From Syntrophus gentianae (lineage in GTDB: Bacteria; Desulfobacterota; Syntrophia; Syntrophales; Syntrophaceae), in assembly GCF_900109885.1 (NCBI RefSeq), contig NZ_FOBS01000016.1, positions 1 through 64,000 on the forward strand: a DNA stretch of 64,000 nt. The letters run 5' to 3'. The notes below the pieces were generated by a model. The model ran no database searches, had not been told where the DNA came from, and saw only the letters and a list, made by a program, of their open reading frames with translations. The position numbers and the translations under genes were made by a program. Below are positions 1 to 64,000 of this stretch, one piece after another; within the stretch, counting starts at the first letter, position 1; each line of letters starts with the position of its first letter.

Positions 1-2
1 CC

Positions 3-167
3 TCCACGATTGTCACCAGTCAACTCCCCGTGGATTTATGGCATGAACAAATCGGCGATCCCACAATTGCCGACGCCATCCTCGACCGGCTGGTCCATAA
101 TGCCCATAAGATCAATCTGTCGATGAAGGGGGAATCGATGAGGAAAAAATATGCCGGCTTGACCTGA
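3..167 (+). CDS. istB: IstB-like transposition helper ATPase, C-terminal fragment (5' end outside window)
   Basis: The first open frame reads [19 protein letters not shown] and continues through [16 protein letters not shown] to a TGA at 165-167. This is the conserved C-terminal end of IstB (DnaC-like AAA+ helper protein of IS21 elements), with the family signature [19 protein letters not shown]. Only 54 residues of a protein of about 250 are inside the window, so the Walker motifs are not seen. Its partner IstA would be upstream. In IS21, IstB activates the IstA transposase and helps target choice. Confidence 0.85.
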
Positions 168-221
168 AGAATCTTCTATGTAAAAGAGCTGAAAATCCAG
201 CGTCGCTACGCTCCGACCAGG

Positions 222-309
222 GGTGGCGGATTCAACCGGAACACCATGGCGCTTTGAATCGGAACAGGGTGGCGGATTCCTCCGGAATCAAGTGGCGAAA
301 TCAGCGGAA
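222..309 (+). repeat. Four tandem 23-bp degenerate repeats at the IS right end
   Basis: The tetranucleotide TGGC recurs at 224, 247, 270 and 293, exactly 23 bp apart. Each unit ends in CGGAA (237-241, 260-264, 283-287, 305-309; the last unit is one base shorter). Units 1 and 3 share GGGTGGCGGATTC. Several spaced terminal repeats are a known property of IS21 ends, where they bind the transposase. Confidence 0.75.
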
Positions 310-347
310 TAGGCACCTGTTTCTGCTTGCGCGCGTCTTGAGGATGA

Positions 348-638
348 TGCAGCGACTATGCAAGGAAACTGGCCGTGGAACAGTTGGCCAATACGGCCCA
401 GCTGAGCGTTTCCGCCTTCCATCGTGCCTTTAAAGAGATCACAGCGGATTCTCCCATGCAGTATTTGAAAAAAATCAGGCTCACCAAGGCTAAGGATTTG
501 ATGGTGCAGGAAAGCATGAAAGCCTACATTGCCGCCGACAAGGTGGGATATGAAAGCCCATCCCAGTTCCGTCGTGAATTCAAACGCTACTTTGGGCATA
601 GTCCTGCCGAGATGATAAGAGGGCTGCGTGCCGCATAG
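348..638 (+). pseudogene. AraC-family regulator, decapitated C-terminal DNA-binding domain
   Basis: From about 348 the frame encodes CSDYARKLAVEQLANTAQLS and continues to the end of a two-helix-turn-helix AraC domain, including FHRAFKEIT, QYLKKIRLTKAK and VGYESPSQFRREFKRYFGHSP. The best match in memory is the AraC group with a PF06719 N-terminal domain. That N-terminal sensor domain is missing: an in-frame TGA lies at 345-347 and the IS end is only about 35 bases upstream. A GTG at 375 could start an 87-residue protein, but residues homologous to the family continue upstream of it, so this is most likely a remnant left by the IS insertion. A free DNA-binding domain still being made cannot be excluded. 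Confidence 0.7.
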
Positions 639-735
639 TATCCTGGAACAAAATGCAGGAAAAACATAGGGGAAGGAAAGGTTTGAGATTAAAAAAGGGG
701 GTAGGGGGAACAGGGAATTTTGCGTGCCGAATTTT

Positions 736-2064
736 TTATTGCTTGCTCGATCGAATCCGCTTTGCCTGTTTTGCCAGACCATCAGCCTCCTGAGTGCGAT
801 CCTCCGCTTTATAGAGCAGCGCCAGATTCTCAAGGCTCATGGCCACAAAGGGATGATTCGAGCCCAGGGACTTCTTGTAGATCGCCAGGGACTGTTTGAA
901 GAGGGGTTCGGCCTTCTCATTCTGGTCCTGGCTGCGATAGAGCTCGGCGAGGTTGTTCAGGCTGGCCGCCACGTCGGGATGATCCGGCCCCAGGGCCTTT
1001 TCGCGCATCGCCAGGGATCGCTTATAGCGCGACTCGGCCTCTGCATACTGGCCCTGACTGCGATAGAGTTCGGCAAGGTTGTTCAGGCTGACGGCCATGT
1101 CGGGATGATCCGGCCCCAGAGTCTTTCTGTAGACCGCCAGGGATTGCTTGAAGAGTGACTCGGCTTCGCTGTACTGGCCCTGGCTGCGATAGAGCTCGGC
1201 AAGATTGTTCAGGCTGGCTGCCACGTCTGGATGATCCGGTCCCAGGGCCTTCCTGTAGGTCGCCAGGGATTGCCTGTACAATGTCTCGGCCTGCACGTAT
1301 TCGCCCTGGATGAAATAGAGTCTGCCCAGGTTGTTCAGGCTGGCTGCCACATCGGGATGATTCAGGCCCAGGTTTTTCTGCCGCATCGCCAGGGATTGTT
1401 TGTAGAGGGTCTCCGCCTGTTCATACTCCCCCCGGCTGCGACGGAGGTCGGCGAGGTTGTTCAGGCTGGCTGCCACAAGGGAATGCTCCTTGCCCAGGCT
1501 TTTTTGCCGCATTGCCAGAGATTTTTTGTAAAGGGGTTCCGCCTGTGCGTATTGCCCCTGGAGCGTGTAGAGCTCGGCCAGGTTGTTCATGATTCCGGCC
1601 AGGAGAGCATTATCCGGTTCCAGAACCCTCTTGCAGATCGCCAGGGAACGTTTCAGGAGCGTCTCCGCCTGTTCATAGTGGCCCTGGGTGCGATTGAGCA
1701 ATGCCAGGTTGTTCAGGGTTCCGGCCACAAGGGGATGTTCCGGGCCAAGGGTCTTCTCCCGAATCGCCAGGGACCGTTTGTAGAGTGTTTCCGCCTGGGT
1801 GTACTCACCCTGGGAAAAATAGATCTCGGCCAGGTTGTTCATGATTCCGGTCACGACAAGATGCTGGGGGCCGGCATTCTTCTGGGCGACTTCAAGAGCC
1901 TTTTTTGCAACTTCGACGGCGCGGTCGTACTTGCCGGACCGGTAAAGGTCCATAGCCTCCTGATTGAGGCTATCCCAGGCAGGTACTCGGCTCTGAGCGA
2001 ACAGGCCAGGTGCGGAACCAAGCAAAATCAGCGCGATCGCAAGGCTGCGGAAGAACCGTTTCAT
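736..2064 (-). CDS. Exported tetratricopeptide-repeat protein (kinesin light chain type)
   Basis: A 442-residue protein with an N-terminal signal peptide (MKRFFRSLAIALILLGSAPGLFAQ, probable cleavage after AQ), then nine 42-residue TPR units at about residues 46-423 and a partial tenth. The units follow the kinesin-light-chain pattern Y-qAE-LyK-SLA--rK-LG--HP-vA-sLNNLA-LY-sQG. Such solenoids bind protein partners; here the location would be periplasmic. The start was chosen at 2064 because it gives a clean signal peptide and because this ATG overlaps the TAA of the upstream transglycosylase gene (TAATG), a sign of translational coupling. The longer frame from 2121 would bury the signal. The partner is unknown; a role with the neighbouring lytic transglycosylase is inferred from coupling only. 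Confidence 0.85.
   Translation of the reverse strand: MKRFFRSLAIALILLGSAPGLFAQSRVPAWDSLNQEAMDLYRSGKYDRAVEVAKKALEVAQKNAGPQHLVVTGIMNNLAEIYFSQGEYTQAETLYKRSLAIREKTLGPEHPLVAGTLNNLALLNRTQGHYEQAETLLKRSLAICKRVLEPDNALLAGIMNNLAELYTLQGQYAQAEPLYKKSLAMRQKSLGKEHSLVAASLNNLADLRRSRGEYEQAETLYKQSLAMRQKNLGLNHPDVAASLNNLGRLYFIQGEYVQAETLYRQSLATYRKALGPDHPDVAASLNNLAELYRSQGQYSEAESLFKQSLAVYRKTLGPDHPDMAVSLNNLAELYRSQGQYAEAESRYKRSLAMREKALGPDHPDVAASLNNLAELYRSQDQNEKAEPLFKQSLAIYKKSLGSNHPFVAMSLENLALLYKAEDRTQEADGLAKQAKRIRSSKQ
796..1929 (-). repeat. Nine tandem 126-bp coding repeats (42-aa TPR units)
   Basis: The TPR gene contains nine head-to-tail 126-bp units. Units 6-8 (the segments ending LYRSQGQ or LYRSQDQ) are nearly identical at protein level, with GPDHPDVAASLNNLAELYRS or close variants in each. 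The central units are more alike than the outer ones, which suggests recent unit duplication and makes the locus prone to copy-number change. Confidence 0.85.
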
Positions 2065-2765
2065 TATTTTACACCCTTGAAGAACTGATAGTAATCCAGG
2101 ACCCGCTTGATATAACTCCATGTCTCCTGAAAAGGCGGAATGCCGTTATAGTTTTTCACACGTTCAGGTCCTGCATTGTAAGCCGCGAGGGCAAGGGACA
2201 GGTCGCCATTCAAGCTTTTCAATAAACGGCTTAAATAGCCGACGCCGCCGTGAATGTTCTCCACCGGGTTGAATGGATTGGAAACGCCCATTTGGCGGGC
2301 GGTATCCGGCATGAGCTGCATCAATCCCATGGCGCCCTTGGGAGATATGGCCCCGGGGTTGAAGTTGGACTCCGCCATGATCACAGCCCTGACAAGGGCG
2401 GGATCCACGGTATAGCGTTTACAGGCGGATTTGATGGCCTTGTTGTAATCGGAATTTCGAACCGCTGCACTGCCTGGCCTTGGGAAAGCAGTGGCGTTAT
2501 TTCCGGGATAAAAATTCTTGAACGCCGCCAGATTGCGGTCCGAAGGGGAAACCGGGGTGTAATTCGCGGGAACATCCCCATCGTGGAAAATGTAGAGATC
2601 CGCTGCCGACCCGGTCATCGTGGAAAGAACGGTCTGTCCGGGGGACGCTTTCTGTTCTGTCCGGAGTAAACGATCGGGCTGCTCCGCCAATAAAGGGACC
2701 GAGCTTAAAAGAAGAAACACTGGACATAAAAAAAAGACGATTTTCAATAAACCTGACCTTGTCAT
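2064..2765 (-). CDS. Lytic transglycosylase, SLT domain, exported
   Basis: A 233-residue protein with a signal peptide (MTRSGLLKIVFFLCPVFLLL...). An SLT domain in the C-terminal half has the family signatures AVIMAESNFNPGAISPKGA with the catalytic Glu in the AES motif, GLMQLMPDTARQMGV, NIHGGVGYL and ALAAYNAGPERV. The enzyme would cleave the MurNAc-GlcNAc bond of peptidoglycan in the periplasm with formation of 1,6-anhydro-MurNAc. About 110 residues between the signal and the catalytic domain are low in recognisable motifs. Its stop overlaps the start of the TPR gene by one base, so the two are probably translated together. Confidence 0.9.
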   Translation of the reverse strand: MTRSGLLKIVFFLCPVFLLLSSVPLLAEQPDRLLRTEQKASPGQTVLSTMTGSAADLYIFHDGDVPANYTPVSPSDRNLAAFKNFYPGNNATAFPRPGSAAVRNSDYNKAIKSACKRYTVDPALVRAVIMAESNFNPGAISPKGAMGLMQLMPDTARQMGVSNPFNPVENIHGGVGYLSRLLKSLNGDLSLALAAYNAGPERVKNYNGIPPFQETWSYIKRVLDYYQFFKGVK

Positions 2766-3241
2766 GCGATTCTTCTCTCTCCATCTTCGCCGCGGAACAA
2801 ATGGCCTGATTGCAGTTGAAACGATCCCGCGCAGGCCGTTTCGAACACAAGTTTATTCCTGTCTGTTTGTCGTGCCGTCATCACCATAAATACAACAAAA
2901 TACAATACACGGCTATAGGGTCTATCAGGATTTTTCGCCTCTTAAATCCTTACGCCAGGTTGAAAATATACTTAGGGGAGATCAGGGTAAAGACTGATTG
3001 GATAGGGAAAAGGATTGATCCATAATTTTTGCAAATTCGTTGAAGAGGCATTCTTCTTCATTTTCTATAACGACAAATAAATCTTTGCAATCTTTTCTTG
3101 ACGAAAGATCCTGACCAAGCAGTGGAAACGGTTACCTCCCTTTACTTTTCTTCAGGCATGGCTTATAGAACAGGGCCATCTTTATCGATGGCAGCATGTT
3201 TTTAAATTCCCGATCAATATGCGCTGTATGAGAGATCAACC
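2766..3241. other. Intergenic stretch, no gene recognised
   Basis: About 476 bp between the divergent transglycosylase gene and the isochorismatase fragment. No frame in it has family resemblance, Shine-Dalgarno support or convincing coding character. It is AT-rich around 2885-3080, which fits promoter DNA for one or both flanking genes, but I see no promoter hexamers I would stand behind. Confidence 0.5.
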
Positions 3242-3541
3242 ATGCAAAACTATCTAAACGATGTCCGAACGTATAATACCCGCCGGGCCTGGCCACGGCA
3301 GGGGAAATGCGCCTTGCTGGTTGTCGACATGCAAAATTACTTCCTCCTCATGGCTTCGCCGATCGTCGACAGGGTGCTTTTACTCCTGGAAACCTGCCGT
3401 TCGAAAAAAATCAAGATCATCTTTACGCGTCATGGTCATCGGGATACTGAGGGCCTTTGCCCATGTTATGGATACGGAAGGCTTGTGCCGGTATCTTGCG
3501 GGGAATTTTACATAATGGACATTTTGGATTGGAAAGGATGA
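3242..3541 (+). pseudogene. Isochorismatase-like (cysteine hydrolase) N-terminal fragment
   Basis: The 99-residue frame contains CALLVVDMQNYF (the first strand and catalytic Asp region of the isochorismatase/nicotinamidase fold), then VDRVLLLLETCRSKKIKIIFTRHGH, the next strand with its usual RH. The family is normally about 180-220 residues with a catalytic Lys and a Cys further on. Here the frame departs from the family after RHGHRD and stops about 30 residues later, without the Lys and Cys core. The likely explanation is a deletion or frameshift leaving a truncated gene. The stop overlaps the ATG of the next gene (ATGA), so the fragment may still be translated. Confidence 0.55.
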
Positions 3542-3849
3542 CGACAGAGAACGGGACAAAACGGTTGGAAAGGCTGCTTGAATTTTTGAAGGCGCATCCC
3601 GTGCCGCGTGAAGTTCAGGCGTATCGGCGCGCACGGATCGCAGGGATCATTCAGCGGCAATGGAAAAAGGAAGAACTGGCCGATGAGCAGAAGCGTCTGA
3701 GCGTGGGGCTGTGTCAGGAAATCAAGGATTTTGAACGCAAGACCGGGCTCAAGGTCAAAGGGTTGAGGCTGAAGCGCAATAAGCAGGGCATTGAATCGGT
3801 TGCCGTCAATGTTGAAATGCCGGACCAACCGGGAGCGAAAGAAGTTTGA
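3538..3849 (+). CDS. Hypothetical protein, 103 residues
   Basis: I do not recognise this protein. It begins MTTENGTKRLERLLEFL and is basic and mostly helical in character (HPVPREVQAYRRARIAGIIQ, KKEELADEQKRLSVGLCQEI), ending in a more extended segment (LKVKGLRLKRNKQGIESVAV). It is soluble, with no signal peptide or membrane segment. The ATG at 3538 was chosen over longer starts because it overlaps the stop of the isochorismatase fragment as ATGA. The opposite strand also carries a long open frame here, so coding status is likely but not certain. Confidence 0.5.
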   Translation: MTTENGTKRLERLLEFLKAHPVPREVQAYRRARIAGIIQRQWKKEELADEQKRLSVGLCQEIKDFERKTGLKVKGLRLKRNKQGIESVAVNVEMPDQPGAKEV

Positions 3850-3864
3850 AAAAATCCGACAAAA

Positions 3865-5052
3865 CTATTTGCTGATCAGAAAATAAAGCTCCCCTTTTTC
3901 TTTCAGGGTGCCTGCGGTGGTCTGCGCCTTTGGACCGAATCCGCAGAACAGGTCGACCCGGCCGGGGCCTTTGATAGCCGACCCTTTGTCCTGATTCAAG
4001 ACAAAGCGTGAAAAGGCGATTCGCCTGGACGCATTCCCCTCGGCATCCAGAACCGGTTTGCGCAAGCGAATAAAGGCCAGCGCCCCTTGAGGAAAATAAT
4101 CCGGATCGGTGGCAATGGACCTCTCCGGCGTGACTGGCTCACCCAGGGCGCCGATGGGCTCTCTGTCCAGAAAGCGAAAAAAGACATACCGCTCATTATG
4201 GCTGAGGATTTCATGGATTTCCTGATCGCTTTTTCCTTTGAGCCAGGCCTTGAAGTTGCGGTAGGAGGCATTGCCTTTGTCGATTTTATTTTGATCCAGC
4301 AGATATTGAATCACGGAGCGGTAGGGCCGACCATTGTTCTGGGCATACCCGACCGTCAGCATTCTTCCGTCTTCCAGCCTGATTTTTGCCGAACCCTGGG
4401 TGTGCAGAGAGTTCAGCTCGACGGGATCAGAGACCCAGAGCAGCTCCAGCCCCTTGTCCTTCAAAACACCCTCCATGTCGATATCACGGCGTGAATAATA
4501 GGGAACCAGCTGGCCGTTCACCTTCCGGCCGATCAATCCCTTGTTTCCGGGGCCCTTTTCCACGACGAGGTCCGGCGGCGTCCTGTAGAGGGGATACCGG
4601 CACTTCTTCGTCCGGGTCAGAGAGCCTTCCAGGAGGGGCTGATAATAACCGGTAAACAGGACGGCGCCGTCGCCCTTCTCACCCGAGGCCCGCAGCAGAA
4701 CAAATTTGTCGGCGATCTGCTTCTTCTTCTCTTCAGGGTTGGCGTTGGACGAAACAATGCTGCGGAAGGCGAGGAGGGATTCTTTCATCTTCTGCGCGCT
4801 GACCTTCCTGTCCGCAAGCTGGAAGATCCGCTCTCGCCTGGTTCTGTTATAATAGTTGAGGCTGCGATCGATGGCCAGCAGGAGCGACGCGGTATCCAGA
4901 TCGTCTTCAAAGTCCAGGCCTTGCGCCGTTTCCTCTGTAAGCGAGTGGTCGGGCGGCGGGGGCCCGGGGATATACGTCCCTTTTCGCGCACAGCCCGCTA
5001 GAGCCACGACGACCACGAACAGCAAAAGAAAGAAATTCTGCCGATATTTCAT
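3865..5052 (-). CDS. mltA: Membrane-bound lytic murein transglycosylase A, lipoprotein
   Basis: A 395-residue protein with a lipoprotein signal (LLFVVVVALAGC, Cys20 as the lipidated residue) followed by a Pro-rich linker. The MltA domain is recognised from FTGYYQPLLEGSLTRT and YPLYRTPPDL, and from GSAKIRLEDGRML and VGYAQNNGRPYRS. The C-terminal 3D domain carries the conserved Asp-rich motif VDLFCGFG. MltA cuts peptidoglycan glycan strands exolytically from the outer-membrane inner face. Its length matches the family. It is convergent with the hypothetical gene at 3538-3849, and dinB lies upstream on the same strand 62 bases away. Confidence 0.92.
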   Translation of the reverse strand: MKYRQNFFLLLFVVVVALAGCARKGTYIPGPPPPDHSLTEETAQGLDFEDDLDTASLLLAIDRSLNYYNRTRRERIFQLADRKVSAQKMKESLLAFRSIVSSNANPEEKKKQIADKFVLLRASGEKGDGAVLFTGYYQPLLEGSLTRTKKCRYPLYRTPPDLVVEKGPGNKGLIGRKVNGQLVPYYSRRDIDMEGVLKDKGLELLWVSDPVELNSLHTQGSAKIRLEDGRMLTVGYAQNNGRPYRSVIQYLLDQNKIDKGNASYRNFKAWLKGKSDQEIHEILSHNERYVFFRFLDREPIGALGEPVTPERSIATDPDYFPQGALAFIRLRKPVLDAEGNASRRIAFSRFVLNQDKGSAIKGPGRVDLFCGFGPKAQTTAGTLKEKGELYFLISK

Positions 5053-5114
5053 AAAGCAAAAGCCGCCTTCTCCCCTTGAGAGATCGCTTTCTCCTGAGAA
5101 TAATTTGTCCTGCT

Positions 5115-6188
5115 TTATACCGGCGGGGAAATCTTTGCAACTTTTTCCAGTGAACCGACCCGAACGCCGACCAGCCGGACCTTACGGCCTGTCAGCTCAA
5201 CCCGCTTCAAACAGGAAAAAGCGAGACGGCGGATTTCCTCTTCCTTCTGGACTGTTTCCGGAGTGGAACAGGCCCGGGTCACCGTCCGGAAGTCGCTGTA
5301 GCGGATCTTCAGGGATACATTCCTGGCGGCGTAGCCTTTTGCGGTCAGATCGGAAACGACCTCCCGGGTCAGCTCGGCGATCGTTCTGGCGATAGCCTGC
5401 CAGTTCTTCTCGTCCACCTGGAAGGTTGTCTCCCGGCTGAAGGATTTCGGCTCCCAGGACGTGATCAGGGGGCTCTCATCGATGCCCCGCGCCGCCTCAT
5501 AAAGATAGTGACCATAGGAAGGACCGAAACGCTGGACAAGGATTTCAAGCGGCAAGGCTGCCAGCTGTCCTATCGTTTCAATGCCCATCGCCTTCAGATG
5601 TTCTTCCGTCTTCGGTCCGATGCCGTAGAGTTTTCGAATCGGCATGGGCCAGAGTCTCTCCTCGATAGCATCTTCCGTGAGAATCGTTATCCCGTCGGGC
5701 TTCTCCATGTCGGAGGCGATCTTTGCCAGGAGTTTATTCGGGGCGATGCCGATAGAGCAGGTCAATCCAGTCTTTTCATCAATGCCGGCCTTGATCTTCC
5801 TGCAAATTTCTTCATTGGTCTCCGGTTTGTCGGAAAGGTCCAGATAGGCTTCATCAATGCCGACATCCTCCATGATCGGGGATATATCCCGGAGCGCCGT
5901 CTTGAAACGGCGGGAAACGGCGGCATAGGCTTCGTAATCCACGGGGAGGAAGATCGCCCGGGGGCAGAGTTTGTAAGCCGTCCTCAGGGGAAGAGAGGAA
6001 TAAATGCCGTATTTCCGTGCCTCATAATTGGCCGTCGAGACCACGCCCCTTTTGGTGGGATCGCCGCGACCGCCGATGACCACGGGTTTGCCCTTCAGCT
6101 CCGGATTCCTTTTTTCTTCAACAGCGGCAAAGAAGGCATCCATGTCGATATGGAGGATTCGTCGATGGGGATGGGCATGCAGGGTCAT
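5115..6188 (-). CDS. dinB: DNA polymerase IV (Y-family translesion polymerase)
   Basis: A 357-residue Y-family polymerase. The N-terminal catalytic motif ILHIDMDAFFAAVEE, the second acidic motif DVGIDEAYLDLSD, and the helix-hairpin-helix region KLYGIGPKTEEHLKAMGIET are all present. The little-finger domain follows (SFSRETTFQV, YAARNVSLKIRYSDF). It replicates across damaged template without proofreading. The start at 6188 puts the catalytic motif about 12 residues in, as in other DinB proteins; the frame is open further upstream to 6347, but that extension is unrelated to the family. The C-terminus (KISPPV) lacks an obvious beta-clamp motif such as QLxLF, which is usual at the end of Pol IV. 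Confidence 0.93.
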   Translation of the reverse strand: MTLHAHPHRRILHIDMDAFFAAVEEKRNPELKGKPVVIGGRGDPTKRGVVSTANYEARKYGIYSSLPLRTAYKLCPRAIFLPVDYEAYAAVSRRFKTALRDISPIMEDVGIDEAYLDLSDKPETNEEICRKIKAGIDEKTGLTCSIGIAPNKLLAKIASDMEKPDGITILTEDAIEERLWPMPIRKLYGIGPKTEEHLKAMGIETIGQLAALPLEILVQRFGPSYGHYLYEAARGIDESPLITSWEPKSFSRETTFQVDEKNWQAIARTIAELTREVVSDLTAKGYAARNVSLKIRYSDFRTVTRACSTPETVQKEEEIRRLAFSCLKRVELTGRKVRLVGVRVGSLEKVAKISPPV

Positions 6189-6394
6189 GACGCTTCTTAT
6201 GAGTCCCTTTACTTTTCCGGGCGCATAACTTATAAAATTATGGTGCTCAGGCCGATTCCGGCAGTTTTTATGGCGAATACCCTTGAAGGCTGATATTGCG
6301 CAGAAAGAGTATAAGCACAAAACGCTCTTTGCAACATCAACTTTCAATCAAAGATTTCAATAACGGAAGGGGACAGTGGGGGATCAGGACTCTT

Positions 6395-7027
6395 ATGGAG
6401 CAGGGCAATAAAGGCGGCAACAACATTGAGGCGGTTCTCTTCGATTTCGGTGGCGTGCTTGCCGAAGAAGGCTGGAAACAGGGGTTCCGGGCGATCGCGG
6501 AAGCGAACGGGTTGGATGGAGAGGAGCTGGTCCAGGCAGCCGGCGACACGGTTTATGCGACCGGTTACATAACGGGAAGGGGTTCTGAAAGCAGTTTCTG
6601 GCAGGCGATGAGAGAACAGACAGGCGTCCGGGGGAATGACGCCGCATTGAATTTCGAGATTGTCTCCCGGTTCATTCCCCGGGAATGGATGTTCAAACTG
6701 GTGAAAAGATTGAAAACGGAACAGCGGACGGTCGGCATTCTCAGCGATCAGACGGACATCCTGGACAAGCTGAATGCGCGGTTCGATTTCTTCAGGTTCT
6801 TTGATTTCGTCTTCAACAGCTACCATATCGGAAAGGGCAAGCGGGATCGTTCCCTCTTCGATGACATTGCCCGCCTCTTGAAGACAGAGCCGGAAAAGAT
6901 CCTCTTCATCGACGATGATCCGGGAAACGTTGAACGGGCCAGGCAGAGCGGCTGGCAGGCGCTCCTCTATATCGACCGGAATTCATTTTGTGCGGCCATG
7001 GAGGAGATGCTGTCGATAAAAGGATGA
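6395..7027 (+). CDS. HAD-superfamily hydrolase
   Basis: A 210-residue protein of the haloacid-dehalogenase superfamily. Motif I is VLFDFGGVL with nucleophile Asp17, motif II is GILSDQTD, motif III is the Lys of GKGKRD, and motif IV is LFIDDDPGNVERA. A helical cap lies between motifs I and II. It resembles YihX/epoxide-hydrolase-like phosphatases, but the substrate cannot be told from sequence. The start at 6395 (MEQGNKGG) was chosen because the upstream extension to 6296 overlaps the dinB promoter region and looks non-coding. It is divergent from dinB and overlaps the next gene by four bases (ATGA). Confidence 0.85.
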   Translation: MEQGNKGGNNIEAVLFDFGGVLAEEGWKQGFRAIAEANGLDGEELVQAAGDTVYATGYITGRGSESSFWQAMREQTGVRGNDAALNFEIVSRFIPREWMFKLVKRLKTEQRTVGILSDQTDILDKLNARFDFFRFFDFVFNSYHIGKGKRDRSLFDDIARLLKTEPEKILFIDDDPGNVERARQSGWQALLYIDRNSFCAAMEEMLSIKG

Positions 7028-7293
7028 ACAGCCATTACGTCTACATCCTGGAATGTTCCGACAAGACCCTGTACACAGGCTGGACGAATAACCTGGAAAA
7101 GCGCGTTCAGGAACACAACAGCGGCCGATATGGGGCGAAATACACCTCTTCCCGGCGGCCGGTCAAGCTGGTCTATGTTGAAAGGCTTGCCAGCCTGTCG
7201 GACGTGCTGAAACGGGAAGGGCAGATCAAGAAATTGTCCCGGAAGAAAAAGCTGCAGTTAATCGAAAACGGCTTGGACACAGAACGAGGATGA
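7024..7293 (+). CDS. GIY-YIG domain protein, YhbQ/UPF0213 type
   Basis: An 89-residue single-domain GIY-YIG protein. The motif appears as YVYILECSDKTLYTGWT (the YVY/YTG form), followed by NNLEKRVQEHNSGRYGAKYT with the conserved Arg/His helix, then RRPVKLVYVER and a Lys-rich tail. Stand-alone members of this family have weak or uncertain nuclease activity. The ATG at 7024 overlaps the HAD gene stop, and the two are likely co-transcribed. Confidence 0.87.
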   Translation: MNSHYVYILECSDKTLYTGWTNNLEKRVQEHNSGRYGAKYTSSRRPVKLVYVERLASLSDVLKREGQIKKLSRKKKLQLIENGLDTERG

Positions 7294-7312
7294 TCTCGAG
7301 GAGGCAGGAGAG

Positions 7313-7714
7313 ATGAAAAAGAGACTCATTGTGATTTCGATGCTTTTTTTGACGGGTTGTGCCGGCGGACCCGTTCTTTATCCCAATGCGCACCTCCAGA
7401 GAGTCGGGGAAGCGCAGGCCCAGAAGGATGTCGCGGAATGCGAGGTTCTTGCCGATCGTTACATCAAATCCGACGCAGGTCTGGCGGCGGCAAAAAGTAC
7501 GGCCATCGGCGGGGCGGGTGGCGCCGTGATCGGGGGCGCCGCAGGGGCCGTGACGGGAAACCTGGGACGGGGCCTTGGCGTAGGCGCTGCCACCGGCGCC
7601 GCTGCGGGTCTGGTGCACGGCATCATTCAGGCTTCGGAACCGAGCCCCACTTTCAAGAACTTCATGATCCGCTGCCTTCAGGAAAGGGGTTATGAGGTCA
7701 TCGGGTGGGAATAA
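7313..7714 (+). CDS. Glycine-zipper lipoprotein
   Basis: A 133-residue lipoprotein: lipobox LFLTGC with Cys16, a short soluble segment with two Cys, and then a long glycine-zipper tract (AIGGAGGAVIGGAAGAVTG and GVGAATGAAAGLVHG), a hydrophobic Gly/Ala-rich hairpin of the kind that inserts in or packs against membranes. A further Cys lies near the C-terminus. The Shine-Dalgarno AGGAGGCAGGAG directly precedes the ATG. Similar small outer-membrane lipoproteins are common in Proteobacteria, and their role is generally undefined. It is 19 bases downstream of the GIY-YIG gene. Confidence 0.8.
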   Translation: MKKRLIVISMLFLTGCAGGPVLYPNAHLQRVGEAQAQKDVAECEVLADRYIKSDAGLAAAKSTAIGGAGGAVIGGAAGAVTGNLGRGLGVGAATGAAAGLVHGIIQASEPSPTFKNFMIRCLQERGYEVIGWE

Positions 7715-7751
7715 GGATCGGGTAGGTGGGCTGATCCAGGCTTGTCCCCTC

Positions 7752-8642
7752 CTACCGCCTCAACACATGTCTCAGCGCCTCTTCAATTTCCGGATGCTTG
7801 AACTCAAACCCTGAGGATGTCAGCTTATCGGGAACGGCCCTTGTACTGACGAGGAACTCCTCGTCGGCCATTTCGCCGAGGACGGCGCGCAGGAGAAACG
7901 ACGGGACTCGAAACAATGTCGGGCGTTTCAAGATTGTATTGAGCGCTTTAGTGAACTCACGGTTTGTAACGGGATTCGGTGCGCACAGATTCAGCGGCCC
8001 GGAGAAGGATTCCGTGCCCAGAATGAAATCCATGGCGGCGACAAGGTCGTCAATGGCGATCCAGCTCATGTATTGCTTCCCAGATCCCAGAACAACCCCC
8101 AGTCCGGCTTTCGACAAGGGCAGCAACCGGGGCAGCAGTCCTCCATATCGGCTGAGCACGGGACTGATGCGAAGATTTACGACTCGAATCCCCACCTCCT
8201 GAGCTGCCCCGGCGGCGGCTTCCCACTCCCGGCTTATCCCGGCAAGGAAACCTCTGCCGGCTGGGCTGGTCTCGTTCAAAACAACGTCCCCGCCGTCCCC
8301 GTAGAAGCCGATCCCGGAGGCAGACAGGAACACCTTGGGTGGGCGTTTCAAGCGGGCAATCCCCTTGGCGAACAAGAAGGTGCTCTCGATGCGGCTGGAA
8401 CGTATCCTCTCCTTCTTTTGCTTTGTCCATCGTCCGCTGCCGATGCTGTCGCCGGAGAGATTGATTGCCGCGTCGATCTCGGCATCGGCAGGCAGATCGA
8501 GAATACCCTGCCGAGGGTCCCAGAATTCGCCCTTCTTCGATTTGTCGCGCACCAGTCTGAGAATCCTATGCCCCCACGCTTCAAGATAGGGCGCCAGAGC
8601 TGATCCGATAAGCCCCGACGCGCCTGACATCAGAATCTTCAT
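7752..8642 (-). CDS. TIGR01777-family NAD(P)-dependent epimerase-like protein
   Basis: A 296-residue short-chain dehydrogenase-like protein of the YfcH/SulA-like TIGR01777 family. The N-terminal dinucleotide fold carries MSGASGLIGSAL. Family signatures are INLSGDSI-SGRWT, FLSASGIGFYGDGGD, EWEAAA and YMSWIAIDDLVAAM, with a C-terminal LNLCAPNPVTNREF-KALN. The usual SDR Tyr is in GFYGD. Substrate is unknown across the family. The start at 8642 is supported by GGGGAG eight bases upstream. It faces the DUF2071 gene divergently. Members often neighbour cyclopropane-synthase and flavoprotein genes, as here. Confidence 0.87.
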   Translation of the reverse strand: MKILMSGASGLIGSALAPYLEAWGHRILRLVRDKSKKGEFWDPRQGILDLPADAEIDAAINLSGDSIGSGRWTKQKKERIRSSRIESTFLFAKGIARLKRPPKVFLSASGIGFYGDGGDVVLNETSPAGRGFLAGISREWEAAAGAAQEVGIRVVNLRISPVLSRYGGLLPRLLPLSKAGLGVVLGSGKQYMSWIAIDDLVAAMDFILGTESFSGPLNLCAPNPVTNREFTKALNTILKRPTLFRVPSFLLRAVLGEMADEEFLVSTRAVPDKLTSSGFEFKHPEIEEALRHVLRR

Positions 8643-8821
8643 GGCAATTCTCCCCGGCTGCAAATTATCCCGACCCTGAGAACCGCTGCCGCGGTCAAGG
8701 GATGAAAAATATCATAGGGTTGACATTGATCCGATCATAACTTAAAATATTTGTGCATATATTTGTTTGTCAAGCCAACAATCACTGTCGAATTTTCCTG
8801 TATTGTGAGACGGGGTTTTTT

Positions 8822-9523
8822 ATGGCTGAGCGATTCCAACTGCTGACAATCAAAATGGACCTGCACAATGTGCTTTATGTCTCTTATCTGGTCCCTGTCG
8901 ATCGCGTCCGCCCGGTGGTCCCCTCCGAATTGACGCTGGCTGCGTCGAAGGGTCGGGTATTCCTGTCCATTGTGGCCATGCAGTGCAGGAATGTCCATCT
9001 CTCCCGCCTGGAGTGGCCAGGCTTCAATTACGACCAGCTCAATCTTCGCACCTATGTTTTAGACCCGAAAACTGGAAACCCGTCGGTTTACTTTGTCAAA
9101 AGCGGCGTCTCTTCGACTTTTATCCCTTTCGCCACACGCATCCTCGGCATACCCTGGGAGCGCATAACCTTCGACCTGCTCAAGGAGCGCTCCGAAGAAG
9201 GGGAGGACTTCTATAAGGCAATCGGCAACTGGAACGGGGATATCGAAATCTGGATGAAGCCGTCCGACATGAAGGGCTTGGACAGAACAGTCATCGAATC
9301 CATTACGGGGCCGCGAGTGGGATTTATCGGCAGGGGCGGCAGCGTGAAAAGGATCGCTATCGAACATAAAGTTCTGGATGTCCGCAGGCTTTCGCTCTTG
9401 AGAATCCGCTTTCCCCTGCCGGTGGAGGCTGGCCTGCTGTCCGCATCCGAATTGGAAAATCCCGACAGCGTTCTGATCGTGCCGGAGTCGCAGTTTTCTG
9501 TTTATATTCAAGGGAGGAGGTAA
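8822..9523 (+). CDS. DUF2071 (YqjF-like) protein
   Basis: A 233-residue soluble protein. The opening segment HNVLYVSYLVPVDRVRPVVPS is typical of DUF2071, whose members begin with an acetoacetate-decarboxylase-like barrel segment. Other family-like stretches are GRVFLSIVAMQCRN, FNYDQLNLRTYV and GNPSVYFVKSGVSS. The biochemical role is not known. The start at 8822 gives the family-like N-terminus; the frame is open back to 8753, but that part encodes a Cys-rich AT-biased stretch that looks non-coding. It is four bases from the following membrane-protein gene. Confidence 0.75.
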   Translation: MAERFQLLTIKMDLHNVLYVSYLVPVDRVRPVVPSELTLAASKGRVFLSIVAMQCRNVHLSRLEWPGFNYDQLNLRTYVLDPKTGNPSVYFVKSGVSSTFIPFATRILGIPWERITFDLLKERSEEGEDFYKAIGNWNGDIEIWMKPSDMKGLDRTVIESITGPRVGFIGRGGSVKRIAIEHKVLDVRRLSLLRIRFPLPVEAGLLSASELENPDSVLIVPESQFSVYIQGRR

Positions 9524-9527
9524 TGTC

Positions 9528-9965
9528 ATGACCGTTTTCGAGTTCATCCTGGCGGCAGTCCTAGCCGGCATAGCCATGGCAGCACTCACCGAGCTCGGAT
9601 ACCGCCTGGGCATGATCAAGGCAAATCTGCTCCTCATCGATGGGGAATTCGCCCTGAAGATGGCAGGAGCCGGAGCAGGGCAGCCCCTTGTATACGTTGT
9701 GGGCGTCGTCGTGCATCTGGTCACCAGCGCCGTCTTTGGAGCCGCATACTACGTCATAACGCGCCTTTTGAATGTTGATCCGGAAAATGTTGCCGTGATT
9801 GCAGTCTACGTATTTCTGCTCTGGCTGTCCATGCTCTTCTTCGCACTTCCCGTGGCGGGTCAAGGGTTGCTGGGCAGACGCGCGGCTACCTCGGCGTGGT
9901 ACGAACAGCTTGTGCTGCACGTCGTTTTCGGAGGCGTCCTGTGGATGGGGCTGGCTTTGTTCTGA
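9528..9965 (+). CDS. Small integral membrane protein, unknown function
   Basis: A 145-residue protein with about four hydrophobic segments: residues 3-22 (FEFILAAVLAGIAMAALTEL), about 53-80, about 86-108 (VAVIAVYVFLLWLSMLFFAL) and the C-terminal LVLHVVFGGVLWMGLALF. Two His residues sit inside membrane segments. I do not recognise a specific family. It follows the DUF2071 gene by four bases and is probably in the same transcript; a role in the neighbouring lipid-modification genes is only inferred from position. Confidence 0.7.
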   Translation: MTVFEFILAAVLAGIAMAALTELGYRLGMIKANLLLIDGEFALKMAGAGAGQPLVYVVGVVVHLVTSAVFGAAYYVITRLLNVDPENVAVIAVYVFLLWLSMLFFALPVAGQGLLGRRAATSAWYEQLVLHVVFGGVLWMGLALF

Positions 9966-10032
9966 GGCAGACTGCCCGAAAATGCTTTCGGAGAGTCCAT
10001 GGATTTTCCGCCAACGCTGGAACCGTCACCAT

Positions 10033-10074
10033 GCATCTGCCCTTAGGAAAACGAAAAAATGGCATCTGTCCCTA
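10033..10074 (+). repeat. Short imperfect direct repeat
   Basis: GCATCTGCCCTTA at 10033-10045 recurs as GCATCTGTCCCTA at 10062-10074 (11 of 13 identical) in the gap before the NTF2-like gene. Sequences of the type GCATCTGTCCCT are sometimes seen at edges of small mobile remnants, but no transposase is present here. Confidence 0.35.
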
Positions 10075-10116
10075 TGAATGGGTCTTTATAGGGAAATAAA
10101 ACGTCGAGGAACAGAC

Positions 10117-10701
10117 ATGCTTAATGGAAAAGTCACTCTTTTTTTCGTCCTTGCCTGCCTTGTTCTGGGCGGGTGTATGGTCGATCCTGAACACCAGGGG
10201 GCCTATATGGAAAATTACCGTAAGTTCCTCAGGGAAACAGATACCCACGTCATCCCTCCGCCTCCTCCGGGTTCAGAGGTGGAAAAGCATGCCATCGAAA
10301 CGTTCCGCCTCTTCTATGAAGTCTTTTCCGAAGAGCGGATCCGGCGCAGTATCAAGACACTATACGCCCCGGATGCCTATTTCCGCGACGGCTTTCGAGA
10401 GGTCCAGGGGATCGAGGCCATTACTGCCTATTTTATTTCCAGCACGGATGCGGTTTCCTCGTGCACCTTCGACATTCAGGATGTGGCCGTCCATGATGGA
10501 AACTACTACTTCCGCTGGATCATGCATCTAACCCTGAAACGCAACAAGGAAAAGCCGATTCAGGCTGTGGGCATGTCGCACGTACGCTTCAATGCCCAGG
10601 GACAGATCATCTTTCATCAGGACTACTGGGATACGGGAATCATCTACGAGCAGGCGCCGATTCTGGGCCGGATCATCACCTGGATTCGCAGCCGTATTTA
10701 A
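10117..10701 (+). CDS. NTF2/SnoaL-like domain lipoprotein
   Basis: A 194-residue lipoprotein: signal with lipobox VLGGC (Cys17), a proline-rich linker (HVIPPPPPGS), and a SnoaL/NTF2-like cone fold running from FRLFYEVFSEERIRRSIKTL to the C-terminus, with AYFISSTDAVSSCTF, YFRWIMHLTLKR and HQDYWDTG. This pattern matches NTF2-like proteins that sit next to flavoprotein/DUF1365/CFA-synthase genes in Proteobacteria. The fold binds small hydrophobic ligands, so a lipid-related task is plausible. The start at 10117 gives the signal peptide directly; the frame is open back to 10078. The next gene starts 55 bases downstream. Confidence 0.82.
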   Translation: MLNGKVTLFFVLACLVLGGCMVDPEHQGAYMENYRKFLRETDTHVIPPPPPGSEVEKHAIETFRLFYEVFSEERIRRSIKTLYAPDAYFRDGFREVQGIEAITAYFISSTDAVSSCTFDIQDVAVHDGNYYFRWIMHLTLKRNKEKPIQAVGMSHVRFNAQGQIIFHQDYWDTGIIYEQAPILGRIITWIRSRI

Positions 10702-10755
10702 CCATGGACCCTGTTGTACCGGCGGGGAATGCCGGAATATGTCTTTGAGGTGCCG

Positions 10756-12033
10756 ATGACCATGCACGAGTCGCGATTGCGTATAGCCGTTCTGGGTGCC
10801 GGTGTTGCGGGTATTGTCGCCGCCTATCTGCTTTCCCGAAGGCACGATGTGACGCTCTATGAGAGGAACGATTATATCGGCGGCCACACGAACACGATCG
10901 CCGTTCCCGGCGGCAAAGACGGATCGATCCCGGTGGATACGGGTTTTATCGTCTTCAACGATCGGACCTACCCTCTCTTCAACCGCTTTCTGGATCAGCT
11001 GGGCGTCCGGGCCGGAAAAACGGACATGTCCTTCAGCTACGCCGACCAGCAAAGCTCCCTCTGCTATGCCAGCCGTGATCTGGACAGCCTTTTCGCCCAG
11101 CGGAAGAACCTCTTCCGGCCGTCCTTCTGGCGGTTTGTCGACGGCATGCTGCGCTTCAACCGCATCACTCGAAGCCGCCTCCACGAAGGCGCCCTGTCCC
11201 GCATATCCCTCGGAGAGCATCTGGAACGGGAGGGCTTCGGGGATTCCGTTGCCCGGGCCTTCGTCCTTCCCATGGCCGGAGCCATCTGGTCCGCTCCCGA
11301 CGGCGACATCCGGTCTTTTCCCGCCGAGACCTTTGCCCGTTTCTACGAGAATCACGGCCTCTTGTCGCTTCGGGACCACCCTCAGTGGTATTATGTCGCC
11401 GGGGGCAGTTCAACCTATGTCCGTGCCTTCCTGAAAAGCTTTCCGGGGGGAGTGCATCTCTCCAGTCCCGTCGTCGCCGTTGAAAGGACAGAGGCGGGCA
11501 TTGTCCTGAAGCTGCCCGGCGGCGAAGAGAGGTATGACGGCGCCGTCATTGCCACCCATGCCGATGAGGCCCTGCTCCTCCTGGCCGATCCCTCCGATGA
11601 CGAGGTCCGCCTGCTTTTGCCCTGGAGGTATGCAGCCAATCGAACGATTCTCCATCGCGATACCTCCTTTCTTCCGCCGAACCGGCGCGCCTGGGCGTCC
11701 TGGAACTATATCCGGCCCGCAGGTGGAAAGGAGCGTGATCCAGTTACCCTCACCTATGACATGACGAGATTGCAGCATCTTCCCGCCGACGCCGGGCGGA
11801 TCTGCGTGACCCTAAACCCCTGGAGGGAGATAGCGCCGTCATCGGTCATCCGGAGCTTTGTTTACAGCCACCCCATGTACAGCTTCGATGCCCTGGCCAC
11901 CCAGAGTCAACTTCCGATTCTCAACGGCAGGCGGCATACCTATTTCTGCGGCAGCTATTTCGGTTACGGTTTTCATGAAGACGCGGTCCGCTCCGCCGTG
12001 GAGGTGGCGCGCCAATTCGGCATTGAATTGTAG
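10756..12033 (+). CDS. FAD-dependent oxidoreductase (amine-oxidase fold), CFA-synthase partner
   Basis: A 425-residue flavoprotein. The N-terminal Rossmann motif is VLGAGVAGIVAAYLLSRRHD, followed by the acidic ribose-binding Glu of YERNDYIGGHTNT. Later motifs are VDTGFIVFNDRTYP, YVAGGSSTYV and a C-terminal FAD motif CGSYFGYGFHEDAVRSA. The substrate is unknown; homologues are annotated as NAD/FAD-binding proteins next to DUF1365 and cyclopropane-synthase genes, which points to oxidation or desaturation of lipid acyl chains (inference). The start at 10756 has GAGG five bases upstream; 10714, 10729 and 10762 are alternatives. Only three bases separate it from the fused gene downstream. Confidence 0.87.
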   Translation: MTMHESRLRIAVLGAGVAGIVAAYLLSRRHDVTLYERNDYIGGHTNTIAVPGGKDGSIPVDTGFIVFNDRTYPLFNRFLDQLGVRAGKTDMSFSYADQQSSLCYASRDLDSLFAQRKNLFRPSFWRFVDGMLRFNRITRSRLHEGALSRISLGEHLEREGFGDSVARAFVLPMAGAIWSAPDGDIRSFPAETFARFYENHGLLSLRDHPQWYYVAGGSSTYVRAFLKSFPGGVHLSSPVVAVERTEAGIVLKLPGGEERYDGAVIATHADEALLLLADPSDDEVRLLLPWRYAANRTILHRDTSFLPPNRRAWASWNYIRPAGGKERDPVTLTYDMTRLQHLPADAGRICVTLNPWREIAPSSVIRSFVYSHPMYSFDALATQSQLPILNGRRHTYFCGSYFGYGFHEDAVRSAVEVARQFGIEL

Positions 12034-12036
12034 GCG

Positions 12037-14034
12037 ATGAGAACTTCAGTCGAACACAAGCCTTTTATTCGTTCACGCATTTACGATGGGTTTGTCGAGC
12101 ACAAGCGCCATCTGCCGGCCGTGCATTCTTTCCGCTATCCCCTCTTTTTCTTCTGCTTCGATCTGGACGAGCTTGCCGGCCTGGACCGGGGCATCCCCTT
12201 TTTCGGCCACAATCGCTTCCGTCCTTTTTCAATCCATGACGGGGATTTTCTCGATCCAGGCTCTCTGGACCTGCGTTCAAAGGTGCTGCGGAGGCTGGCG
12301 GACGGAATTTCTGCATCCGATATTGCCCGGATCTTTCTCGTCACTTCGGCGCGCTATTTCAACTATGTCTTCAACCCCGTCAGTTTTTACTATGTTTTCT
12401 CAGCACAGGAGGAGCTTTTGTGCATCCTGGCCGAGGTGAACAACACCTTCGGCGAGAAGCACCTCTATGTCCTGCGGGACGGGAACGGCCCTGTCAGAAC
12501 CTATCCCGCTCGATTCACGGCGCAGAAGAGCTTTCACGTCTCCCCCTTCAACAATCTCGAAGGCGAGTATTCTTTCCGGTTTTCATCCCTTGGAGACCAC
12601 CTGGATATCTCCATCGAATTGTGGCGTGAAGGTCAGCGGGTCTTTGAAGGACACCTGCAGGGAAAGGCCCTGGAGCTGACGACGGGAAACATCGCCCGGA
12701 TGTTCCTGCGGCACCCCCTGGCCCCTCAACTCACTATGCCCAGAATCTTTTTCGAGGCGGCGCGGCTCTATTTCCTCCGTTCTCTTCCCTATCATGAAAA
12801 ACCGATGCCCCACTCCCGGATGACGATCCGCCGCAAAGGTCCGACCCTTTGCGAAGGGCTGTCCATGCGGCTTTTCTTCAAACTTTTAACGGGGATTAAA
12901 ACAGGAGGACTGCAGTTGGGTCTTCCCGACGGCCGCAGGAGATATTTCGGAAACCAGGGAGAACCGATTCAGGGGGAGATGATCCTTCATGAGAACCGCT
13001 TTTTTAAAAAAGCGGTTCTTGGGGGCGATGTGGGGCTTGGGGAAGCCTATGTTGAGGGACTCTGGGACTCGGATGATATCGTGGCGCTGTTTTCCGTGCT
13101 GATTCGCAATCGCCGGACCCTGTTCAACGGATACCCCGTTTCGGCTTTTCTGTCCCGTCTTAAAAACCGCGTCGTCCATGCCCTGAGGGCTAACGATTCG
13201 ACGGGCTCGCGGAAAAACATCGAGGCCCATTACGATCTGGGCAATGCGTTCTTTCAAACCTTTCTGGACGGAAACCTCATATACTCCAGCGGGATCTATG
13301 GGGATGGGATTGAGTCCTGTGAGGAGGCCCAGCAACGGAAGATCGAACTCATCCTGCAGAAGGCGCAGATTGAAGCGTCGGACTCTGTCCTGGAGATCGG
13401 CTGCGGATGGGGCGGCTTTGCGGCGGAAGCGGCAAGGAAGACCGGCTGTCGTTTAACGGGAATCACCGTTTCCGAGCAACAGTCCACCTATGCCCGGGAA
13501 CGGATGACGCGGGAGGGGCTTGAAGACCGTGTTTCCATCCGCCTTGTCGATTACCGGGACGTGACCGGAACCTTCGACAAGATCGTTTCCATCGAAATGC
13601 TCGAAGCTGTGGGGCCTCAGTATCTGAAAGTCTTTTTTTCCACCTGCGACCGGCTGCTCAAACCCGGCGGCAGGGCGGTGTTTCAGGTCATCACCGTGCC
13701 GGATCAGAACTATGAGGACTACCGGAGAGAAACGGACTGGATTCAGAAACACATCTTTCCCGGCGGGCATCTTCTGTCCGTATCGGTCCTGGCGAACACC
13801 GCCGCCCGGCATTCTTCCCTGGTCATGGAACACCTGGAGGATATCGGGCCCCATTATGCCGCCACCCTGAGAGACTGGCGGGAAAAATTCCAAAAAAACA
13901 GACAGGCTGTCCGGTCCCTTGGTTTCGATGAGGCCTTCGTGCGCAAATGGTTGTACTATTTGTCCATCTGCGAGGCGGGGTTCCGTGAGAGGGCTCTCGG
14001 TGATATCCAGGTCGTTTTTCGAAAGCCGGCATGA
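12037..14034 (+). CDS. Fusion of DUF1365 and cyclopropane-fatty-acyl-phospholipid synthase
   Basis: A 665-residue protein made of two parts usually encoded separately. Residues 1-245 are DUF1365 (RSRIYDGFVEHKR, HSFRYPLFFFCFDLDEL, ARYFNYVFNPVSFYYVF, VNNTFGEKHLYV). Residues from about 280 are a CFA synthase: NRFFKKAVLGGDVGLGEAYV, AHYDLGNAFF, the SAM-binding VLEIGCGWGGFA, ITVSEQQ, FDKIVSIEMLEAVG, and YLSICEAGF, whose Cys corresponds to the conserved near-C-terminal Cys. CFA synthases add a methylene group from SAM across a lipid double bond; related enzymes make methylated or furan precursors. DUF1365 has no assigned reaction. The domain order and tight coupling to the FAD oxidoreductase suggest that the three activities work in sequence on membrane lipids. 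Confidence 0.9.
   Translation: MRTSVEHKPFIRSRIYDGFVEHKRHLPAVHSFRYPLFFFCFDLDELAGLDRGIPFFGHNRFRPFSIHDGDFLDPGSLDLRSKVLRRLADGISASDIARIFLVTSARYFNYVFNPVSFYYVFSAQEELLCILAEVNNTFGEKHLYVLRDGNGPVRTYPARFTAQKSFHVSPFNNLEGEYSFRFSSLGDHLDISIELWREGQRVFEGHLQGKALELTTGNIARMFLRHPLAPQLTMPRIFFEAARLYFLRSLPYHEKPMPHSRMTIRRKGPTLCEGLSMRLFFKLLTGIKTGGLQLGLPDGRRRYFGNQGEPIQGEMILHENRFFKKAVLGGDVGLGEAYVEGLWDSDDIVALFSVLIRNRRTLFNGYPVSAFLSRLKNRVVHALRANDSTGSRKNIEAHYDLGNAFFQTFLDGNLIYSSGIYGDGIESCEEAQQRKIELILQKAQIEASDSVLEIGCGWGGFAAEAARKTGCRLTGITVSEQQSTYARERMTREGLEDRVSIRLVDYRDVTGTFDKIVSIEMLEAVGPQYLKVFFSTCDRLLKPGGRAVFQVITVPDQNYEDYRRETDWIQKHIFPGGHLLSVSVLANTAARHSSLVMEHLEDIGPHYAATLRDWREKFQKNRQAVRSLGFDEAFVRKWLYYLSICEAGFRERALGDIQVVFRKPA
12992..13019. 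repeat. 28-bp perfect palindrome inside the DUF1365-CFA gene
   Basis: The left arm AGAACCGCTTTTTT (12992-13005) is followed without spacer by its exact reverse complement AAAAAAGCGGTTCT (13006-13019). It encodes NRFFKKAVL, a conserved CFA-synthase segment, so protein constraint may explain part of the symmetry. The right arm is GC-then-TTCT rather than a U-tract, so it is not a standard terminator. Confidence 0.8.
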
Positions 14035-14043
14035 AATGCCGGC
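14025..14043. repeat. Hairpin spanning the stop codon of the DUF1365-CFA gene
   Basis: GCCGGCAT (14025-14032), loop GAA, ATGCCGGC (14036-14043). This perfect 8-bp stem contains the TGA stop (14032-14034). No T-run follows, so it is either a transcript 3'-end stabiliser or a REP-like element rather than an intrinsic terminator. Confidence 0.6.
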
Positions 14044-14175
14044 GAGAAGAGGCGAAAAGGGATCAAAGAAGCATATGTCTTGAACTCAAGATTTGTTCAT
14101 CGAAGGCTCAGGGTTGACTCCGAGCATTAGCCGGTCCGTTTTCACGATAAAGGCCATATTTTAGAGGAAAAGGTG

Positions 14176-14640
14176 ATGAAAATATTGTCATTGCTTCTGG
14201 GTTTTTTATTCACTGCTCCTTTCGTCTTACAGACCTATTCCCTGATCCCCTTTTTCGGGCGAAAAAAAGCCCTTTGCATTGTCGGAAGGCAGTTGACATC
14301 GGCCGCGGTTTTAGGGGTGAAACTATTGATTCCACGTATCCATTCAAAACGGGAGTATTCAATTTTCAAGGAGAAGGTAAAAAGGAACTTCCTGTTTATT
14401 GGCAAGCTTTATCATTTAAGGATTGAAAATGAAACGCGGGATAAAATTGAATTTCGGTTCCATTTCTGTCCCGTTGCCAAGATGCTTAAGATCTTTGGAT
14501 TGCCTGATCTATGCAGGTATTCCTGTGCGGGAGATTGGGAGATTGCAAAGGAGAACAAGGAATATTGGACGTTTTCAAGACAAACGACCATCGGAACCGG
14601 GGGGCGGTATTGCAATCATACCTACTCAAGAAAGGAATAA
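14176..14640 (+). CDS. ATC-hydrolase-like protein (L-2-amino-thiazoline-4-carboxylate hydrolase fold)
   Basis: A 154-residue protein with an N-terminal hydrophobic segment (ILSLLLGFLFTAPFVLQTY). The C-terminal half, FHFCPVAKMLKIFGLPDLC, CAGDWEIAKENKEYWTFSRQ and TIGTGGRYCNHTYSRK, has the Cys/Asp pattern of the ATC-hydrolase-like family. Many members outside the cysteine pathway have no known substrate. The ATG at 14176 follows AGGAAAAGG. G+C is clearly lower than in the flanking lipid genes, which suggests a separate origin. It stands alone between the CFA group and the FAS-like cluster. Confidence 0.6.
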   Translation: MKILSLLLGFLFTAPFVLQTYSLIPFFGRKKALCIVGRQLTSAAVLGVKLLIPRIHSKREYSIFKEKVKRNFLFIGKLYHLRIENETRDKIEFRFHFCPVAKMLKIFGLPDLCRYSCAGDWEIAKENKEYWTFSRQTTIGTGGRYCNHTYSRKE

Positions 14641-14846
14641 CCCCTTTCCCTTTCATTCGTCGGGAGGTTTCCAAAACCCTGATTGACAGGAGAAATTTTC
14701 TCAGGTAATCGATCCTTGCATGAGACCAATAGAGGGAGAACGTACTCCCCTTGGGTGAAAATTAAATCAGAATTCCGGAGCGGGTTGTCTCGATAAGAAA
14801 AATTCAAGTGCCGGGCTGCGGATCTAAATTTTTTTAGAGGTTGTAC

Positions 14847-15113
14847 ATGGAGAAATTGATTGGGGAACTGAGGGATAAGATTATTGAAACGTTGAACCTT
14901 ATGGATGTGGCGCCCGAGGACATCCCTCTGGATGATCCGCTGATCGGTACGGAACTGGGGCTCGATTCCATCGATGTGCTGGAGCTTGTCATGATGCTGG
15001 AAAAGGACTACGGCGTCGTCGTGGACAGCAAGGAACTGGGGATGAAAGTGTTTGCCTCCCTGAGGAATCTGGCCCAGTACGTCCAGGAAAACCGCGTGGA
15101 GATGACGGATTGA
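14847..15113 (+). CDS. Acyl carrier protein 1 of the lipid cluster
   Basis: An 88-residue acyl carrier protein with the phosphopantetheine site LGLDSIDVLELV, Ser41 being the attachment residue. It is acidic and four-helix in pattern, with LIGTELGLDS before the site and a C-terminal SLRNLAQYVQ. It would carry the growing acyl chain in the cytoplasm. The start at 14847 follows AGAGG by six bases. The stop overlaps the TTG start of the ketosynthase gene by four bases, so ACP and ketosynthase are probably made in a fixed ratio. It is the first gene of the FAS/PKS-like cluster; the 206-bp gap upstream probably holds the promoter. Confidence 0.9.
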   Translation: MEKLIGELRDKIIETLNLMDVAPEDIPLDDPLIGTELGLDSIDVLELVMMLEKDYGVVVDSKELGMKVFASLRNLAQYVQENRVEMTD

Positions 15114-17275
15114 CCCGGAAGCGGATCTTTGTTACGGGGATGGGCATGATCAGCCCCCTCGGTTCAGATGTGCCGAATACCCTGCAGGCTCTGAGTTTTT
15201 CTAGATCGGGCCTCAAACCGCTCTCCAGGTTTCCGGCTCCCTGTCTTCTGCCCGTCGGTGAGATCCCGGATGGAACACCGCTGGTGGAACCAATTCCCGC
15301 CACGCATCGATACGCCCTGGCTGCGGCCTTCGAGGCGGTCAAGGGCCAGTCCGGACCGCCGGAAAGCGTGATCGTGGGAACCACGACCGGCGGGATGCCG
15401 CTGACGGAAGAAAGGTTGAGGCAGGGAGTGACCGATCCCGCCGCCTACCGTTATCACGCCACCTCATCAATCGCCGAAACAATCGCACAAAAACTCAACT
15501 GCCGGGGACCGGTCTGGACCATTTCCACTGCCTGCTCTTCCGGGGCGGTTGCCCTGGCGCTGGCCCTGGAACTGCTTCGCAATGGCCGATTTCAGCGGGT
15601 TCTGGCCGGCGGCGCCGATGCCCTGTGCCGGTTGACCTATTTTGGCTTTTCCAGCCTTCAAGTTCTCGATCCCCGGGGAGGCCACCCCTTCGACCTTTCC
15701 CGGAAAGGATTGTCCCTGGGGGAAGGGGCGGCGATGCTGTTCCTGGTGGCGGCGGAATGTCCGCCGGAAGGGGCGCTCGTCGAACTGGCGGGAGCGGGAT
15801 TGTCCTGCGATGCCTGGCACCCTTCGTCACCGCAACCGGAGGGGGCCGGCGCCCGGAAAGCCATGGCAAAGGCACTGGATGATGCCGGAATCTCCCCGGC
15901 TGAAGTCGATCACGTCAATCTTCACGGGACAGGGACGCCGGACAATGATTCCGCCGAGGCGTGGGCCCTTAGGAAGCTCTTTAGAGACGGCGTGCCGCCG
16001 ATTGCTTCCGTTAAGGGCGCCTTGGGGCATTCCCTGGCCGCAGCCGGCGCCATGGAAGCGGTGATATCCGCTGCGACAATTTTATCGGGAAGGATCCCTC
16101 CGACGGTTGGGTTTGAAGTGCCTGATCCTGAGTTGAGTCTCTACCCCTCTTCGAATTCCGTCAAGACTGCGGTGAACACCGTCTTGTCCAACTCTTTCGG
16201 CTTTGGCGGGAACAATGCGGCACTGGTCTTTCGCCATCCTGAATTTCCGGGCAGGCATCGGGCAGGTGACAAGGTGTCTTCCTTTTCCATTCTGGGAGAG
16301 GCCTGTCTAACCGGTGTCGGGAATCTTGCCGAAACGCTTTCCGCTCTGGAGGCAGGCAGATCCTGTTCGGGGCAACAGGATACGGCGATGCTTTCCCGAT
16401 CCCTGGATGGCCGGGCCGTCCGCCGTCTCAAGAGGCTGCCGCGCATGGTTCTTTCCCTGGCAAAGGCCGCCTGTCCGGATCGGGTTTCGGGGAACCAGCT
16501 GAGTTCCGTCTTCTTCGGCACGGGATGGGGGCCCCTATCGGAGACCCATGATTTTCTCACCCGGCTTTTCGAATCAGGGGATCGTTTTGCCAGTCCCTTC
16601 GATTTTATCGGTTCCGTTCACAATGCACCGGCGGGACAGGTGGGCATGGAATTTCAGGCCACCGGGCCGAACCTGACGCTGACCGGCGGCGAGGCGGCCT
16701 TTGAGCAGGCCCTGGACAGCGCCGCGCTGCTGGCTCCCGGGGGCGAAGAGACGCTGCTGGTGGTGGGGGCGGATGAATATTCCCCGGCGTGGACGCCCCT
16801 TTTTGATCGCTCGGCGGTTATGGGCCCGCCTTCAGATGGTGGAGGCGCGCTCTGGTTGAAAAAGGCGGCTTCAAATGAGGGATTGAGAATCCTGGCGGTC
16901 TTTTTAGGATCGGGGGAACGGAACGACCGGGTTGTAGAAAATCTGGCGTACTGTCTCGGTGGAGGAAAGGAGTTCTGCCGGCGAATCGGTGCGGTTCTGG
17001 TCGGACTTCCCGCCGCGCAGTACCGGGAAGGTCGGCAACGGCTGACAACGTTCCTCGAACGGACCGGATTTACCGGACCGGTGCTCGATTATCGCAAGGT
17101 GATCGGGGAATTTGCTTCGGCGTCGGCGGTGGCCACGGTTCTGGGCGTGTCTTTTCTCCGGGAAGGGGAGATCCCAGCGGCGCTGAACGATGGTCAAGCC
17201 TTTCCCCTGAATGGTCGGGGGATTCTCGTTCTCGGTCTGGGGAGCGAAGTATCCGCCGTGGAGATTCTGGGCTGA
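15110..17275 (+). CDS. Ketosynthase fused to a chain-length-factor-like ketosynthase domain
   Basis: A 721-residue protein with two thiolase-fold halves. Residues 1-385 are a complete FabF-type ketosynthase: STACSSG with active Cys142, VNLHGTGTPDND with the first His, KGALGHSLAAAGA with Lys/His, and SFGFGGNNA. Residues about 390-721 resemble the ketoacyl-synt_2 domain of aryl-polyene-type clusters (GSVHNAPAGQVGMEF, GPNLTLTGGEAAFEQAL). Its Cys position is replaced by Gly, so this half is probably a non-catalytic chain-length partner. In known systems these are two proteins forming a heterodimer. The start is TTG with GGAG upstream and a four-base overlap with the ACP gene. Confidence 0.86.
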   Translation: MTRKRIFVTGMGMISPLGSDVPNTLQALSFSRSGLKPLSRFPAPCLLPVGEIPDGTPLVEPIPATHRYALAAAFEAVKGQSGPPESVIVGTTTGGMPLTEERLRQGVTDPAAYRYHATSSIAETIAQKLNCRGPVWTISTACSSGAVALALALELLRNGRFQRVLAGGADALCRLTYFGFSSLQVLDPRGGHPFDLSRKGLSLGEGAAMLFLVAAECPPEGALVELAGAGLSCDAWHPSSPQPEGAGARKAMAKALDDAGISPAEVDHVNLHGTGTPDNDSAEAWALRKLFRDGVPPIASVKGALGHSLAAAGAMEAVISAATILSGRIPPTVGFEVPDPELSLYPSSNSVKTAVNTVLSNSFGFGGNNAALVFRHPEFPGRHRAGDKVSSFSILGEACLTGVGNLAETLSALEAGRSCSGQQDTAMLSRSLDGRAVRRLKRLPRMVLSLAKAACPDRVSGNQLSSVFFGTGWGPLSETHDFLTRLFESGDRFASPFDFIGSVHNAPAGQVGMEFQATGPNLTLTGGEAAFEQALDSAALLAPGGEETLLVVGADEYSPAWTPLFDRSAVMGPPSDGGGALWLKKAASNEGLRILAVFLGSGERNDRVVENLAYCLGGGKEFCRRIGAVLVGLPAAQYREGRQRLTTFLERTGFTGPVLDYRKVIGEFASASAVATVLGVSFLREGEIPAALNDGQAFPLNGRGILVLGLGSEVSAVEILG

Positions 17276-17290
17276 TCGGGAAGGACCGGG

Positions 17291-18649
17291 ATGAACGTTT
17301 TATTGATTTCCGCCAATACGATGACCTCGACCTATGCGATCTACCCGCTGGGGCTGGATTATGTGGCCGGGGCGCTGCAGCCGAAGCATCGGGTGCGGAT
17401 CCTGGACCGGAATCTCTATGCAGATCCGGAGACCTTCCGCGAGGCGGTGCGAGAGGCCGCCCCAGAGGTGGTCGGGATATCCATCCGGAACATCGACACC
17501 ACGGATATCTGCCATAGTGGTTCTGCCCTTGACGGATGCCGGGAGGTTCTCCGGTCCGTCCGGTCCGTTTCTTCCGCGCCGGTCGTGCTGGGGGGCTGCG
17601 GATTTACCCTTTTCCCGGCAGAACTGATGAACCGGATGGAGGCCGATTTCGGGATCGTCGGCGAAGGAGAACGGTTCCGTGCCTTTCTCGATGTCCTCGA
17701 AGAGGGCGGGGACGTATCTTCCCTCCCAGGCGTTGTGTTGAAGGGTCAAAGGGTATCCCTGCCGGCACCCTGGCAGGAGGAGGCCTGTCGGGCCTTTGAT
17801 TCAGCAAACGCCCATGTGTCCTTTTACCTGCAGCGGGGAGGAATCCTCAATCTTCAGAGCAAACGGGGCTGCCCCTACGAGTGCATCTACTGCACCTATC
17901 CCGAAATTGAAGGCCGTCGATTCCGGTTCCATGACCCCCTGGCGGTGGCCCGGGAGGCTCGCGCCCTTCAGGACGGCGGGGCGAAGTTTCTCTACTTTAC
18001 GGATTCCGTCTTCAACAGCCATGAAGGCCACAGTCTGGCCGTGGCGAAGGCCCTGATCCGAACCGGCGTTTCCATCCCCTGGGGCGGCTTTTTTGCCCCG
18101 GTTCCTTCCCGGGAGAATTTTTATCGGAACCTTGCCGATGCCGGCCTGACCCATGTGGAATTCGGAACGGAATCCCTCTCTGACCGGATGCTGATGACAT
18201 ACCGGAAGCCCTTCCGGACGGCCGGTGTTTACGGGGCTCACCAGCAGGCCCTTAAGGCAGGCGTGCATGTGGCCCATTTCTTTCTTCTGGGCGGTCCCGG
18301 CGAGAGCGGGGATACCCTGGAGGAGACCCTGGCGGGGGCGGAAAGACTGGAACGGGCCGTGTTCTTTTTTTTCTGCGGCCTGCGAATCTACCCCGGTACG
18401 GCAATTTACGATGTGGCCCTTCGCGAAGGACAGATTGCCCCGGATTCTTCCCTGCTGGAACCGACGTTCTACCAGTCTCCGGAGATCAGCAGTGCGGAAA
18501 TTTACCGGCGGTTGCAGGAAAGGTCAGGGGGGCGTCCATCCTGGGTTGTGGGGTCCGGCGGCGAGAAAACAGGGGAAATTCTCTCCCGTCTCCATGGCCG
18601 GGGACACTCCGGTCCCCTCTGGGAATATCTGATCCCCCGCCGGCGATGA
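17291..18649 (+). CDS. B12-binding radical SAM enzyme of the lipid cluster
   Basis: A 452-residue protein. Residues 1-150 have a cobalamin-binding Rossmann-like domain (MNVLLISANTM, YPLGLDYVAGAL, VVGISIRNID, VVLGGCGFTLFP, FGIVGEGE). It lacks a clear DxHxxG base-off motif. The radical SAM core starts at CPYECIYC (Cys194, Cys198, Cys201), followed by FLYFTDSVFN, VEFGTESLSDRML and LLGGPGES. Enzymes of this layout methylate unactivated carbons or form C-C bonds, and homologues are known in hopanoid and other lipid pathways. Here the probable substrate is the ACP-bound chain (inference). It overlaps the deacetylase start by four bases. Confidence 0.87.
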   Translation: MNVLLISANTMTSTYAIYPLGLDYVAGALQPKHRVRILDRNLYADPETFREAVREAAPEVVGISIRNIDTTDICHSGSALDGCREVLRSVRSVSSAPVVLGGCGFTLFPAELMNRMEADFGIVGEGERFRAFLDVLEEGGDVSSLPGVVLKGQRVSLPAPWQEEACRAFDSANAHVSFYLQRGGILNLQSKRGCPYECIYCTYPEIEGRRFRFHDPLAVAREARALQDGGAKFLYFTDSVFNSHEGHSLAVAKALIRTGVSIPWGGFFAPVPSRENFYRNLADAGLTHVEFGTESLSDRMLMTYRKPFRTAGVYGAHQQALKAGVHVAHFFLLGGPGESGDTLEETLAGAERLERAVFFFFCGLRIYPGTAIYDVALREGQIAPDSSLLEPTFYQSPEISSAEIYRRLQERSGGRPSWVVGSGGEKTGEILSRLHGRGHSGPLWEYLIPRRR

Positions 18650-19461
18650 AGCGATTCTTCCCCCCTCTGAAAACCCCGGCGCTCCGGGCCGGTCTGGCGG
18701 CCCTGTTCTCCGCGGCGGCCCTGTTCCCCATGGAACCCCGCTGGAGCATTCTTCCGCTCCTTCTCTTTGTCCTTTCCTGTCTGATGGCGCCCTTTTTCCC
18801 CCGCTGGGGCTATTTCCTGCCGGTGATCAGCCGGGGACCTTCGAACCGGCGGGGCGTGGCCCTGACCGTTGATGACGGTCCCGATCCGGAAATGACGCCC
18901 CGGCTCCTGGATCTGCTCGGGCAACGGGGGATGAAGGCCACCTTTTTCGTGACGGGCAGGCAGGTTTTGAGGCATCCCGAACTGATCCGGAAGATTCTTG
19001 CGGAAGGCCATACGGTGGGCAATCATTCCTTCAGCCATGATGTCCTGCTGATGCTCCGGTCGTCACGGCGTCTGGCGGAAGAAATCGACCGGCTGCAGGA
19101 GGTCCTCTCTTCTTTCGGTATCCGTCCTCGCGTTTTCCGGCCGCCGGTGGGGATCACCAACCCCCGACTCGGTCCGGTTCTCCGCCGGCGGGGAATGTCC
19201 TGTGTGAATTTCGACTGCCGGGCCTTGGATGCCGGCAACCGCCGGATTAAAGGGATTTCCCGCAAACTTCTAAAAAAAATGCGGCCGGGCAGCATTCTCC
19301 TGATCCATGATTTTCGGCCCTCGGAAAAGACGGACATTCGACAATGGATTACGGAAATCGATGCCCTCCTGGAAGGGATCGCCCGATGTGGATATAAAGT
19401 TGTCCCGCTCCAGGAATTAACCGACATCCCGGTTATGGAAAAAGGCATTCCCGTTGCATAA
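18646..19461 (+). CDS. Polysaccharide-deacetylase (NodB) family protein, membrane-anchored
   Basis: A 271-residue protein with two hydrophobic segments near the N-terminus (about residues 12-28 and 33-47), then a NodB homology domain: VALTVDDGPDPEMTPRLL with the metal/catalytic Asp pair, ATFFVTGRQVL, GHTVGNHSFSHD with the metal His, and FRPPVGITNP. Family members remove N- or O-acetyl groups from sugars and related amides. Its presence inside a fatty-acid-type operon is unexpected. It could deacylate a lipid head group or sugar, or act as a C-N hydrolase on a pathway intermediate; the sequence does not decide. ATGA overlap with the radical SAM gene makes co-translation likely. Confidence 0.87.
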   Translation: MKRFFPPLKTPALRAGLAALFSAAALFPMEPRWSILPLLLFVLSCLMAPFFPRWGYFLPVISRGPSNRRGVALTVDDGPDPEMTPRLLDLLGQRGMKATFFVTGRQVLRHPELIRKILAEGHTVGNHSFSHDVLLMLRSSRRLAEEIDRLQEVLSSFGIRPRVFRPPVGITNPRLGPVLRRRGMSCVNFDCRALDAGNRRIKGISRKLLKKMRPGSILLIHDFRPSEKTDIRQWITEIDALLEGIARCGYKVVPLQELTDIPVMEKGIPVA

Positions 19462-19568
19462 AAAAATTTTGCCTGACTCTTAAAACAGTGATATAGACGA
19501 CAACTTCGATGTAGAAACATGAAGTTTCCAGCTGCAGTCTCGGATCATCGGCCGACAGGAAGAAGAGG

Positions 19569-19943
19569 ATGGAAACCTGGGATATTCCGGCAGACATGAC
19601 TTTTCAGCCGCCGAATGGCGTGATTCTTCAGGCCAGGGCGCCGCAGAATTCGCCATGGTTTGACGGTCACTTTCCCGGACAGCCGATCCTGCCCGGCATT
19701 GCCCTGATTTCTCTGGTAAAAAAAGGCATCCGTTTTTTCGGCGAAAAACAAAAACTGAATTTCCAGCATTTCGGGATTCGCAAAGCAAGGTTCACCCTGC
19801 CCATACGACCGGGCGATGCCTTTGAAATCTCGCTGCTGTGCCGGGTTTCAGAGGGGAAACTGGTTGCTTCCTTCAAGATCCACTTCAAGGGAGAAATGGC
19901 GGGAAACGGCATTGCGGAGGCTTCCTGTGCGTCGGAGTCTTGA
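19569..19943 (+). CDS. FabA/FabZ-type hotdog dehydratase
   Basis: A 124-residue single-hotdog protein with the FabZ/FabA signature WFDGHFPGQPILPGIALI. The His of GHFP is the usual catalytic base. The acidic catalytic residue expected further along the central helix is not obvious (LVKKGIRFFGE), so activity may be altered. It is shorter than FabZ (about 145). It would dehydrate 3-hydroxyacyl-ACP. It follows the deacetylase by 107 bases, which may hold an internal promoter, and precedes the second ACP by 48 bases. Confidence 0.8.
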   Translation: METWDIPADMTFQPPNGVILQARAPQNSPWFDGHFPGQPILPGIALISLVKKGIRFFGEKQKLNFQHFGIRKARFTLPIRPGDAFEISLLCRVSEGKLVASFKIHFKGEMAGNGIAEASCASES

Positions 19944-19991
19944 AGAGCTGGTCGATTTGAAATTTTGTGTTTTTAGGGAGGAAGTTACAAA

Positions 19992-20273
19992 ATGTCGGTA
20001 GATCTGGACATCAATGCGATCATTCGGCGCGTGGCCGAAATTGTCATCTTTGAATTGAAGCTTCAGGAGGTGACGGCGGACACCTTTGATCCGGAGCTGG
20101 ATCTCGTGGACGAACTGGGGATCGACAGCATGGATCTGGCCACGATTGCCCTGGCATTGCAGGATGAGTACGATATCGAAATCGATGAAGACGATTATCC
20201 CGGCTTGAAAACGATCTCCCTCATTGCCCGTTATATTGAAAAAAGGCTGACCGGAAACCCGTCGGCGAACTGA
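19992..20273 (+). CDS. Acyl carrier protein 2 of the lipid cluster
   Basis: A 93-residue acyl carrier protein with site ELGIDSMDLATIAL, Ser46 being the pantetheine residue, and a very acidic third helix region (DEYDIEIDEDDYPGL). It differs clearly from ACP 1, so the two probably serve different steps or partners. The start ATG is 20 bases beyond a GGGAGGAAG Shine-Dalgarno region. It lies 11 bases before the radical SAM gene. Confidence 0.9.
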   Translation: MSVDLDINAIIRRVAEIVIFELKLQEVTADTFDPELDLVDELGIDSMDLATIALALQDEYDIEIDEDDYPGLKTISLIARYIEKRLTGNPSAN

Positions 20274-20284
20274 ATAACCCTTTT

Positions 20285-21388
20285 ATGGATGCCTTGAAAA
20301 CGGACATACAGTCGGCGTTTCGGAACGAGCCGAATTTCCCTCGGGAAAGGAAATGGAAATTCTCCGAACTCCTGGCAGAGCCCCCGGTCCGGGAACGCTG
20401 GGAGAAGGTGCGCAAGTATTTCTTCCTTCGTGAGTCGACCTTTGACATGACCAACCGCTGCAACCTGCGCTGCGACGGCTGTTACTATTATGAAGGGGAA
20501 AAACCCCTTGCGGTCGAAAACCGGGACCCGGAGTCCTGGCGCAAACTCATGCAGGCCGAAAAGGCCCGGGGGATTACCTACGTGGTCCTCGCCGGTGCGG
20601 AGCCGTCGCTGGTTCCGGAACTTATGTCCGTGTGCTACGAAGAAATTCCCCTGGGATGCATTGCCTCCAACGGATTTCTCCCCATTCCCGAAGCGATCGG
20701 CTATAAAATTCATGTTTCCGTCTGGGGAAATGATGACACCAGCGCCCGCGTCCGCCAGGCCGGTGGCCTACTGGAGCGCCAGATAAAAAATTACCGGGGG
20801 GATCCCCGGGCGGTCTTTGTCTACACCTTTACGAAGGAGAATATCGAAGAGGCCTATCCGGTCGTGGATACCCTGGCCTCCTGCGACTGCAGGGTAACCT
20901 TCAACATGTTTTCCGCGCCCGTCGGGTATAAGGGGTCGCTGCGTCACGACAGGGAATCCCTTGACCGCGTCCGTGCCGTCATGAGGGACTTGCTGCTTCG
21001 CCATCCCCGTCATGTGCTCTTTTCCTGTTACAATGCCGTGGCGCACACCCGGGAAGCGAGCCTCCACGATCTGTTTTCTTGCTCCTATCCCCGGCGAAAC
21101 AGGTCAACGGAGATCGGTCTGGGCCGGTCTTTCCGGCAGTACCGGACAGACCTGACCTGGGACCGGGAAGCGGCCTGCTGCGTTCCCGATACGGATTGCG
21201 CGGATTGCCGTCATTATGCCGCGGGAAGCGCCGTGGTGACTGCGCGGCTGTACCGCCATGTCACCGACCCGCTGACCTTCCGGTCCTGGCTGGATTATGT
21301 GGATACCTATCTTGCCGTGTGGGTCATGGGGTACGAAAAAGGGGAAAATCTCTGTAACGAGCTGATTTCGCCCCCCGTAAATTTATAA
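20285..21388 (+). CDS. Radical SAM protein A of the lipid cluster
   Basis: A 367-residue radical SAM protein. The cluster-binding motif is CNLRCDGC (Cys59, Cys63, Cys66) after TFDMTNR, with VVLAGAEPSL taking the place of the GGEP motif. A C-terminal Cys-rich segment AACCVPDTDCADCRHY could bind an auxiliary iron-sulfur cluster, as in SPASM-like enzymes. It has no B12 domain. It is closely paired with the next radical SAM gene (12 bases apart, same architecture), which suggests duplication and perhaps a heterodimer. The start ATG has only a weak Shine-Dalgarno. The reaction is unknown; acyl-chain modification is inferred from context. Confidence 0.85.
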   Translation: MDALKTDIQSAFRNEPNFPRERKWKFSELLAEPPVRERWEKVRKYFFLRESTFDMTNRCNLRCDGCYYYEGEKPLAVENRDPESWRKLMQAEKARGITYVVLAGAEPSLVPELMSVCYEEIPLGCIASNGFLPIPEAIGYKIHVSVWGNDDTSARVRQAGGLLERQIKNYRGDPRAVFVYTFTKENIEEAYPVVDTLASCDCRVTFNMFSAPVGYKGSLRHDRESLDRVRAVMRDLLLRHPRHVLFSCYNAVAHTREASLHDLFSCSYPRRNRSTEIGLGRSFRQYRTDLTWDREAACCVPDTDCADCRHYAAGSAVVTARLYRHVTDPLTFRSWLDYVDTYLAVWVMGYEKGENLCNELISPPVNL

Positions 21389-21400
21389 AATCGAGGATTT

Positions 21401-22399
21401 ATGAAAACCGTAAGTTCCCTGCTGGATGAAGAATGGTATGCGCGATACCGGCGGATCTCCAATCTCAACATCCGCAGTTCCATCTATGACGTGACCAACC
21501 GCTGCAACCTCCGTTGCAAGGGGTGTTTCTTCTTTTCCTCCGGCGAACATGAGGCGGCCCGGGAGGAAGAGGATCTCTCGAAATGGGAAGCCTTTGTGGA
21601 GAGTGAAAAAGAGCGGGGCGTGAATCTGGCGATCCTGATCGGCGGGGAGCCGACCCTCTTTCTCGACCGCATCGAGGCCTTCTATAAAAGGCTGCCGACC
21701 TACTGCGCCACCAACGGTCTCATCCGCGTTCCCCGGGAGCGTTTCCCCGATCTGATGATCGGAATTTCCCTTTGGGGCGATCCGGACGATGAAATCCGCT
21801 TGCGGGGGAAGGACACCTTCGCGATATCCAGCCGGAATTATGAAGGAGACCCCTGGACCTATTACCTCTTCACGATCACCCCCCGGCAGGTGGGCAAGAT
21901 CGAGCCGATGGTCCGGCGCATCCGCGATGTGGGGCTCAAAGTACACATGCAGCTCCTGTCCAATGACGAAGGCGTGGACGGGTTTTCCTGGACGGAGGAA
22001 CAGCTCCGGGAGGTCCGCTTGGAGATGGACGGCGCACTGGATACGTTTCCGGAAACGGTCATCTCATCAAAATATTACCATGAGATCATCACCACGGGGA
22101 AGATGTTCGGCCGTCCCTTCGGCTGGGCGGAATGCCCCTCGGTCACGGAACCCATGGATTCCCGGGACCCCCGCCCCCGGCGGCTGATCCGCTTCATCCG
22201 CTGGGCTTCGGATCTGAAGACCATGCACCGCTGCTGCACCTCGGCGACCCGCGACTGTTCGACCTGCAAGGACGGCGCGGCCCATATGAGCTGGGTGATG
22301 GTCAACAAACGGGAGCATCTGCAAAGCGCGAAGGATCTGCAGAACTGGATTGAAGTTTATGAGATGTTCGCCAAACTCTACCGCTTCATCCCCTGGTAG
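21401..22399 (+). CDS. Radical SAM protein B of the lipid cluster
   Basis: A 332-residue radical SAM protein related to its upstream neighbour: IYDVTNRCNLRCKGCFFF (Cys35, Cys39, Cys42), LAILIGGEPTLFL with a normal GGEP, CATNGLIRVP, and a C-terminal Cys cluster RCCTSATRDCSTCKDGAA. It shares with protein A the segments SR/KNYEGDP-like and ISLWGDPDD/VSVWGNDD, so the two are paralogues. It probably holds a radical SAM [4Fe-4S] cluster plus an auxiliary one. The reaction is not known. A 72-base gap separates it from the ketosynthase that follows. Confidence 0.87.
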   Translation: MKTVSSLLDEEWYARYRRISNLNIRSSIYDVTNRCNLRCKGCFFFSSGEHEAAREEEDLSKWEAFVESEKERGVNLAILIGGEPTLFLDRIEAFYKRLPTYCATNGLIRVPRERFPDLMIGISLWGDPDDEIRLRGKDTFAISSRNYEGDPWTYYLFTITPRQVGKIEPMVRRIRDVGLKVHMQLLSNDEGVDGFSWTEEQLREVRLEMDGALDTFPETVISSKYYHEIITTGKMFGRPFGWAECPSVTEPMDSRDPRPRRLIRFIRWASDLKTMHRCCTSATRDCSTCKDGAAHMSWVMVNKREHLQSAKDLQNWIEVYEMFAKLYRFIPW

Positions 22400-22471
22400 G
22401 CGAATGGGCCTGTCGTTCTCCCCGGCGCGATTGAACAATCCTTCCAAAATTCTGTTTTCCGGGCGGCATTC

Positions 22472-23722
22472 ATGAATCAGGAAAGGCCGGTTATTCTTGG
22501 GTATGACGCGGTTTCACCCCTGGGGGCGGATCTGGAATCCTCATGGCAGCGGGCGCTCCGGGGCGAAAGCGGCATCGGTCCCCTGACTCGCTTCCCCCTG
22601 CGCAGGAACTTTCCCGTTCGCATCGCCGGCCAGGTCGAAGAAATCGGCGAGGCGGCCTTTTCATTCCTTCATCCCCGCGACATGGCGCAATGGACGTCGC
22701 CGATTTTCCGCCATGCCCTCCTGGTCGTCCATCGGGCCCTGGGAAAAAGCGGCCTGGAAATAACTCAAGACATTGCGCCCCGGGTTGCGATCACCTTCAG
22801 CTCGGCCATCGGCGGGCTCGACGCCGTGCTTTCCGCGGATCGCCTTCTCCAGGCCGAAAACAAACTTCCCCATCCTTTCACCAATCCCAACTCCTGCATC
22901 AACATGGTCGGGGGAAAGATCTCCATACTGACCGGGGCAACGGGGCCGATAACGTCCACGATTACCGCCTGCGCCACGGGGGCGACTTCCCTGATCATCG
23001 GCGCCCTTTTCCTCCAGCAGGGCATGGCCGATGTGGTCATCTGCGGAGCGGTCGATTTTCCCCTGGTTGAGCCGATCGTGGCTGGTTTCGCCACGATGAA
23101 CGGGGCGTATCGACCGAAGAGCGGGGAAGGGGAGGAGCCACCGCAGCGGGCCAGCCGTCCCTTTTCTCTCCATCGCCGGGGCTTTGTCGTTGCGGAAGGG
23201 GCCGCCTGCATTGTCCTCGCGACGAAGGCCTTTGCGAAGGCCCATGGATTGCCCTGGTCCCTGGAGATGGCCGGATGGAGCATGACGGCCGATGCCTTTC
23301 ATTTCGTCGCGCCCAATCCGGAAACAGTGCAGCGGTGCGTCGAGGAAAGCATCCGATCCGCCGGTCTTTACCCGGCGGATATCCAGGTGGTCAATGCCCA
23401 TGGGACATCGACCAAAGTGGGAGACAAGGTGGAGGCGGACGTCCTGCGCCGGGTCTTCGGACAAACCCTTCCCCCGATCTCGGCGAACAAATCCCAGCTA
23501 GGCCATGCCATGGGGGCCTCCAGCGCCATCGAAACCGTCCTGGCCCTGGAAGGAATGTTGCGAAATACCGTGCTGCCGACGATCAATTATCTGCCCGACC
23601 CCGACATCCCCCTGGAGTCGATTGCCGACAAGGCCACCTCCGTGCCCCAGGAATTTCTGCTGAAAAACGCCTTCGGCTTCGGCGGCTGCAATTCCTGCAT
23701 CGTTTTCCAGCGAACCGCCTGA
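22472..23722 (+). CDS. Beta-ketoacyl-ACP synthase (FabF type), copy 2
   Basis: A 416-residue ketosynthase with ITACATGATSL (active Cys167), VNAHGTSTKVGDK (His), ANKSQLGHAMGASSA (Lys/His) and NAFGFGGCNSC near the C-terminus. Its length matches FabF. It extends acyl chains by Claisen condensation with malonyl-ACP. It differs from the ketosynthase half of the fused protein and is closer to copy 3 downstream. It is the last gene of the left part of the cluster. A 49-bp piece of its catalytic-His region is duplicated 1,220 bp downstream. Confidence 0.9.
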   Translation: MNQERPVILGYDAVSPLGADLESSWQRALRGESGIGPLTRFPLRRNFPVRIAGQVEEIGEAAFSFLHPRDMAQWTSPIFRHALLVVHRALGKSGLEITQDIAPRVAITFSSAIGGLDAVLSADRLLQAENKLPHPFTNPNSCINMVGGKISILTGATGPITSTITACATGATSLIIGALFLQQGMADVVICGAVDFPLVEPIVAGFATMNGAYRPKSGEGEEPPQRASRPFSLHRRGFVVAEGAACIVLATKAFAKAHGLPWSLEMAGWSMTADAFHFVAPNPETVQRCVEESIRSAGLYPADIQVVNAHGTSTKVGDKVEADVLRRVFGQTLPPISANKSQLGHAMGASSAIETVLALEGMLRNTVLPTINYLPDPDIPLESIADKATSVPQEFLLKNAFGFGGCNSCIVFQRTA

Positions 23723-23843
23723 CATCCAACAGGCCGGCGATCATAAGAAGAAGTCACCCTGACGGAATTCATTTCATTTTTTGCCTAACGAAGGCCTCAT
23801 CGGGAGGCAAGCGTCTTTATTTGCGATCCGGTGAATGCCATGG

Positions 23844-24140
23844 TTATGGCATTATCTCGTCCACAGGCAGTATTTGCTTCCCATGACGAACAGTAAGAAC
23901 AGAAAGCCTCGTTTTTTCGACGCGGTAGATTATACGGTAGTTACCATAGATCAATTCCCTTATACTCTTGATGTCTATTTCGGGAACGACCCTGCCAATT
24001 TCGGGAAACTTCTTCAGCTCTTCCACTTTCTCAAACACCGTATTGACCCAGTTCTCGGCTGCACTGGGATTATCTGCTGCGATGTACTCTGCTATTTCCG
24101 CCACTCTGTCTACCGCCAGAGGTGACCAAAGTATCCTCAT
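23844..24140 (-). CDS. ParE/RelE-superfamily toxin
   Basis: A 98-residue protein with the ParE/RelE pattern: WSPLAVDRVAEIAEYIA at the N-terminus, FPEIGRVVPE, then IRELIYGNYRIIYRVE and VLTVRHGKQILP. Members block gyrase (ParE) or cleave mRNA (RelE), and sequence alone does not settle which. It is translated after its antitoxin with a four-base overlap (ATGA). The pair lies in a lower-G+C segment inside the lipid cluster. Confidence 0.87.
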   Translation of the reverse strand: MRILWSPLAVDRVAEIAEYIAADNPSAAENWVNTVFEKVEELKKFPEIGRVVPEIDIKSIRELIYGNYRIIYRVEKTRLSVLTVRHGKQILPVDEIMP

Positions 24141-24418
24141 TTTCCGATCCGTTTCATTACACGGTTCCGGGCATCTTCATGCTCAATTGCCTGACCTGCT
24201 TCTATCTGGCCTAAGGATGTCTGTATGTCTTGAAGCATTTCAATCTTTTCTTGCATGGCTTCGTACTCGCCTGCATCTAGAAGAACCGCCACACCTTTTC
24301 CGTGCTGCGTAATGATGAGCGGCCGCTTCGTATCGTGTATCTGTTTGAGAAAGGATGCAATGCCCGTCCTGAACTCCGACATAGGGCGGATATCTTCGTT
24401 GATTCTAAGCCTTTTCAT
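24137..24418 (-). CDS. Phd/YefM-type antitoxin
   Basis: A 93-residue antitoxin. The N-terminal Phd/YefM DNA-binding segment has EFRTGIASFLKQI, followed by TKRPLIITQHGKGVAVLLDAGEYEAM, the hallmark of the family, and a C-terminal toxin-neutralising tail. GAGGTGA lies just ahead of the ATG. A perfect 16-bp palindrome 14 bases upstream is the probable operator for autorepression. Confidence 0.9.
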   Translation of the reverse strand: MKRLRINEDIRPMSEFRTGIASFLKQIHDTKRPLIITQHGKGVAVLLDAGEYEAMQEKIEMLQDIQTSLGQIEAGQAIEHEDARNRVMKRIGK

Positions 24419-24431
24419 ATTTCACCTCACA

Positions 24432-24447
24432 TATATTGTACAATATA
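24432..24447. promoter_or_regulatory. Operator-like palindrome of the toxin-antitoxin operon
   Basis: TATATTGTACAATATA is a perfect 16-bp inverted repeat placed 14-29 bases upstream of the antitoxin start. Phd/YefM antitoxins typically bind a palindrome of this kind overlapping their own promoter. The A/T content also suits a -10 region. Confidence 0.72.
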
Positions 24448-24600
24448 ACGTACTTAATATGTGTAGTCAATAGTGCCATTCGAGGCATCCTTTGATCTCG
24501 GCAGGTAGAGGCAAGCCAGATCCTTCACCAAACCAGTAAAATGGGCCAAGATCAAGAGAGTTAAGATCGAACTGTATCCAGATTACACAACCACTCGGTT

Positions 24601-24649
24601 ATCCAGGCGGTCAATGCCCATGGGACATCGACAAAAGTGGGAGACAAGG
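24601..24649 (+). pseudogene. 49-bp duplicated fragment of the ketosynthase gene
   Basis: The 49 bases match 23381-23429 of the copy 2 ketosynthase with two mismatches. The fragment encodes the catalytic-His region (VNAHGTSTKVGDK) in isolation; homology stops abruptly on both sides. It is too short to be a gene and marks a rearrangement between the two ketosynthase genes. Confidence 0.85.
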
Positions 24650-24692
24650 AAGGGGAAAATAGAGAAAATATCAGGACCGGTCGTATCAACAC

Positions 24693-24724
24693 AAAAGCCC
24701 AAAGACTTGCGTCCCTGGGCTTTT
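24693..24724 (-). terminator. Candidate intrinsic terminator of the CTERM-protein gene
   Basis: AAAAGCCCA (24693-24701) pairs with TGGGCTTTT (24716-24724) around a 14-base loop, 24 bases beyond the stop of the leftward CTERM gene. T-runs occur on both strands, so it could work in either direction. Confidence 0.6.
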
Positions 24725-24747
24725 TAGGAATGAATGAAGAAGATGAA

Positions 24748-25365
24748 TTAACTGAGTTTTGATGTAATCCGCCTGCGCATGCCAACCAACCCCACAAGAC
24801 CGGAACCCAGGAGCCAAAAGGCGGCGGGAATCGGAACGGCTGACGCGGTCAAAGTCGTGCTGAGATATGCAGGACTACCGTTGTAGTCGGTTGTCCAAAT
24901 CCATTGAGCGTTCGAAGCGATATCCGAATGGTAACCCCAAGGGCCAACGCCATTATAGCCATAAGTGCTCGCTGCAGTGGATCCTGTTGTCCAGTCCGGG
25001 GAGGTTGTAACCGTCCAATACGTGCCGTCGGTCACAAGTGTCTGGCTTCCGTTTGCAAAGGCGAATCCGCTATCGCTGAGTGTGAAATCCCCGATAAAAC
25101 TTCCGGGACCGCCCCAATTGATTCCATATACGTGCAGATAAAGAGTATTCCCCGCCGTCAGGTTAACGGTTCCCGAATAGGTTGCCCCCCAATTATTGCC
25201 ATACGCTATCTGATCTCCATTAACTGCAGGGCTGGTGCTTATGTACATATAAAACTCATTATCCGCCGTAGCATGGTAGGTAAGGGTTGTTGCCATGCCG
25301 TTGTGGGTAAAACCAAAAAAGAACATTCCTGCTGTCAGGATGAAAAACATAATGATCTTTTTCAT
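24748..25365 (-). CDS. Secreted VPxxP/PEP-CTERM-type protein
   Basis: A 205-residue exported protein. The signal peptide is MKKIIMFFILTAGMFFFGF, followed by a Thr/Ser/Gly/Tyr/Trp-rich body (TLYLHVYGINWGGPGSF, NGSQTLVTDGTYWTV). The C-terminal sorting signal is VPIPAAFWLLGSGLVGLVGMRRR: a Pro-containing motif, a transmembrane helix and a basic tail, recognised by exosortases. The mature protein would be cleaved and released to the surface or exopolysaccharide matrix. The start at 25365 has AGGAGG seven bases upstream. No exosortase is in this window. The base composition is lower in G+C than the surrounding lipid genes. Confidence 0.85.
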   Translation of the reverse strand: MKKIIMFFILTAGMFFFGFTHNGMATTLTYHATADNEFYMYISTSPAVNGDQIAYGNNWGATYSGTVNLTAGNTLYLHVYGINWGGPGSFIGDFTLSDSGFAFANGSQTLVTDGTYWTVTTSPDWTTGSTAASTYGYNGVGPWGYHSDIASNAQWIWTTDYNGSPAYLSTTLTASAVPIPAAFWLLGSGLVGLVGMRRRITSKLS

Positions 25366-25816
25366 AGGCATCCTCCTTCATTCATTTAAATTTTCACTTT
25401 ATTTATATTAATTTAATTCTTTTATTGTTTCAATACAGAGATACCCTGAAATTTATCTAAGTGTTATGCCTAAGAGAAATCGAATCCATGACGTGCTCAT
25501 AAGGATGAGTAAGCGCACTTGCAGGAGGCTGCTCCCTTTACATAAATCCACCCAAAAAGGTGCGAGTTCTGTCGGGAAAAACGAAGCGGTGAGGGAACGG
25601 GGCAGACCATCAAAAAAGATTGCTTTAGCCGTATGAACCGGAAGGATTCTAATTCCAATTTCCTCTCAAAGATGATAGCAAGGCTGGAAAACGAAAGCAA
25701 TCATGGCCACCTGTAGCTGAGGCGATGACGCCGCCAATGGAAAAGGACCCTTTGTTGGGGGTTTTTTTTCGGAAGGCCGGTTCTGCCATTGGTCTAAGTC
25801 AGGAAGTTTCAGGAAT
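25366..25816. other. Intergenic stretch, no gene recognised
   Basis: About 450 bp between the CTERM gene and ketosynthase copy 3. The first 130 bases are strongly AT-rich and probably carry the CTERM promoter. An open frame on the minus strand at 25497-25700 has no family resemblance or Shine-Dalgarno. No repeats or RNA genes seen. Confidence 0.5.
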
Positions 25817-27085
25817 ATGAAAGTTCCGAAAAATCGAAGAGTCTATGTGATCGGTTATGGCGCGGCGACGCCGTTGGGGGCGACGTTTGTGAAGAGCTGG
25901 GAGCGGGCGGTCCGGGGCGAGGCCGGCTTCCGGAAAGTGACCCGCTGCGAGGTCCGGACCCTTTCCGACGTCGTGGGGGAAATTCCCGACTGGGATCCCC
26001 GCGCCCTGGATTTTGTCGATGAAAAGGAGCTTTATAACTGGAACGCCGCCTTTGTGATCCTGACGATGGCCGTCTGCCAGGAAGCCCTCCGCCATGCCGG
26101 ACTGCCCATGGATTCAGGAACGGCGCCGCGGACAGCCTGTCTGGTCGGATCCGCCCTCAACGGCCTTGATGCCTTCCGGATAGCCGTAAACCGGCTGGAG
26201 CAGAAGGGGCCCCGCCATGTCAGTCCCTACCTGCTTCCCAATCTGTGCGCCAATGTTCCGGCGGGGAAGGCCGGCATCCTGTTGGGGTTTACAGGGCCCA
26301 TTTTTTCCCCTCAGGGGGCCTGTGCCTCGGGAAATCACGCCATCGGCCTGGCCGCCCGGATGATCCGTGACGGGGACTGCGATTTTGCCCTGGCGGGAGG
26401 CGTGGAAATGCCCCTTCTTCCCGAAATCATCCTCGGGTTTGCCAACATGACGGCCACGGTCAAGGTGAGCAGCCGGGATCGGGCCTGGCAGAATCCCGCC
26501 CTGGCCTCCCGGCCTTTCAGCATCGACCGGAAAGGGTTTGTCCTGTCGGAAGGGGCCGGGGTGGTGGTTCTTGCCGCGGAGGAAAAACTGGCGACTTATG
26601 GCCTTCGTCCGCGGGCGGAAGTCCTGGGGGTGGGCTGGGCGTCCGATGCCTGGCATTTTACGGAACCCAACCCGGAAACGATTGTCCGGACGATCCGCGA
26701 GGCCATCGAGGATGCGGGCCTCGGGGTGGCGGACATCCAGTATGTCAATGCCCATGGCACTTCGACGCCCAAAGGGGACCGGGTCGAAGTGGAATGCCTG
26801 AAGGAGGTCTTTGGAACGCGGTTGAAAGACATTCCCATCTCCGCCAACAAGTCCCAGATCGGCCATACCCTCGGTGCGGCGGCCGCCATCGATGCCGCCC
26901 TGACGATTGAAGGGATGCAGAGGGGGATTCTTCTGCCGACGATCAATTACCTTCCCGATCCCGAGTTGGAAGCCTATGATTTTGTTCCTCACGAAGCGCG
27001 CCGCCAGCAGGTGGAGCTTGCCCTGTCCAATGCGTTCGGCTTCGGGGGGACAAACTGCTGCCTCATTTTTCGCGGAGTGAGCTGA
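25817..27085 (+). CDS. Beta-ketoacyl-ACP synthase (FabF type), copy 3
   Basis: A 422-residue ketosynthase: SPQGACASGNHAIGL with active Cys169, VNAHGTSTPKGDRVE, ANKSQIGHTLGAAAA and SNAFGFGGTNC. The Cys context (GACASGNHA) differs from standard FabF (TACA-G-hA), hinting at a special substrate. It opens the right part of the lipid cluster, and its TGA is one base from the thioesterase ATG. With the fused enzyme and copy 2, the cluster has three catalytic ketosynthases. Confidence 0.9.
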   Translation: MKVPKNRRVYVIGYGAATPLGATFVKSWERAVRGEAGFRKVTRCEVRTLSDVVGEIPDWDPRALDFVDEKELYNWNAAFVILTMAVCQEALRHAGLPMDSGTAPRTACLVGSALNGLDAFRIAVNRLEQKGPRHVSPYLLPNLCANVPAGKAGILLGFTGPIFSPQGACASGNHAIGLAARMIRDGDCDFALAGGVEMPLLPEIILGFANMTATVKVSSRDRAWQNPALASRPFSIDRKGFVLSEGAGVVVLAAEEKLATYGLRPRAEVLGVGWASDAWHFTEPNPETIVRTIREAIEDAGLGVADIQYVNAHGTSTPKGDRVEVECLKEVFGTRLKDIPISANKSQIGHTLGAAAAIDAALTIEGMQRGILLPTINYLPDPELEAYDFVPHEARRQQVELALSNAFGFGGTNCCLIFRGVS

Positions 27086-27086
27086 A

Positions 27087-27581
27087 ATGCGTCCTTCACC
27101 TTTTCATGGGGAACCTTTCCAGGGAAAGCATCCCGACGGCACGGCGATCTATGTCCGCGATGTCTCCACGGGGCTGGTCTGGCACCGTTGTTCCTATCGG
27201 ACCCTCTATGCCGATACCGACCGTTCCCAGGTGGTTTACCACGCCAATTATCTCCGCTATTTTGAATTCGGCAGGGGGTCCCTGATGCGGGACGCAGCCT
27301 ATCCGTACCGGGAAATCGAGGCGGGCGGCCATGTCTACCCCGTTATTGAAATGGGGGCTGTGTTTTATTCTCCCCTTTTCTACGATGACACCATGTGGAT
27401 CCACACCCGGCCTGCCGCCCTGGAGCGGGTCAAACTTCAGTTTGATTACCTCATCACCCGCAGCGAAACGGAAGAGGTCATCTGTACGGGGTTCACCCGC
27501 CACTGCGCCCTGAACGGTTGCGGGATTCCCGTGAAGATTGATTCCAAAACCGTCCAGCTCTGGAATTCCTTTCCCAGATAG
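27087..27581 (+). CDS. Acyl-CoA/ACP thioesterase, hotdog fold (YbgC/FadM type)
   Basis: A 164-residue hotdog protein. The 4HBT signature is YRTLYADTDRSQVVYHANYLRYFE, where Asp in YADTD is the usual catalytic residue, followed by FGRGSLMRDA and VIEMGAVFYSPLFYDD. It would hydrolyse an acyl thioester and so release the chain made by the cluster, or act as an editing enzyme. An N-terminal extension of about 30 residues precedes the domain. The genes on both sides are within five bases, so one operon is very likely. Confidence 0.85.
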   Translation: MRPSPFHGEPFQGKHPDGTAIYVRDVSTGLVWHRCSYRTLYADTDRSQVVYHANYLRYFEFGRGSLMRDAAYPYREIEAGGHVYPVIEMGAVFYSPLFYDDTMWIHTRPAALERVKLQFDYLITRSETEEVICTGFTRHCALNGCGIPVKIDSKTVQLWNSFPR

Positions 27582-27585
27582 TGTC

Positions 27586-28443
27586 ATGGTGTCTTTTCCC
27601 CTGGAAATTCCCCTCTTTCCTTCCATGCGGGACCATGCCTTTGATGGCAAGGTCATGTTTTCCGCCGCTGAGCTGCTCTCCCTGACCGCGGTGCAGGTTG
27701 CTTTAAATTTTCCCGCTCTGAAGAACATCGAGCAGGTCGAAGCCCTTTTCTCCCGCTTTCTGCTCCTGCCGCCGGAAGAACGCAAGGCCCTACCCGTTCT
27801 AATGGAGGTGGAGATGCAGACCGAGGGAGGAATTACGGCCAGATTGCTGTCCAGATTCCAGTCCCGGAGCGGGGCCATTTCCCGTCTGCGGGAACATTTC
27901 CGGGTGCGGTTTCAAAAAGGAAACCCGACGGATCTTTCACCTCCTGCCTTTGACCAGGCGTCGGAGTTGGCGGGCGAAATTCTCGACATTCCCGCGGAGA
28001 GAATTTACGAAGAGCTGATCCCCTTCGGGCCGTCCTACCGGAATATCCGGGGGCCTCTCCGGCTGAATTCTCAGGGGGCGGTGGCCCTGCTGGCAGTCGA
28101 TAATCATTCCTTTCCCGATCCTTATCCCGATTGGTTTCCTGGAGTTCCGCTGATAGCCGATGCCGCCTTTCAGGCCGCCTGCATCTGGGGGCAGCGTTAC
28201 GCGGGCCGAGTGGTTTTCCCCGTCGGCTTCCGCCGGCGTTGTTTCCGGAAGGATCTCCAGTCGGAGGGGTCTTATCTCTGCAGGGTGTATCCCGTGGATA
28301 CGACGGGGGACATGCTGGTCTTCGATCTCTGGATCTACGAACGAGGCGGAATTCTCTGTGAGGCCATTTTAGGCCTGCAGATGAAGGACGTGACTGCCGG
28401 GCGGATCAAGCCGCCCCTCTGGGTGCAGGACGGGGCATCATGA
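27586..28443 (+). CDS. Polyketide-synthase-type double-hotdog dehydratase
   Basis: A 285-residue protein resembling the dehydratase domain of modular polyketide synthases. The N-terminal hotdog has RDHAFDGKVMFSAAELLSL, whose His matches the catalytic His of the H-F-G motif; the C-terminal hotdog has PLIADAAFQAACIWGQR, with the Asp at the catalytic position, and YEELIPFGPSYRNI. It would remove water from a 3-hydroxyacyl-ACP, giving the cluster a second dehydratase besides the small hotdog protein. The start at 27586 lies just past the thioesterase stop; the longer frame from 27538 overlaps it. It overlaps the acyltransferase gene by four bases. Confidence 0.83.
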   Translation: MVSFPLEIPLFPSMRDHAFDGKVMFSAAELLSLTAVQVALNFPALKNIEQVEALFSRFLLLPPEERKALPVLMEVEMQTEGGITARLLSRFQSRSGAISRLREHFRVRFQKGNPTDLSPPAFDQASELAGEILDIPAERIYEELIPFGPSYRNIRGPLRLNSQGAVALLAVDNHSFPDPYPDWFPGVPLIADAAFQAACIWGQRYAGRVVFPVGFRRRCFRKDLQSEGSYLCRVYPVDTTGDMLVFDLWIYERGGILCEAILGLQMKDVTAGRIKPPLWVQDGAS

Positions 28444-29012
28444 CGGCATTTCCGGGAAGTCTGTTGCTGGCCTACCTGATCGGGTCGATCAACTTCGCCA
28501 TTCTGTTGATGAAGTGGGCCGGAAAAGGAGATCCCCGCAAGGCTTTCAGCGGCAATGCCGGCGTTATCAATGTTTTCCGTTCTACCGGATGGCGCTGGGC
28601 GGGGTTGATTCTTCTTCTGGATATGGGGAGGGCGATGCTGGTTGCCTGGATCGGCCTTTCCCTTCTACCTTTGCCGATGGTTTCCTGGAGCGGATTCGCA
28701 CTTGTTCTGGGTAACTGTTTTCCCTGCTTTCATGGCTTCCGGGGGGGTAAAGGGGTCGCCGCCTATCTCGGTTTTTCCATCCTTCTGTCCCCATGGGCCG
28801 CGTTTCTTGCGGCCCTGCTGTGGGTGGCCGTTTTTCGAGGCGTGCGGATCCCCTTCGTTGCCTCCTTTGGTATGGTCTCCATCCTCGCCGCGGGCATCCT
28901 GGTTCGCTGTGGCTGGTCGGCATGGTCCCTCGCTGCCACGCTGGCGACGATCGCCCTGATTGTGCTTCGTCACAGAGCAAATATTTCTGCCTCGATCGCA
29001 AAGTCCAGATAA
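28440..29012 (+). CDS. Divergent PlsY-like glycerol-3-phosphate acyltransferase
   Basis: A 190-residue membrane protein with about five helices and the PlsY layout: LLAYLIGSINFAI, DPRKAFSGNAGVINVFRSTG and FPCFHGFRGGKGVAAYLGF. Several signature residues differ from canonical PlsY: GSGN-G-TN is FSGN-G-IN, the GH before FP is GN, and the C-terminal HR-NI is followed by SASIAKSR without the usual G-E. PlsY moves an acyl group from acyl-phosphate to glycerol-3-phosphate. The changes suggest altered donor or acceptor use, probably the unusual acyl product of this cluster. It is the last gene of the operon. Confidence 0.83.
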   Translation: MTAFPGSLLLAYLIGSINFAILLMKWAGKGDPRKAFSGNAGVINVFRSTGWRWAGLILLLDMGRAMLVAWIGLSLLPLPMVSWSGFALVLGNCFPCFHGFRGGKGVAAYLGFSILLSPWAAFLAALLWVAVFRGVRIPFVASFGMVSILAAGILVRCGWSAWSLAATLATIALIVLRHRANISASIAKSR

Positions 29013-29100
29013 ATCATAGCTTGCATTTCCTATCGAAATCATGGCAAATACGAAGCAGGCGAATCAGAATAAAATGACCTGAATAGAGGGGGATAGACAT

Positions 29101-29931
29101 ATGTGGGAGTACACGGACAAGGTTAAAGAGCATTTTTTAGAACCCCACAACGTGGGAGAAGTGGAAAATCCCGACGGGGTAGCGGAAGTCGGCTCCATTG
29201 CCTGTGGCGACGCACTCCGCCTTACGTTCAAATTGGATGAGAACAAGCGCATCAAGGAAGCGAAATTCAAGACCTTCGGCTGCGCCAGCGCCATTGCATC
29301 CGCGTCGGCCCTGACGGAGTTGGTCAAGGGGCTTACCGTCGAAGAGGCGGAAAAGATCACCAATCAGGATATTGCCGCTTATCTGGGGGGGCTTCCTGAG
29401 GAAAAGATGCATTGCTCCGTCCTCGGTCAGCAGGCCCTGGAAAAGGCGATCTCTTATTACCGGGGAGGACCGTCGGCGTCGGAGGCAAAAGAAGGAGAGA
29501 TCATCTGTGAATGTTTCGGCGTGACGGATCGGGAAATCGAAAAGGCCATCAAGGAAAATAACCTGTCGACCGTGGAAGACGTGACCAACTATACCAAGGC
29601 GGGAGGCGGCTGTGGTAATTGCCACGACAGGATTCAGGAGATCATCGACCGGGTCCGGGCCGAGGTCCGGGAGCCTGTGCGGCCGAAAATGACGAACATT
29701 CAGAAGATCCGCATGATCGAGGAAGTCCTGGATAAGGAAATCCGGCCCTCTCTGAAGACGGATGGCGGGGACGTGGAACTCATCGATGTGGTCGGAAATC
29801 GGGTTTTGGTGGCGACCCGGGGGGCCTGCGCCGTCTGCCGGGCATCGCAACAGACGTTGAAGGGGTTTGTAGAGTTCAAACTTCGGGAACTGGTCTCGCC
29901 GGATCTCATTGTGGAGGAGGTGAAGGCATGA
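29101..29931 (+). CDS. nifU: NifU iron-sulfur cluster scaffold, three-domain
   Basis: A 276-residue scaffold with the full NifU layout. Residues 1-125 are an IscU-like domain with Cys in SIACGDAL, FGCASAI and MHCSVLG. The central [2Fe-2S] Bfd-like domain has CECFGVTD and GGGCGNCHD. The C-terminal Nfu domain has KTDGGDVELIDV and GACAVCRAS. It assembles clusters with sulfur from NifS. GAGGGGGA precedes the ATG. It overlaps nifS by four bases. No nitrogenase genes are in the window; in anaerobes NifU/NifS often serve general Fe-S assembly, which suits the many radical SAM and hydrogenase proteins nearby. Confidence 0.92.
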   Translation: MWEYTDKVKEHFLEPHNVGEVENPDGVAEVGSIACGDALRLTFKLDENKRIKEAKFKTFGCASAIASASALTELVKGLTVEEAEKITNQDIAAYLGGLPEEKMHCSVLGQQALEKAISYYRGGPSASEAKEGEIICECFGVTDREIEKAIKENNLSTVEDVTNYTKAGGGCGNCHDRIQEIIDRVRAEVREPVRPKMTNIQKIRMIEEVLDKEIRPSLKTDGGDVELIDVVGNRVLVATRGACAVCRASQQTLKGFVEFKLRELVSPDLIVEEVKA

Positions 29932-31112
29932 CAGCGATCTATCTGGACAACAATGCGACCACCCAGGTGGCGGCGGAAGTGCTGGCGGCCATGCTTCCCT
30001 ACTTCGGTAATTTTTACGGCAATCCCTCCAGCATGCATACCTTCGGCGGCCAGGTCGGCATCAAGGTCCGGGAAGCCCGGGAACAGGTTGCCGCCCTCCT
30101 TGGGGCGTCGCCCGATGAAATCATCTTCACCAGTTGCGGGACGGAAAGCGACAACACGGCCATTCGCTCGGCGCTTGCCACCCATCCGGATCGAAGGCAC
30201 ATTGTGACCAGCCGGGTGGAGCATCCGGCCATCCGTTCCCTCGGCGCGCATCTGGCCAAGGAAGGCTATCGGGTCACGGAAGTGCCCGTGGACAGTGAAG
30301 GCCGTCTCAATATGGAGATCTATGAAAAAAGCCTGACCCCCGATACGGCCGTTGCCAGCCTGATGTGGGCAAACAATGAGACAGGTGTCATCTTTCCCGT
30401 GGAGCAGGCAGCCCAGATGGCCCATGACCGCGGTATCCTCTTTCACACCGACGCCGTGCAGGCCGTCGGGAAGATCCCGATCAATCTGCAGAAAAGCGCC
30501 ATCGATATGCTGTCCCTTTCCGGGCACAAACTCCATGCCCCCAAGGGGATCGGCGTCTTTTATCTGCGGCATGGCACAAGATTCTCTCCTTTCATGATCG
30601 GTGGTCACCAGGAACGGGAACGACGGGGGGGGACGGAGAACGTGCCGAGCATCATCGGACTGGGAAAGGCCTGTGAACTGGCCGCCCGGAACATGGAAGA
30701 GGAAAACACCAGGGTAAGACAGTTGCGGGATAAACTGGAGAATGAATTGCTGGCCAGGATCCCCAACTCCCGGGTCAACGGGGACCGGGTGGATCGTCTT
30801 CCCAACACCACGAACATCAGCTTTGAATTCGTGGAAGGGGAGGGCATCCTGCTCATGCTGGATCGCTACGGTATCTGTGCCTCATCCGGATCGGCCTGCA
30901 CCTCGGGTTCCCTTCAGCCTTCCCATGTCCTGCGGGCCATGGGGATCCCCTTTACGATGGCCCATGGATCGATCCGCTTCAGTCTGAGCATCGAGAATAA
31001 AGAAGAGGAAATCGATCTGGTCATCGAGAACCTGCCGCAGATTATCGGGCGGTTGCGGGAGATGTCGCCCTATTGGGAGGCGGGAAAACAGGCCTGCGCT
31101 ACGCCTTCTTGA
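29928..31112 (+). CDS. nifS: Cysteine desulfurase NifS
   Basis: A 394-residue PLP enzyme. The N-terminal YLDNNATTQVAAEVL, the ESDNTAIRSAL region, the PLP-Lys motif SLSGHKLHAPKGIGVFY and the active loop SSGSACTSGSLQPSHVL, where Cys takes the persulfide, mark NifS/IscS. It supplies sulfur to NifU. The gene starts inside nifU (ATGA) and is followed by a strong terminator. Confidence 0.94.
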   Translation: MTAIYLDNNATTQVAAEVLAAMLPYFGNFYGNPSSMHTFGGQVGIKVREAREQVAALLGASPDEIIFTSCGTESDNTAIRSALATHPDRRHIVTSRVEHPAIRSLGAHLAKEGYRVTEVPVDSEGRLNMEIYEKSLTPDTAVASLMWANNETGVIFPVEQAAQMAHDRGILFHTDAVQAVGKIPINLQKSAIDMLSLSGHKLHAPKGIGVFYLRHGTRFSPFMIGGHQERERRGGTENVPSIIGLGKACELAARNMEEENTRVRQLRDKLENELLARIPNSRVNGDRVDRLPNTTNISFEFVEGEGILLMLDRYGICASSGSACTSGSLQPSHVLRAMGIPFTMAHGSIRFSLSIENKEEEIDLVIENLPQIIGRLREMSPYWEAGKQACATPS

Positions 31113-31163
31113 CCTCTTTCCTGAGGGGGTGAACGTTCGGTTCTTGAAAGAGACAAGCCCTGC

Positions 31164-31201
31164 AAAAAAGGACCTGACCGGATCCGGTCAGGTCCTTTTT
31201 T
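31164..31201. terminator. Intrinsic terminator after nifS
   Basis: AAAAAAGGACCTGACCG (31164-31180), loop GATC, then the exact complement ending in TTTTTT (31185-31201). The 17-bp stem has A/T runs on both sides, so it ends nifUS transcription and can serve the leftward small gene too. Confidence 0.93.
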
Positions 31202-31213
31202 AATCTTTGATCC

Positions 31214-31375
31214 TTATCCTTTCCGGATAATCAATCGACAATATCCTTCCTTCAAAATGTTCTCATTTACCTTGCTTCCATTGAGCTTCTGGCGGTTCCG
31301 CCGCAGCCACACGAGTTCCGGTGCAATCAGGCCAAGAACACCCGGATGCTTCGTAAGACGCTTCAAAAAGTTCAT
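31214..31375 (-). CDS. Small hypothetical protein, 53 residues
   Basis: A 53-residue basic protein, MNFLKRLTKHPGVLGLIAPE then LVWLRRNRQKLNGSKVNE and a hydrophobic-basic tail. I do not recognise a family. The ATG at 31375 has a strong GGAAGGAG eight bases upstream, and the frame ends just before the shared terminator at 31164-31201, both in favour of a real gene. It may associate with the membrane through its amphipathic N-terminus. Confidence 0.55.
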   Translation of the reverse strand: MNFLKRLTKHPGVLGLIAPELVWLRRNRQKLNGSKVNENILKEGYCRLIIRKG

Positions 31376-31682
31376 TGCCCATACTCCTTCCTGTGTCAAT
31401 GGTTAAATGACTTTTGCAGAATAGTGCATCACAAATTTGCATTGCGGGATTCGATCTTACTTGGATAAAGACTACAGGATGATCAGGCGTCGTGCAATCA
31501 GGGCTAGAATGATTTATTGCCGTTAAAAGTCTTACAACGAGAGGAAAAAATCCGTAGATCTGGATAAGGAGATGACTGAGGGTAAGTCTATCTTTTCCGT
31601 AGGGTGATGAAAAGGAAGAGCTTTTTCTTGAAGAAAAAGGAGGTGCAGGGCTGATCGTTGTAATGGCGAAGGCTGATGAGTC
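31376..31682. other. Intergenic stretch with an AT-rich hairpin
   Basis: About 307 bp without a recognisable gene. CTTTTTCTT (31621-31629) and AAGAAAAAG (31631-31639) form a 9-bp stem about 45 bases beyond the leftward LysM-RlpA stop; with its T/A runs it might be a weak terminator. Confidence 0.45.
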
Positions 31683-32378
31683 TTAAATCACACGCATAAG
31701 GAGTTTGCTCACGCCTTTTTCTACGACGGAGAGTTTTTTCGCGAGGCCATAGGAAAGATCGACATCTCGACCGGAAACAAAAGGGCCGCGATCGGTAACG
31801 GTTGCTTTAACCATTTGACCTGTCCCGGGGTTTTCCAATTCGACACGGGTTCCGAAGGGCAGATAGCGATGGGCCAGCGTTGCGGCGTTCATGTCGAAGG
31901 CGTTGCCGTTCGCCATTTTTTTACCATGATGGTTTTTCCCATACCAGCTCGCTGTTACCACCTGCTTTTTCTCGGAACTCGGAAGGCGGATCTTTATCTC
32001 CTGGCCGGCGCGCAACAGAGAGGGGTTCTGCAGGCCATTATCCTTCATGATCTCTTCAACAGGAACATTAAACTTCTTTTCTGCCAGAGCGGATAAGGTA
32101 TCTCCCTCCTTGACCTTGTAAGAAATCCAACGATTGTTATTCCCTGCGCCATCTCTGACCGGGGAAGAATTTTCTTTTACAGATGCCTGAGCGTTGGCCA
32201 ACGCTCCCTGGAAGGAATTGGAATTGCGGACAGAAGCGCCTTCTTTGATATACCAGCGTCCCGTCCTGCTGGAGCGATTGACGGCATTGGGGTTGATCTG
32301 CCGGAATTCATCCCAGCTTACACCGAGCAAACGAGTTACCTTTTCAATCGAATCGCCTTTTCTTATCTGATAATCCAA
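31683..32378 (-). CDS. LysM and RlpA-like double-psi beta-barrel protein
   Basis: A 231-residue protein. A first LysM-like segment at the very N-terminus (YQIRKGDSIEKVTRLLGVSW) and a complete LysM at about 90-135 (SYKVKEGDTLSALAEKKFNV) precede an RlpA-like domain: VTASWYGKNHHGKKMANGNAFD, AAHRYLPFGTRVEL-like and VTDRGPFVSGRDVDLS. LysM binds peptidoglycan; RlpA homologues bind or cut denuded glycan strands. The only start in the frame is a TTG at 32378 (GGAG seven bases upstream), just after an in-frame stop. No signal peptide is encoded, which is odd for a wall protein. Confidence 0.82.
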   Translation of the reverse strand: MDYQIRKGDSIEKVTRLLGVSWDEFRQINPNAVNRSSRTGRWYIKEGASVRNSNSFQGALANAQASVKENSSPVRDGAGNNNRWISYKVKEGDTLSALAEKKFNVPVEEIMKDNGLQNPSLLRAGQEIKIRLPSSEKKQVVTASWYGKNHHGKKMANGNAFDMNAATLAHRYLPFGTRVELENPGTGQMVKATVTDRGPFVSGRDVDLSYGLAKKLSVVEKGVSKLLMRVI

Positions 32379-32500
32379 ATCTGATCTCCAAACAGGTCAA
32401 AGTTATCTCCTGGATCGGCATGCATTATTCAAACCATTCCGTCCCTTGCCGATGCAATGATCCTCTTCTGGCCCTTGATTTCGATGAGTTGCTCCGAGAA

Positions 32501-33268
32501 TTAAAAGAGGAAAGAAAAGGCCAGGAGGGACAGGACAATCAAGGCGTGAAGAGCGATAATTCCGATTTTGTGGTTGCAGTAGAATTCATTGCCTTTTTGA
32601 ATGCGCTCAAAACCGCCGCAGAGCCGTCGAAACCGGTCAAGGGCAAGATATTTGTTGTCCGTGACGGCATCGCCCTGAAAGGCGAACATGGGTTTGACGG
32701 CATAAACGCCGTCGGTCAGAGGGCGAAAGAGGGTGTCATTGACGATTCCCTGCCAGGGTTGATAGGCCAGGGTTTCGGCGTAAGGGCGGTTCAGGGCGTA
32801 GGCATGGGCCAGACTCTGGTATCTGACTTTCCGGACGGCCGGTTCCTCGGTCTTCCGGCTGGAACGGATAAGCGCCCCGAGGAGCAGGACCTTCCAGTCG
32901 GGATGGTTCGAGAGAAACCGGGTGCATCGCTGAAGACGTTCGGGATCGAACCGGTCGAAAAGGACGTCGTCTTCAAAAACGACGATGTTTTCCGCCCCCG
33001 CTTCAAGGCCCTTACGCAGGCAGGTCATGTGAGACTCGTAGATGCCCTGTTCGACGTCAAAGGGATGGCGCTTGACCAGAACGAATTCAACTTTTCCCTT
33101 CAGCCCGACTTTTGCGAACTGGGCAGAAACCGCCTGTCGCCGATCTTCCCGTTCTTCCAGAGAGATGCAATAGATGCGGTCGAAAAAATCCCAACCGGAA
33201 GGGGCATCCTTACCGGCGACCTGTGCAGCGGCACGATCCATGACCTTTCTTTCCTCAAAGGACTTCAT
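32501..33268 (-). CDS. Family 25 glycosyltransferase (LPS biosynthesis type)
   Basis: A 255-residue GT25 protein: FFDRIYCISLEEREDRRQAV, the typical start of the family, then SHMTCLRKGLEAGAENIVVFEDDVLF with the metal-binding EDD motif. A C-terminal hydrophobic segment IGIIALHALIVLSLLAFSFLF could anchor it in the membrane. GT25 enzymes add galactose or related sugars to lipooligosaccharide. It lies 15 bases after a small membrane protein on the same strand. A long frame on the opposite strand covers the same DNA but has no family match. Confidence 0.83.
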   Translation of the reverse strand: MKSFEERKVMDRAAAQVAGKDAPSGWDFFDRIYCISLEEREDRRQAVSAQFAKVGLKGKVEFVLVKRHPFDVEQGIYESHMTCLRKGLEAGAENIVVFEDDVLFDRFDPERLQRCTRFLSNHPDWKVLLLGALIRSSRKTEEPAVRKVRYQSLAHAYALNRPYAETLAYQPWQGIVNDTLFRPLTDGVYAVKPMFAFQGDAVTDNKYLALDRFRRLCGGFERIQKGNEFYCNHKIGIIALHALIVLSLLAFSFLF

Positions 33269-33283
33269 TTTATGACGGATCCC

Positions 33284-33631
33284 TCAACGGAGGAACTTCA
33301 TAAAGAGCTTCCCCAGGGCATATCGAGTAACGACCCCCATGTAATGGGGGGCGCGGGCAAGCCAGGCGCCGGCAAAAAAAACGACGTAGGAAAACCCATA
33401 GGTTGCCGGACAGCCGATCACGGCGATCAGGGGTTCCTGCAGATATGCGGCAAGCATGGTCAGGGCGGCCACGGCCGGCCAGCCGATGATATAACTGAAC
33501 CCCATCAGGGTCAATCCGGCAATCAACCGGGGCGTGGGACGTTCCCGGAATTCCGAGAGATCCGCCGGATGATCGAGAGCATCCCGGATATATTTGCTTC
33601 TGGAGAGGAACTCCGCAATTTTTCGGGTCAT
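33284..33631 (-). CDS. Small membrane protein, unknown function
   Basis: A 115-residue protein starting MTRKIAEFLSRSKYIRDAL, with two or three hydrophobic segments (RLIAGLTLMGFSYIIGWPAV, AALTMLAAYLQEPLIAVIG, YVVFFAGAWLA) and a basic C-terminus. I know no function. The start at 33631 was preferred to the longer frame from 33715, whose extra part is Cys/Arg-rich and unlike a membrane protein leader. It is probably co-transcribed with the GT25 gene. Confidence 0.6.
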   Translation of the reverse strand: MTRKIAEFLSRSKYIRDALDHPADLSEFRERPTPRLIAGLTLMGFSYIIGWPAVAALTMLAAYLQEPLIAVIGCPATYGFSYVVFFAGAWLARAPHYMGVVTRYALGKLFMKFLR

Positions 33632-33741
33632 GGCGACAGGCTTTCTTCGCAGATGAGGATTTGAGGCATAGGAAAAACTGCAGCATCCACGCCAGCCCGG
33701 CCATCGATCGGGCATTCCATATTTTGAGGGGATGAAATCAT

Positions 33742-34752
33742 TCAGCAGATTCTTGGAACCAGTTCTCCCAGGGGCAGATCGACTACCCGGGAACCGCCGA
33801 TGATCGTCTGCAGAATCAGCCCTCCTCCGTCCCGCTCCCCTACAGAGCCGATAATTCGGGCATCGCGGCCATATTCGTGATTTCGCAGAACATCCAGGAT
33901 TCGCTCTGCATCCGGCGCTGCACAGAAAATGGCCACTTTCCCTTCATTGGCCAGGAAGAAGGGATCAAATCCCAGGATTTCACAAACGCCTCTCACTTCT
34001 TCCCGGACGGGCAGCTCAGCCTCCCGGATCGAAAGGGACAACCCGGATTGACCGGCGATCTCAGCCAGGATGGCCCCGAGTCCACCGCGGGTCGGGTCTC
34101 TCATGCAGTGGATGTTTGGAGATGCTGCCAGGATTGAGGCAACAAGACCGTTAAGAGGTGCCGAATCGGAGCGAATCTCCGAGATCAACCCCAGCTCCTT
34201 GCGTTTGCAAAGGACGGTGGCGCCATGGTCACCGATTGTGCCGCTCACAAGGATCGCATCACCCGGTTGGATGCTTTCCACGGACAGGGGGGAAGGGTAT
34301 TCGATCCTTCCGATGCCGGAGGTGTTGATAAAAAGACCGTCGGCGGCCCCGCGGGCCACAACCTTGGTGTCTCCCGTCACAATGGACACCCCAGCCGTTT
34401 TTGCCGCTTCAGCCATGGAACGGGTGATCCGTTTCAGGTCCTCCATGGGGAACCCCTCTTCGAGGATGAATCCGGCACTCAACATCAGCGGGATTCCGCC
34501 GCAGACGGAAAGGTCGTTGATGGTCCCATGGACGGCCAGTGATCCGATGTCTCCGCCGGGAAAGAAGATCGGATCGATCACATAGGAATCCGTCGTGAAG
34601 CAGAACTTCCTGTCTCCGAGAGTGACGACGGCGCTGTCTTCCAGCCGTTCAAGGCAGGCGTTCTTGAAAAAGGGGAGGAAAACCTCGGTAACGAGTTCAT
34701 GGCTGAGGAGTCCTCCCCCGCCATGTTCCAGCAGAATTCGCTCTCTGTTCAT
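33742..34752 (-). CDS. hypE: Hydrogenase maturation protein HypE
   Basis: A 336-residue AIR-synthase-like protein: ILLEHGGGGLLSHELV at the start, DSYVIDPIFFPGGDIG, GDTKVVARG, RDPTRGGLGAILAEIA, and the C-terminus LVPRIC. The last Cys receives a carbamoyl group from HypF and is dehydrated to thiocyanate, the cyanide ligand source for the NiFe site. The start at 34752 matches the family; the frame is open back to 34875. It is the last gene of the leftward run, 88 bases after hypF. Confidence 0.95.
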   Translation of the reverse strand: MNRERILLEHGGGGLLSHELVTEVFLPFFKNACLERLEDSAVVTLGDRKFCFTTDSYVIDPIFFPGGDIGSLAVHGTINDLSVCGGIPLMLSAGFILEEGFPMEDLKRITRSMAEAAKTAGVSIVTGDTKVVARGAADGLFINTSGIGRIEYPSPLSVESIQPGDAILVSGTIGDHGATVLCKRKELGLISEIRSDSAPLNGLVASILAASPNIHCMRDPTRGGLGAILAEIAGQSGLSLSIREAELPVREEVRGVCEILGFDPFFLANEGKVAIFCAAPDAERILDVLRNHEYGRDARIIGSVGERDGGGLILQTIIGGSRVVDLPLGELVPRIC

Positions 34753-34840
34753 CGGGTATGGCCCTGTTTCCTTTTCTATGAAAATAAATCCGGGATATTG
34801 ATTATCACGATCCGTCTTTGAAGGGGAACAAGTTCTTTCC

Positions 34841-37138
34841 TCAAGATCCATTTCTTTCCAGACGGGTGGCGGCAATCACGGCCTGACCGAGGGCGATGCA
34901 GCCATCATTGGGGGGCAGATGCCGATGGGTATAGACAGCAAAGCCTTCTTTTTCCAACGCCTGGATCACCCCTTTCAGGAGAATGCGGTTCTGAAAACAG
35001 CCGCCGCTGAGAACGGCCTTTCCGACGCCGGTTCTTTCGCGGATATCTCCTGCCATGGCCGTCAGGGCCTTGACCAGTGAAACATGGAAACGGGAAGCGA
35101 TTTTGTGCGGATCGATCCCGTAGATCCGTTCCTGAACGAGCACGTGGATAAGGGGTCGGAGATCCAGAAGGGTTCGGCCATCTTCGTAACGAAGCAGAAA
35201 GGGATAGTGCTTTTCATAGGGCACATTCGCCATGGCCTCCAGTTCCATTGCTGCCTGACCCTCGTAGCTCACCGTATGACGGATTCCCAGTAGAGCCGCC
35301 ACCGCGTCGAATACGCGACCAAGGCTTGAGGCCAGTGGGCTGTTTATCCCGAAATCCATCATGGAATTGAGCAGATCGAAGTGCGGCGCGTAGTCTTGCA
35401 GGGATAAACGACCTGCGATGTTCGGCCATTCTTGTCCGTAACTTTCCCGCAGCAGGCTGGCCGCCACCCGCCAGGGTTCTCGGACCGCCTTGTCCGAGCC
35501 GGGCAGGGGATAGGGTTCAAGGTGTCCGACCCGTTGGAATTCTCCTTCATCGGAAAGAAGAAATTCACAGCCCCAGACCGTCCCGTCCGTGCCATAACCC
35601 GTTCCATCCATGGCCAGCCCGATGACCTTTTCCGACAGGCCGTTCTCGGCCATGGCGCTTACGATGTGGGCGTGGTGATGCTGGACGCGGAAAATTTCCC
35701 GATGAGGAAGTTCTTCCGCGAGCCGGGTTGTATAGTAGGCGGGGTGAAGGTCACAGGCGAGGACCTCGGGCCGGCACGAAGCGATCCGTTCCATGAGGTT
35801 TCTGCTCTCAGAATGAAATTCCCGCGCCTCCGGGGTTTCCATATCCCCGATGTGGGGACTCAGATAGGCCTGGTTTCCCTTGAGAATGCACAGGGTCGCC
35901 TTCATCTGCGGACCGAGGGCGAGGATATCCGGGTAGGTGCGGTGCAGAGGGATCGGCCTCGGGGCATAGCCGCGGGACCGGCGGATCATCACTGTATTCC
36001 CCTTCGTCACGGCAGCAACCGAGTCGTCGCAGCGCACCAGGATGTCCCGATTATGCAGGAGGAAGAAATCGGCGATCCTTTTCAGGCGAAAGAGGGCCTC
36101 CCTGTTTTGCTGGCAGATGGGTTCATCGACCCGATTGCCGCTGGTCATGACGAGGGGCGGAAAATTCCCCTCCAGGAGCAGCGCGTGCAGCGGCGTGTAA
36201 GGCAGCATGATACCCTGGTCCGGAACCCCCGGGGCGACGGAGGGTGCAATCCCGCCGCTGAGCTTCTTTCGGCACAGGACGATGGGGCGCTGCGGAGAGA
36301 GGAGAAGACGTTCTTCCGCAGGACCGATTTCGGCGATTCTTTTGGCTGCGTCAAGATGATCAACCATGACGGCCAGGGGCTTTTCCTCCCGGTACTTCCT
36401 GGTGCGCAGGCGTTGCACCGCTTCCTCATTGGTCGCGTCCACGGCAAGGTGAAAACCTCCGAGCCCTTTGATGGCCAGAATCTTCCCTTCAAGCAGCAGG
36501 TTCCTTGCCTCTTTCACGGGGTCCGGAGGACCGTCCGCCAGGGGGATGCCGTTTTCATCGGTCATCCAGAGTTTAGGCCCGCAGAGCGGGCAGGCATTGG
36601 GTTCGGCATGGAAACGGCGGTCTGCGGGGTTCTGGTACTCGCTGCGGCACTGCGGGCAGAGGGGAAAGCATGCCATTGAGGTGTTTCCCCGGTCGTAGGG
36701 GACATCCCGGATGATGGTCAGGCGGGGGCCGCAGTCCGTGCAGTTGATGAAGGGATAACCGTACCGCCGATCCTGCGGGTCCTTCAGCTCCTGCAGGCAG
36801 TTCTCGCAGACGGAAAGATCGGGAGAGATGAGGACGTCTTTATCGCCTTCCTCCCTGCTGGAGCGAATCTGAAAGGTCCGTTCCCCCCGGAGGGAAATAT
36901 CCTCCTGCGAGACGTCGGCTATCTCCGCGGCGGGGGGAAGGTTGTCCAGGAACGCGGGGAGAAAGCCTTCGACCTGTCCGGCCGGCCCCTCGATCTCGAC
37001 GACGACGCCTGCCGGGCTATTGAGGACGAAACCGCCGAGGTTCTGTTCCGTAGCGATTCGATAGATTGCAGGCCGGAATCCGACGCCCTGGACGATGCCG
37101 GAAAAGAGAAGCCGGATGCGCCTTCTTTCCTCGTTCAT
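34841..37138 (-). CDS. hypF: Carbamoyltransferase HypF
   Basis: A 765-residue protein with an N-terminal acylphosphatase domain (GIVQGVGFRPAIYRIA), two zinc-finger pairs (VCENCLQEL, NCTDCGPRLT and CPQCRSEY, CPLCGP), a YrdC-like domain (LAIKGLGGFHLAVDA, KPLAVM) and a C-terminal Kae1-like domain (VQHHHAHIVSAMAENG, GLAMDGTGYG, LSGGCFQNRIL). It makes carbamoyl-AMP from carbamoyl-phosphate and passes the group to HypE. Its length agrees with the family. Its start overlaps the hypB stop by four bases. Confidence 0.96.
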   Translation of the reverse strand: MNEERRRIRLLFSGIVQGVGFRPAIYRIATEQNLGGFVLNSPAGVVVEIEGPAGQVEGFLPAFLDNLPPAAEIADVSQEDISLRGERTFQIRSSREEGDKDVLISPDLSVCENCLQELKDPQDRRYGYPFINCTDCGPRLTIIRDVPYDRGNTSMACFPLCPQCRSEYQNPADRRFHAEPNACPLCGPKLWMTDENGIPLADGPPDPVKEARNLLLEGKILAIKGLGGFHLAVDATNEEAVQRLRTRKYREEKPLAVMVDHLDAAKRIAEIGPAEERLLLSPQRPIVLCRKKLSGGIAPSVAPGVPDQGIMLPYTPLHALLLEGNFPPLVMTSGNRVDEPICQQNREALFRLKRIADFFLLHNRDILVRCDDSVAAVTKGNTVMIRRSRGYAPRPIPLHRTYPDILALGPQMKATLCILKGNQAYLSPHIGDMETPEAREFHSESRNLMERIASCRPEVLACDLHPAYYTTRLAEELPHREIFRVQHHHAHIVSAMAENGLSEKVIGLAMDGTGYGTDGTVWGCEFLLSDEGEFQRVGHLEPYPLPGSDKAVREPWRVAASLLRESYGQEWPNIAGRLSLQDYAPHFDLLNSMMDFGINSPLASSLGRVFDAVAALLGIRHTVSYEGQAAMELEAMANVPYEKHYPFLLRYEDGRTLLDLRPLIHVLVQERIYGIDPHKIASRFHVSLVKALTAMAGDIRERTGVGKAVLSGGCFQNRILLKGVIQALEKEGFAVYTHRHLPPNDGCIALGQAVIAATRLERNGS

Positions 37139-37794
37139 GGGGTGCGAAAGGCCTCGATCTGACCGGAGAGCCAGTTGAACCAGCCATCCAGTCCTTGCCC
37201 GTTTTTGCAGGAGACCTCGAAGATCTGGAGCTTGGGGTTGATGGCCAGGGCGGTTCGCTTGGCCTTCTCCAGGTCGAAATCCACATAGGGCATCAGGTCC
37301 ATCTTGTTGACGATCATCACAGCCGATTCCTGGAACATCAGGGGATATTTGGCGGGTTTGTCGGCCCCTTCGGGGGTGCTCAGGATCATCACCTTGGCGT
37401 TTTCTCCGATTTTGAACTCCGCGGGACAGACAAGATTTCCAACGTTTTCGGAGATGAGGAGATCGATGCCGTCCAGTTCAAGGGAGGGAAGGGCTTCCCG
37501 GATCATATTTCCGTCAATGTGGCAGGCGCCGCCCGTGTTGATCTGAACCGCGGGGATTCCCAGGGCCGATATCCGGTCGGCATCCTGGGTGTCCTGGATG
37601 TCTCCCTCGATGACGGCGATCCGGTAACGGTCCTTCAGGGCCATAATGGTCTTTTCCACCAGGGAAGTCTTTCCCGCCCCCGGCGAGCTCATGAGGTTGA
37701 TCACATAAATCTTCTTCCTGTCAAAGAGCGCCCGATTGTCCTGGGCGATCCGTTCATTGGCATCGAGAACGTTCTTAACAACGGCGACCTTCAT
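37135..37794 (-). CDS. hypB: Hydrogenase nickel-insertion GTPase HypB
   Basis: A 219-residue SIMIBI GTPase: P-loop NLMSSPGAGKTSLVEKT, GDIQDTQDADRI, the metal-site Cys/His of GGACHID and NVGNLVCPAEF, and NKMDLMPYVDFDLE. It has no His-rich nickel-storage N-terminus, so it is the short HypB type. It hands nickel to the large subunit with HypA, using GTP. Confidence 0.96.
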   Translation of the reverse strand: MKVAVVKNVLDANERIAQDNRALFDRKKIYVINLMSSPGAGKTSLVEKTIMALKDRYRIAVIEGDIQDTQDADRISALGIPAVQINTGGACHIDGNMIREALPSLELDGIDLLISENVGNLVCPAEFKIGENAKVMILSTPEGADKPAKYPLMFQESAVMIVNKMDLMPYVDFDLEKAKRTALAINPKLQIFEVSCKNGQGLDGWFNWLSGQIEAFRTP

Positions 37795-37826
37795 CTATAT
37801 TTCCCTCCGTTATCTTCAAGGATGTT

Positions 37827-38918
37827 TCAGGCTTCATATTTGAGGTAGGCCGAGCAGGTTCCCTCACTGGAGACCATGCACGGGCCGATGGGGTTGACCG
37901 GCGTGCAGGCTTTACGGAAAAGCCGGCATTCCGGGGGCGAAATCACGCCCCGGAGGATATCGCCGCAGCGGCACCCTTCAAATTCGACCGAAGGGATTCC
38001 CGGCAGGGGGAATCTGTTCAGGGCGTTCATGGACGCATATTCCCGGCGGATCGACAGGCCGCTTTCCGGAATGAGGCCCAACCCTCTCCAGGTCGCATCG
38101 TCCGGTTCAAAGACCTCCGCCATCGATTCCCGGGCCCGGCGATTGCCCTCCTGCGAAACACCCCGGGCATACTGGATGGCGACTTCATAACGCCCTTCCC
38201 GGATCTGCTGCAGGCTCATGAGTATGCCGTCGATAATGTCGACGGGTTCGAAACCGGTGATCACGGCTGAGCGTCCCGCTGCGGGGATGGAACGGTAGGC
38301 ATCCGTTCCGGTGATGACACTGACATGGCCGGGGCAGAGAAACCCGTCGATGTTGAGTTCGGGATCATCGAGTAGGGCCTGGATCGCCGGGGAAACGGTC
38401 TTGTGAACGGAAAAGACCGAAAAATTGGTCAATCCTTTCCGCCGGGCGCTTTGGAGTGTTGAGGCCACCGTCGGCGCCGTCGTTTCAAAGCCGATTCCCA
38501 GAAAAAGGATCTCCCGCGCCGGATTGGCTTCGGCAAGGGAAAGTGCGTCCAGGGCCGAAGAGACAATACGGATATCGGCTCCTGCCGCGCGCATCTGCTG
38601 AAGGCTCCGTCCTCCGGTGCCGGGGACGCGGAGCATATCCCCGAAAGTAGCGAAGAGGACATTCGGACGTTCCGCCAGATAAAGGGCCCGATCCACATCG
38701 GAGATCGACGTGACGCAAACGGGGCAGCCGGGACCGGAGATCAGGCGGATGTTTTCGGGAAGCAGTCTGCGGATTCCAAAGCGGCCGATGGCATGGGTAT
38801 GGGTCCCGCAGATTTCCATGAGGGTAATCGGTCGTCCGATTTTGGCAGCCAGGGCATGGACGGCGTCAAGCAGCTTCCGGACGAGTTCCGGGTCCCGGTA
38901 TTCGTCAATAAATCTCAT
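37827..38918 (-). CDS. hypD: Hydrogenase maturation Fe-S protein HypD
   Basis: A 363-residue protein with the HypD signatures MEICGTHTHAIGRFGIR, SGPGCPVCVTSI, GFETTAPTVAS and the C-terminal Cys-rich part GCRCGDILRG, CRLFRKACTPVNPIGPCMVS. With HypC it forms the scaffold where Fe receives its CN and CO ligands. It overlaps hypC by 14 bases. Confidence 0.96.
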   Translation of the reverse strand: MRFIDEYRDPELVRKLLDAVHALAAKIGRPITLMEICGTHTHAIGRFGIRRLLPENIRLISGPGCPVCVTSISDVDRALYLAERPNVLFATFGDMLRVPGTGGRSLQQMRAAGADIRIVSSALDALSLAEANPAREILFLGIGFETTAPTVASTLQSARRKGLTNFSVFSVHKTVSPAIQALLDDPELNIDGFLCPGHVSVITGTDAYRSIPAAGRSAVITGFEPVDIIDGILMSLQQIREGRYEVAIQYARGVSQEGNRRARESMAEVFEPDDATWRGLGLIPESGLSIRREYASMNALNRFPLPGIPSVEFEGCRCGDILRGVISPPECRLFRKACTPVNPIGPCMVSSEGTCSAYLKYEA

Positions 38919-39135
38919 GCTTGATGAGTTCTTTCAGAAAAGCGAGATTTTCCCGGGCCACTTCTTCGTCAATCCGGTGGATGGCGTATCCGGCGTGACA
39001 GATGACATAATCGCCCACGGCGACGGGTTCATCCACGAGATCCAGGCAGGCCTCACGCTTCGTGCCGCTGATGTCAATCACGGCGAAGTTGTTTTCATCG
39101 ATGCTCAGAATCTTGCCGGGAAAAGCGATGCACAT
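38905..39135 (-). CDS. hypC: Hydrogenase maturation chaperone HypC
   Basis: A 76-residue OB-fold chaperone beginning MCIAFPGKILSIDE with the essential Cys2, followed by VGDYVICHAGYAIHRIDEE. It binds Fe(CN)2CO with HypD and delivers it to the large subunit precursor. Its 3' end lies inside hypD. Confidence 0.95.
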   Translation of the reverse strand: MCIAFPGKILSIDENNFAVIDISGTKREACLDLVDEPVAVGDYVICHAGYAIHRIDEEVARENLAFLKELIKHEIY

Positions 39136-39214
39136 GCAAAAAAACTCCTCTGTTTTGCCTTGCTGCGAAAGAAATCAATCGAGACAACTCTCCGGATGAA
39201 TTCCGGAGACCTCC

Positions 39215-39559
39215 TCAATCCACGTCCAGCTCAATAAGCTGCAGTTCTTCCGTCCCTCCGGTAAGGAGCACCTCTTGCCCGCCGCATTCCGGACAGGAGG
39301 TCTCGAAATGGTCCACCTCGAAATCTTTGTCGCAAGCTAAACAATGGATGATAACCGGCTGGATGTCAAGGCGAAGAACGGCCCCTTCCGCCCGGGTGTC
39401 CTTTGATTGTACCTCAAAGGCGAACTGCAGGCATTGGGGGACCACACTGGAGAGCTTTCCGCAGGACAGCCGCAGAGATTTGACCTGGTCGAAACCCTCT
39501 CGAACCGCATAGTCTTCGATAATGTCCAGGATCGATGCTACGAGGGAAAGCTCATGCAT
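39215..39559 (-). CDS. hypA: Hydrogenase nickel metallochaperone HypA
   Basis: A 114-residue protein with MHELSLV (nickel-binding His2) and a zinc site made of CLACDKDFEV and CPECGG. It works with HypB in nickel insertion. It overlaps the protease gene upstream by eight bases, and a 79-base gap follows before hypC. Confidence 0.95.
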   Translation of the reverse strand: MHELSLVASILDIIEDYAVREGFDQVKSLRLSCGKLSSVVPQCLQFAFEVQSKDTRAEGAVLRLDIQPVIIHCLACDKDFEVDHFETSCPECGGQEVLLTGGTEELQLIELDVD

Positions 39560-40046
39560 GAATTTTTACCGGGGCAACGGAATGGCGTTGCAATTCATCG
39601 ATCAGCAGTTTTTCCATGAGGGGAAACTTCTCCCGCATCAGCGGGGACAGTTCCAGGTCCATCTCCCGGAAATCGGCCGGGACGATGCAGAGAAAGACGA
39701 CCTCCGGGGCTTCTCCGAGCAGTTCCGCCTTGCAGAGGACATCGAGAAACTGCACCTCGTGGGCGGAGGTCGGCGGTGGGAGTTTTGGCTCAATCTCCGC
39801 GAGGGTGAACCGGTAGACCGATCCCGGTTCGTCGGCAACCTTGAGCACATCGACCACGATAAGATGCCGGCAGCTGCAGACCGGCTCCAGCAGGGCATAA
39901 GCCATTACCCCGCCTTCGACGTTCCGGACCGAATCGGGCAGAGCCCATCGCTCTTCGAACCAGCGGAGAAAGTGGACGCCGAAGCCGTCATCCTTCATCA
40001 GGATGTTGCCCAGCCCAAGAATGGTGATCTCTTGTTTTTCCGTCAT
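39552..40046 (-). CDS. hyaD: Hydrogenase maturation endopeptidase (HyaD/HoxM type)
   Basis: A 164-residue aspartate-type protease: ILGLGNILMKDDGFGVHFL at the start, VEGGVMAYALLEPVCSCRHLIVVDVLK with the second acidic metal ligand, and the His-containing HEVQFLDVL. It removes the C-terminal peptide of the large subunit after nickel has been inserted. It is 88 bases downstream of the cytochrome gene and overlaps hypA. Confidence 0.93.
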   Translation of the reverse strand: MTEKQEITILGLGNILMKDDGFGVHFLRWFEERWALPDSVRNVEGGVMAYALLEPVCSCRHLIVVDVLKVADEPGSVYRFTLAEIEPKLPPPTSAHEVQFLDVLCKAELLGEAPEVVFLCIVPADFREMDLELSPLMREKFPLMEKLLIDELQRHSVAPVKIHA

Positions 40047-40134
40047 TTGATCAGGAAAAGAAAGGGGAAGGAAATCCGTCCCCTTTCGTATTCGCTTTCA
40101 GTCTGCTGCGGCGCTGAAGCCGTCAGCCTTCGAA

Positions 40135-40806
40135 TCAGTGCTTCCCCTTCTGGAACATGTTTCCAGTGACCATGGAGGAAAGGGTTCCTTCTTTCAGGAC
40201 GGCATCATACCAGAAGGCCATGTAGATGTGAACAACGATAAAGAGGACGAATCCCCAGGTCAGGATATGGTGAATGGTGCGCACCGTGGCCAGACCTCCC
40301 AGCAGATTCTCCACGGGCTTGAGGATCGTGGCCATAATGGCGGTCAATCCTGCCGCGTGGTAGCCGGCCCCCATGAGAATGAACCCGGTGATCACGATGA
40401 GGAAGACCATGAACAGGAGTCCCAGATAGGCGAGGGACTGCATGGGACCATAGAGCCCCGTATGGGGAGGCGGGTTCTTATCGATGAGCAGGTAGAACTT
40501 GAGCTGCTGGATCGTGTAGGGGATGTAGGTGAAGGCCAGAAAGTCCTTCCAGTCCGCCTTGAACTGGGAGAAGAAGGCCAGGTAGATCCTCCAGAGGAAC
40601 AGAAAGGCCAGCAGGACCCCGAAGAGGATATGCCAGAAGCGGACTTCCCCCACGAAAAACTTCTGGGAAGTTTCGCCGCCAAGGATCGTGCAGGGTTCCG
40701 CGATCAGAAATCCCGTTCCGATCAGGACAAAAATGGCAATCGCCATGGCCCAGTGATGAATGCGTATCGCCACGGACCAGTGCTTTTTTTCGACAATGTT
40801 TTCCAT
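40135..40806 (-). CDS. hyaC: Ni/Fe-hydrogenase b-type cytochrome subunit
   Basis: A 223-residue membrane protein with four helices: IRIHHWAMAIAIFVLIGTGF, RFWHILFGVLLAFLFLWRIY, LAYLGLLFMVFLIVITGFIL and RTIHHILTWGFVLFIVVHIY. His residues in helices 1, 2 and 4 are the expected heme ligands. It anchors the small subunit and passes electrons from H2 to the quinone pool. It lies 17 bases after the large-subunit gene. Confidence 0.94.
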   Translation of the reverse strand: MENIVEKKHWSVAIRIHHWAMAIAIFVLIGTGFLIAEPCTILGGETSQKFFVGEVRFWHILFGVLLAFLFLWRIYLAFFSQFKADWKDFLAFTYIPYTIQQLKFYLLIDKNPPPHTGLYGPMQSLAYLGLLFMVFLIVITGFILMGAGYHAAGLTAIMATILKPVENLLGGLATVRTIHHILTWGFVLFIVVHIYMAFWYDAVLKEGTLSSMVTGNMFQKGKH

Positions 40807-40823
40807 GACAACCTCCTTGCCTA

Positions 40824-42497
40824 TCAGGCGATCCGGAACTTATGGATCTCTTTCGTCTGCGGATCGATGACGTGAACCGCGCAGGCCATGCAGGGATCGA
40901 ACGAATGGATGGTTCTTATGATTTCCAGAGGTTGATCCAGCTTTGCCAGTTTCGTCCCGACAAGCGATTCCTCGTAGGGCCCGCGCTTGTTCTTCTCATC
41001 CCGGGGCGAACAGTTCCAGGTGGAGGGCACGACGGCCTGATAGTTGGCGATTTTATGATCCTCAATACGGATCCAGTGGCCAAGGGCTCCCCGTGGCGGT
41101 TCCGTCATCCCGCGACCCTGTCCTTCCTTCGGGACGGTGCAGGGCGTCCAGGTCCGGACATCGCCCTTCTTCATGTTGGCCACCAGTTCATTGATCCAGC
41201 CTTCAAGCTGTTCTCCCACGAGACGGGTTTCGATGGCCCGGGCCGCCGTCCTGCCCAGGGTGGAGAAGAGAACGGTGGCGGGAAGACCGGTCGCCTGCAG
41301 GGTGGACTCGACAAGGGGCTTGATCCGTTTGTCGCCCAGCGCGTAACCCACGACCATGCGGGCCAGGGGGCCGACCTCGTAAGGTTCGTCATTGTAGCGG
41401 GGCGCCTTGCACCAGGTATACTTCTCGTTGCCCTTGAGGTGGCCGTTGGCATCGTATCCCGTATACTTGGGAATCGTGGTTTCCTTGTAGGGATGAAGGG
41501 CTTTGTCGCCTTCGTACCAGGAATGGGTGACGCCTTCGGTGATCTTTTCCTCGTCGAGTTTCTGCGGATGGGCCAGATCCCGATTGGTGACCACGCCTCT
41601 GGGGAAGAGGAAGTTGCTGTAGCCGTCGTCGAGGGCGAATCCCCCGTAGGCAAGATAGTTCTTCACCCCGCCCCCGATTCCGGCCAGGCCTTCATCCTTG
41701 TAGTAACGGGCGGCAAGGAGGACATCGGGAATGTAGGCCCGTTCGACGAAATCCGTCACTTCCTTCGCGCGGAAGAGGTATTCTCCCAGCCGGTTCGGGT
41801 TCATCATGTCGAGGACGGAGGTCACGCCGCCCACAACGAGGGATTGCGGATGGGGGTTCTTGCCGCCGAAAATGGCCTGGGCCTGGGCGGCCACCTGGGC
41901 AACCTTGAGGGCGTCCAGATAATGAGACAGAATGACCAGATTGGCCTCCGGAGGCAGTTTGAAGGAAGGATTGCCCCAGTAGGCGTTGGCAAAGGGACCC
42001 AGACGGCCGGACTGGACGAACTTGCTGATCCGCTGCTGGACGGCCTTGTAACCGGTTTCGGAGCAGTTGTACGGATTGTCGTGAACGCTCTTGGCGAGTT
42101 CGACGGCTTTCTTCGGATCGGCGGAAAGGGCGCTGACCACGTCCACCCAGTCCAGTCCGTGGAGATGGTAGAAATGCATGATGTGGTCGCCGAGGAACCA
42201 GATGCCCTGAATCAGATTCCGGATAAGCCGGGCATTGGGTGGCGGCTTGATCCCGAAGGCATCTTCACAGGCCATGATGCTTGCCTCGTAATGTACATAG
42301 GTGCAGACACCGCAGAAACGCTGGACAATAAGCCCTGCATCCCGGGGATCACGGCCTTTCAGGATGGTTTCGATGCCGCGCCACAGGGTAATGCTGCTCC
42401 AGGCGTCCCGGATGACGTTCTGCTCGTCAACTTCAACTTCTATTCTCAGATGTCCCTCGATTCGTGTGATGGGATCAACGACGATTCTCTTTGACAT
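40824..42497 (-). CDS. hyaB: Uptake [NiFe] hydrogenase large subunit
   Basis: A 557-residue catalytic subunit. N-terminal nickel ligands are in RFCGVCTYVH (Cys62, Cys65), preceded by RGIETILKGRDP. C-terminal ligands are in DPCMACAVH (Cys536, Cys539), followed by a 15-residue tail that the HyaD protease would remove after His542. It is a group 1 membrane-bound respiratory enzyme by its gene neighbours. It splits H2 outside the cytoplasmic membrane, exported with the small subunit. Confidence 0.97.
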   Translation of the reverse strand: MSKRIVVDPITRIEGHLRIEVEVDEQNVIRDAWSSITLWRGIETILKGRDPRDAGLIVQRFCGVCTYVHYEASIMACEDAFGIKPPPNARLIRNLIQGIWFLGDHIMHFYHLHGLDWVDVVSALSADPKKAVELAKSVHDNPYNCSETGYKAVQQRISKFVQSGRLGPFANAYWGNPSFKLPPEANLVILSHYLDALKVAQVAAQAQAIFGGKNPHPQSLVVGGVTSVLDMMNPNRLGEYLFRAKEVTDFVERAYIPDVLLAARYYKDEGLAGIGGGVKNYLAYGGFALDDGYSNFLFPRGVVTNRDLAHPQKLDEEKITEGVTHSWYEGDKALHPYKETTIPKYTGYDANGHLKGNEKYTWCKAPRYNDEPYEVGPLARMVVGYALGDKRIKPLVESTLQATGLPATVLFSTLGRTAARAIETRLVGEQLEGWINELVANMKKGDVRTWTPCTVPKEGQGRGMTEPPRGALGHWIRIEDHKIANYQAVVPSTWNCSPRDEKNKRGPYEESLVGTKLAKLDQPLEIIRTIHSFDPCMACAVHVIDPQTKEIHKFRIA

Positions 42498-42518
42498 GAT
42501 TTATCTACCTCCAGGGTT

Positions 42519-43715
42519 CTACTCTTCGGAATGAGCGGGGGTTTCTTTTTTCTCAGAGCCGGCGTGGCGCAGTGCCGTGAATGCTCCGTGCGCGGCAACA
42601 CCTGCGACTGTCAGGGCCGTCAATGCGATACCCACATCATCGACCGTCTTTTCTCCGCCACCGATGGTCGCTGCTTCGAGCGGTTTCTCCAGGGGCGCCA
42701 TCTTATCCCAGAACCCGTTTTCCGTGCAGCCGATGCAGCCATGCCCGGCCATGACCGGCCAGGATATGGCCTGATTGAACCGCAGATGACCGCAGTTGGC
42801 ATAAGTATAGGGCCCTTTGCATCCCACCTTGTAGAGGCACCAGCCTTTCCTGGCGCCTTCATCGCCCCACTCTTCCACGAACTCGCCGGCGTCATAGTGC
42901 GGACGCCGTTCACAGACGTCATGAATGCGCTTGCCGTAGGCCCAGACCGGCCGTCCCTGGGAATCCAGGGGGGGCAGAGCGCCGAACATGAGGTAATAAA
43001 GAAGGGTTCCCACGAAATTGACCGCATTGGGCGGACATCCGGCGATGTTGACGGTGGAGATGCCAAGGGCTTTCCCGGCGCCCACGGCGTCGGTCGGATT
43101 GGGATTTGCCGCGGGGATGCCCCCGTTGACGGCACAGGCCCCGATGGCGATGGTCGCGGCGGCCTTGGAGGTGACTTCCTTGCCGATTTCCAGGCCCGTC
43201 TTGCCTTTCGGTCCGAGGCGCATGTACTGTCCGTTGAGTCCCCGGGGAATCGCCCCCTCGATCACGCAGATGAATTTGCCGGGGAAATCCTGAAGGGCTT
43301 TCTCCAGGCATTGTTCCGCCTGGTCTCCCGCGGCGGCCATGATCGTCTCGTGATACTCGAGGGAAATCGTATCCAGCAGGATACTGGCCACATCGGGATG
43401 CGAAGAGCGAAGCAGGGACTCACTGCAGCCCGTGCATTCCGCAAAATGGAGCCAGACAATCGGCAGACGGCTGAAATTTTCCGCCGCTTTGGCCACCATG
43501 GGTTTGAAGACGGGGGGCAGCATCAGGGCCGCCGTCATGAGCGACGTCCATTTAAGGAAATCCCTTCGGGATACCCCTGATTCCGTGAGCAGGGACTGAA
43601 AATCCTCCCGGGGAGGTGGAAGTTCCCTGTCCAAGCGGTCCATCTGGATCCTGCAGTTTTCCAATAACTCTTGATACTGTTGCTTCACCGTTTTCCTGAA
43701 ATCCGTTTCACCCAT
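42519..43715 (-). CDS. hyaA: Uptake [NiFe] hydrogenase small subunit, Tat-exported
   Basis: A 398-residue Fe-S subunit. A twin-arginine motif SRRDFLKW sits at residues 49-56 after an unusually long n-region, followed by a hydrophobic stretch to AKA. The proximal cluster motif is ECTGCSES (Cys94, Cys97), the standard four-Cys form and not the six-Cys CTCC form of oxygen-tolerant enzymes. Medial and distal cluster Cys follow (GCKGPYTYANCG, GHGCIGCTENGFWD). A C-terminal helix GIALTALTVAGVAAHGAF anchors it to the membrane. It is the first gene of the ten-gene leftward operon, with AAGGGGG before the ATG. Confidence 0.96.
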   Translation of the reverse strand: MGETDFRKTVKQQYQELLENCRIQMDRLDRELPPPREDFQSLLTESGVSRRDFLKWTSLMTAALMLPPVFKPMVAKAAENFSRLPIVWLHFAECTGCSESLLRSSHPDVASILLDTISLEYHETIMAAAGDQAEQCLEKALQDFPGKFICVIEGAIPRGLNGQYMRLGPKGKTGLEIGKEVTSKAAATIAIGACAVNGGIPAANPNPTDAVGAGKALGISTVNIAGCPPNAVNFVGTLLYYLMFGALPPLDSQGRPVWAYGKRIHDVCERRPHYDAGEFVEEWGDEGARKGWCLYKVGCKGPYTYANCGHLRFNQAISWPVMAGHGCIGCTENGFWDKMAPLEKPLEAATIGGGEKTVDDVGIALTALTVAGVAAHGAFTALRHAGSEKKETPAHSEE

Positions 43716-43897
43716 AAAACCCCCTTATTTAGAGATAGAAAAATATGACGGACTTTCCATATGACTTTTTCCCTGGGGAAAACTCCCGAAGAAACGCATT
43801 CGGCAGGTTCCAAGAGAAACCATCGACTCGGACGATGAATGGCATACCCCCCAACACTATTTGCTTTATTACCTGAACAACCTTTTCGGGTTTCCAG

Positions 43898-43917
43898 TTA
43901 TGCCATTTAGGGCATAA
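43898..43917. promoter_or_regulatory. Inverted repeat upstream of the hydrogenase operon
   Basis: TTATGCC (43898-43904), six-base spacer, GGCATAA (43911-43917), about 180 bases ahead of the hyaA start. Placed in the promoter region, it may be an operator. The factor is not known. Confidence 0.45.
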
Positions 43918-43935
43918 AATCAAGAGGCACTTTTA

Positions 43936-43949
43936 TGTTATTTGTAACA
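43936..43949. promoter_or_regulatory. TGTTA-N4-TAACA dyad upstream of the hydrogenase operon
   Basis: TGTTATTTGTAACA is a 5+5 dyad with a four-base spacer, the geometry of CRP/FNR-family sites, about 220 bases upstream of hyaA. The half-site is not the standard FNR TTGAT, so assignment to that family is tentative. Confidence 0.4.
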
Positions 43950-44291
43950 CTAGAAGCCGGGAAAGTGGGTTAAAATTCGACTCTCTTCGGCTTCCGACTT
44001 TGCGGAAAGTCATGACTCAGAAAAATGTTGACCAGAATATCCCCTAATGAGATAAGACCGGCTGAAAAAGAATCTGGAAAGCCAAAAATGTTTTCCAAAG
44101 AACTTGAGGAAATCGAGTTATGCGGATAAGCTCACGGAACGGTTTGAGAAGAGAGCACGCCCTATGGACGGAAATTGAAGAGCGCCGAAAAAGCGCATTT
44201 GAAAGAAGGCCATGCCACCCCCGCAGACTTGCTGGATGGGGGATTCGGAACGTCCACTCCCTTCCGGAAAGTGGACCGTTCCGACCCGTAT

Positions 44292-44367
44292 TGGCTCCCC
44301 AGCGCGGACTCGAACCACGGACCCGATGGTTAACAGCCATCTGCTCTACCGACTGAGCTACTGAGGA
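44292..44367 (-). tRNA. tRNA-Asn (anticodon GTT)
   Basis: Read leftward from 44367: acceptor arm TCCTCAG pairs with CTGGGGA. The D-arm is GCTCAGTCGGTAGAGC, the anticodon stem-loop is GATGG-CTGTTAA-CCATC with anticodon GTT, the T-arm is GGTTCGAGTCC, discriminator G, and an encoded CCA (44292-44294). All expected stems pair. Confidence 0.97.
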
Positions 44368-44526
44368 ATGAGCGTAGAATAATTTGAGGTGCGTTCATAA
44401 TATAAGATCCTATGAATGTCAACCTTTAAGAAGAGGAGACGTTTAAAGAGTTTTGCCGATGCATTTAAGCAGGAAGCATCAGCATTTTTTCATAAAGAAA
44501 TTTTACTCGCAGGAGGATAGATTTAA

Positions 44527-44697
44527 ATGGATAAATATTTTTGTACCGGATGTGGATACATTTATGATCCAAGATTGGGCGATCCCGACAACGGAGTTCC
44601 TCGAGGAACACCCTTCGAAGAACTCCCGGAAGACTGGAGGTGCCCGATCTGCACGGCTCCGGAGTCGAAGTTCCTTCCCGACCATTATGAAGAATAG
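44527..44697 (+). CDS. Rubredoxin
   Basis: A 56-residue rubredoxin: [32 protein letters not shown] and [12 protein letters not shown]. Cys6/Cys9 and Cys39/Cys42 bind a single iron. It is a cytoplasmic one-electron carrier used by anaerobes in oxygen and superoxide defence and with some oxidoreductases. AGGAGG lies about ten bases before the ATG. The next gene starts 25 bases downstream on the same strand. Confidence 0.96.
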
Positions 44698-44722
44698 CGA
44701 AGATTGAAATAGGTATTCAGGA

Positions 44723-45130
44723 ATGAGATTTCTCATCAAGTGGCTCATTTTAACCCTGTCCGTTCTTCTGGTGGCTTATCTGCTGGAAGGGATCAAGGTC
44801 AGCGGATTTTTTTCCGCCTTGATGGCCGCGGCGATGCTCGGCTTCCTCAACGTCTTTTTCCGGCCGATACTTCTTGTGCTGACCCTGCCTGTCAATCTTC
44901 TTTCTTTGGGCCTGTTCACCTTTCTGATTAATGCCCTGATCCTCAAGATGGCTTCGGGCGTCATCTCCGGTTTCGAGGTTCAGGGATTCTGGACGGCCGT
45001 CTTCGGCGCCCTGCTGATCAGTATCGTCAACGGGCTTCTGAATGCTTTTCTAAGCAAGGGAAATAACGAGGGAGGTGGCGGCGGGAACTTCATCGACTTG
45101 AGAAAACGGGGCAGGGATCGTTGGGCATGA
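44723..45130 (+). CDS. Phage-holin-like four-helix membrane protein (PF04020 type)
   Basis: A 135-residue membrane protein with four hydrophobic segments ([80 protein letters not shown]). The motif [23 protein letters not shown] is the hallmark of this family. It ends in a Gly-rich, basic cytoplasmic tail. Function is unknown despite the holin-superfamily name. Its stop overlaps the mutS start by four bases. Confidence 0.87.
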
Positions 45131-47781
45131 ACAGTTCCATGGAAATGACCCCTTTGACCCCGGCGATGAAGCAGTATGTGGAGGTGAAGAACCAGCATTC
45201 GGACTGCATCGTCCTTTTCCGCATGGGGGATTTTTACGAAATCTTTTTTGAAGACGCCGTAGTCGCTTCGAAAATTCTGGAGATCACCCTCACCTCGAGA
45301 AACAAGGGAAAAGAGGACAGCGTCCCTCTCTGCGGCTTTCCCTATCATGCCGTGTCCACTTATATCCCGAAGCTGATTGAAAAGGGATTCAAGGTGGCGA
45401 TCTGCGAACAGATCGAAGATCCAAAACTGGCCAAAGGGGTCGTTAAGCGGGAGGTCGTCCGGATTGTCACCCCCGGCCTGGTTGTGGATGCCGAGAATCT
45501 CAACGCCAAGGAAAATAACTTTCTGGCGGCGGTTTATCCTTTGGACGCTTCCATCGGATTGGCCTTTCTCGATATTTCCACTGGAGAATTCCGGGTCAGC
45601 GATTTCCACGATGCCCAGTTTTTCGAGGCGGAGATGGCGTCCCTGGAATTCCGGGAGATCCTTCTTCCCCATGGTCTTCGGAGAGACGGCTTTCTTCGGG
45701 CCTTTGCCGGGAGAGAAGATCTCTGTCGTCTTGATGAACTTCCCTCCGATTATTTTGACCGGGAAGAGGCCTGGAGGCGCCTGCAGGCCGCCGTTCCGGG
45801 GGAAAACCTTGAGAGATCGGGGCTGAAAGACCATCCAGCGGTGATTGGAGCGGCGGGCGCAATTCTTCGTTACGTGGAGGAAACCCAGAAGAATACCCTC
45901 AGGCATATCCATCGGCTGCAGTGGTACTCCACGGCCGATTATCTCCTTCTTGACGAAACGGCGAAGCGGAATCTCGAACTCTTCAAAACGATTTCGGATA
46001 ACCGGTCCTCCGGTTCCCTCTTTTCTATTCTCGATGAAACCCTGACCGCCATGGGGGGGCGACGCCTCCGCTGGTGGCTCAACTACCCGCTGGTCGATCC
46101 GGAAAAAATCCGGGAAAGGCTGGCTGCCGTCGCGGAAGTCCGCGAAAATCATCTGTTCCGGGAGAATCTGCGTCAGATCCTGTCCAAGGTTTACGACATG
46201 GAACGCCTGGCGGGAAGAATTGCCCTGGGAGTCGCCAATGGCCGCGATCTGGTCGCCCTGAAGAATTCCCTGAAAAAGCTTCCGGATCTCAAAAACCTCC
46301 TCGCCGACAAGACGTCTCTTCTCCTGAAAAAAATCCATCAGGGCATGAATGAACTGCCCGATCTCCATGACCTTCTGGAAAGGGCGATTACGGACTCCCC
46401 CCCGATGACGCTTCGGGAAGGGGGAATCATCAAGGAGGGATATGACGAGGAAAGGGACCGCCTGTTCTCCCTGACGAGGGATGGCCGGCAGTGGATTGCT
46501 GCGCTCGAGGAGAAGGAGCGGAAGCGGACGGGTATTTCCTCCCTCAAGGTGGGCTATAATAATGTCTTCGGGTATTATATCGAGATTTCCAAGGCCAACG
46601 CGGCAAATGCGCCGGAAGATTATGTGAGGAAGCAGACACTCGTCAACGCGGAGCGTTACATCAACCAGGAACTCAAGGAGTATGAGACGACCGTTCTGAA
46701 TGCGGAGTCGCGATGCCGGGAACGGGAATATGATCTCTTCGTTGCGATTCGGGAGACGGCGGCGGCGGAAATTCCACGGATTCAGGAAACCGCATCCTGG
46801 CTGGCTTCTCTGGATACCCTGGCCTCGCTGGCAGAGGTTGCCGAGAAGTATGGCTTCTGCTGCCCTTCCGTGGACCGGGAAGACCGGATCGAGATTGATG
46901 TGGGAAGGCATCCTGTGGTCGAGCGGATGCCGCTCAAGGATGGTTTCGTCCCCAACGATGTCGTCCTGGATACGGACGAGAACCGGTTCCTCGTGATCAC
47001 CGGGCCGAATATGGCAGGAAAATCCACCTACATCCGCCAGGTGGCGCTGATCGTCCTGCTGGCGCAGATGGGGAGTTTCGTACCGGCTTCCCGGGCCCGG
47101 ATCGGCGTGGTGGATCGGATTTTCACGCGAATCGGCGCAGCGGACAGCCTGGTCCGGGGGCAGAGCACCTTCATGGTGGAAATGAATGAGGTCGCCCAGA
47201 TCCTTCGTCATGCCACGAACCGCAGTCTGGTGATTCTGGACGAAGTCGGGCGGGGGACCAGCACCTTCGACGGTCTCAGCATTGCCTGGGCCGTGGCGGA
47301 ATATCTCCACGACAGAAAATGCATCGGGGCCCGCACGCTCTTTGCGACCCATTACCATCAGCTCACCGAACTGGCCATCGCCGGAACGGGATTCAAGAAT
47401 TTCAATATCGCCGTCAAGGAATGGGGCGACCGGATCATCTTTTTAAGAAAGATTGTTCCCGGAGGAACGAACCGGAGTTACGGGATCCAGGTCGCCCGCA
47501 TTGCCGGAGTCCCGGAAGAGGTGATCAGCCGTGCCCGGGAAATCCTGGATAATCTTGAAACAGGGGAAATGGATGAAGTGGGTATGCCGAAAATTGCCCG
47601 GAGCAGGAAAAGGAAGGTCCGCAACCCCGGGCAGTTGAATCTTTTCATGAGTGAAAGGGAAAGGATCGTCGAAGAACTTTCTGTATTGAACCTCTCCTCC
47701 CTGGCGCCGCAGGAGGCCCTTCGCCAGCTTCAAAGCTGGCAGGAGCGGCTCAAGGAGAACGGAGGAACTGGAATTACTTGA
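45127..47781 (+). CDS. mutS: DNA mismatch repair protein MutS
   Basis: An 884-residue MutS. The mismatch-binding Phe-X-Glu is in [16 protein letters not shown], the connector, lever and clamp domains follow, and the ATPase has Walker [15 protein letters not shown] (about 626-633), Walker [17 protein letters not shown] and [11 protein letters not shown]. It recognises mispairs and recruits MutL. The ATG at 45127 overlaps the membrane-protein stop; a TTG at 45121 is an alternative. Its 3' end overlaps the convergent gene by eight bases. Confidence 0.97.
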
Positions 47782-50065
47782 TGCAGACCCGACGGACCTG
47801 TTTGAAATCGGTCAGCCCCTGAATCGCTTTCTGGAGGCCGTCCTGAAGCAGGGTCGTCATTCCTTCCGATACGGACGCATTCCTCAAGGTTTCAATATCG
47901 GCGTGTTTCTGGATCAGCCGCTTGATTCCATCGGAACCGATCAGCAGTTCGTGGATACCCATTCGACCCTTGTATCCGGTCCGATCGCAGGCATCACAAC
48001 CCTTGGGGCGATACAGGGTGAAATCATCCGTGTAGGGAACATTGAGTTTGGAAAAAGCTTCCAATCCGTAACTTTCAGCCAGATCGTCGTATTCCCTCTG
48101 AGTGGGATGATAGGCTTCCTTGCATTTTTTGCATAGGGTCCTGACCAGTCGCTGAGCCAGGATGCCCAGCAGGGCGTCGGCGAAATTGAGCGGATCGATA
48201 CCCATGTCGAGCAACCGGGTGATCGTTTCCGGGGCGCTGTTGGTATGCAGGGTGCTGAAGACGAGGTGGCCGGTCAGGGAGGCTTCAACACCGGTTTTGG
48301 CTGTTTCAAAATCTCTCATTTCCCCGACCATGATCACGTCCGGGTCGGCACGGAGGAAGGCGCGCATGGCCGCGGCGAAATCAAAGCCGATCTTCGGCTG
48401 GACCTGTACCTGCCGCAGTCCGTACTGGGTAATTTCAACGGGGTCCTCTGCCGTCCAGATCTTACGATCCGGGGTATTGATGTGGTGAAGGGCCGCATGG
48501 AGGGTGGTCGTCTTACCCGATCCCGTGGGGCCGACAACGAGGATCATGCCATAGGGCTTTTCCAGGATCTTGAGCATTTCCAAATAATTACGTTCCAGCA
48601 TTCCCATGGCTTCAAGGGGCATCGTTTCCCCTTTGGCGAGGATACGCATGACGACGTCTTCCACACCGCCCTGTGTCGGGATCGTGGCCACACGGAGTTC
48701 AATCTCTTCGCCATTTGAATTCCGGAATTTAATCTTCCCGTCCTGGGGAATTCGTTTGACGGTAATGTCCAGGTTGGACATGATCTTGATCCGCGATACC
48801 AGTCCCGCCCGATAACTGAAGGGAACCGTCTGATAAAGACCGCAGTCGCCATCAATGCGGAAACGGATCTCCACGTTTTTTTTGCCGATGTTCGGTTCGA
48901 CATGAATATCGGAAGAGCGCCGGATATAGGCATCATTGATGATCTTGTTCACCAGCTGCATGATCACGCTGTCCGATTCGGTGACGACTTCCCCGTCTTC
49001 TTCAGATGTATCTTCCTCGTCGTCCAGTTTGCCGAGCAGTTCCGCAAAGGAAGATTCATTGGCTGGCGTCTGGAAAAAATAGTTGATGTATTTAATGATA
49101 TCTTCCGGAAAGGAGACATCGTATTTTACGGCCTTGGTCTTTAAAAGGCTTTCAATCATGTCCCGTTTCAGGATGTTATTCGGGTCATCGACGATGACCT
49201 GGATGTTTCCGTCTATTTTGTTGAGAGGAACCCATAATTCCCGGAGCAGGTATTCCCTTTTGAGGTTTTTCAGCAAATCGCCCGGGATGGGAAATTTGTC
49301 ATCGAACTTGATGAATTGGCATCGATAGAATTCCTCCAGCGATTTCCCGATGTCCTCCTTGGAAATGCCGAATTTGTTCATGAGGAAGGTTTCCACCGGT
49401 GTTTTCTGTTCCCGGGACTCTTCCCATGAATTGTCCAGTTCCTCCTCTTTCAGAAGATCCCTGCTGATCAGGTAGTCGAAGCGGGTTTTCCTCCGCCGGG
49501 CATAACGCTCCTGATTATAAAAAGCAACGCCCAGAACTTCGGCGATTTCCTGAACGAAGCCTTCTTCCTCTTCGGTAAAATTGCCCTTTCCCTTCTTGTT
49601 CAGGATCTGAATGACACCGGCAAGATTCCCGCTGTGAAAAATGGGAGAACAAAGGATCTGCCGAGTCCGAAAGCCGGTCTTCTTGTCCCAGCTCACGTCG
49701 AAGCTCAGCTCGGGGTCGATTCTTCTCAGTTCCAAGGAATCATAGGCATCGGCGATGTTGACGGTTTTCCCATTATTGGCGACATAACCGGAGATGCTTT
49801 TATTGTTGATGGGCACACGAATTTCCCGGATCTGGGCGCCGGCGAGCAGAAGGGAATAGATCTGGTTTTTTAAACGATCAACGACGTAAATCGTTATGGA
49901 AAAAGCATCAAAGAGGTTCAAAATGGATTCTTTGAGGTCAACAAGAATCTGTTTGATGTTTTGAGCTGCATGAATCTGATTGGTGATGTCCTGCATTTTT
50001 TTGCGCAGGAGCAGTTTTTTTTCAAGTTCGGAGATTTGAGAATTTTTCGTCAGGGCTTCCATCAT
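47774..50065 (-). CDS. GspE/PilB-family secretion ATPase with N-terminal GAF domain
   Basis: A 763-residue ATPase. A GAF domain occupies about 55-195 ([51 protein letters not shown]). It is followed by a MshEN-like N-terminal region ([18 protein letters not shown]), a GspE-type domain with RSSDIHVEP and Walker [18 protein letters not shown] (about 508-515), [17 protein letters not shown], Walker [18 protein letters not shown], and a zinc-binding [21 protein letters not shown]. Such ATPases power type IV pilus or type II secretion. The GAF fusion suggests control by a small ligand. The start at 50065 (MM) is a choice over 50200. No other pilus genes are nearby. Confidence 0.9.
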
Positions 50066-50182
50066 GATTTTTTTACCACTGTTGTCCGGTTGAAATCTGT
50101 CCGTACGGTTCTTCCCTTGACACTGTCCTGAAAATACCATAGATTGTGGCAACTTTTTCGTTACAGTGGGGTATGACCGGTT

Positions 50183-50809
50183 ATGGCTACAAAAAAACAA
50201 AAGCGTTTAACAGAACTGAAAAACAGAAAAAAGAAAAAAAGTACTCGGAAGCTGATTCTTGCAATTATCGGACTTGCGATTGTTGGTTTCCTGATTTTCT
50301 TTTTTGTGACGCTTTTTAATGTCATCTATCCGCCAATAGGCGGTCGAACGGATGAGAAGGGTTCAAAGGAAAAACAAGCGATAACGCTTTACTTTTCTGA
50401 TGCGAATGAACGTTTCCTTGTTCCGGAAAAACGGTTTGTTCCTAAAAAAGAGAGCCCTGCTCAGCAGGCGGCTGAAATTGTGAAGGCTCTCCTGGAAGGT
50501 TCAAAAACCGGCAAAGTGAATACCTTCCCGCCGAAGGTGATTCTTAAAGACGCAAAAATCGAAAATAATTCGAAAATCTCTGTCAGTTTCAGTAAAAATC
50601 TTGTGCAGGACCACCCGGGTGGAAGCGCCAGTGAAATGGCAACGGTCTATTCGCTGACCAATTCTCTGACTGCCAATATCCCTCAAATCAAGGCCGTAAA
50701 AATTTTAATCGAAGGCCGTGAAGTCGATTCCCTCAAGGGACACATAAGCCTGAAGCAGCCTTTCAGTTTTAATCGAGAATATCTGGCTCAGGATGTAAAA
50801 GTTCAATAA
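50183..50809 (+). CDS. GerMN-domain membrane-anchored protein
   Basis: A 208-residue protein with a Lys-rich cytoplasmic start (KKQKRLTELKNRKKKKSTRK), one membrane helix (LILAIIGLAIVGFLIFFFVT), and an outside GerMN domain (ITLYFSDANERFLVPEKRFV, PAQQAAEIVKALLEGSKTGKV, ISVSFSKNL, LTNSLTANIPQIKAVKILIEG). GerMN was named in spore germination proteins but is common in non-sporulating Proteobacteria, with unknown function. It lies 100 bases before the EF-G gene. Confidence 0.83.
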   Translation: MATKKQKRLTELKNRKKKKSTRKLILAIIGLAIVGFLIFFFVTLFNVIYPPIGGRTDEKGSKEKQAITLYFSDANERFLVPEKRFVPKKESPAQQAAEIVKALLEGSKTGKVNTFPPKVILKDAKIENNSKISVSFSKNLVQDHPGGSASEMATVYSLTNSLTANIPQIKAVKILIEGREVDSLKGHISLKQPFSFNREYLAQDVKVQ

Positions 50810-50910
50810 CCGCTTTCGGTCAGATACGGATAAATTCAAAAGAAATAAATGTTTTCATGATTCTTTCTGCCTGTTGAGGGCAGGAGAGTTATTGAAAGAA
50901 TGGTGCTCCA

Positions 50911-52944
50911 ATGCCTCCAGCGTCCAAGCTGTCCAGAATTCGAAATATCGGAATTATCGCTCACATTGATGCCGGCAAGACAACGGTCAGTGAACGAATT
51001 CTCTACTATACAGGGAAGTCCTACAAGATCGGTGAAGTTCATGACGGGGAAGCCGTTATGGACTGGATGCCGCAGGAGCAGGAGAGGGGCATTACCATCA
51101 CTTCGGCGGTGACCACCTGCAATTGGGGGAATTCTGAGATTCATATCATCGATACGCCGGGGCATGTGGATTTCACCATTGAAGTCGAGCGCAGTCTGCG
51201 TGTCCTCGATGGGGTCGTGGTTGTATTCTGTGCGGTGGGCGGCGTGGAGCCCCAGTCTGAGACCGTCTGGCATCAGGCCGATAAATACGGCGTTCCCAAG
51301 ATTGCCTTCGTGAACAAGATGGACCGGGTCGGTGCGGATTTTTCCCGGGTTATCGAGATGATGAGGGAGCGCTTCAGTTCCATCCCTCTTCCCGTCCAGA
51401 TTCCCTGGGGGCAGGAGGAAAAGTTCCGGGGGGTTGTGGATCTGATTTCCAGAAAAATCATTACCTGGGATGAGGGTTCTAAAGGTGCGAAGTATGAATT
51501 CAGCGAAATTCCCGAGGATTTGATGGCCGAGGTCGAAGCGCAGCGGGAAAAAATGCTGGAGGCGGTTGCGGAAGTCGATGATGAGATCGCCGAGAAGTAT
51601 CTGGGAGGAGAAGAGATCTCTGAGAAGGAACTCCTGCAGGCGATTCGGAAGGCTACCCTGGCCGTCAAGCTGGTGCCGGTAATGTGCGGTACCGCCTTGA
51701 AGAATAAAGGGATTCAGCCGGTTTTGGATGCCGTGGTCAATTTTCTTCCTTCCCCTGAGGATGTGCCGCCTGTTCGAGGCGTTCATCCGGTCACGAAGGA
51801 AGAATCGACAAGAATAAGCAGCAACAAGGAACCCCTCGCCGCTCTGGCCTTCAAGGTGATGCAGGATGAAGGACGGAAGCTGACCTATCTTCGCATCTAT
51901 TCCGGGCAGATGAAAGCGGGTGAGGAGCTTTACAACGCCAGTAAGACGAAGAAAGAAAAGGCGTCCCGGTTGCTGAAGATGCACGCGAACAAGCGTGAAC
52001 GTCTGGAAATGGCCGGAGCAGGGGATATCGTCGCCGTCATGGGATTGAAGGAAACGACGACCGGCGATACGATCTGTGATGAGGCAAACCCCATCCTGCT
52101 CGAATCCATGGAGTTTTATGAGCCGGTCATTTCACAGGCCATTGAAGCCAAAACACCTGCCGATCAGGAGAAATTGTCGCTCGCTCTGCAGAAGTTGGTG
52201 GAAGAAGATCCGACGCTTCGGGTGAAATATGATGAAGAAACGGCACAAACGGTCATATCCGGGATGGGCGAACTGCATCTCGATATCATTATTGACCGGC
52301 TGAGTCGGGAGTTTCATACCCATGTCAATGTAGGCAAGCCAAGGGTTGTCTATCGGGAAACAATCCGGAAAAAAATTGACAGTGAGGGGCATTTCGAAAG
52401 GGAACTTGGAGACAAGAAACATTTCGGTCATGTCCGTCTGATCCTGGAGCCCAGAGAGCGCGGCGCCGGCGTCGAAGTCGACTGGAAAATCGATCCGGCT
52501 TTGTTTCCTGCGGAATATCTGAAAGCGATTGAGGAGGGGATTACCGAGGCCCTTCAAAGTGGTGCGGTCGCCGGCTATCCGGTTGTGGACATTCGAGTGA
52601 GCGTTGCGGAGGTCCTTCTGAAGGAGGGTGAATCCTCGGTAATCGGTTATAAAGTTGCGGCGACCTCGGCGTTGAGAGATGGATGCAATAAAGCGGATCC
52701 CGTGCTTCTTGAACCCATCATGATGGTCAATGTAATCACGCCGGCGGAATTTATGGGAGATGTCATCGGCGATATCAACGCCCGAAAGGGAGAAATCCAG
52801 GAGATCACGCCCAAGGGGGCGATGTCTGAAATCCGGGCCAGGATTCCCTTGAAGGCCCTCTTCGGTTATTCCACGGATCTTCGTTCTGCGACGCAGGGCA
52901 GGGCGATTTTCACCATGCAATTCTTTACCTATGATCAAGGCTGA
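50911..52944 (+). CDS. fusA: Elongation factor G, paralogue
   Basis: A 677-residue translational GTPase: [15 protein letters not shown] (P-loop), the switch region [32 protein letters not shown] and NKMDR mark EF-G. C-terminal domains IV and V are present, with [10 protein letters not shown] and YPVVDIRVS. It is a little shorter than canonical EF-G (about 690) and is not next to rpsL/rpsG, so it may be a second copy such as those used in ribosome recycling. Shine-Dalgarno is weak. Confidence 0.93.
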
Positions 52945-53233
52945 CAGTCTGCTATAGTTGATTAAAAATATTTTTTGTAGTAATTTAATATTAACAATAG
53001 CGTTCAGGCTCAAAGTCATTCCTTCCCCGCAGATATGCTGAGAATACAGAATTTTCGATACCTGTAAACATAAGCGATCGATCCTAACCTTTCTATCCAA
53101 CCATTGATATTTAACTGTAAGTATTCATATTCCCACAAGATTAACGTATTTTCCTGATTTTCTGTTGATTTGGAATTAAGCCGTTCTCAATTTAAGATTA
53201 GATAAGGAATCCTTATTGGTCGAGGAGGTTAAA

Positions 53234-55300
53234 ATGAATGCGTACGGCCAAAAAACACTGGAATTCCATTTACAGGAGGTAAAAGAGGGACGGAGGCGAT
53301 TTGAAAACGCCTTTGAATCGGTCGCCAGGATGATTCTCGACGACAGCGACAAAATCGAAAAGGTTGTCGTCAACGGGAAAAGTACCTATGATTTTAAAGT
53401 GTTCCGCATGGGAGCTAAACACGTCGTCGGCATGTTTGATGAAATCAACAGTTTCGTATCCTTTGTCAAGGATGCCGCTGAAGGAGGATCTTCCGGGGAG
53501 ATGGCCTTTGTCCTTGTCGGCGAACCGGGAAACGGGAAAACTTTTTTTGTCGATTCCGTATGCGCCCTTTACCGGCAATTCATTGCCCAGGAAGGAAACC
53601 GCCGCTACACCTTCAATTTCAAGAAGATCGATCAACTGGAAAATTACGGGAAAATCCGGATGATCCAATCACAGACCTTTGAAGATCCGATGATTCTGGC
53701 CATGAATCTTTTCCCCTCCAGGAATGACAGCATGGACTATCTGTCCAGGACTTTTGGCTTTTCTGACAGCGAACTGGAAAAATATTTTGCGAATTACAAA
53801 CCGCTGGGGGCATGCAGCGATTTTATCCTCAATGATATCCGAACTGTCACCAATGAGAACCTCGAAGACATTCTCGATTTCTTCGAGGTTGTTCCCGTAC
53901 CCCTCAGTGAAAGCCTGGGGACGATTACGGGAAAATACTCCGCCAAGGACAAAATAACCTCTTCCGCAGTGGATCTCCTGGGAGATGAATCCATCCAGCG
54001 ACTTCTTCACCTGGCCGACCCCAACAACCCCTATCGCTTTGATCTGCGCCGGGGCGCATTGGCCAGGGTGGCCGGTGGAGGGATCCATTTCAGTGACGAA
54101 ATCTTCAAGAACAAGAAGGATCTTGTGCAGGTCTACCTTGGTGTGATTCAGAACAGGAATATCGAAATAGACGGATTTCGCTGGCCCATTGACACCCTGA
54201 TCATTGCAACCAGCAACAATTCAGAATTCAATAGATTCCTCTCGGAAAAGGAAGAGGCGCCCATCGTCGATCGTTGTCGGATCTGTTATGTGGCCCATAA
54301 CACGAATTACCACCTGCAGAAATATCTGACCGATTATGCCCTTGGCAGTGAAGTGAAGACTACTCTGACGAAGGAACAGCTCCACCAGGATCCGAATCTG
54401 AATTATGCCGCTTCCCTGGTCGTCGTTTTCTCCCGGCTGCCGCGGTCGGAAAAACTGACCCCGCTGGAAATGCTGAGACTCGCAGCAGGGGAAGTAGCCG
54501 GGGAGAAGAGCATCAAAACCCTTGCCGAGGTGATCGACATCCTCAATCACGAACCGGATATCACAAAACGATTCGGGCAGAAGGGATTGGGACAGAGATC
54601 GCTCGGACGGGCCCTGCAGCTGCTCATGGAAACATCGGAAACAAACGAAGGCCGCTGCATGTTTGCCGAGGATATCTTCAAGGCGATCGAAAAGGTCATT
54701 CTGGACTATATTACGGACGCCAACGAACGTACCAAATATTTCGAAGATATCAAGATCGCCCGGGGGCTTTACCGTGAGCGGATCATGACGGAGATGTTCA
54801 ACGCCTATATGGACGAGCCTCTCGCCGTGAAAAAGGATGTCATGAATTATGTCAATATGATTATCGGTATCGATGCGGAAAACCTTGGTCCGGACAGGAT
54901 GTGGAAATACAAGGATCCGCAGACCGGGCAGTTGAAAGCCCTGAAGATCGACGAACGCTATGTCCAGAGCGTGGAAGAACGGCTCGGTCTGAAAACGAAG
55001 GAACAGCGTGAATCCTTCCGCACATCCATCCGTAAGATTTATGGTCAGAAAATGTCCATCGACACGAATTATGATTTTATGGACAATGTTGAACTCCTGA
55101 AGGCCGTGACCGATGTCCGCCTGAAATCGGATATTGCCGGAGCGGGAAGCCTTATCGGCGCCCTGGCGAACCGAACCAATGAAGAAAATCAGAAACTCTA
55201 TGATCGAATGATTGACACCATGCTCAATAAGCTTAATTACTGTAAAACCTGCGCCCAGAAGACGATCGAATATTTCTGTACGCAAAGCGACGAACAGTGA
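53234..55300 (+). CDS. PrkA-family serine protein kinase (AAA-PrkA), first copy
   Basis: A 688-residue protein of the PrkA/YeaG family: a AAA-like N-terminal domain with Walker A LVGEPGNGKTFFVDS (about 96-103), a central region with RRGALARVAGGGIHFSDEIFKN and TLIIATSNNSEFNRF, and a C-terminal PrkA domain (YVNMIIGIDAENLGPDRMWKYKDP). E. coli YeaG and B. subtilis PrkA act in nutrient-stress and sporulation-related signalling; kinase versus ATP-driven protease activity has been debated. GAGGAGGTT precedes the ATG. It is the first of four adjacent genes. Confidence 0.92.
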   Translation: MNAYGQKTLEFHLQEVKEGRRRFENAFESVARMILDDSDKIEKVVVNGKSTYDFKVFRMGAKHVVGMFDEINSFVSFVKDAAEGGSSGEMAFVLVGEPGNGKTFFVDSVCALYRQFIAQEGNRRYTFNFKKIDQLENYGKIRMIQSQTFEDPMILAMNLFPSRNDSMDYLSRTFGFSDSELEKYFANYKPLGACSDFILNDIRTVTNENLEDILDFFEVVPVPLSESLGTITGKYSAKDKITSSAVDLLGDESIQRLLHLADPNNPYRFDLRRGALARVAGGGIHFSDEIFKNKKDLVQVYLGVIQNRNIEIDGFRWPIDTLIIATSNNSEFNRFLSEKEEAPIVDRCRICYVAHNTNYHLQKYLTDYALGSEVKTTLTKEQLHQDPNLNYAASLVVVFSRLPRSEKLTPLEMLRLAAGEVAGEKSIKTLAEVIDILNHEPDITKRFGQKGLGQRSLGRALQLLMETSETNEGRCMFAEDIFKAIEKVILDYITDANERTKYFEDIKIARGLYRERIMTEMFNAYMDEPLAVKKDVMNYVNMIIGIDAENLGPDRMWKYKDPQTGQLKALKIDERYVQSVEERLGLKTKEQRESFRTSIRKIYGQKMSIDTNYDFMDNVELLKAVTDVRLKSDIAGAGSLIGALANRTNEENQKLYDRMIDTMLNKLNYCKTCAQKTIEYFCTQSDEQ

Positions 55301-55340
55301 AGTCCGTCTGGAATAAAATCATCTGTGTGAGGTCCCTGTC

Positions 55341-56579
55341 ATGACTCTGCCGAGAAGCCTTTATAGTCTCTGCGATATGACTGAGATGCAGGATGTCGGT
55401 CCGGCCGAAATTCCCTATTCTCAACGGATGACGTCCATTGGCGATCTCCTGGAACGGGACACCCAGCGGGAGAAGGACGGTTTTCCCCGAAAAATCCGGA
55501 TCGGGCGGCTTTTCAAGCCCACCCGTGGCGAGAAAGAAAAGATTGTCGTTGTTCCAACAACCGTTGAAGAGAAACTGATGCATGACACGAGGCCTCCCAA
55601 ACCGGAAGAAGAATCGGACGCCGGAGGCGGTTCAGGCGAAGGGGAAGAAGGGGACATCATCGGGCAGGAACCGCTTCACGGGCAGGAAGGGGCCGGAACA
55701 GGTTCAGGCGGCCAGGGGGAAGGCGTCGAGCATGAAATGGAGGCCGGCGCTTACGAACTGGGGCGTATTCTGACGGAACAATTCGAGCTTCCCAACCTCA
55801 AGAACAAGGGGATGAAGCGCTCTCTCAAAAAAGTCACCTATGATCTGACGGACCGGAATGAAGGATTCGGGCAGGTCCTGGATAAGAAAGCCACATTAAG
55901 AAAAATCCTTGAAACCAACATCGCCCTCGAAAACATTCCCGATGTCATGGATATCGACCTGGCAAGCCTGATCGTTTCGCCGGCAGACAGCGTCTACCGG
56001 ATTCTATCCCAGGAAAAAGATCTGGAATCACAGGCCCTCGTATTCTTTGTCCGGGATTATTCGGGTTCCATGTCGGGAAAACCGACGGAACTCGTCGTTT
56101 CGCAGCATGTCCTCATCTACAGCTGGCTTTTGTACCAATATGACCGGCAATTGCTCACGCGCTTCATCCTCCATGATACGGAAGCCAAGGAAGTTCCTGA
56201 TTTTCATTCTTACGCCAGCCTGAAAATAGCCGGAGGAACGAAAATGGGTGCGGCGTACCGATTGATTAATTCGATTGTGGAAAAGGACAACCTGGATCGC
56301 GATTACAATATCTATGTTTTCCATGGTACCGATGGGGACGACTGGGACAGGGAGGGTAAGGAGACGATTCCGGTAATTCAGAAGATGATCCGTTACTGCA
56401 GCCGAATCGGAATCACCATCACCGCTGTTCCAACGGCAACGGGGCCCACATGGGCGGAAGCGTATCTCCGGGATTCAAAAGTTCTAGAGGAATTTCCGCA
56501 GGAAATAAAGCTCGATGTGGTTTCGGAGGATGCGGAAGAATCCCGGCTCATTGACGGCATTAAGAAATTGATCTCATAA
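55341..56579 (+). CDS. DUF444/YeaH-like protein with VWA MIDAS motif
   Basis: A 412-residue protein. The N-terminal half has an acidic Gly/Glu-rich linker (about residues 90-135) and the region GMKRSLKKVTYDLTDRNEGFG. The C-terminal half is a von Willebrand A-like fold with the metal-ion motif VRDYSGSMSGKP, then LTRFILHDTEAKEV and AGGTKMGAAY. This is the YeaH family, always near yeaG/prkA and spoVR. It probably acts as a scaffold or substrate for the kinase. It starts 40 bases after the kinase gene and ends four bases before the SpoVR gene. Confidence 0.9.
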   Translation: MTLPRSLYSLCDMTEMQDVGPAEIPYSQRMTSIGDLLERDTQREKDGFPRKIRIGRLFKPTRGEKEKIVVVPTTVEEKLMHDTRPPKPEEESDAGGGSGEGEEGDIIGQEPLHGQEGAGTGSGGQGEGVEHEMEAGAYELGRILTEQFELPNLKNKGMKRSLKKVTYDLTDRNEGFGQVLDKKATLRKILETNIALENIPDVMDIDLASLIVSPADSVYRILSQEKDLESQALVFFVRDYSGSMSGKPTELVVSQHVLIYSWLLYQYDRQLLTRFILHDTEAKEVPDFHSYASLKIAGGTKMGAAYRLINSIVEKDNLDRDYNIYVFHGTDGDDWDREGKETIPVIQKMIRYCSRIGITITAVPTATGPTWAEAYLRDSKVLEEFPQEIKLDVVSEDAEESRLIDGIKKLIS

Positions 56580-56583
56580 GAAA

Positions 56584-58239
56584 ATGGAACTCATCAATCA
56601 GCATACCAAAGGGATTATGGAGGGTTGTAAGGAACGGGCCCGCGACGCAGGGCTGCGATTCCAGAACGAGACGCTTGAATATATCGTGACCAATAAAGAC
56701 CTCCTTGAACTGGGGCCGAAGAATATGATTCCCACCCTTTACGACTACTGGGTCCATGATGTGGAGGTCCTCCATGAAAAGGGAAAATATGAATTGTACC
56801 CTTACAATCCCTATGAGACGGTCATCAACACCAAGCCGGCCATCTCTTTTTACAATGACAACAACCCGGACTGGCTGAATGTCATGATTTTCTATCATGT
56901 CCTGGCCCATATCGACTTCTTTCAGAACAATCTGCTCTTCCGGTCTACCTGGGATGAAGATTTTACCGGCCAGGCCCTGGCGGACAAGCGGAACATCGCC
57001 ATGCTCCGATCAGAAAAAGGGCGCTGGGTCGATTACGTCATCGAGTTTACCCGCGGGATCGACAATCTTGTTGATCTCTTCGGAGAGCTGTCCCTGTTGA
57101 ATTATCCCGCCGAGATCAATGCCTCCAGCCGTTTAAATTATTATTTCGATGTTTTCCTGCAGACGGTTCAGCAAGTCTCATACTCTTTCTATTTGAAGGA
57201 GATCGAACGCTACAACAAGACCCTGGAAGCGTACGGCGGAATGGCTGAATCCGTTTTTTTCTCCGATACGGCGAAGAAATATCCGGAATTCGAGGCCATG
57301 TATGGAAAGCAGAAACGGGAAGAGGAGGCGCCTCCCCGGGACTTGATCCAATATCTGCAGGAGTATTCCCCCTTTCTGCAGCGACCGGAAAATATCTGGA
57401 TGAAGACCGTTATGGAAATTGTCCGGCGCACTTCTCTGTACTTTCAACCCCAGATCCGGACGAAAATCCTCAATGAAGGATGGGCCAGTTACTGGCATGA
57501 CATCCTCTTCATGAGCGATGACCGCATTAAAGGCAATGAGGTCTCTTATGCCCTGGTGAACGCCAAGGTCACTGCTTTGAGCCGGTTGGGAATCAATCCC
57601 TACGCCCTGGGAATGAGACTTTTTTCCTATCTGGAGGATTCTGCGGAAAAGGGAAGGGTCTCTTACGAATTTCACCGCTTGAAGGACGCCGATCAGCGCC
57701 GGAAGTATGATCTTCATACCGGTCAGGGCCGCTCCTTTGTTTTTGACGTTCGGGAAAACTTCACGGATTTCACCTTTATCAACACCTTTGTGGACCAGGG
57801 GTTTGTAGATGCACACCGGCTTTTTGTGGCGGGACGCAGACTCAACCGACAAAAGGGCGTCTGGGAATATTTTGTCAAAAGCCGGAAAGCAGAAGACTAC
57901 AAGCAAATGCTCCTGAATTCCCTTTACCATCCGCCCCATGTCATCCTTGATGAGGAAAAGGGAGAGGGCGGTTCCCTGTATCTGAACCATCAATACGAAG
58001 GGAAACCCCTGGTTAAGGAATACATTGCCAATACCCTCCTGGGCATCGAGTACCTGTGGGGGGGAAAGGTCATGCTGGAAACAACGGAGCTGGTCAAAGA
58101 AGCGAAGGAGGAAGACTGGAAGCAGGCCTACCAGGTACCCAGATACATTCTTGCAGATCAGGAAACGACGGAGCAGATGATACCCAGAAGGGTCCTGTAT
58201 ACCATGGATAACCGCAAACTCACCAGGGAGCTGCTGTAG
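56584..58239 (+). CDS. SpoVR-family protein
   Basis: A 551-residue SpoVR/YcgB family protein, with the family signatures IPTLYDYWVHDVEVLHEKGKYE, HVLAHIDFFQNN, LNEGWASYWHD and FHRLKDADQRRKYDL. SpoVR is linked to spore cortex formation in Bacillus, but family members in non-sporulators form a stress module with PrkA and DUF444. The HxHxDFF and EGW-SYWH motifs look metal-binding. Nine bases separate it from the second kinase-like gene. Confidence 0.93.
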   Translation: MELINQHTKGIMEGCKERARDAGLRFQNETLEYIVTNKDLLELGPKNMIPTLYDYWVHDVEVLHEKGKYELYPYNPYETVINTKPAISFYNDNNPDWLNVMIFYHVLAHIDFFQNNLLFRSTWDEDFTGQALADKRNIAMLRSEKGRWVDYVIEFTRGIDNLVDLFGELSLLNYPAEINASSRLNYYFDVFLQTVQQVSYSFYLKEIERYNKTLEAYGGMAESVFFSDTAKKYPEFEAMYGKQKREEEAPPRDLIQYLQEYSPFLQRPENIWMKTVMEIVRRTSLYFQPQIRTKILNEGWASYWHDILFMSDDRIKGNEVSYALVNAKVTALSRLGINPYALGMRLFSYLEDSAEKGRVSYEFHRLKDADQRRKYDLHTGQGRSFVFDVRENFTDFTFINTFVDQGFVDAHRLFVAGRRLNRQKGVWEYFVKSRKAEDYKQMLLNSLYHPPHVILDEEKGEGGSLYLNHQYEGKPLVKEYIANTLLGIEYLWGGKVMLETTELVKEAKEEDWKQAYQVPRYILADQETTEQMIPRRVLYTMDNRKLTRELL

Positions 58240-58248
58240 GATTTTACG

Positions 58249-60537
58249 ATGAAAGCCGATAAGAACATCATTCATCACCTTTCCCAGAAAATAACGGAAC
58301 GCGAACATCGTGCGGCCATGCCGATGAAGGATTTTCTGAATGTCGCCGCCGAAAAGCCGCGTCTTATATTCCGAAACATTTTCCAGATGCTCTATGACAT
58401 GATTAAAAGCAATGTCGGGGAGGGTGTTGATGAATATCCCGATGATCCGGAATCGATTCACTATGTTTATTATGATTGCACGAAACTCTTCGTTGAAGGG
58501 TCGGATCATCCCTTTTTCGCCGACCGCATTTTCGCCAACCGGTTGATCAATCTTTTTTCGGCATTCCGTCATGGAACCCAACAGAACAGAATCTATATCT
58601 TTATAGGGCCGCAAGGCTGCGGAAAGAGCACCTTTTTGAACAACCTGCTCATGAAATTTGAGCAATACACGAAAACCCCCGACGGTCTGACCTATGAAAC
58701 CCTTTGGAGATTGAATTGGAAGGATCTCGGACATGCACCGGAACAGGATATCCCGGTCATTCTAAGCCAACTGCGGAATCTGGCAGATGAAACGCTGATA
58801 CCGAAGAAGCATGCCCGCGAGGGTGTCCTGTCGCTTCCCATGAAGAACTATCTCGAAGTTCCCTGCCCAAGCCATGACCATCCTCTCCTGATCATCCCCA
58901 AGGCGTATCGCAAGGAGGTTTTGGATCAGCTGATCACCGACCGGAAATTCAAGGAAAAACTCTTTACGGAAAAACAGTATCAATGGGTATTCCGAGATAA
59001 TCCCTGCACGATCTGCATTTCTCTTTATCAGACGCTCCTGAATCTCCTCGATGCTCCGGAAAAGGTTTTCGATATGGTTTTTGCCCGGCCCTATGAGTTC
59101 AATCGACGGCTGGGCCAGGGGATCAGCGTTTTCAATCCTGGAGACAAGATCGCCAGAACCAACATCCACACGAACGAATTGCTGCAAAGTCAATTGAACA
59201 ATCTGCTCCGGGACAGTAACCGTGTAAAATACATTTTTTCCCGGTACGCAAACACAAATAACGGAATCTACGCGATTATGGATGTCAAGGACCACAACAA
59301 GGAGCGGTTGGCAAATCTGCACGGCATCATCAGTGAAGGGGTTCACAAGGTTGAAGATATTGAGGAAAATGTGAATTCACTCTTTCTTGCCCTCATGAAT
59401 CCTGAGGATCGCGGAAATATTGTCGGCACCCAGTCCTTCATCGATCGGATCAGCTTTATCCTCGTTCCCTATGTCCTGGATTACAATACGGAAGTGAAGA
59501 TCTATAAAAACACCTTCGGCAGCCAGATCGAAACGATGTTTCTTCCCCGGGTCCTGCAGAATTTTGCCAAGGTGATCATTTCCACGCGGTTGAAAGAGCA
59601 ATCCGTCAGTCTGCTGGATTGGATCGGCGATCCGGAAAAGTACCAGCTTTACTGTGACAGCAACCTGCAACTCTTGAAAATGGACATTTACGCCGGGGTC
59701 ATCCCCTCATGGCTGACACAGGAAGATCGAAAATCTTTTACCGCCAGGAGAAGACAGAGCATCATTGCCGACTCGGAGATGGAAGGGAACGCAGGATTTT
59801 CAGGACGTGATTCCATCAAGATTTTCAACGAATTTTATACTTCCTATGCCAAGGAAGGAACTCTGATCAACATGGCCATGGTCTGTAATTTTTTCCGTCA
59901 ACATAGAAAGGAGCTGTCGGCTTCCATCCCGGACGGATTTTTGTATTCTCTCGTAAATTCCTATAACTACACCGTGCTTCAGGAAGTCCAGGAATGCTTG
60001 TACGATTACAATGAGGAGCGTATTGCCAAAGATATTCAGAACTACCTCTTTGCTGTCAATTTCGAAACGGGCCGTACCGAAAGATGCATTTACACCGGAG
60101 AAATCATCGATATTTCGGACGATTATTTTGAAGCCTTTGAGCGTCTGATCCTTGGACATCAAGCTGATGCAGATAAGAGGCAAAAATTCAGGAAAGAAGT
60201 CCAGAGCCAGTACATATCCAAGACATTGACCCAGGACATCCTGCTGGAAGGAAAATTCATTACGGAGACGGATGCCTACAAATCCCTGCGGGAACGCTAT
60301 GTTCACAACCTGAAAGAAAAAGTGATGGACCCCTTCATGAAAAACGACAACTTCCGCAGAGCCATCAAGGATTACGGTGCAGAAGCCTTTAATGCCTATG
60401 ACAAGAGAATCCGCAGGGAAGTTCGTTTCCTTATTGAAAATCTCATGGGGAAATACGGATACACCGAGCAGGGGGCAAAAGAAATCTGTATTTATGTCAT
60501 CGATAGCGACCTGGCCAAAACATATACATCGACTTGA
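58249..60537 (+). CDS. PrkA-like AAA kinase, divergent second copy
   Basis: A 762-residue relative of PrkA, longer than the first copy and divergent. Walker A is FIGPQGCGKSTFLNN (about 120-127). A Cys/His segment LEVPCPSHDHPLLIIP follows, and TNNGIYAIMDVKDHNKERL and FVTQSFIDRISFILVPYVLDYN-like regions correspond to the AAA core. The C-terminal part (YSLVNSYNYTVLQEVQECLYDYNEERIAKDIQNYLF) matches PrkA C-terminal regions. It may form a mixed complex with the first kinase. It ends the four-gene module. Confidence 0.85.
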   Translation: MKADKNIIHHLSQKITEREHRAAMPMKDFLNVAAEKPRLIFRNIFQMLYDMIKSNVGEGVDEYPDDPESIHYVYYDCTKLFVEGSDHPFFADRIFANRLINLFSAFRHGTQQNRIYIFIGPQGCGKSTFLNNLLMKFEQYTKTPDGLTYETLWRLNWKDLGHAPEQDIPVILSQLRNLADETLIPKKHAREGVLSLPMKNYLEVPCPSHDHPLLIIPKAYRKEVLDQLITDRKFKEKLFTEKQYQWVFRDNPCTICISLYQTLLNLLDAPEKVFDMVFARPYEFNRRLGQGISVFNPGDKIARTNIHTNELLQSQLNNLLRDSNRVKYIFSRYANTNNGIYAIMDVKDHNKERLANLHGIISEGVHKVEDIEENVNSLFLALMNPEDRGNIVGTQSFIDRISFILVPYVLDYNTEVKIYKNTFGSQIETMFLPRVLQNFAKVIISTRLKEQSVSLLDWIGDPEKYQLYCDSNLQLLKMDIYAGVIPSWLTQEDRKSFTARRRQSIIADSEMEGNAGFSGRDSIKIFNEFYTSYAKEGTLINMAMVCNFFRQHRKELSASIPDGFLYSLVNSYNYTVLQEVQECLYDYNEERIAKDIQNYLFAVNFETGRTERCIYTGEIIDISDDYFEAFERLILGHQADADKRQKFRKEVQSQYISKTLTQDILLEGKFITETDAYKSLRERYVHNLKEKVMDPFMKNDNFRRAIKDYGAEAFNAYDKRIRREVRFLIENLMGKYGYTEQGAKEICIYVIDSDLAKTYTST

Positions 60538-60591
60538 TGTCTTCCGAAGCCGGGGTTTTTTCCTGATGATGGAGAATCGGGTATTTGCCCT

Positions 60592-61041
60592 CTAAAGTCC
60601 GGCGACGGTCTGCGCAAGAACCGGATCTTCAAGCAGCCTTTTGGCAAAGCGGATATACTTGGCTACAATGGCCCGGACGGCGAGCTGCAGCGTAAAGGTG
60701 CGGAGGGGTTTTTCGATGAGATAGGAAATGTCCGATGCAATGCACATGTCGACGATATTGGAGCTCGCGTTGCCCGTGATGATGATCGTATCCTCATAGG
60801 CCATGGGAAACTTGTCGGCTATGGCGTCCAGGAAGCTGAAGGCTGTTTCCTGACCGAGGAAAACATCCAGGATAAAAATGGCCACCCCCGCTTTTTTCTG
60901 CCGGCAGTGCGCAATGGCGGCGTCAACATCGGTAAAGGAGAAAACATCCCCCCAGGTGTAGAAAGTTTCTATCGTCTCGGCAATGACGGAACAAACGACC
61001 GGTTCATCATCTACAATAATGACATCAATGCTTTCAGACAT
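60592..61041 (-). CDS. Stand-alone response-regulator receiver protein
   Basis: A 149-residue protein with only a receiver domain: acidic pair IIVDDEPV, phospho-acceptor Asp in FILDVFLG, IITGNAS with the conserved Thr-like position, and LIEKPLRT with the Lys. About 25 residues follow the receiver, with no DNA-binding output. It probably acts by protein-protein contact, like single-domain regulators of the CheY/Spo0F kind. AAGGAGG lies before the ATG. It is convergent with the PrkA-like gene and divergent from the sigma-54 activator. Confidence 0.9.
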   Translation of the reverse strand: MSESIDVIIVDDEPVVCSVIAETIETFYTWGDVFSFTDVDAAIAHCRQKKAGVAIFILDVFLGQETAFSFLDAIADKFPMAYEDTIIITGNASSNIVDMCIASDISYLIEKPLRTFTLQLAVRAIVAKYIRFAKRLLEDPVLAQTVAGL

Positions 61042-61307
61042 GTTCCCGCCTCCTTATCCCGAAGTAAAATCAGCATAACTTAACATCATGAATTATCATG
61101 CTAACATAGCAGGCAGAAATTTTCAAAAAAAGACTGGCGATATCTTTAAAAAGGTTTTTTGTGGCGCCTGTTGAGGGACGAAAGTTTTTTGGCAATCTGA
61201 TTTACATCGTGATATCCTTTTTTTCCCTTGAAAAAGGGAGACCGGAACAGTCAGGGAGTTTTAAGTCAATATAACGCTTTTATTCAATAAAGGGTGGAAA
61301 AGCTTAA

Positions 61308-63431
61308 ATGGTGACGACATCTCGATATGTGGATGCTTTGTTAACATCAGCGATGCCTTTGGCGGATAAGGATAAACTGTTGAAGACACTCCTTCGGATC
61401 ACTTCCCTGCTCACAAATCCGTCCAATGTCGAAGAGATCATGCAGAAAATCCTCGACGATGTTGTCGATGCCCTGGGATTTGATCAGGGAATTATTCGAA
61501 TGTGTGACGGTTCCCGACAATTTCTGGAAACACGGGTCGTGAAAAATTATAAACCCGAAGAAGCGAAAAGGGCATTTTCCGTGGCCATCAATTTGAGTCA
61601 TGACTGTGTCGCGTCCAAGGTCTATAAAACGGGACAGGCGATGGTCATCGAGGATGTGTCGACGGACCCGCGGATGACGGAGACGGATCGTCTCTTGACG
61701 AGACTCAATGATCGGGGATCCATATTTTGCGCCCCCCTGAAGATTGGAAACGTGGTTTTCGGGATTACAGCAACGTGGTGCCGTCAGGAAACAAGCTTCT
61801 TTCCGGAAATGATGGATCTCTTTCTGACCTTTGCGAATCAGATGAGCATCATCATTCATAATGCGCAGCTTTTCGATAATAATGCCGAAAAAATCCGTCA
61901 GTTGACCGTTCTGGGAAAGGCCGTGTCCGAGATGAATTCCAGCTATGTCCTGGACAATCATATTCGGGAAGTCCTGACCGAAGCCGCGCTGGATATCTCC
62001 TCTGCATCCAAAGCCTTATTTTATATCATCGATGATGACAAGAACCGGTTCCTTATCCATGATGGGAAGCAGGTGACGACCGAAGAAAAGCAGCTCCGGA
62101 ATTCACGGATTGAACCAAGCATCATTCCCCAGGCCATTTCATCGAATGCCATTGTCGTGAAGCAGCCTCCTATTACAGAGGATGGCTCCATTCCAATATT
62201 TGACGGGCTTGATTCGGAGTTGGCCATTCCGCTGCATATCGGGGACAAGTTCAGGGGGGCTTTGTATCTTGCAAAAGAGCGGAGCCAGTATACGCCGGAT
62301 CAGATCAATGTTCTGGATATCCTGGTGAAAAATGCCTGCACGGCCTATGACAACTCCATCATGCATTCCCTGCTGTCCCGTGAGGCAAAGTCCTTGAAAA
62401 CAGAAGTTGAGAAGCTCAAGGAGCGTGAGGATTTCCTTCTCGGCTTTGACAACATCATCGGGACCTCCACCAAAATGGCCGGCATTTTTCACGTGATCAA
62501 GGAAGTTGCCGGTCATAACACGCCGGTCCTGATTCAAGGTGAAAGCGGCACGGGAAAGGAGTTGATTGCCCGCGCCATTCATCGGCAGAGCAATCGAAAC
62601 ACCAGGGCCTTTGTGGATGTCAACTGCGCCGCCATCCCGGGGACGCTTCTGGAAAGCGAACTTTTCGGGTATGAGGCCGGGGCGTTTACCGATGCCCGGA
62701 AGAAAAAAATCGGTTTACTGGATTATGCCAATGGGGGAACGATGCTCCTCGATGAGATCGGTGACATGAGTTTTCCCCTGCAGGCTAAATTCCTGCGCGT
62801 TCTGGAAGAAGGACACATTCGTCGCCTGGGCGGAACGGAAAACATTCCCATCGATGTCCGCTTTGTGTTTTCCACGAACAAAGACCTGAGTAAAATGGTG
62901 AATGACGGCCTCTTTCGCGAGGATCTCTATTACCGGATCAGTGTTGTCCCGATTGTTCTGCCGCCCCTGAGAGAGAGGGGGGAAGACATCCTGTTGCTGG
63001 CCAAACATTATGTGAGGGAATTCAATAAAAAATTTCGCAAGAAGGTCAGAGGCTTCAGCAAAGAGGCGGAACAGATCCTTCTGGCCTACCGTTGGGCGGG
63101 CAATGTTCGAGAATTAAAAAATATCATGGAGCGGGTCATGATTCTGCAGAATGTCGGCACAACCATTCTGCCGGAAAATCTTCCCGCAGAAATGAGAGCC
63201 GCGGATGAAGGGGGCAACTATCGGATTTCCATGGATACTTTTCTCCCCAATCTCACCTCGGGAAGTATGGATTACACGGCAATCACGGAAGAAATCACAA
63301 ACAAAATCAAAGGAAAGATCCTGGAAAGGGCTTTGGAAATGAGTCGCGGCAGGAAATCGGAAGCAGCAAAACTTCTCAACATATCGCGCTACAAACTGAT
63401 TCGGGAGCAGAAAAAAAGCGGGATTTCCTGA
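61308..63431 (+). CDS. Sigma-54-dependent activator, GAF-GAF-AAA+-HTH
   Basis: A 707-residue enhancer-binding protein. Two GAF sensor domains occupy about 30-180 and 215-350 (PSNVEEIMQKILDDVVDALGFDQG; ASKALFYIIDDDKNRFLI). A short coiled coil (AKSLKTEVEKLKEREDFL) leads to the AAA+ domain with Walker A GESGTGKE, GAFTDA (458-463) in place of the usual GAFTGA, Walker B GGTMLLDEIGDM and RWAGNVRELKN. A Fis-type HTH ends it (KSEAAKLLNISRYKLIREQ). It would open RNA polymerase-sigma-54 promoters in response to a small ligand. Target genes are unknown; the divergent regulator and PrkA module are neighbours. Confidence 0.93.
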   Translation: MVTTSRYVDALLTSAMPLADKDKLLKTLLRITSLLTNPSNVEEIMQKILDDVVDALGFDQGIIRMCDGSRQFLETRVVKNYKPEEAKRAFSVAINLSHDCVASKVYKTGQAMVIEDVSTDPRMTETDRLLTRLNDRGSIFCAPLKIGNVVFGITATWCRQETSFFPEMMDLFLTFANQMSIIIHNAQLFDNNAEKIRQLTVLGKAVSEMNSSYVLDNHIREVLTEAALDISSASKALFYIIDDDKNRFLIHDGKQVTTEEKQLRNSRIEPSIIPQAISSNAIVVKQPPITEDGSIPIFDGLDSELAIPLHIGDKFRGALYLAKERSQYTPDQINVLDILVKNACTAYDNSIMHSLLSREAKSLKTEVEKLKEREDFLLGFDNIIGTSTKMAGIFHVIKEVAGHNTPVLIQGESGTGKELIARAIHRQSNRNTRAFVDVNCAAIPGTLLESELFGYEAGAFTDARKKKIGLLDYANGGTMLLDEIGDMSFPLQAKFLRVLEEGHIRRLGGTENIPIDVRFVFSTNKDLSKMVNDGLFREDLYYRISVVPIVLPPLRERGEDILLLAKHYVREFNKKFRKKVRGFSKEAEQILLAYRWAGNVRELKNIMERVMILQNVGTTILPENLPAEMRAADEGGNYRISMDTFLPNLTSGSMDYTAITEEITNKIKGKILERALEMSRGRKSEAAKLLNISRYKLIREQKKSGIS

Positions 63432-63465
63432 AAATAGTCATTGCAGTCCATATCATCTTATTAAA

Positions 63466-63495
63466 AAAGGCGTTCCCCGTAAAGGGAACGCCTTT
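63466..63495. terminator. Shared bidirectional terminator
   Basis: AAAGGCGTTCCC (63466-63477), six-base loop, GGGAACGCCTTT (63484-63495), with A- and T-runs outside. It lies between the convergent sigma-54 activator gene and hppA and can end transcription in both directions. Confidence 0.88.
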
Positions 63496-63520
63496 CAAAT
63501 TAGAGGTTACTGTTTTTAAT

Positions 63521-64000
63521 TTAACCCTTTTCAGCGATTCTCATTCCGTAGAATGATCTGTAAACGAATGCCAGAGCGATCAGGAAGAACACGGCTGACA
63601 AACCCAGTTTGAGACCGGGGTTGGTCATTGTTACCGCGATTTCCGTGGCCAGGAGTCCAAAAAGTGTTGTGAATTTGATAACCGGGTTCAAGGAAACGGA
63701 TGAGGTATCCTTGAAGGGATCGCCGACGGTGTCACCGACGACGCTGGCTTCATGCAGCGGGGTATTCTTTTCCGCCAGATCGACTTCGACGATCTTCTTG
63801 GCGTTGTCCCAGCATCCACCGGCATTGGCCATGAAGATAGCCTGGTACAGACCGAAGAAGGCGATGCCGATGAGGTAACCGATGAAGAAGTAGGGATTAA
63901 AGAAGGAAAGCGCCAAGGCCATAAAGAAGATAACGATGAAGATGTTGATCATACCCTTCTGGGCATAGATCGTACAGATCTTCACGATTTCCTTGCTGTC
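63521..64000 (-). CDS. hppA: Membrane-bound proton/sodium-pumping pyrophosphatase, C-terminal part
   Basis: The visible 159 codons are the C-terminal fifth of HppA; the rest lies beyond the right edge, and the frame stays open to base 64000. Markers are IFMANAGGCWDNAKKIVEVDL, HEASVVGDTVGDPFKDTSSVSL (substrate-site Asp and Lys) and hydrophobic segments in between. HppA uses PPi hydrolysis to pump H+ or Na+, an energy-saving device common in syntrophic anaerobes. Ion and K+ dependence cannot be told because the diagnostic region is not in the window. Confidence 0.95.
   Translation of the reverse strand, partial: DSKEIVKICTIYAQKGMINIFIVIFFMALALSFFNPYFFIGYLIGIAFFGLYQAIFMANAGGCWDNAKKIVEVDLAEKNTPLHEASVVGDTVGDPFKDTSSVSLNPVIKFTTLFGLLATEIAVTMTNPGLKLGLSAVFFLIALAFVYRSFYGMRIAEKG

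Follow-up and report, generated by a model that had tools for sequence, protein, structure and literature searches.

Two intact FabF-like beta-ketoacyl synthase genes, KS1 and KS2, lie on the forward strand of the window, the 64,000-nucleotide stretch of Syntrophus gentianae DNA analysed here. By inspection, the Cys-His-His motifs of both proteins are intact. The original prediction had placed a toxin-antitoxin pair and a CTERM protein between the two genes on the minus strand, and all of these are found there, together with an attC site, two gene fragments that we term scraps, and half of a MITE-like repeat (Table 1).

The interrupted operon belongs to a FASII cluster of the ladderane-like or polyunsaturated-hydrocarbon type, which occupies window positions 10714-28443. 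The cluster genes encode a B12-radical SAM protein (TIGR04072), two further radical SAM proteins, an ACP, dehydratases and several ketosynthases, along with an amine oxidase and a cyclopropane-synthase-like fusion. Similar clusters of Kuenenia and Desulfotalea share with it the several FabF-like ketosynthases and the ACP, as well as the radical SAM and B12-radical SAM enzymes (TIGR04072) and the amine oxidase (PMC2649909). This likeness provides only the context of the finding.

Table 1. Features of the KS1-KS2 interval and its flanks, in window coordinates.
Feature	Position	Strand	Evidence or remark
KS1, FabF-like beta-ketoacyl synthase, intact, left flank	22472..23722	+	Pfam PF00109/PF02801, TIGR03150; ortholog adjoins KS2 in relatives
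Repeat copy 1	23381..23429	+	within KS1, catalytic-His loop
Low-G+C stretch, 60 bp, between KS1 stop and attC	23723..23782		
attC site (predicted), R'' CATAAC ... GTTAGGC R', overlaps toxin stop	23783..23850	-	covariance model, covariation, recurrence
ParE/RelE-superfamily toxin	23844..24140	-	PF05016 7e-21, TIGR02385
Phd/YefM antitoxin	24137..24418	-	PF02604 5e-20, TIGR01552
Promoter-like site of toxin-antitoxin operon, TTGACT-17-TATATT	24442..24470	-	
Gene X scrap, ~33 codons, cut at both ends	24499..24598	-	tblastn E 3e-7; alignment
KS scrap, second repeat copy, 52 bp, cut at both ends	24598..24649	+	abuts gene X scrap
Terminator-like inverted repeat just downstream of PEP-CTERM gene	~24690-24730		seen by eye
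PEP-CTERM (VPLPA-type) surface protein, 207 aa	24748..25371	-	TIGR03370 7e-8
Half MITE-like repeat (whole copies ~130 bp, inverted ends)	25645..25690		same place relative to KS2 as in G002
KS2, FabF-like beta-ketoacyl synthase, intact, right flank	25817..27085	+	

The gap between KS1 and KS2 measures 2,094 bp in this genome (23723-25816). The uninterrupted join of the two genes in relatives, which the original prediction had named as the mark of an insertion, is indeed the usual arrangement. Specifically, of the 81 distinct loci from relatives that hold both ketosynthase genes, 76 have a direct join or a short spacer of at most 305 bp, with a median of 19 bp over all 81 loci, and the spacer is 176 bp in the same-genus genome G002. 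The island of lower G+C that had been proposed for the interval is also present, with a value of 0.465 across the gap versus 0.62 in the flanking ketosynthase genes; only 3% of equal-length windows within the 64 kb have a G+C content as low.

The right edge of the insert can be set near position 25,644, because the half MITE-like repeat (about 35-46 bp) is almost equally far from KS2 here (about 167 bp upstream) and in G002 (about 162 bp), where it directly follows the KS1 stop codon. Members of this MITE-like family, about 130 bp long with inverted ends (ATTCCAATTTCAGATCAAAGATGATAGCAAGGCGGCAAGG...), are scattered in the genome (L006, L134, L135 and L137). The comparisons show that KS1 and KS2 were ancestrally neighbours in one operon, with a short spacer carrying the half MITE-like repeat, and that about 1.9 kb entered between the KS1 stop codon and this half repeat; among the lineages compared, only this one has the addition.

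An insertion is therefore strongly supported by the relatives' joins and the low G+C, and in this respect the earlier proposal of foreign DNA placed into a once-continuous operon stands. The notion of a single foreign piece does not, because the insert is a mosaic. In order from KS1 to KS2, it consists of the attC site and the toxin-antitoxin cassette to which it belongs, a scrap of about 100 bp from within a gene that we call gene X, a KS1-like scrap and the PEP-CTERM gene.

The KS1-like scrap had first drawn attention as a second copy of 23381-23429 at 24601-24649, offset by 1,220 bp with 47 of 49 bases identical. This description proved accurate, as did the abrupt loss of homology at both sides of the repeat, seen on inspection of the sequence, and the assignment of the duplicated stretch to the first catalytic-His loop of the ketosynthase, where it codes for IQ(V/A)VNAHGTSTKVGDK. 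A repeat search extends the match to 51 of 54 positions (94% over 54 nt; 23376-23429 versus 24596-24649) at the same spacing. When KS1 is compared with the 2.09-kb interval, the best ungapped 49-mer match is 47, versus 27-31 of 49 for 12 shuffles of the interval, which argues against chance similarity. The genome is a draft of 71 contigs, which would leave room for an assembly artefact, but the site is internal to an 82-kb contig, and simple duplication during assembly is unlikely because the two copies differ. Both chance and artefact can be set aside with near certainty.

The KS copies are distinguished by three nucleotide mismatches (A/T, T/C and C/A). These differences are not adenine-specific and there is no reverse transcriptase among the insert genes, and a diversity-generating retroelement was rejected on these grounds. 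Similarly, the copies were rejected as att-type direct repeats of a site-specific integrative element, because excision between them would delete the 3′ end of KS1, and the second copy is not followed by a KS1 3′ end. A chimeric KS1 with an imported 3′ half is not supported either, in that identity to G002 declines gradually from about 0.85 to 0.70 with no step at the repeat. No known RNA family scores above its gathering score in the region.

The base at position 23388 bears on the source of the scrap. KS1 has a T there, in a valine codon, whereas the scrap has a C, as do 78 of 85 distinct ortholog sequences. Because the scrap carries the orthologs' base and KS1 a derived one, the scrap is evidently not a copy of present-day KS1, an argument that rests on this one clear site; at position 23413 the orthologs are mixed, and at position 23379 none of them has the base of the scrap. 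The source would then be a KS1-like gene other than the present KS1, or KS1 itself before its change. Elsewhere in the genome there is a 233-bp KS1-like 3′ end (C3:500-732; L009, G000) that is 86% identical, with an IS21-like end on one side of it and a truncated transposase on the other. Among its 32 differences, 23 fall at third codon positions, which points to an extended period of evolution as a functional gene before its truncation. By its sequence, this remnant establishes that a second KS1-like gene once existed in this genome, although the remnant and the scrap region do not overlap. The scrap itself is most likely without function. One minus-strand unit ends on one side of it and the promoter that starts the next lies on the other, and thus no obvious transcript is expected; antisense regulation by the scrap was considered and left as unlikely, since its position predicts no such transcript.

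The toxin and antitoxin genes form one minus-strand operon, and homologous toxin-antitoxin pairs have a similar promoter region upstream. Directly after the toxin stop codon comes the sequence GCCATAACCATGGCATTCACCGGATCGC...GCCTCCCGATGAGGCCTTCGTTAGGC (23850-23783), which we predict to be an attC site. Such sites are characterized by an R'' box RYYYAAC, an R' box GTTRRRY, a length of 57-141 bp and extrahelical bases (PMC12901181). In the window site, the R' box GTTAGGC matches GTTRRRY exactly, the R'' box is GCCATAAC, with one base extra relative to the consensus complement, and the inner stem has two mismatched positions that break two pairs. As is usual for attC, folding is more stable for the bottom strand than for the top strand (-12.9 versus -11.0 kcal/mol). 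The site scores 74.5 bits with covariance model R1, in whose training set it is included. In the alignment of seven sites, pairing is kept in 88% of cells, versus at most 49% when the structure is slid, and two-sided changes are seen; the structure was written from these same seven sequences, which favours it somewhat.

The same motif recurs after unrelated ORFs in G142 (on two contigs) and G055, in one case with the next gene following. Attenuated attC forms come after homologs of the window toxin in several genomes, and in G067, G075 and G102 an attC-like end also lies upstream of a homologous toxin-antitoxin pair. As expected for cassette arrays, the model finds series of attC sites on the same strand (G106:C15, with ten sites; G013:C11; G055:C77), and array sites such as those of G106:C15 had been left out of model building.

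Because the toxin-antitoxin pair ends in an attC site, it is a predicted integron gene cassette that lies outside any integron, and this is what is new at the locus. We call it a truncated cassette because the 5′ core site TTRRRY, which is present at homologous pairs elsewhere, is not recognizable upstream of the antitoxin, where the gene X scrap is fused. Toxin-antitoxin cassettes of integrons have their own promoters, and the V. cholerae superintegron includes 19 of them (PMC11023631). Like such cassettes of chromosomal integrons (PMC11023631), the window unit is a type II pair with its own promoter and an attC site directly after it, and its homologs lie between attC sites in related genomes. 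Unlike them, it is solitary, resides in a lipid operon and has a 5′ core that is lost or unrecognizable. Solitary attC sites are known (PMC9024848), and the unit shares with single-attC CALIN elements (IntegronFinder 2.0, PMC9024848) and with attG insertions the presence of an attC-bearing cassette outside an integron. The window insert differs from these in that it also contains non-cassette DNA, and its insertion route is a proposal only. The KS1-KS2 junction was rejected as a recurrent cassette hotspot: the other five of the 81 loci have gaps of 508-4,258 bp that contain unrelated DNA, and none of these five gaps has an attC match.

No functional intI adjoins the window cassette. The integron integrase gene of this genome is broken, being spread over three frames with one stop, and is located on contig C2 (C2:44576-45529; L184 8577-9530). 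Two attC-like sites lie 1.1 and 2.5 kb upstream of it on the other strand, and together they represent a decayed chromosomal integron. Scattered attC-like sites occur also on C18, C6, C38 and C46. Judged by eye, the sites of C2, C18 and C46 represent a different attC sequence type (ATCGT...CCCT...GGGCCACTCC) from that of the window site, whose nearest counterparts are the sites of G142 and G055. This difference suggests that the window cassette probably came from the integron of another lineage.

The gene X scrap matches a hypothetical protein of ~180 aa from proteobacterial plasmids, over residues ~88-121, and no second copy of the gene was found, either in this genome or in the rest of the order's genomes. 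At their joint the gene X and KS scraps share CGG (24596-24598), which is compatible with microhomology joining, though such sharing often arises by chance. A search of the genome for a Ku gene was negative, and Ku-based end joining was rejected for this reason. At the far side of the KS scrap, the PEP-CTERM protein carries a VPLPA-type sorting signal at its C-terminus. Over 137 bp, the 3′ end of its gene and the bases past the stop codon match a second site of this genome with 83% identity, and shorter matches to this 3′ end exist elsewhere in the genome and in the same-genus genome G001; this part of the mosaic may be of resident rather than foreign origin.

Taken as a whole, the locus is best explained, with good confidence, as two neighbouring genes split by a mosaic of a gene cassette and illegitimately joined scraps. 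The toxin-antitoxin pair would have arrived as an integron gene cassette. Its placement outside an integron could have been accomplished by an integron integrase acting at a non-canonical attG-type site, an activity for which PMC11023631 cites Loot et al. (2024) and which PMC12901181 also describes. Alternatively, ordinary transfer of the cassette might have been followed by decay. The unrecognizable TTRRRY core leaves a clean integrase event without support at the 5′ end of the cassette. The two scraps would have been joined by illegitimate, microhomology-type recombination that operates without Ku, and the order of the insertion events is one that we infer.

Junctions in bacterial DNA can contain short illegitimate patches, or filler DNA, as is known from short-patch double illegitimate recombination in Acinetobacter baylyi. 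The present case shares with those events the joining of very short ectopic pieces with little or no homology. It differs in that only an old scar between unrelated units is available here, and the mechanism proposed for it is putative.

Other origins of the KS scrap must be weighed against this account. Polymerase template switching during repair or replication could have put 52 bp of the resident KS1 at a site 1.2 kb away, as the shared strand, the short distance and the 3-bp CGG identity at the left junction would suggest. Such a templated insertion is nevertheless rather unlikely, because the scrap retains the ancestral base at the position where KS1 has changed, such that copying must predate that change, and because nothing in the genome could have served as template for the adjoining gene X scrap. 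The original prediction had also raised a third ketosynthase, which might have been a tandem duplicate of KS1, or a KS1-like gene acquired by a single crossover, that subsequent insertions and deletions eroded to 49 bp. The second KS1-like gene whose remnant persists on C3 and the ancestral base in the scrap both agree with this possibility, as does a weak likeness (8 of 12 by eye) between 25636-25647 and the end of the C3 copy. However, the insert has no other recognizable ketosynthase sequence, the scrap adjoins the cut gene X rather than ketosynthase flanks, and none of the 81 relatives' loci has three such tandem ketosynthase genes here; we consider this origin unlikely.

A further alternative is a single integrase event, in which a cassette array comprising gene X and the toxin-antitoxin pair was inserted while recombination at G|AT in KS1 carried the KS fragment along. 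There is an attC site at one end, the KS scrap begins beside a GAT in KS1 (23378-23380), and attG-type secondary sites are on record in the sources noted above. Still, GAT is a common triplet, the edges of the scrap have neither an attC nor a core site, and the integrase of this genome is broken, all of which make a single integrase event highly improbable. It is also a speculative thought, and very unlikely to be correct, that the scraps are traces of a Ku-less anaerobe capturing pieces of 50-100 bp, at least one of them foreign, together with an orphan cassette in one repair event. If it were true, heaps of this kind could quite generally mark the places where cassettes have landed outside integrons.

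The kinds of element in this mosaic scar are all known and its novelty is modest; its value is its well-resolved anatomy. The orphan cassette and the other pieces leave a base-by-base record of the opening of a conserved lipid-synthesis operon in a single lineage, while dozens of relatives provide the intact operon for comparison. The locus also offers what appears to be a clear case from nature of a toxin-antitoxin cassette located away from any integron; its host is a syntrophic bacterium with a decayed integron of its own. In addition, it illustrates that a short ectopic repeat can retain an older state of its source gene.

Two Spirochaetes bins carry other large KS1-KS2 insertions (L104 7240-9854 and L119 7240-11506), which have no attC and contain long ORFs, one of them metallophosphatase-like by eye. 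Within the S. gentianae genome, further solitary attC-like sites are found at L216 2393-2459 and at L220 1585-1651, the latter followed by a HicB-like ORF, and these are possibly more orphan cassettes. At L217 2181-2245, an attC-like site is followed by a methyltransferase ORF that resembles the ORF beside the G067 toxin-antitoxin pair (L193 6973-7758), and the same methyltransferase cassette may have travelled to both places.
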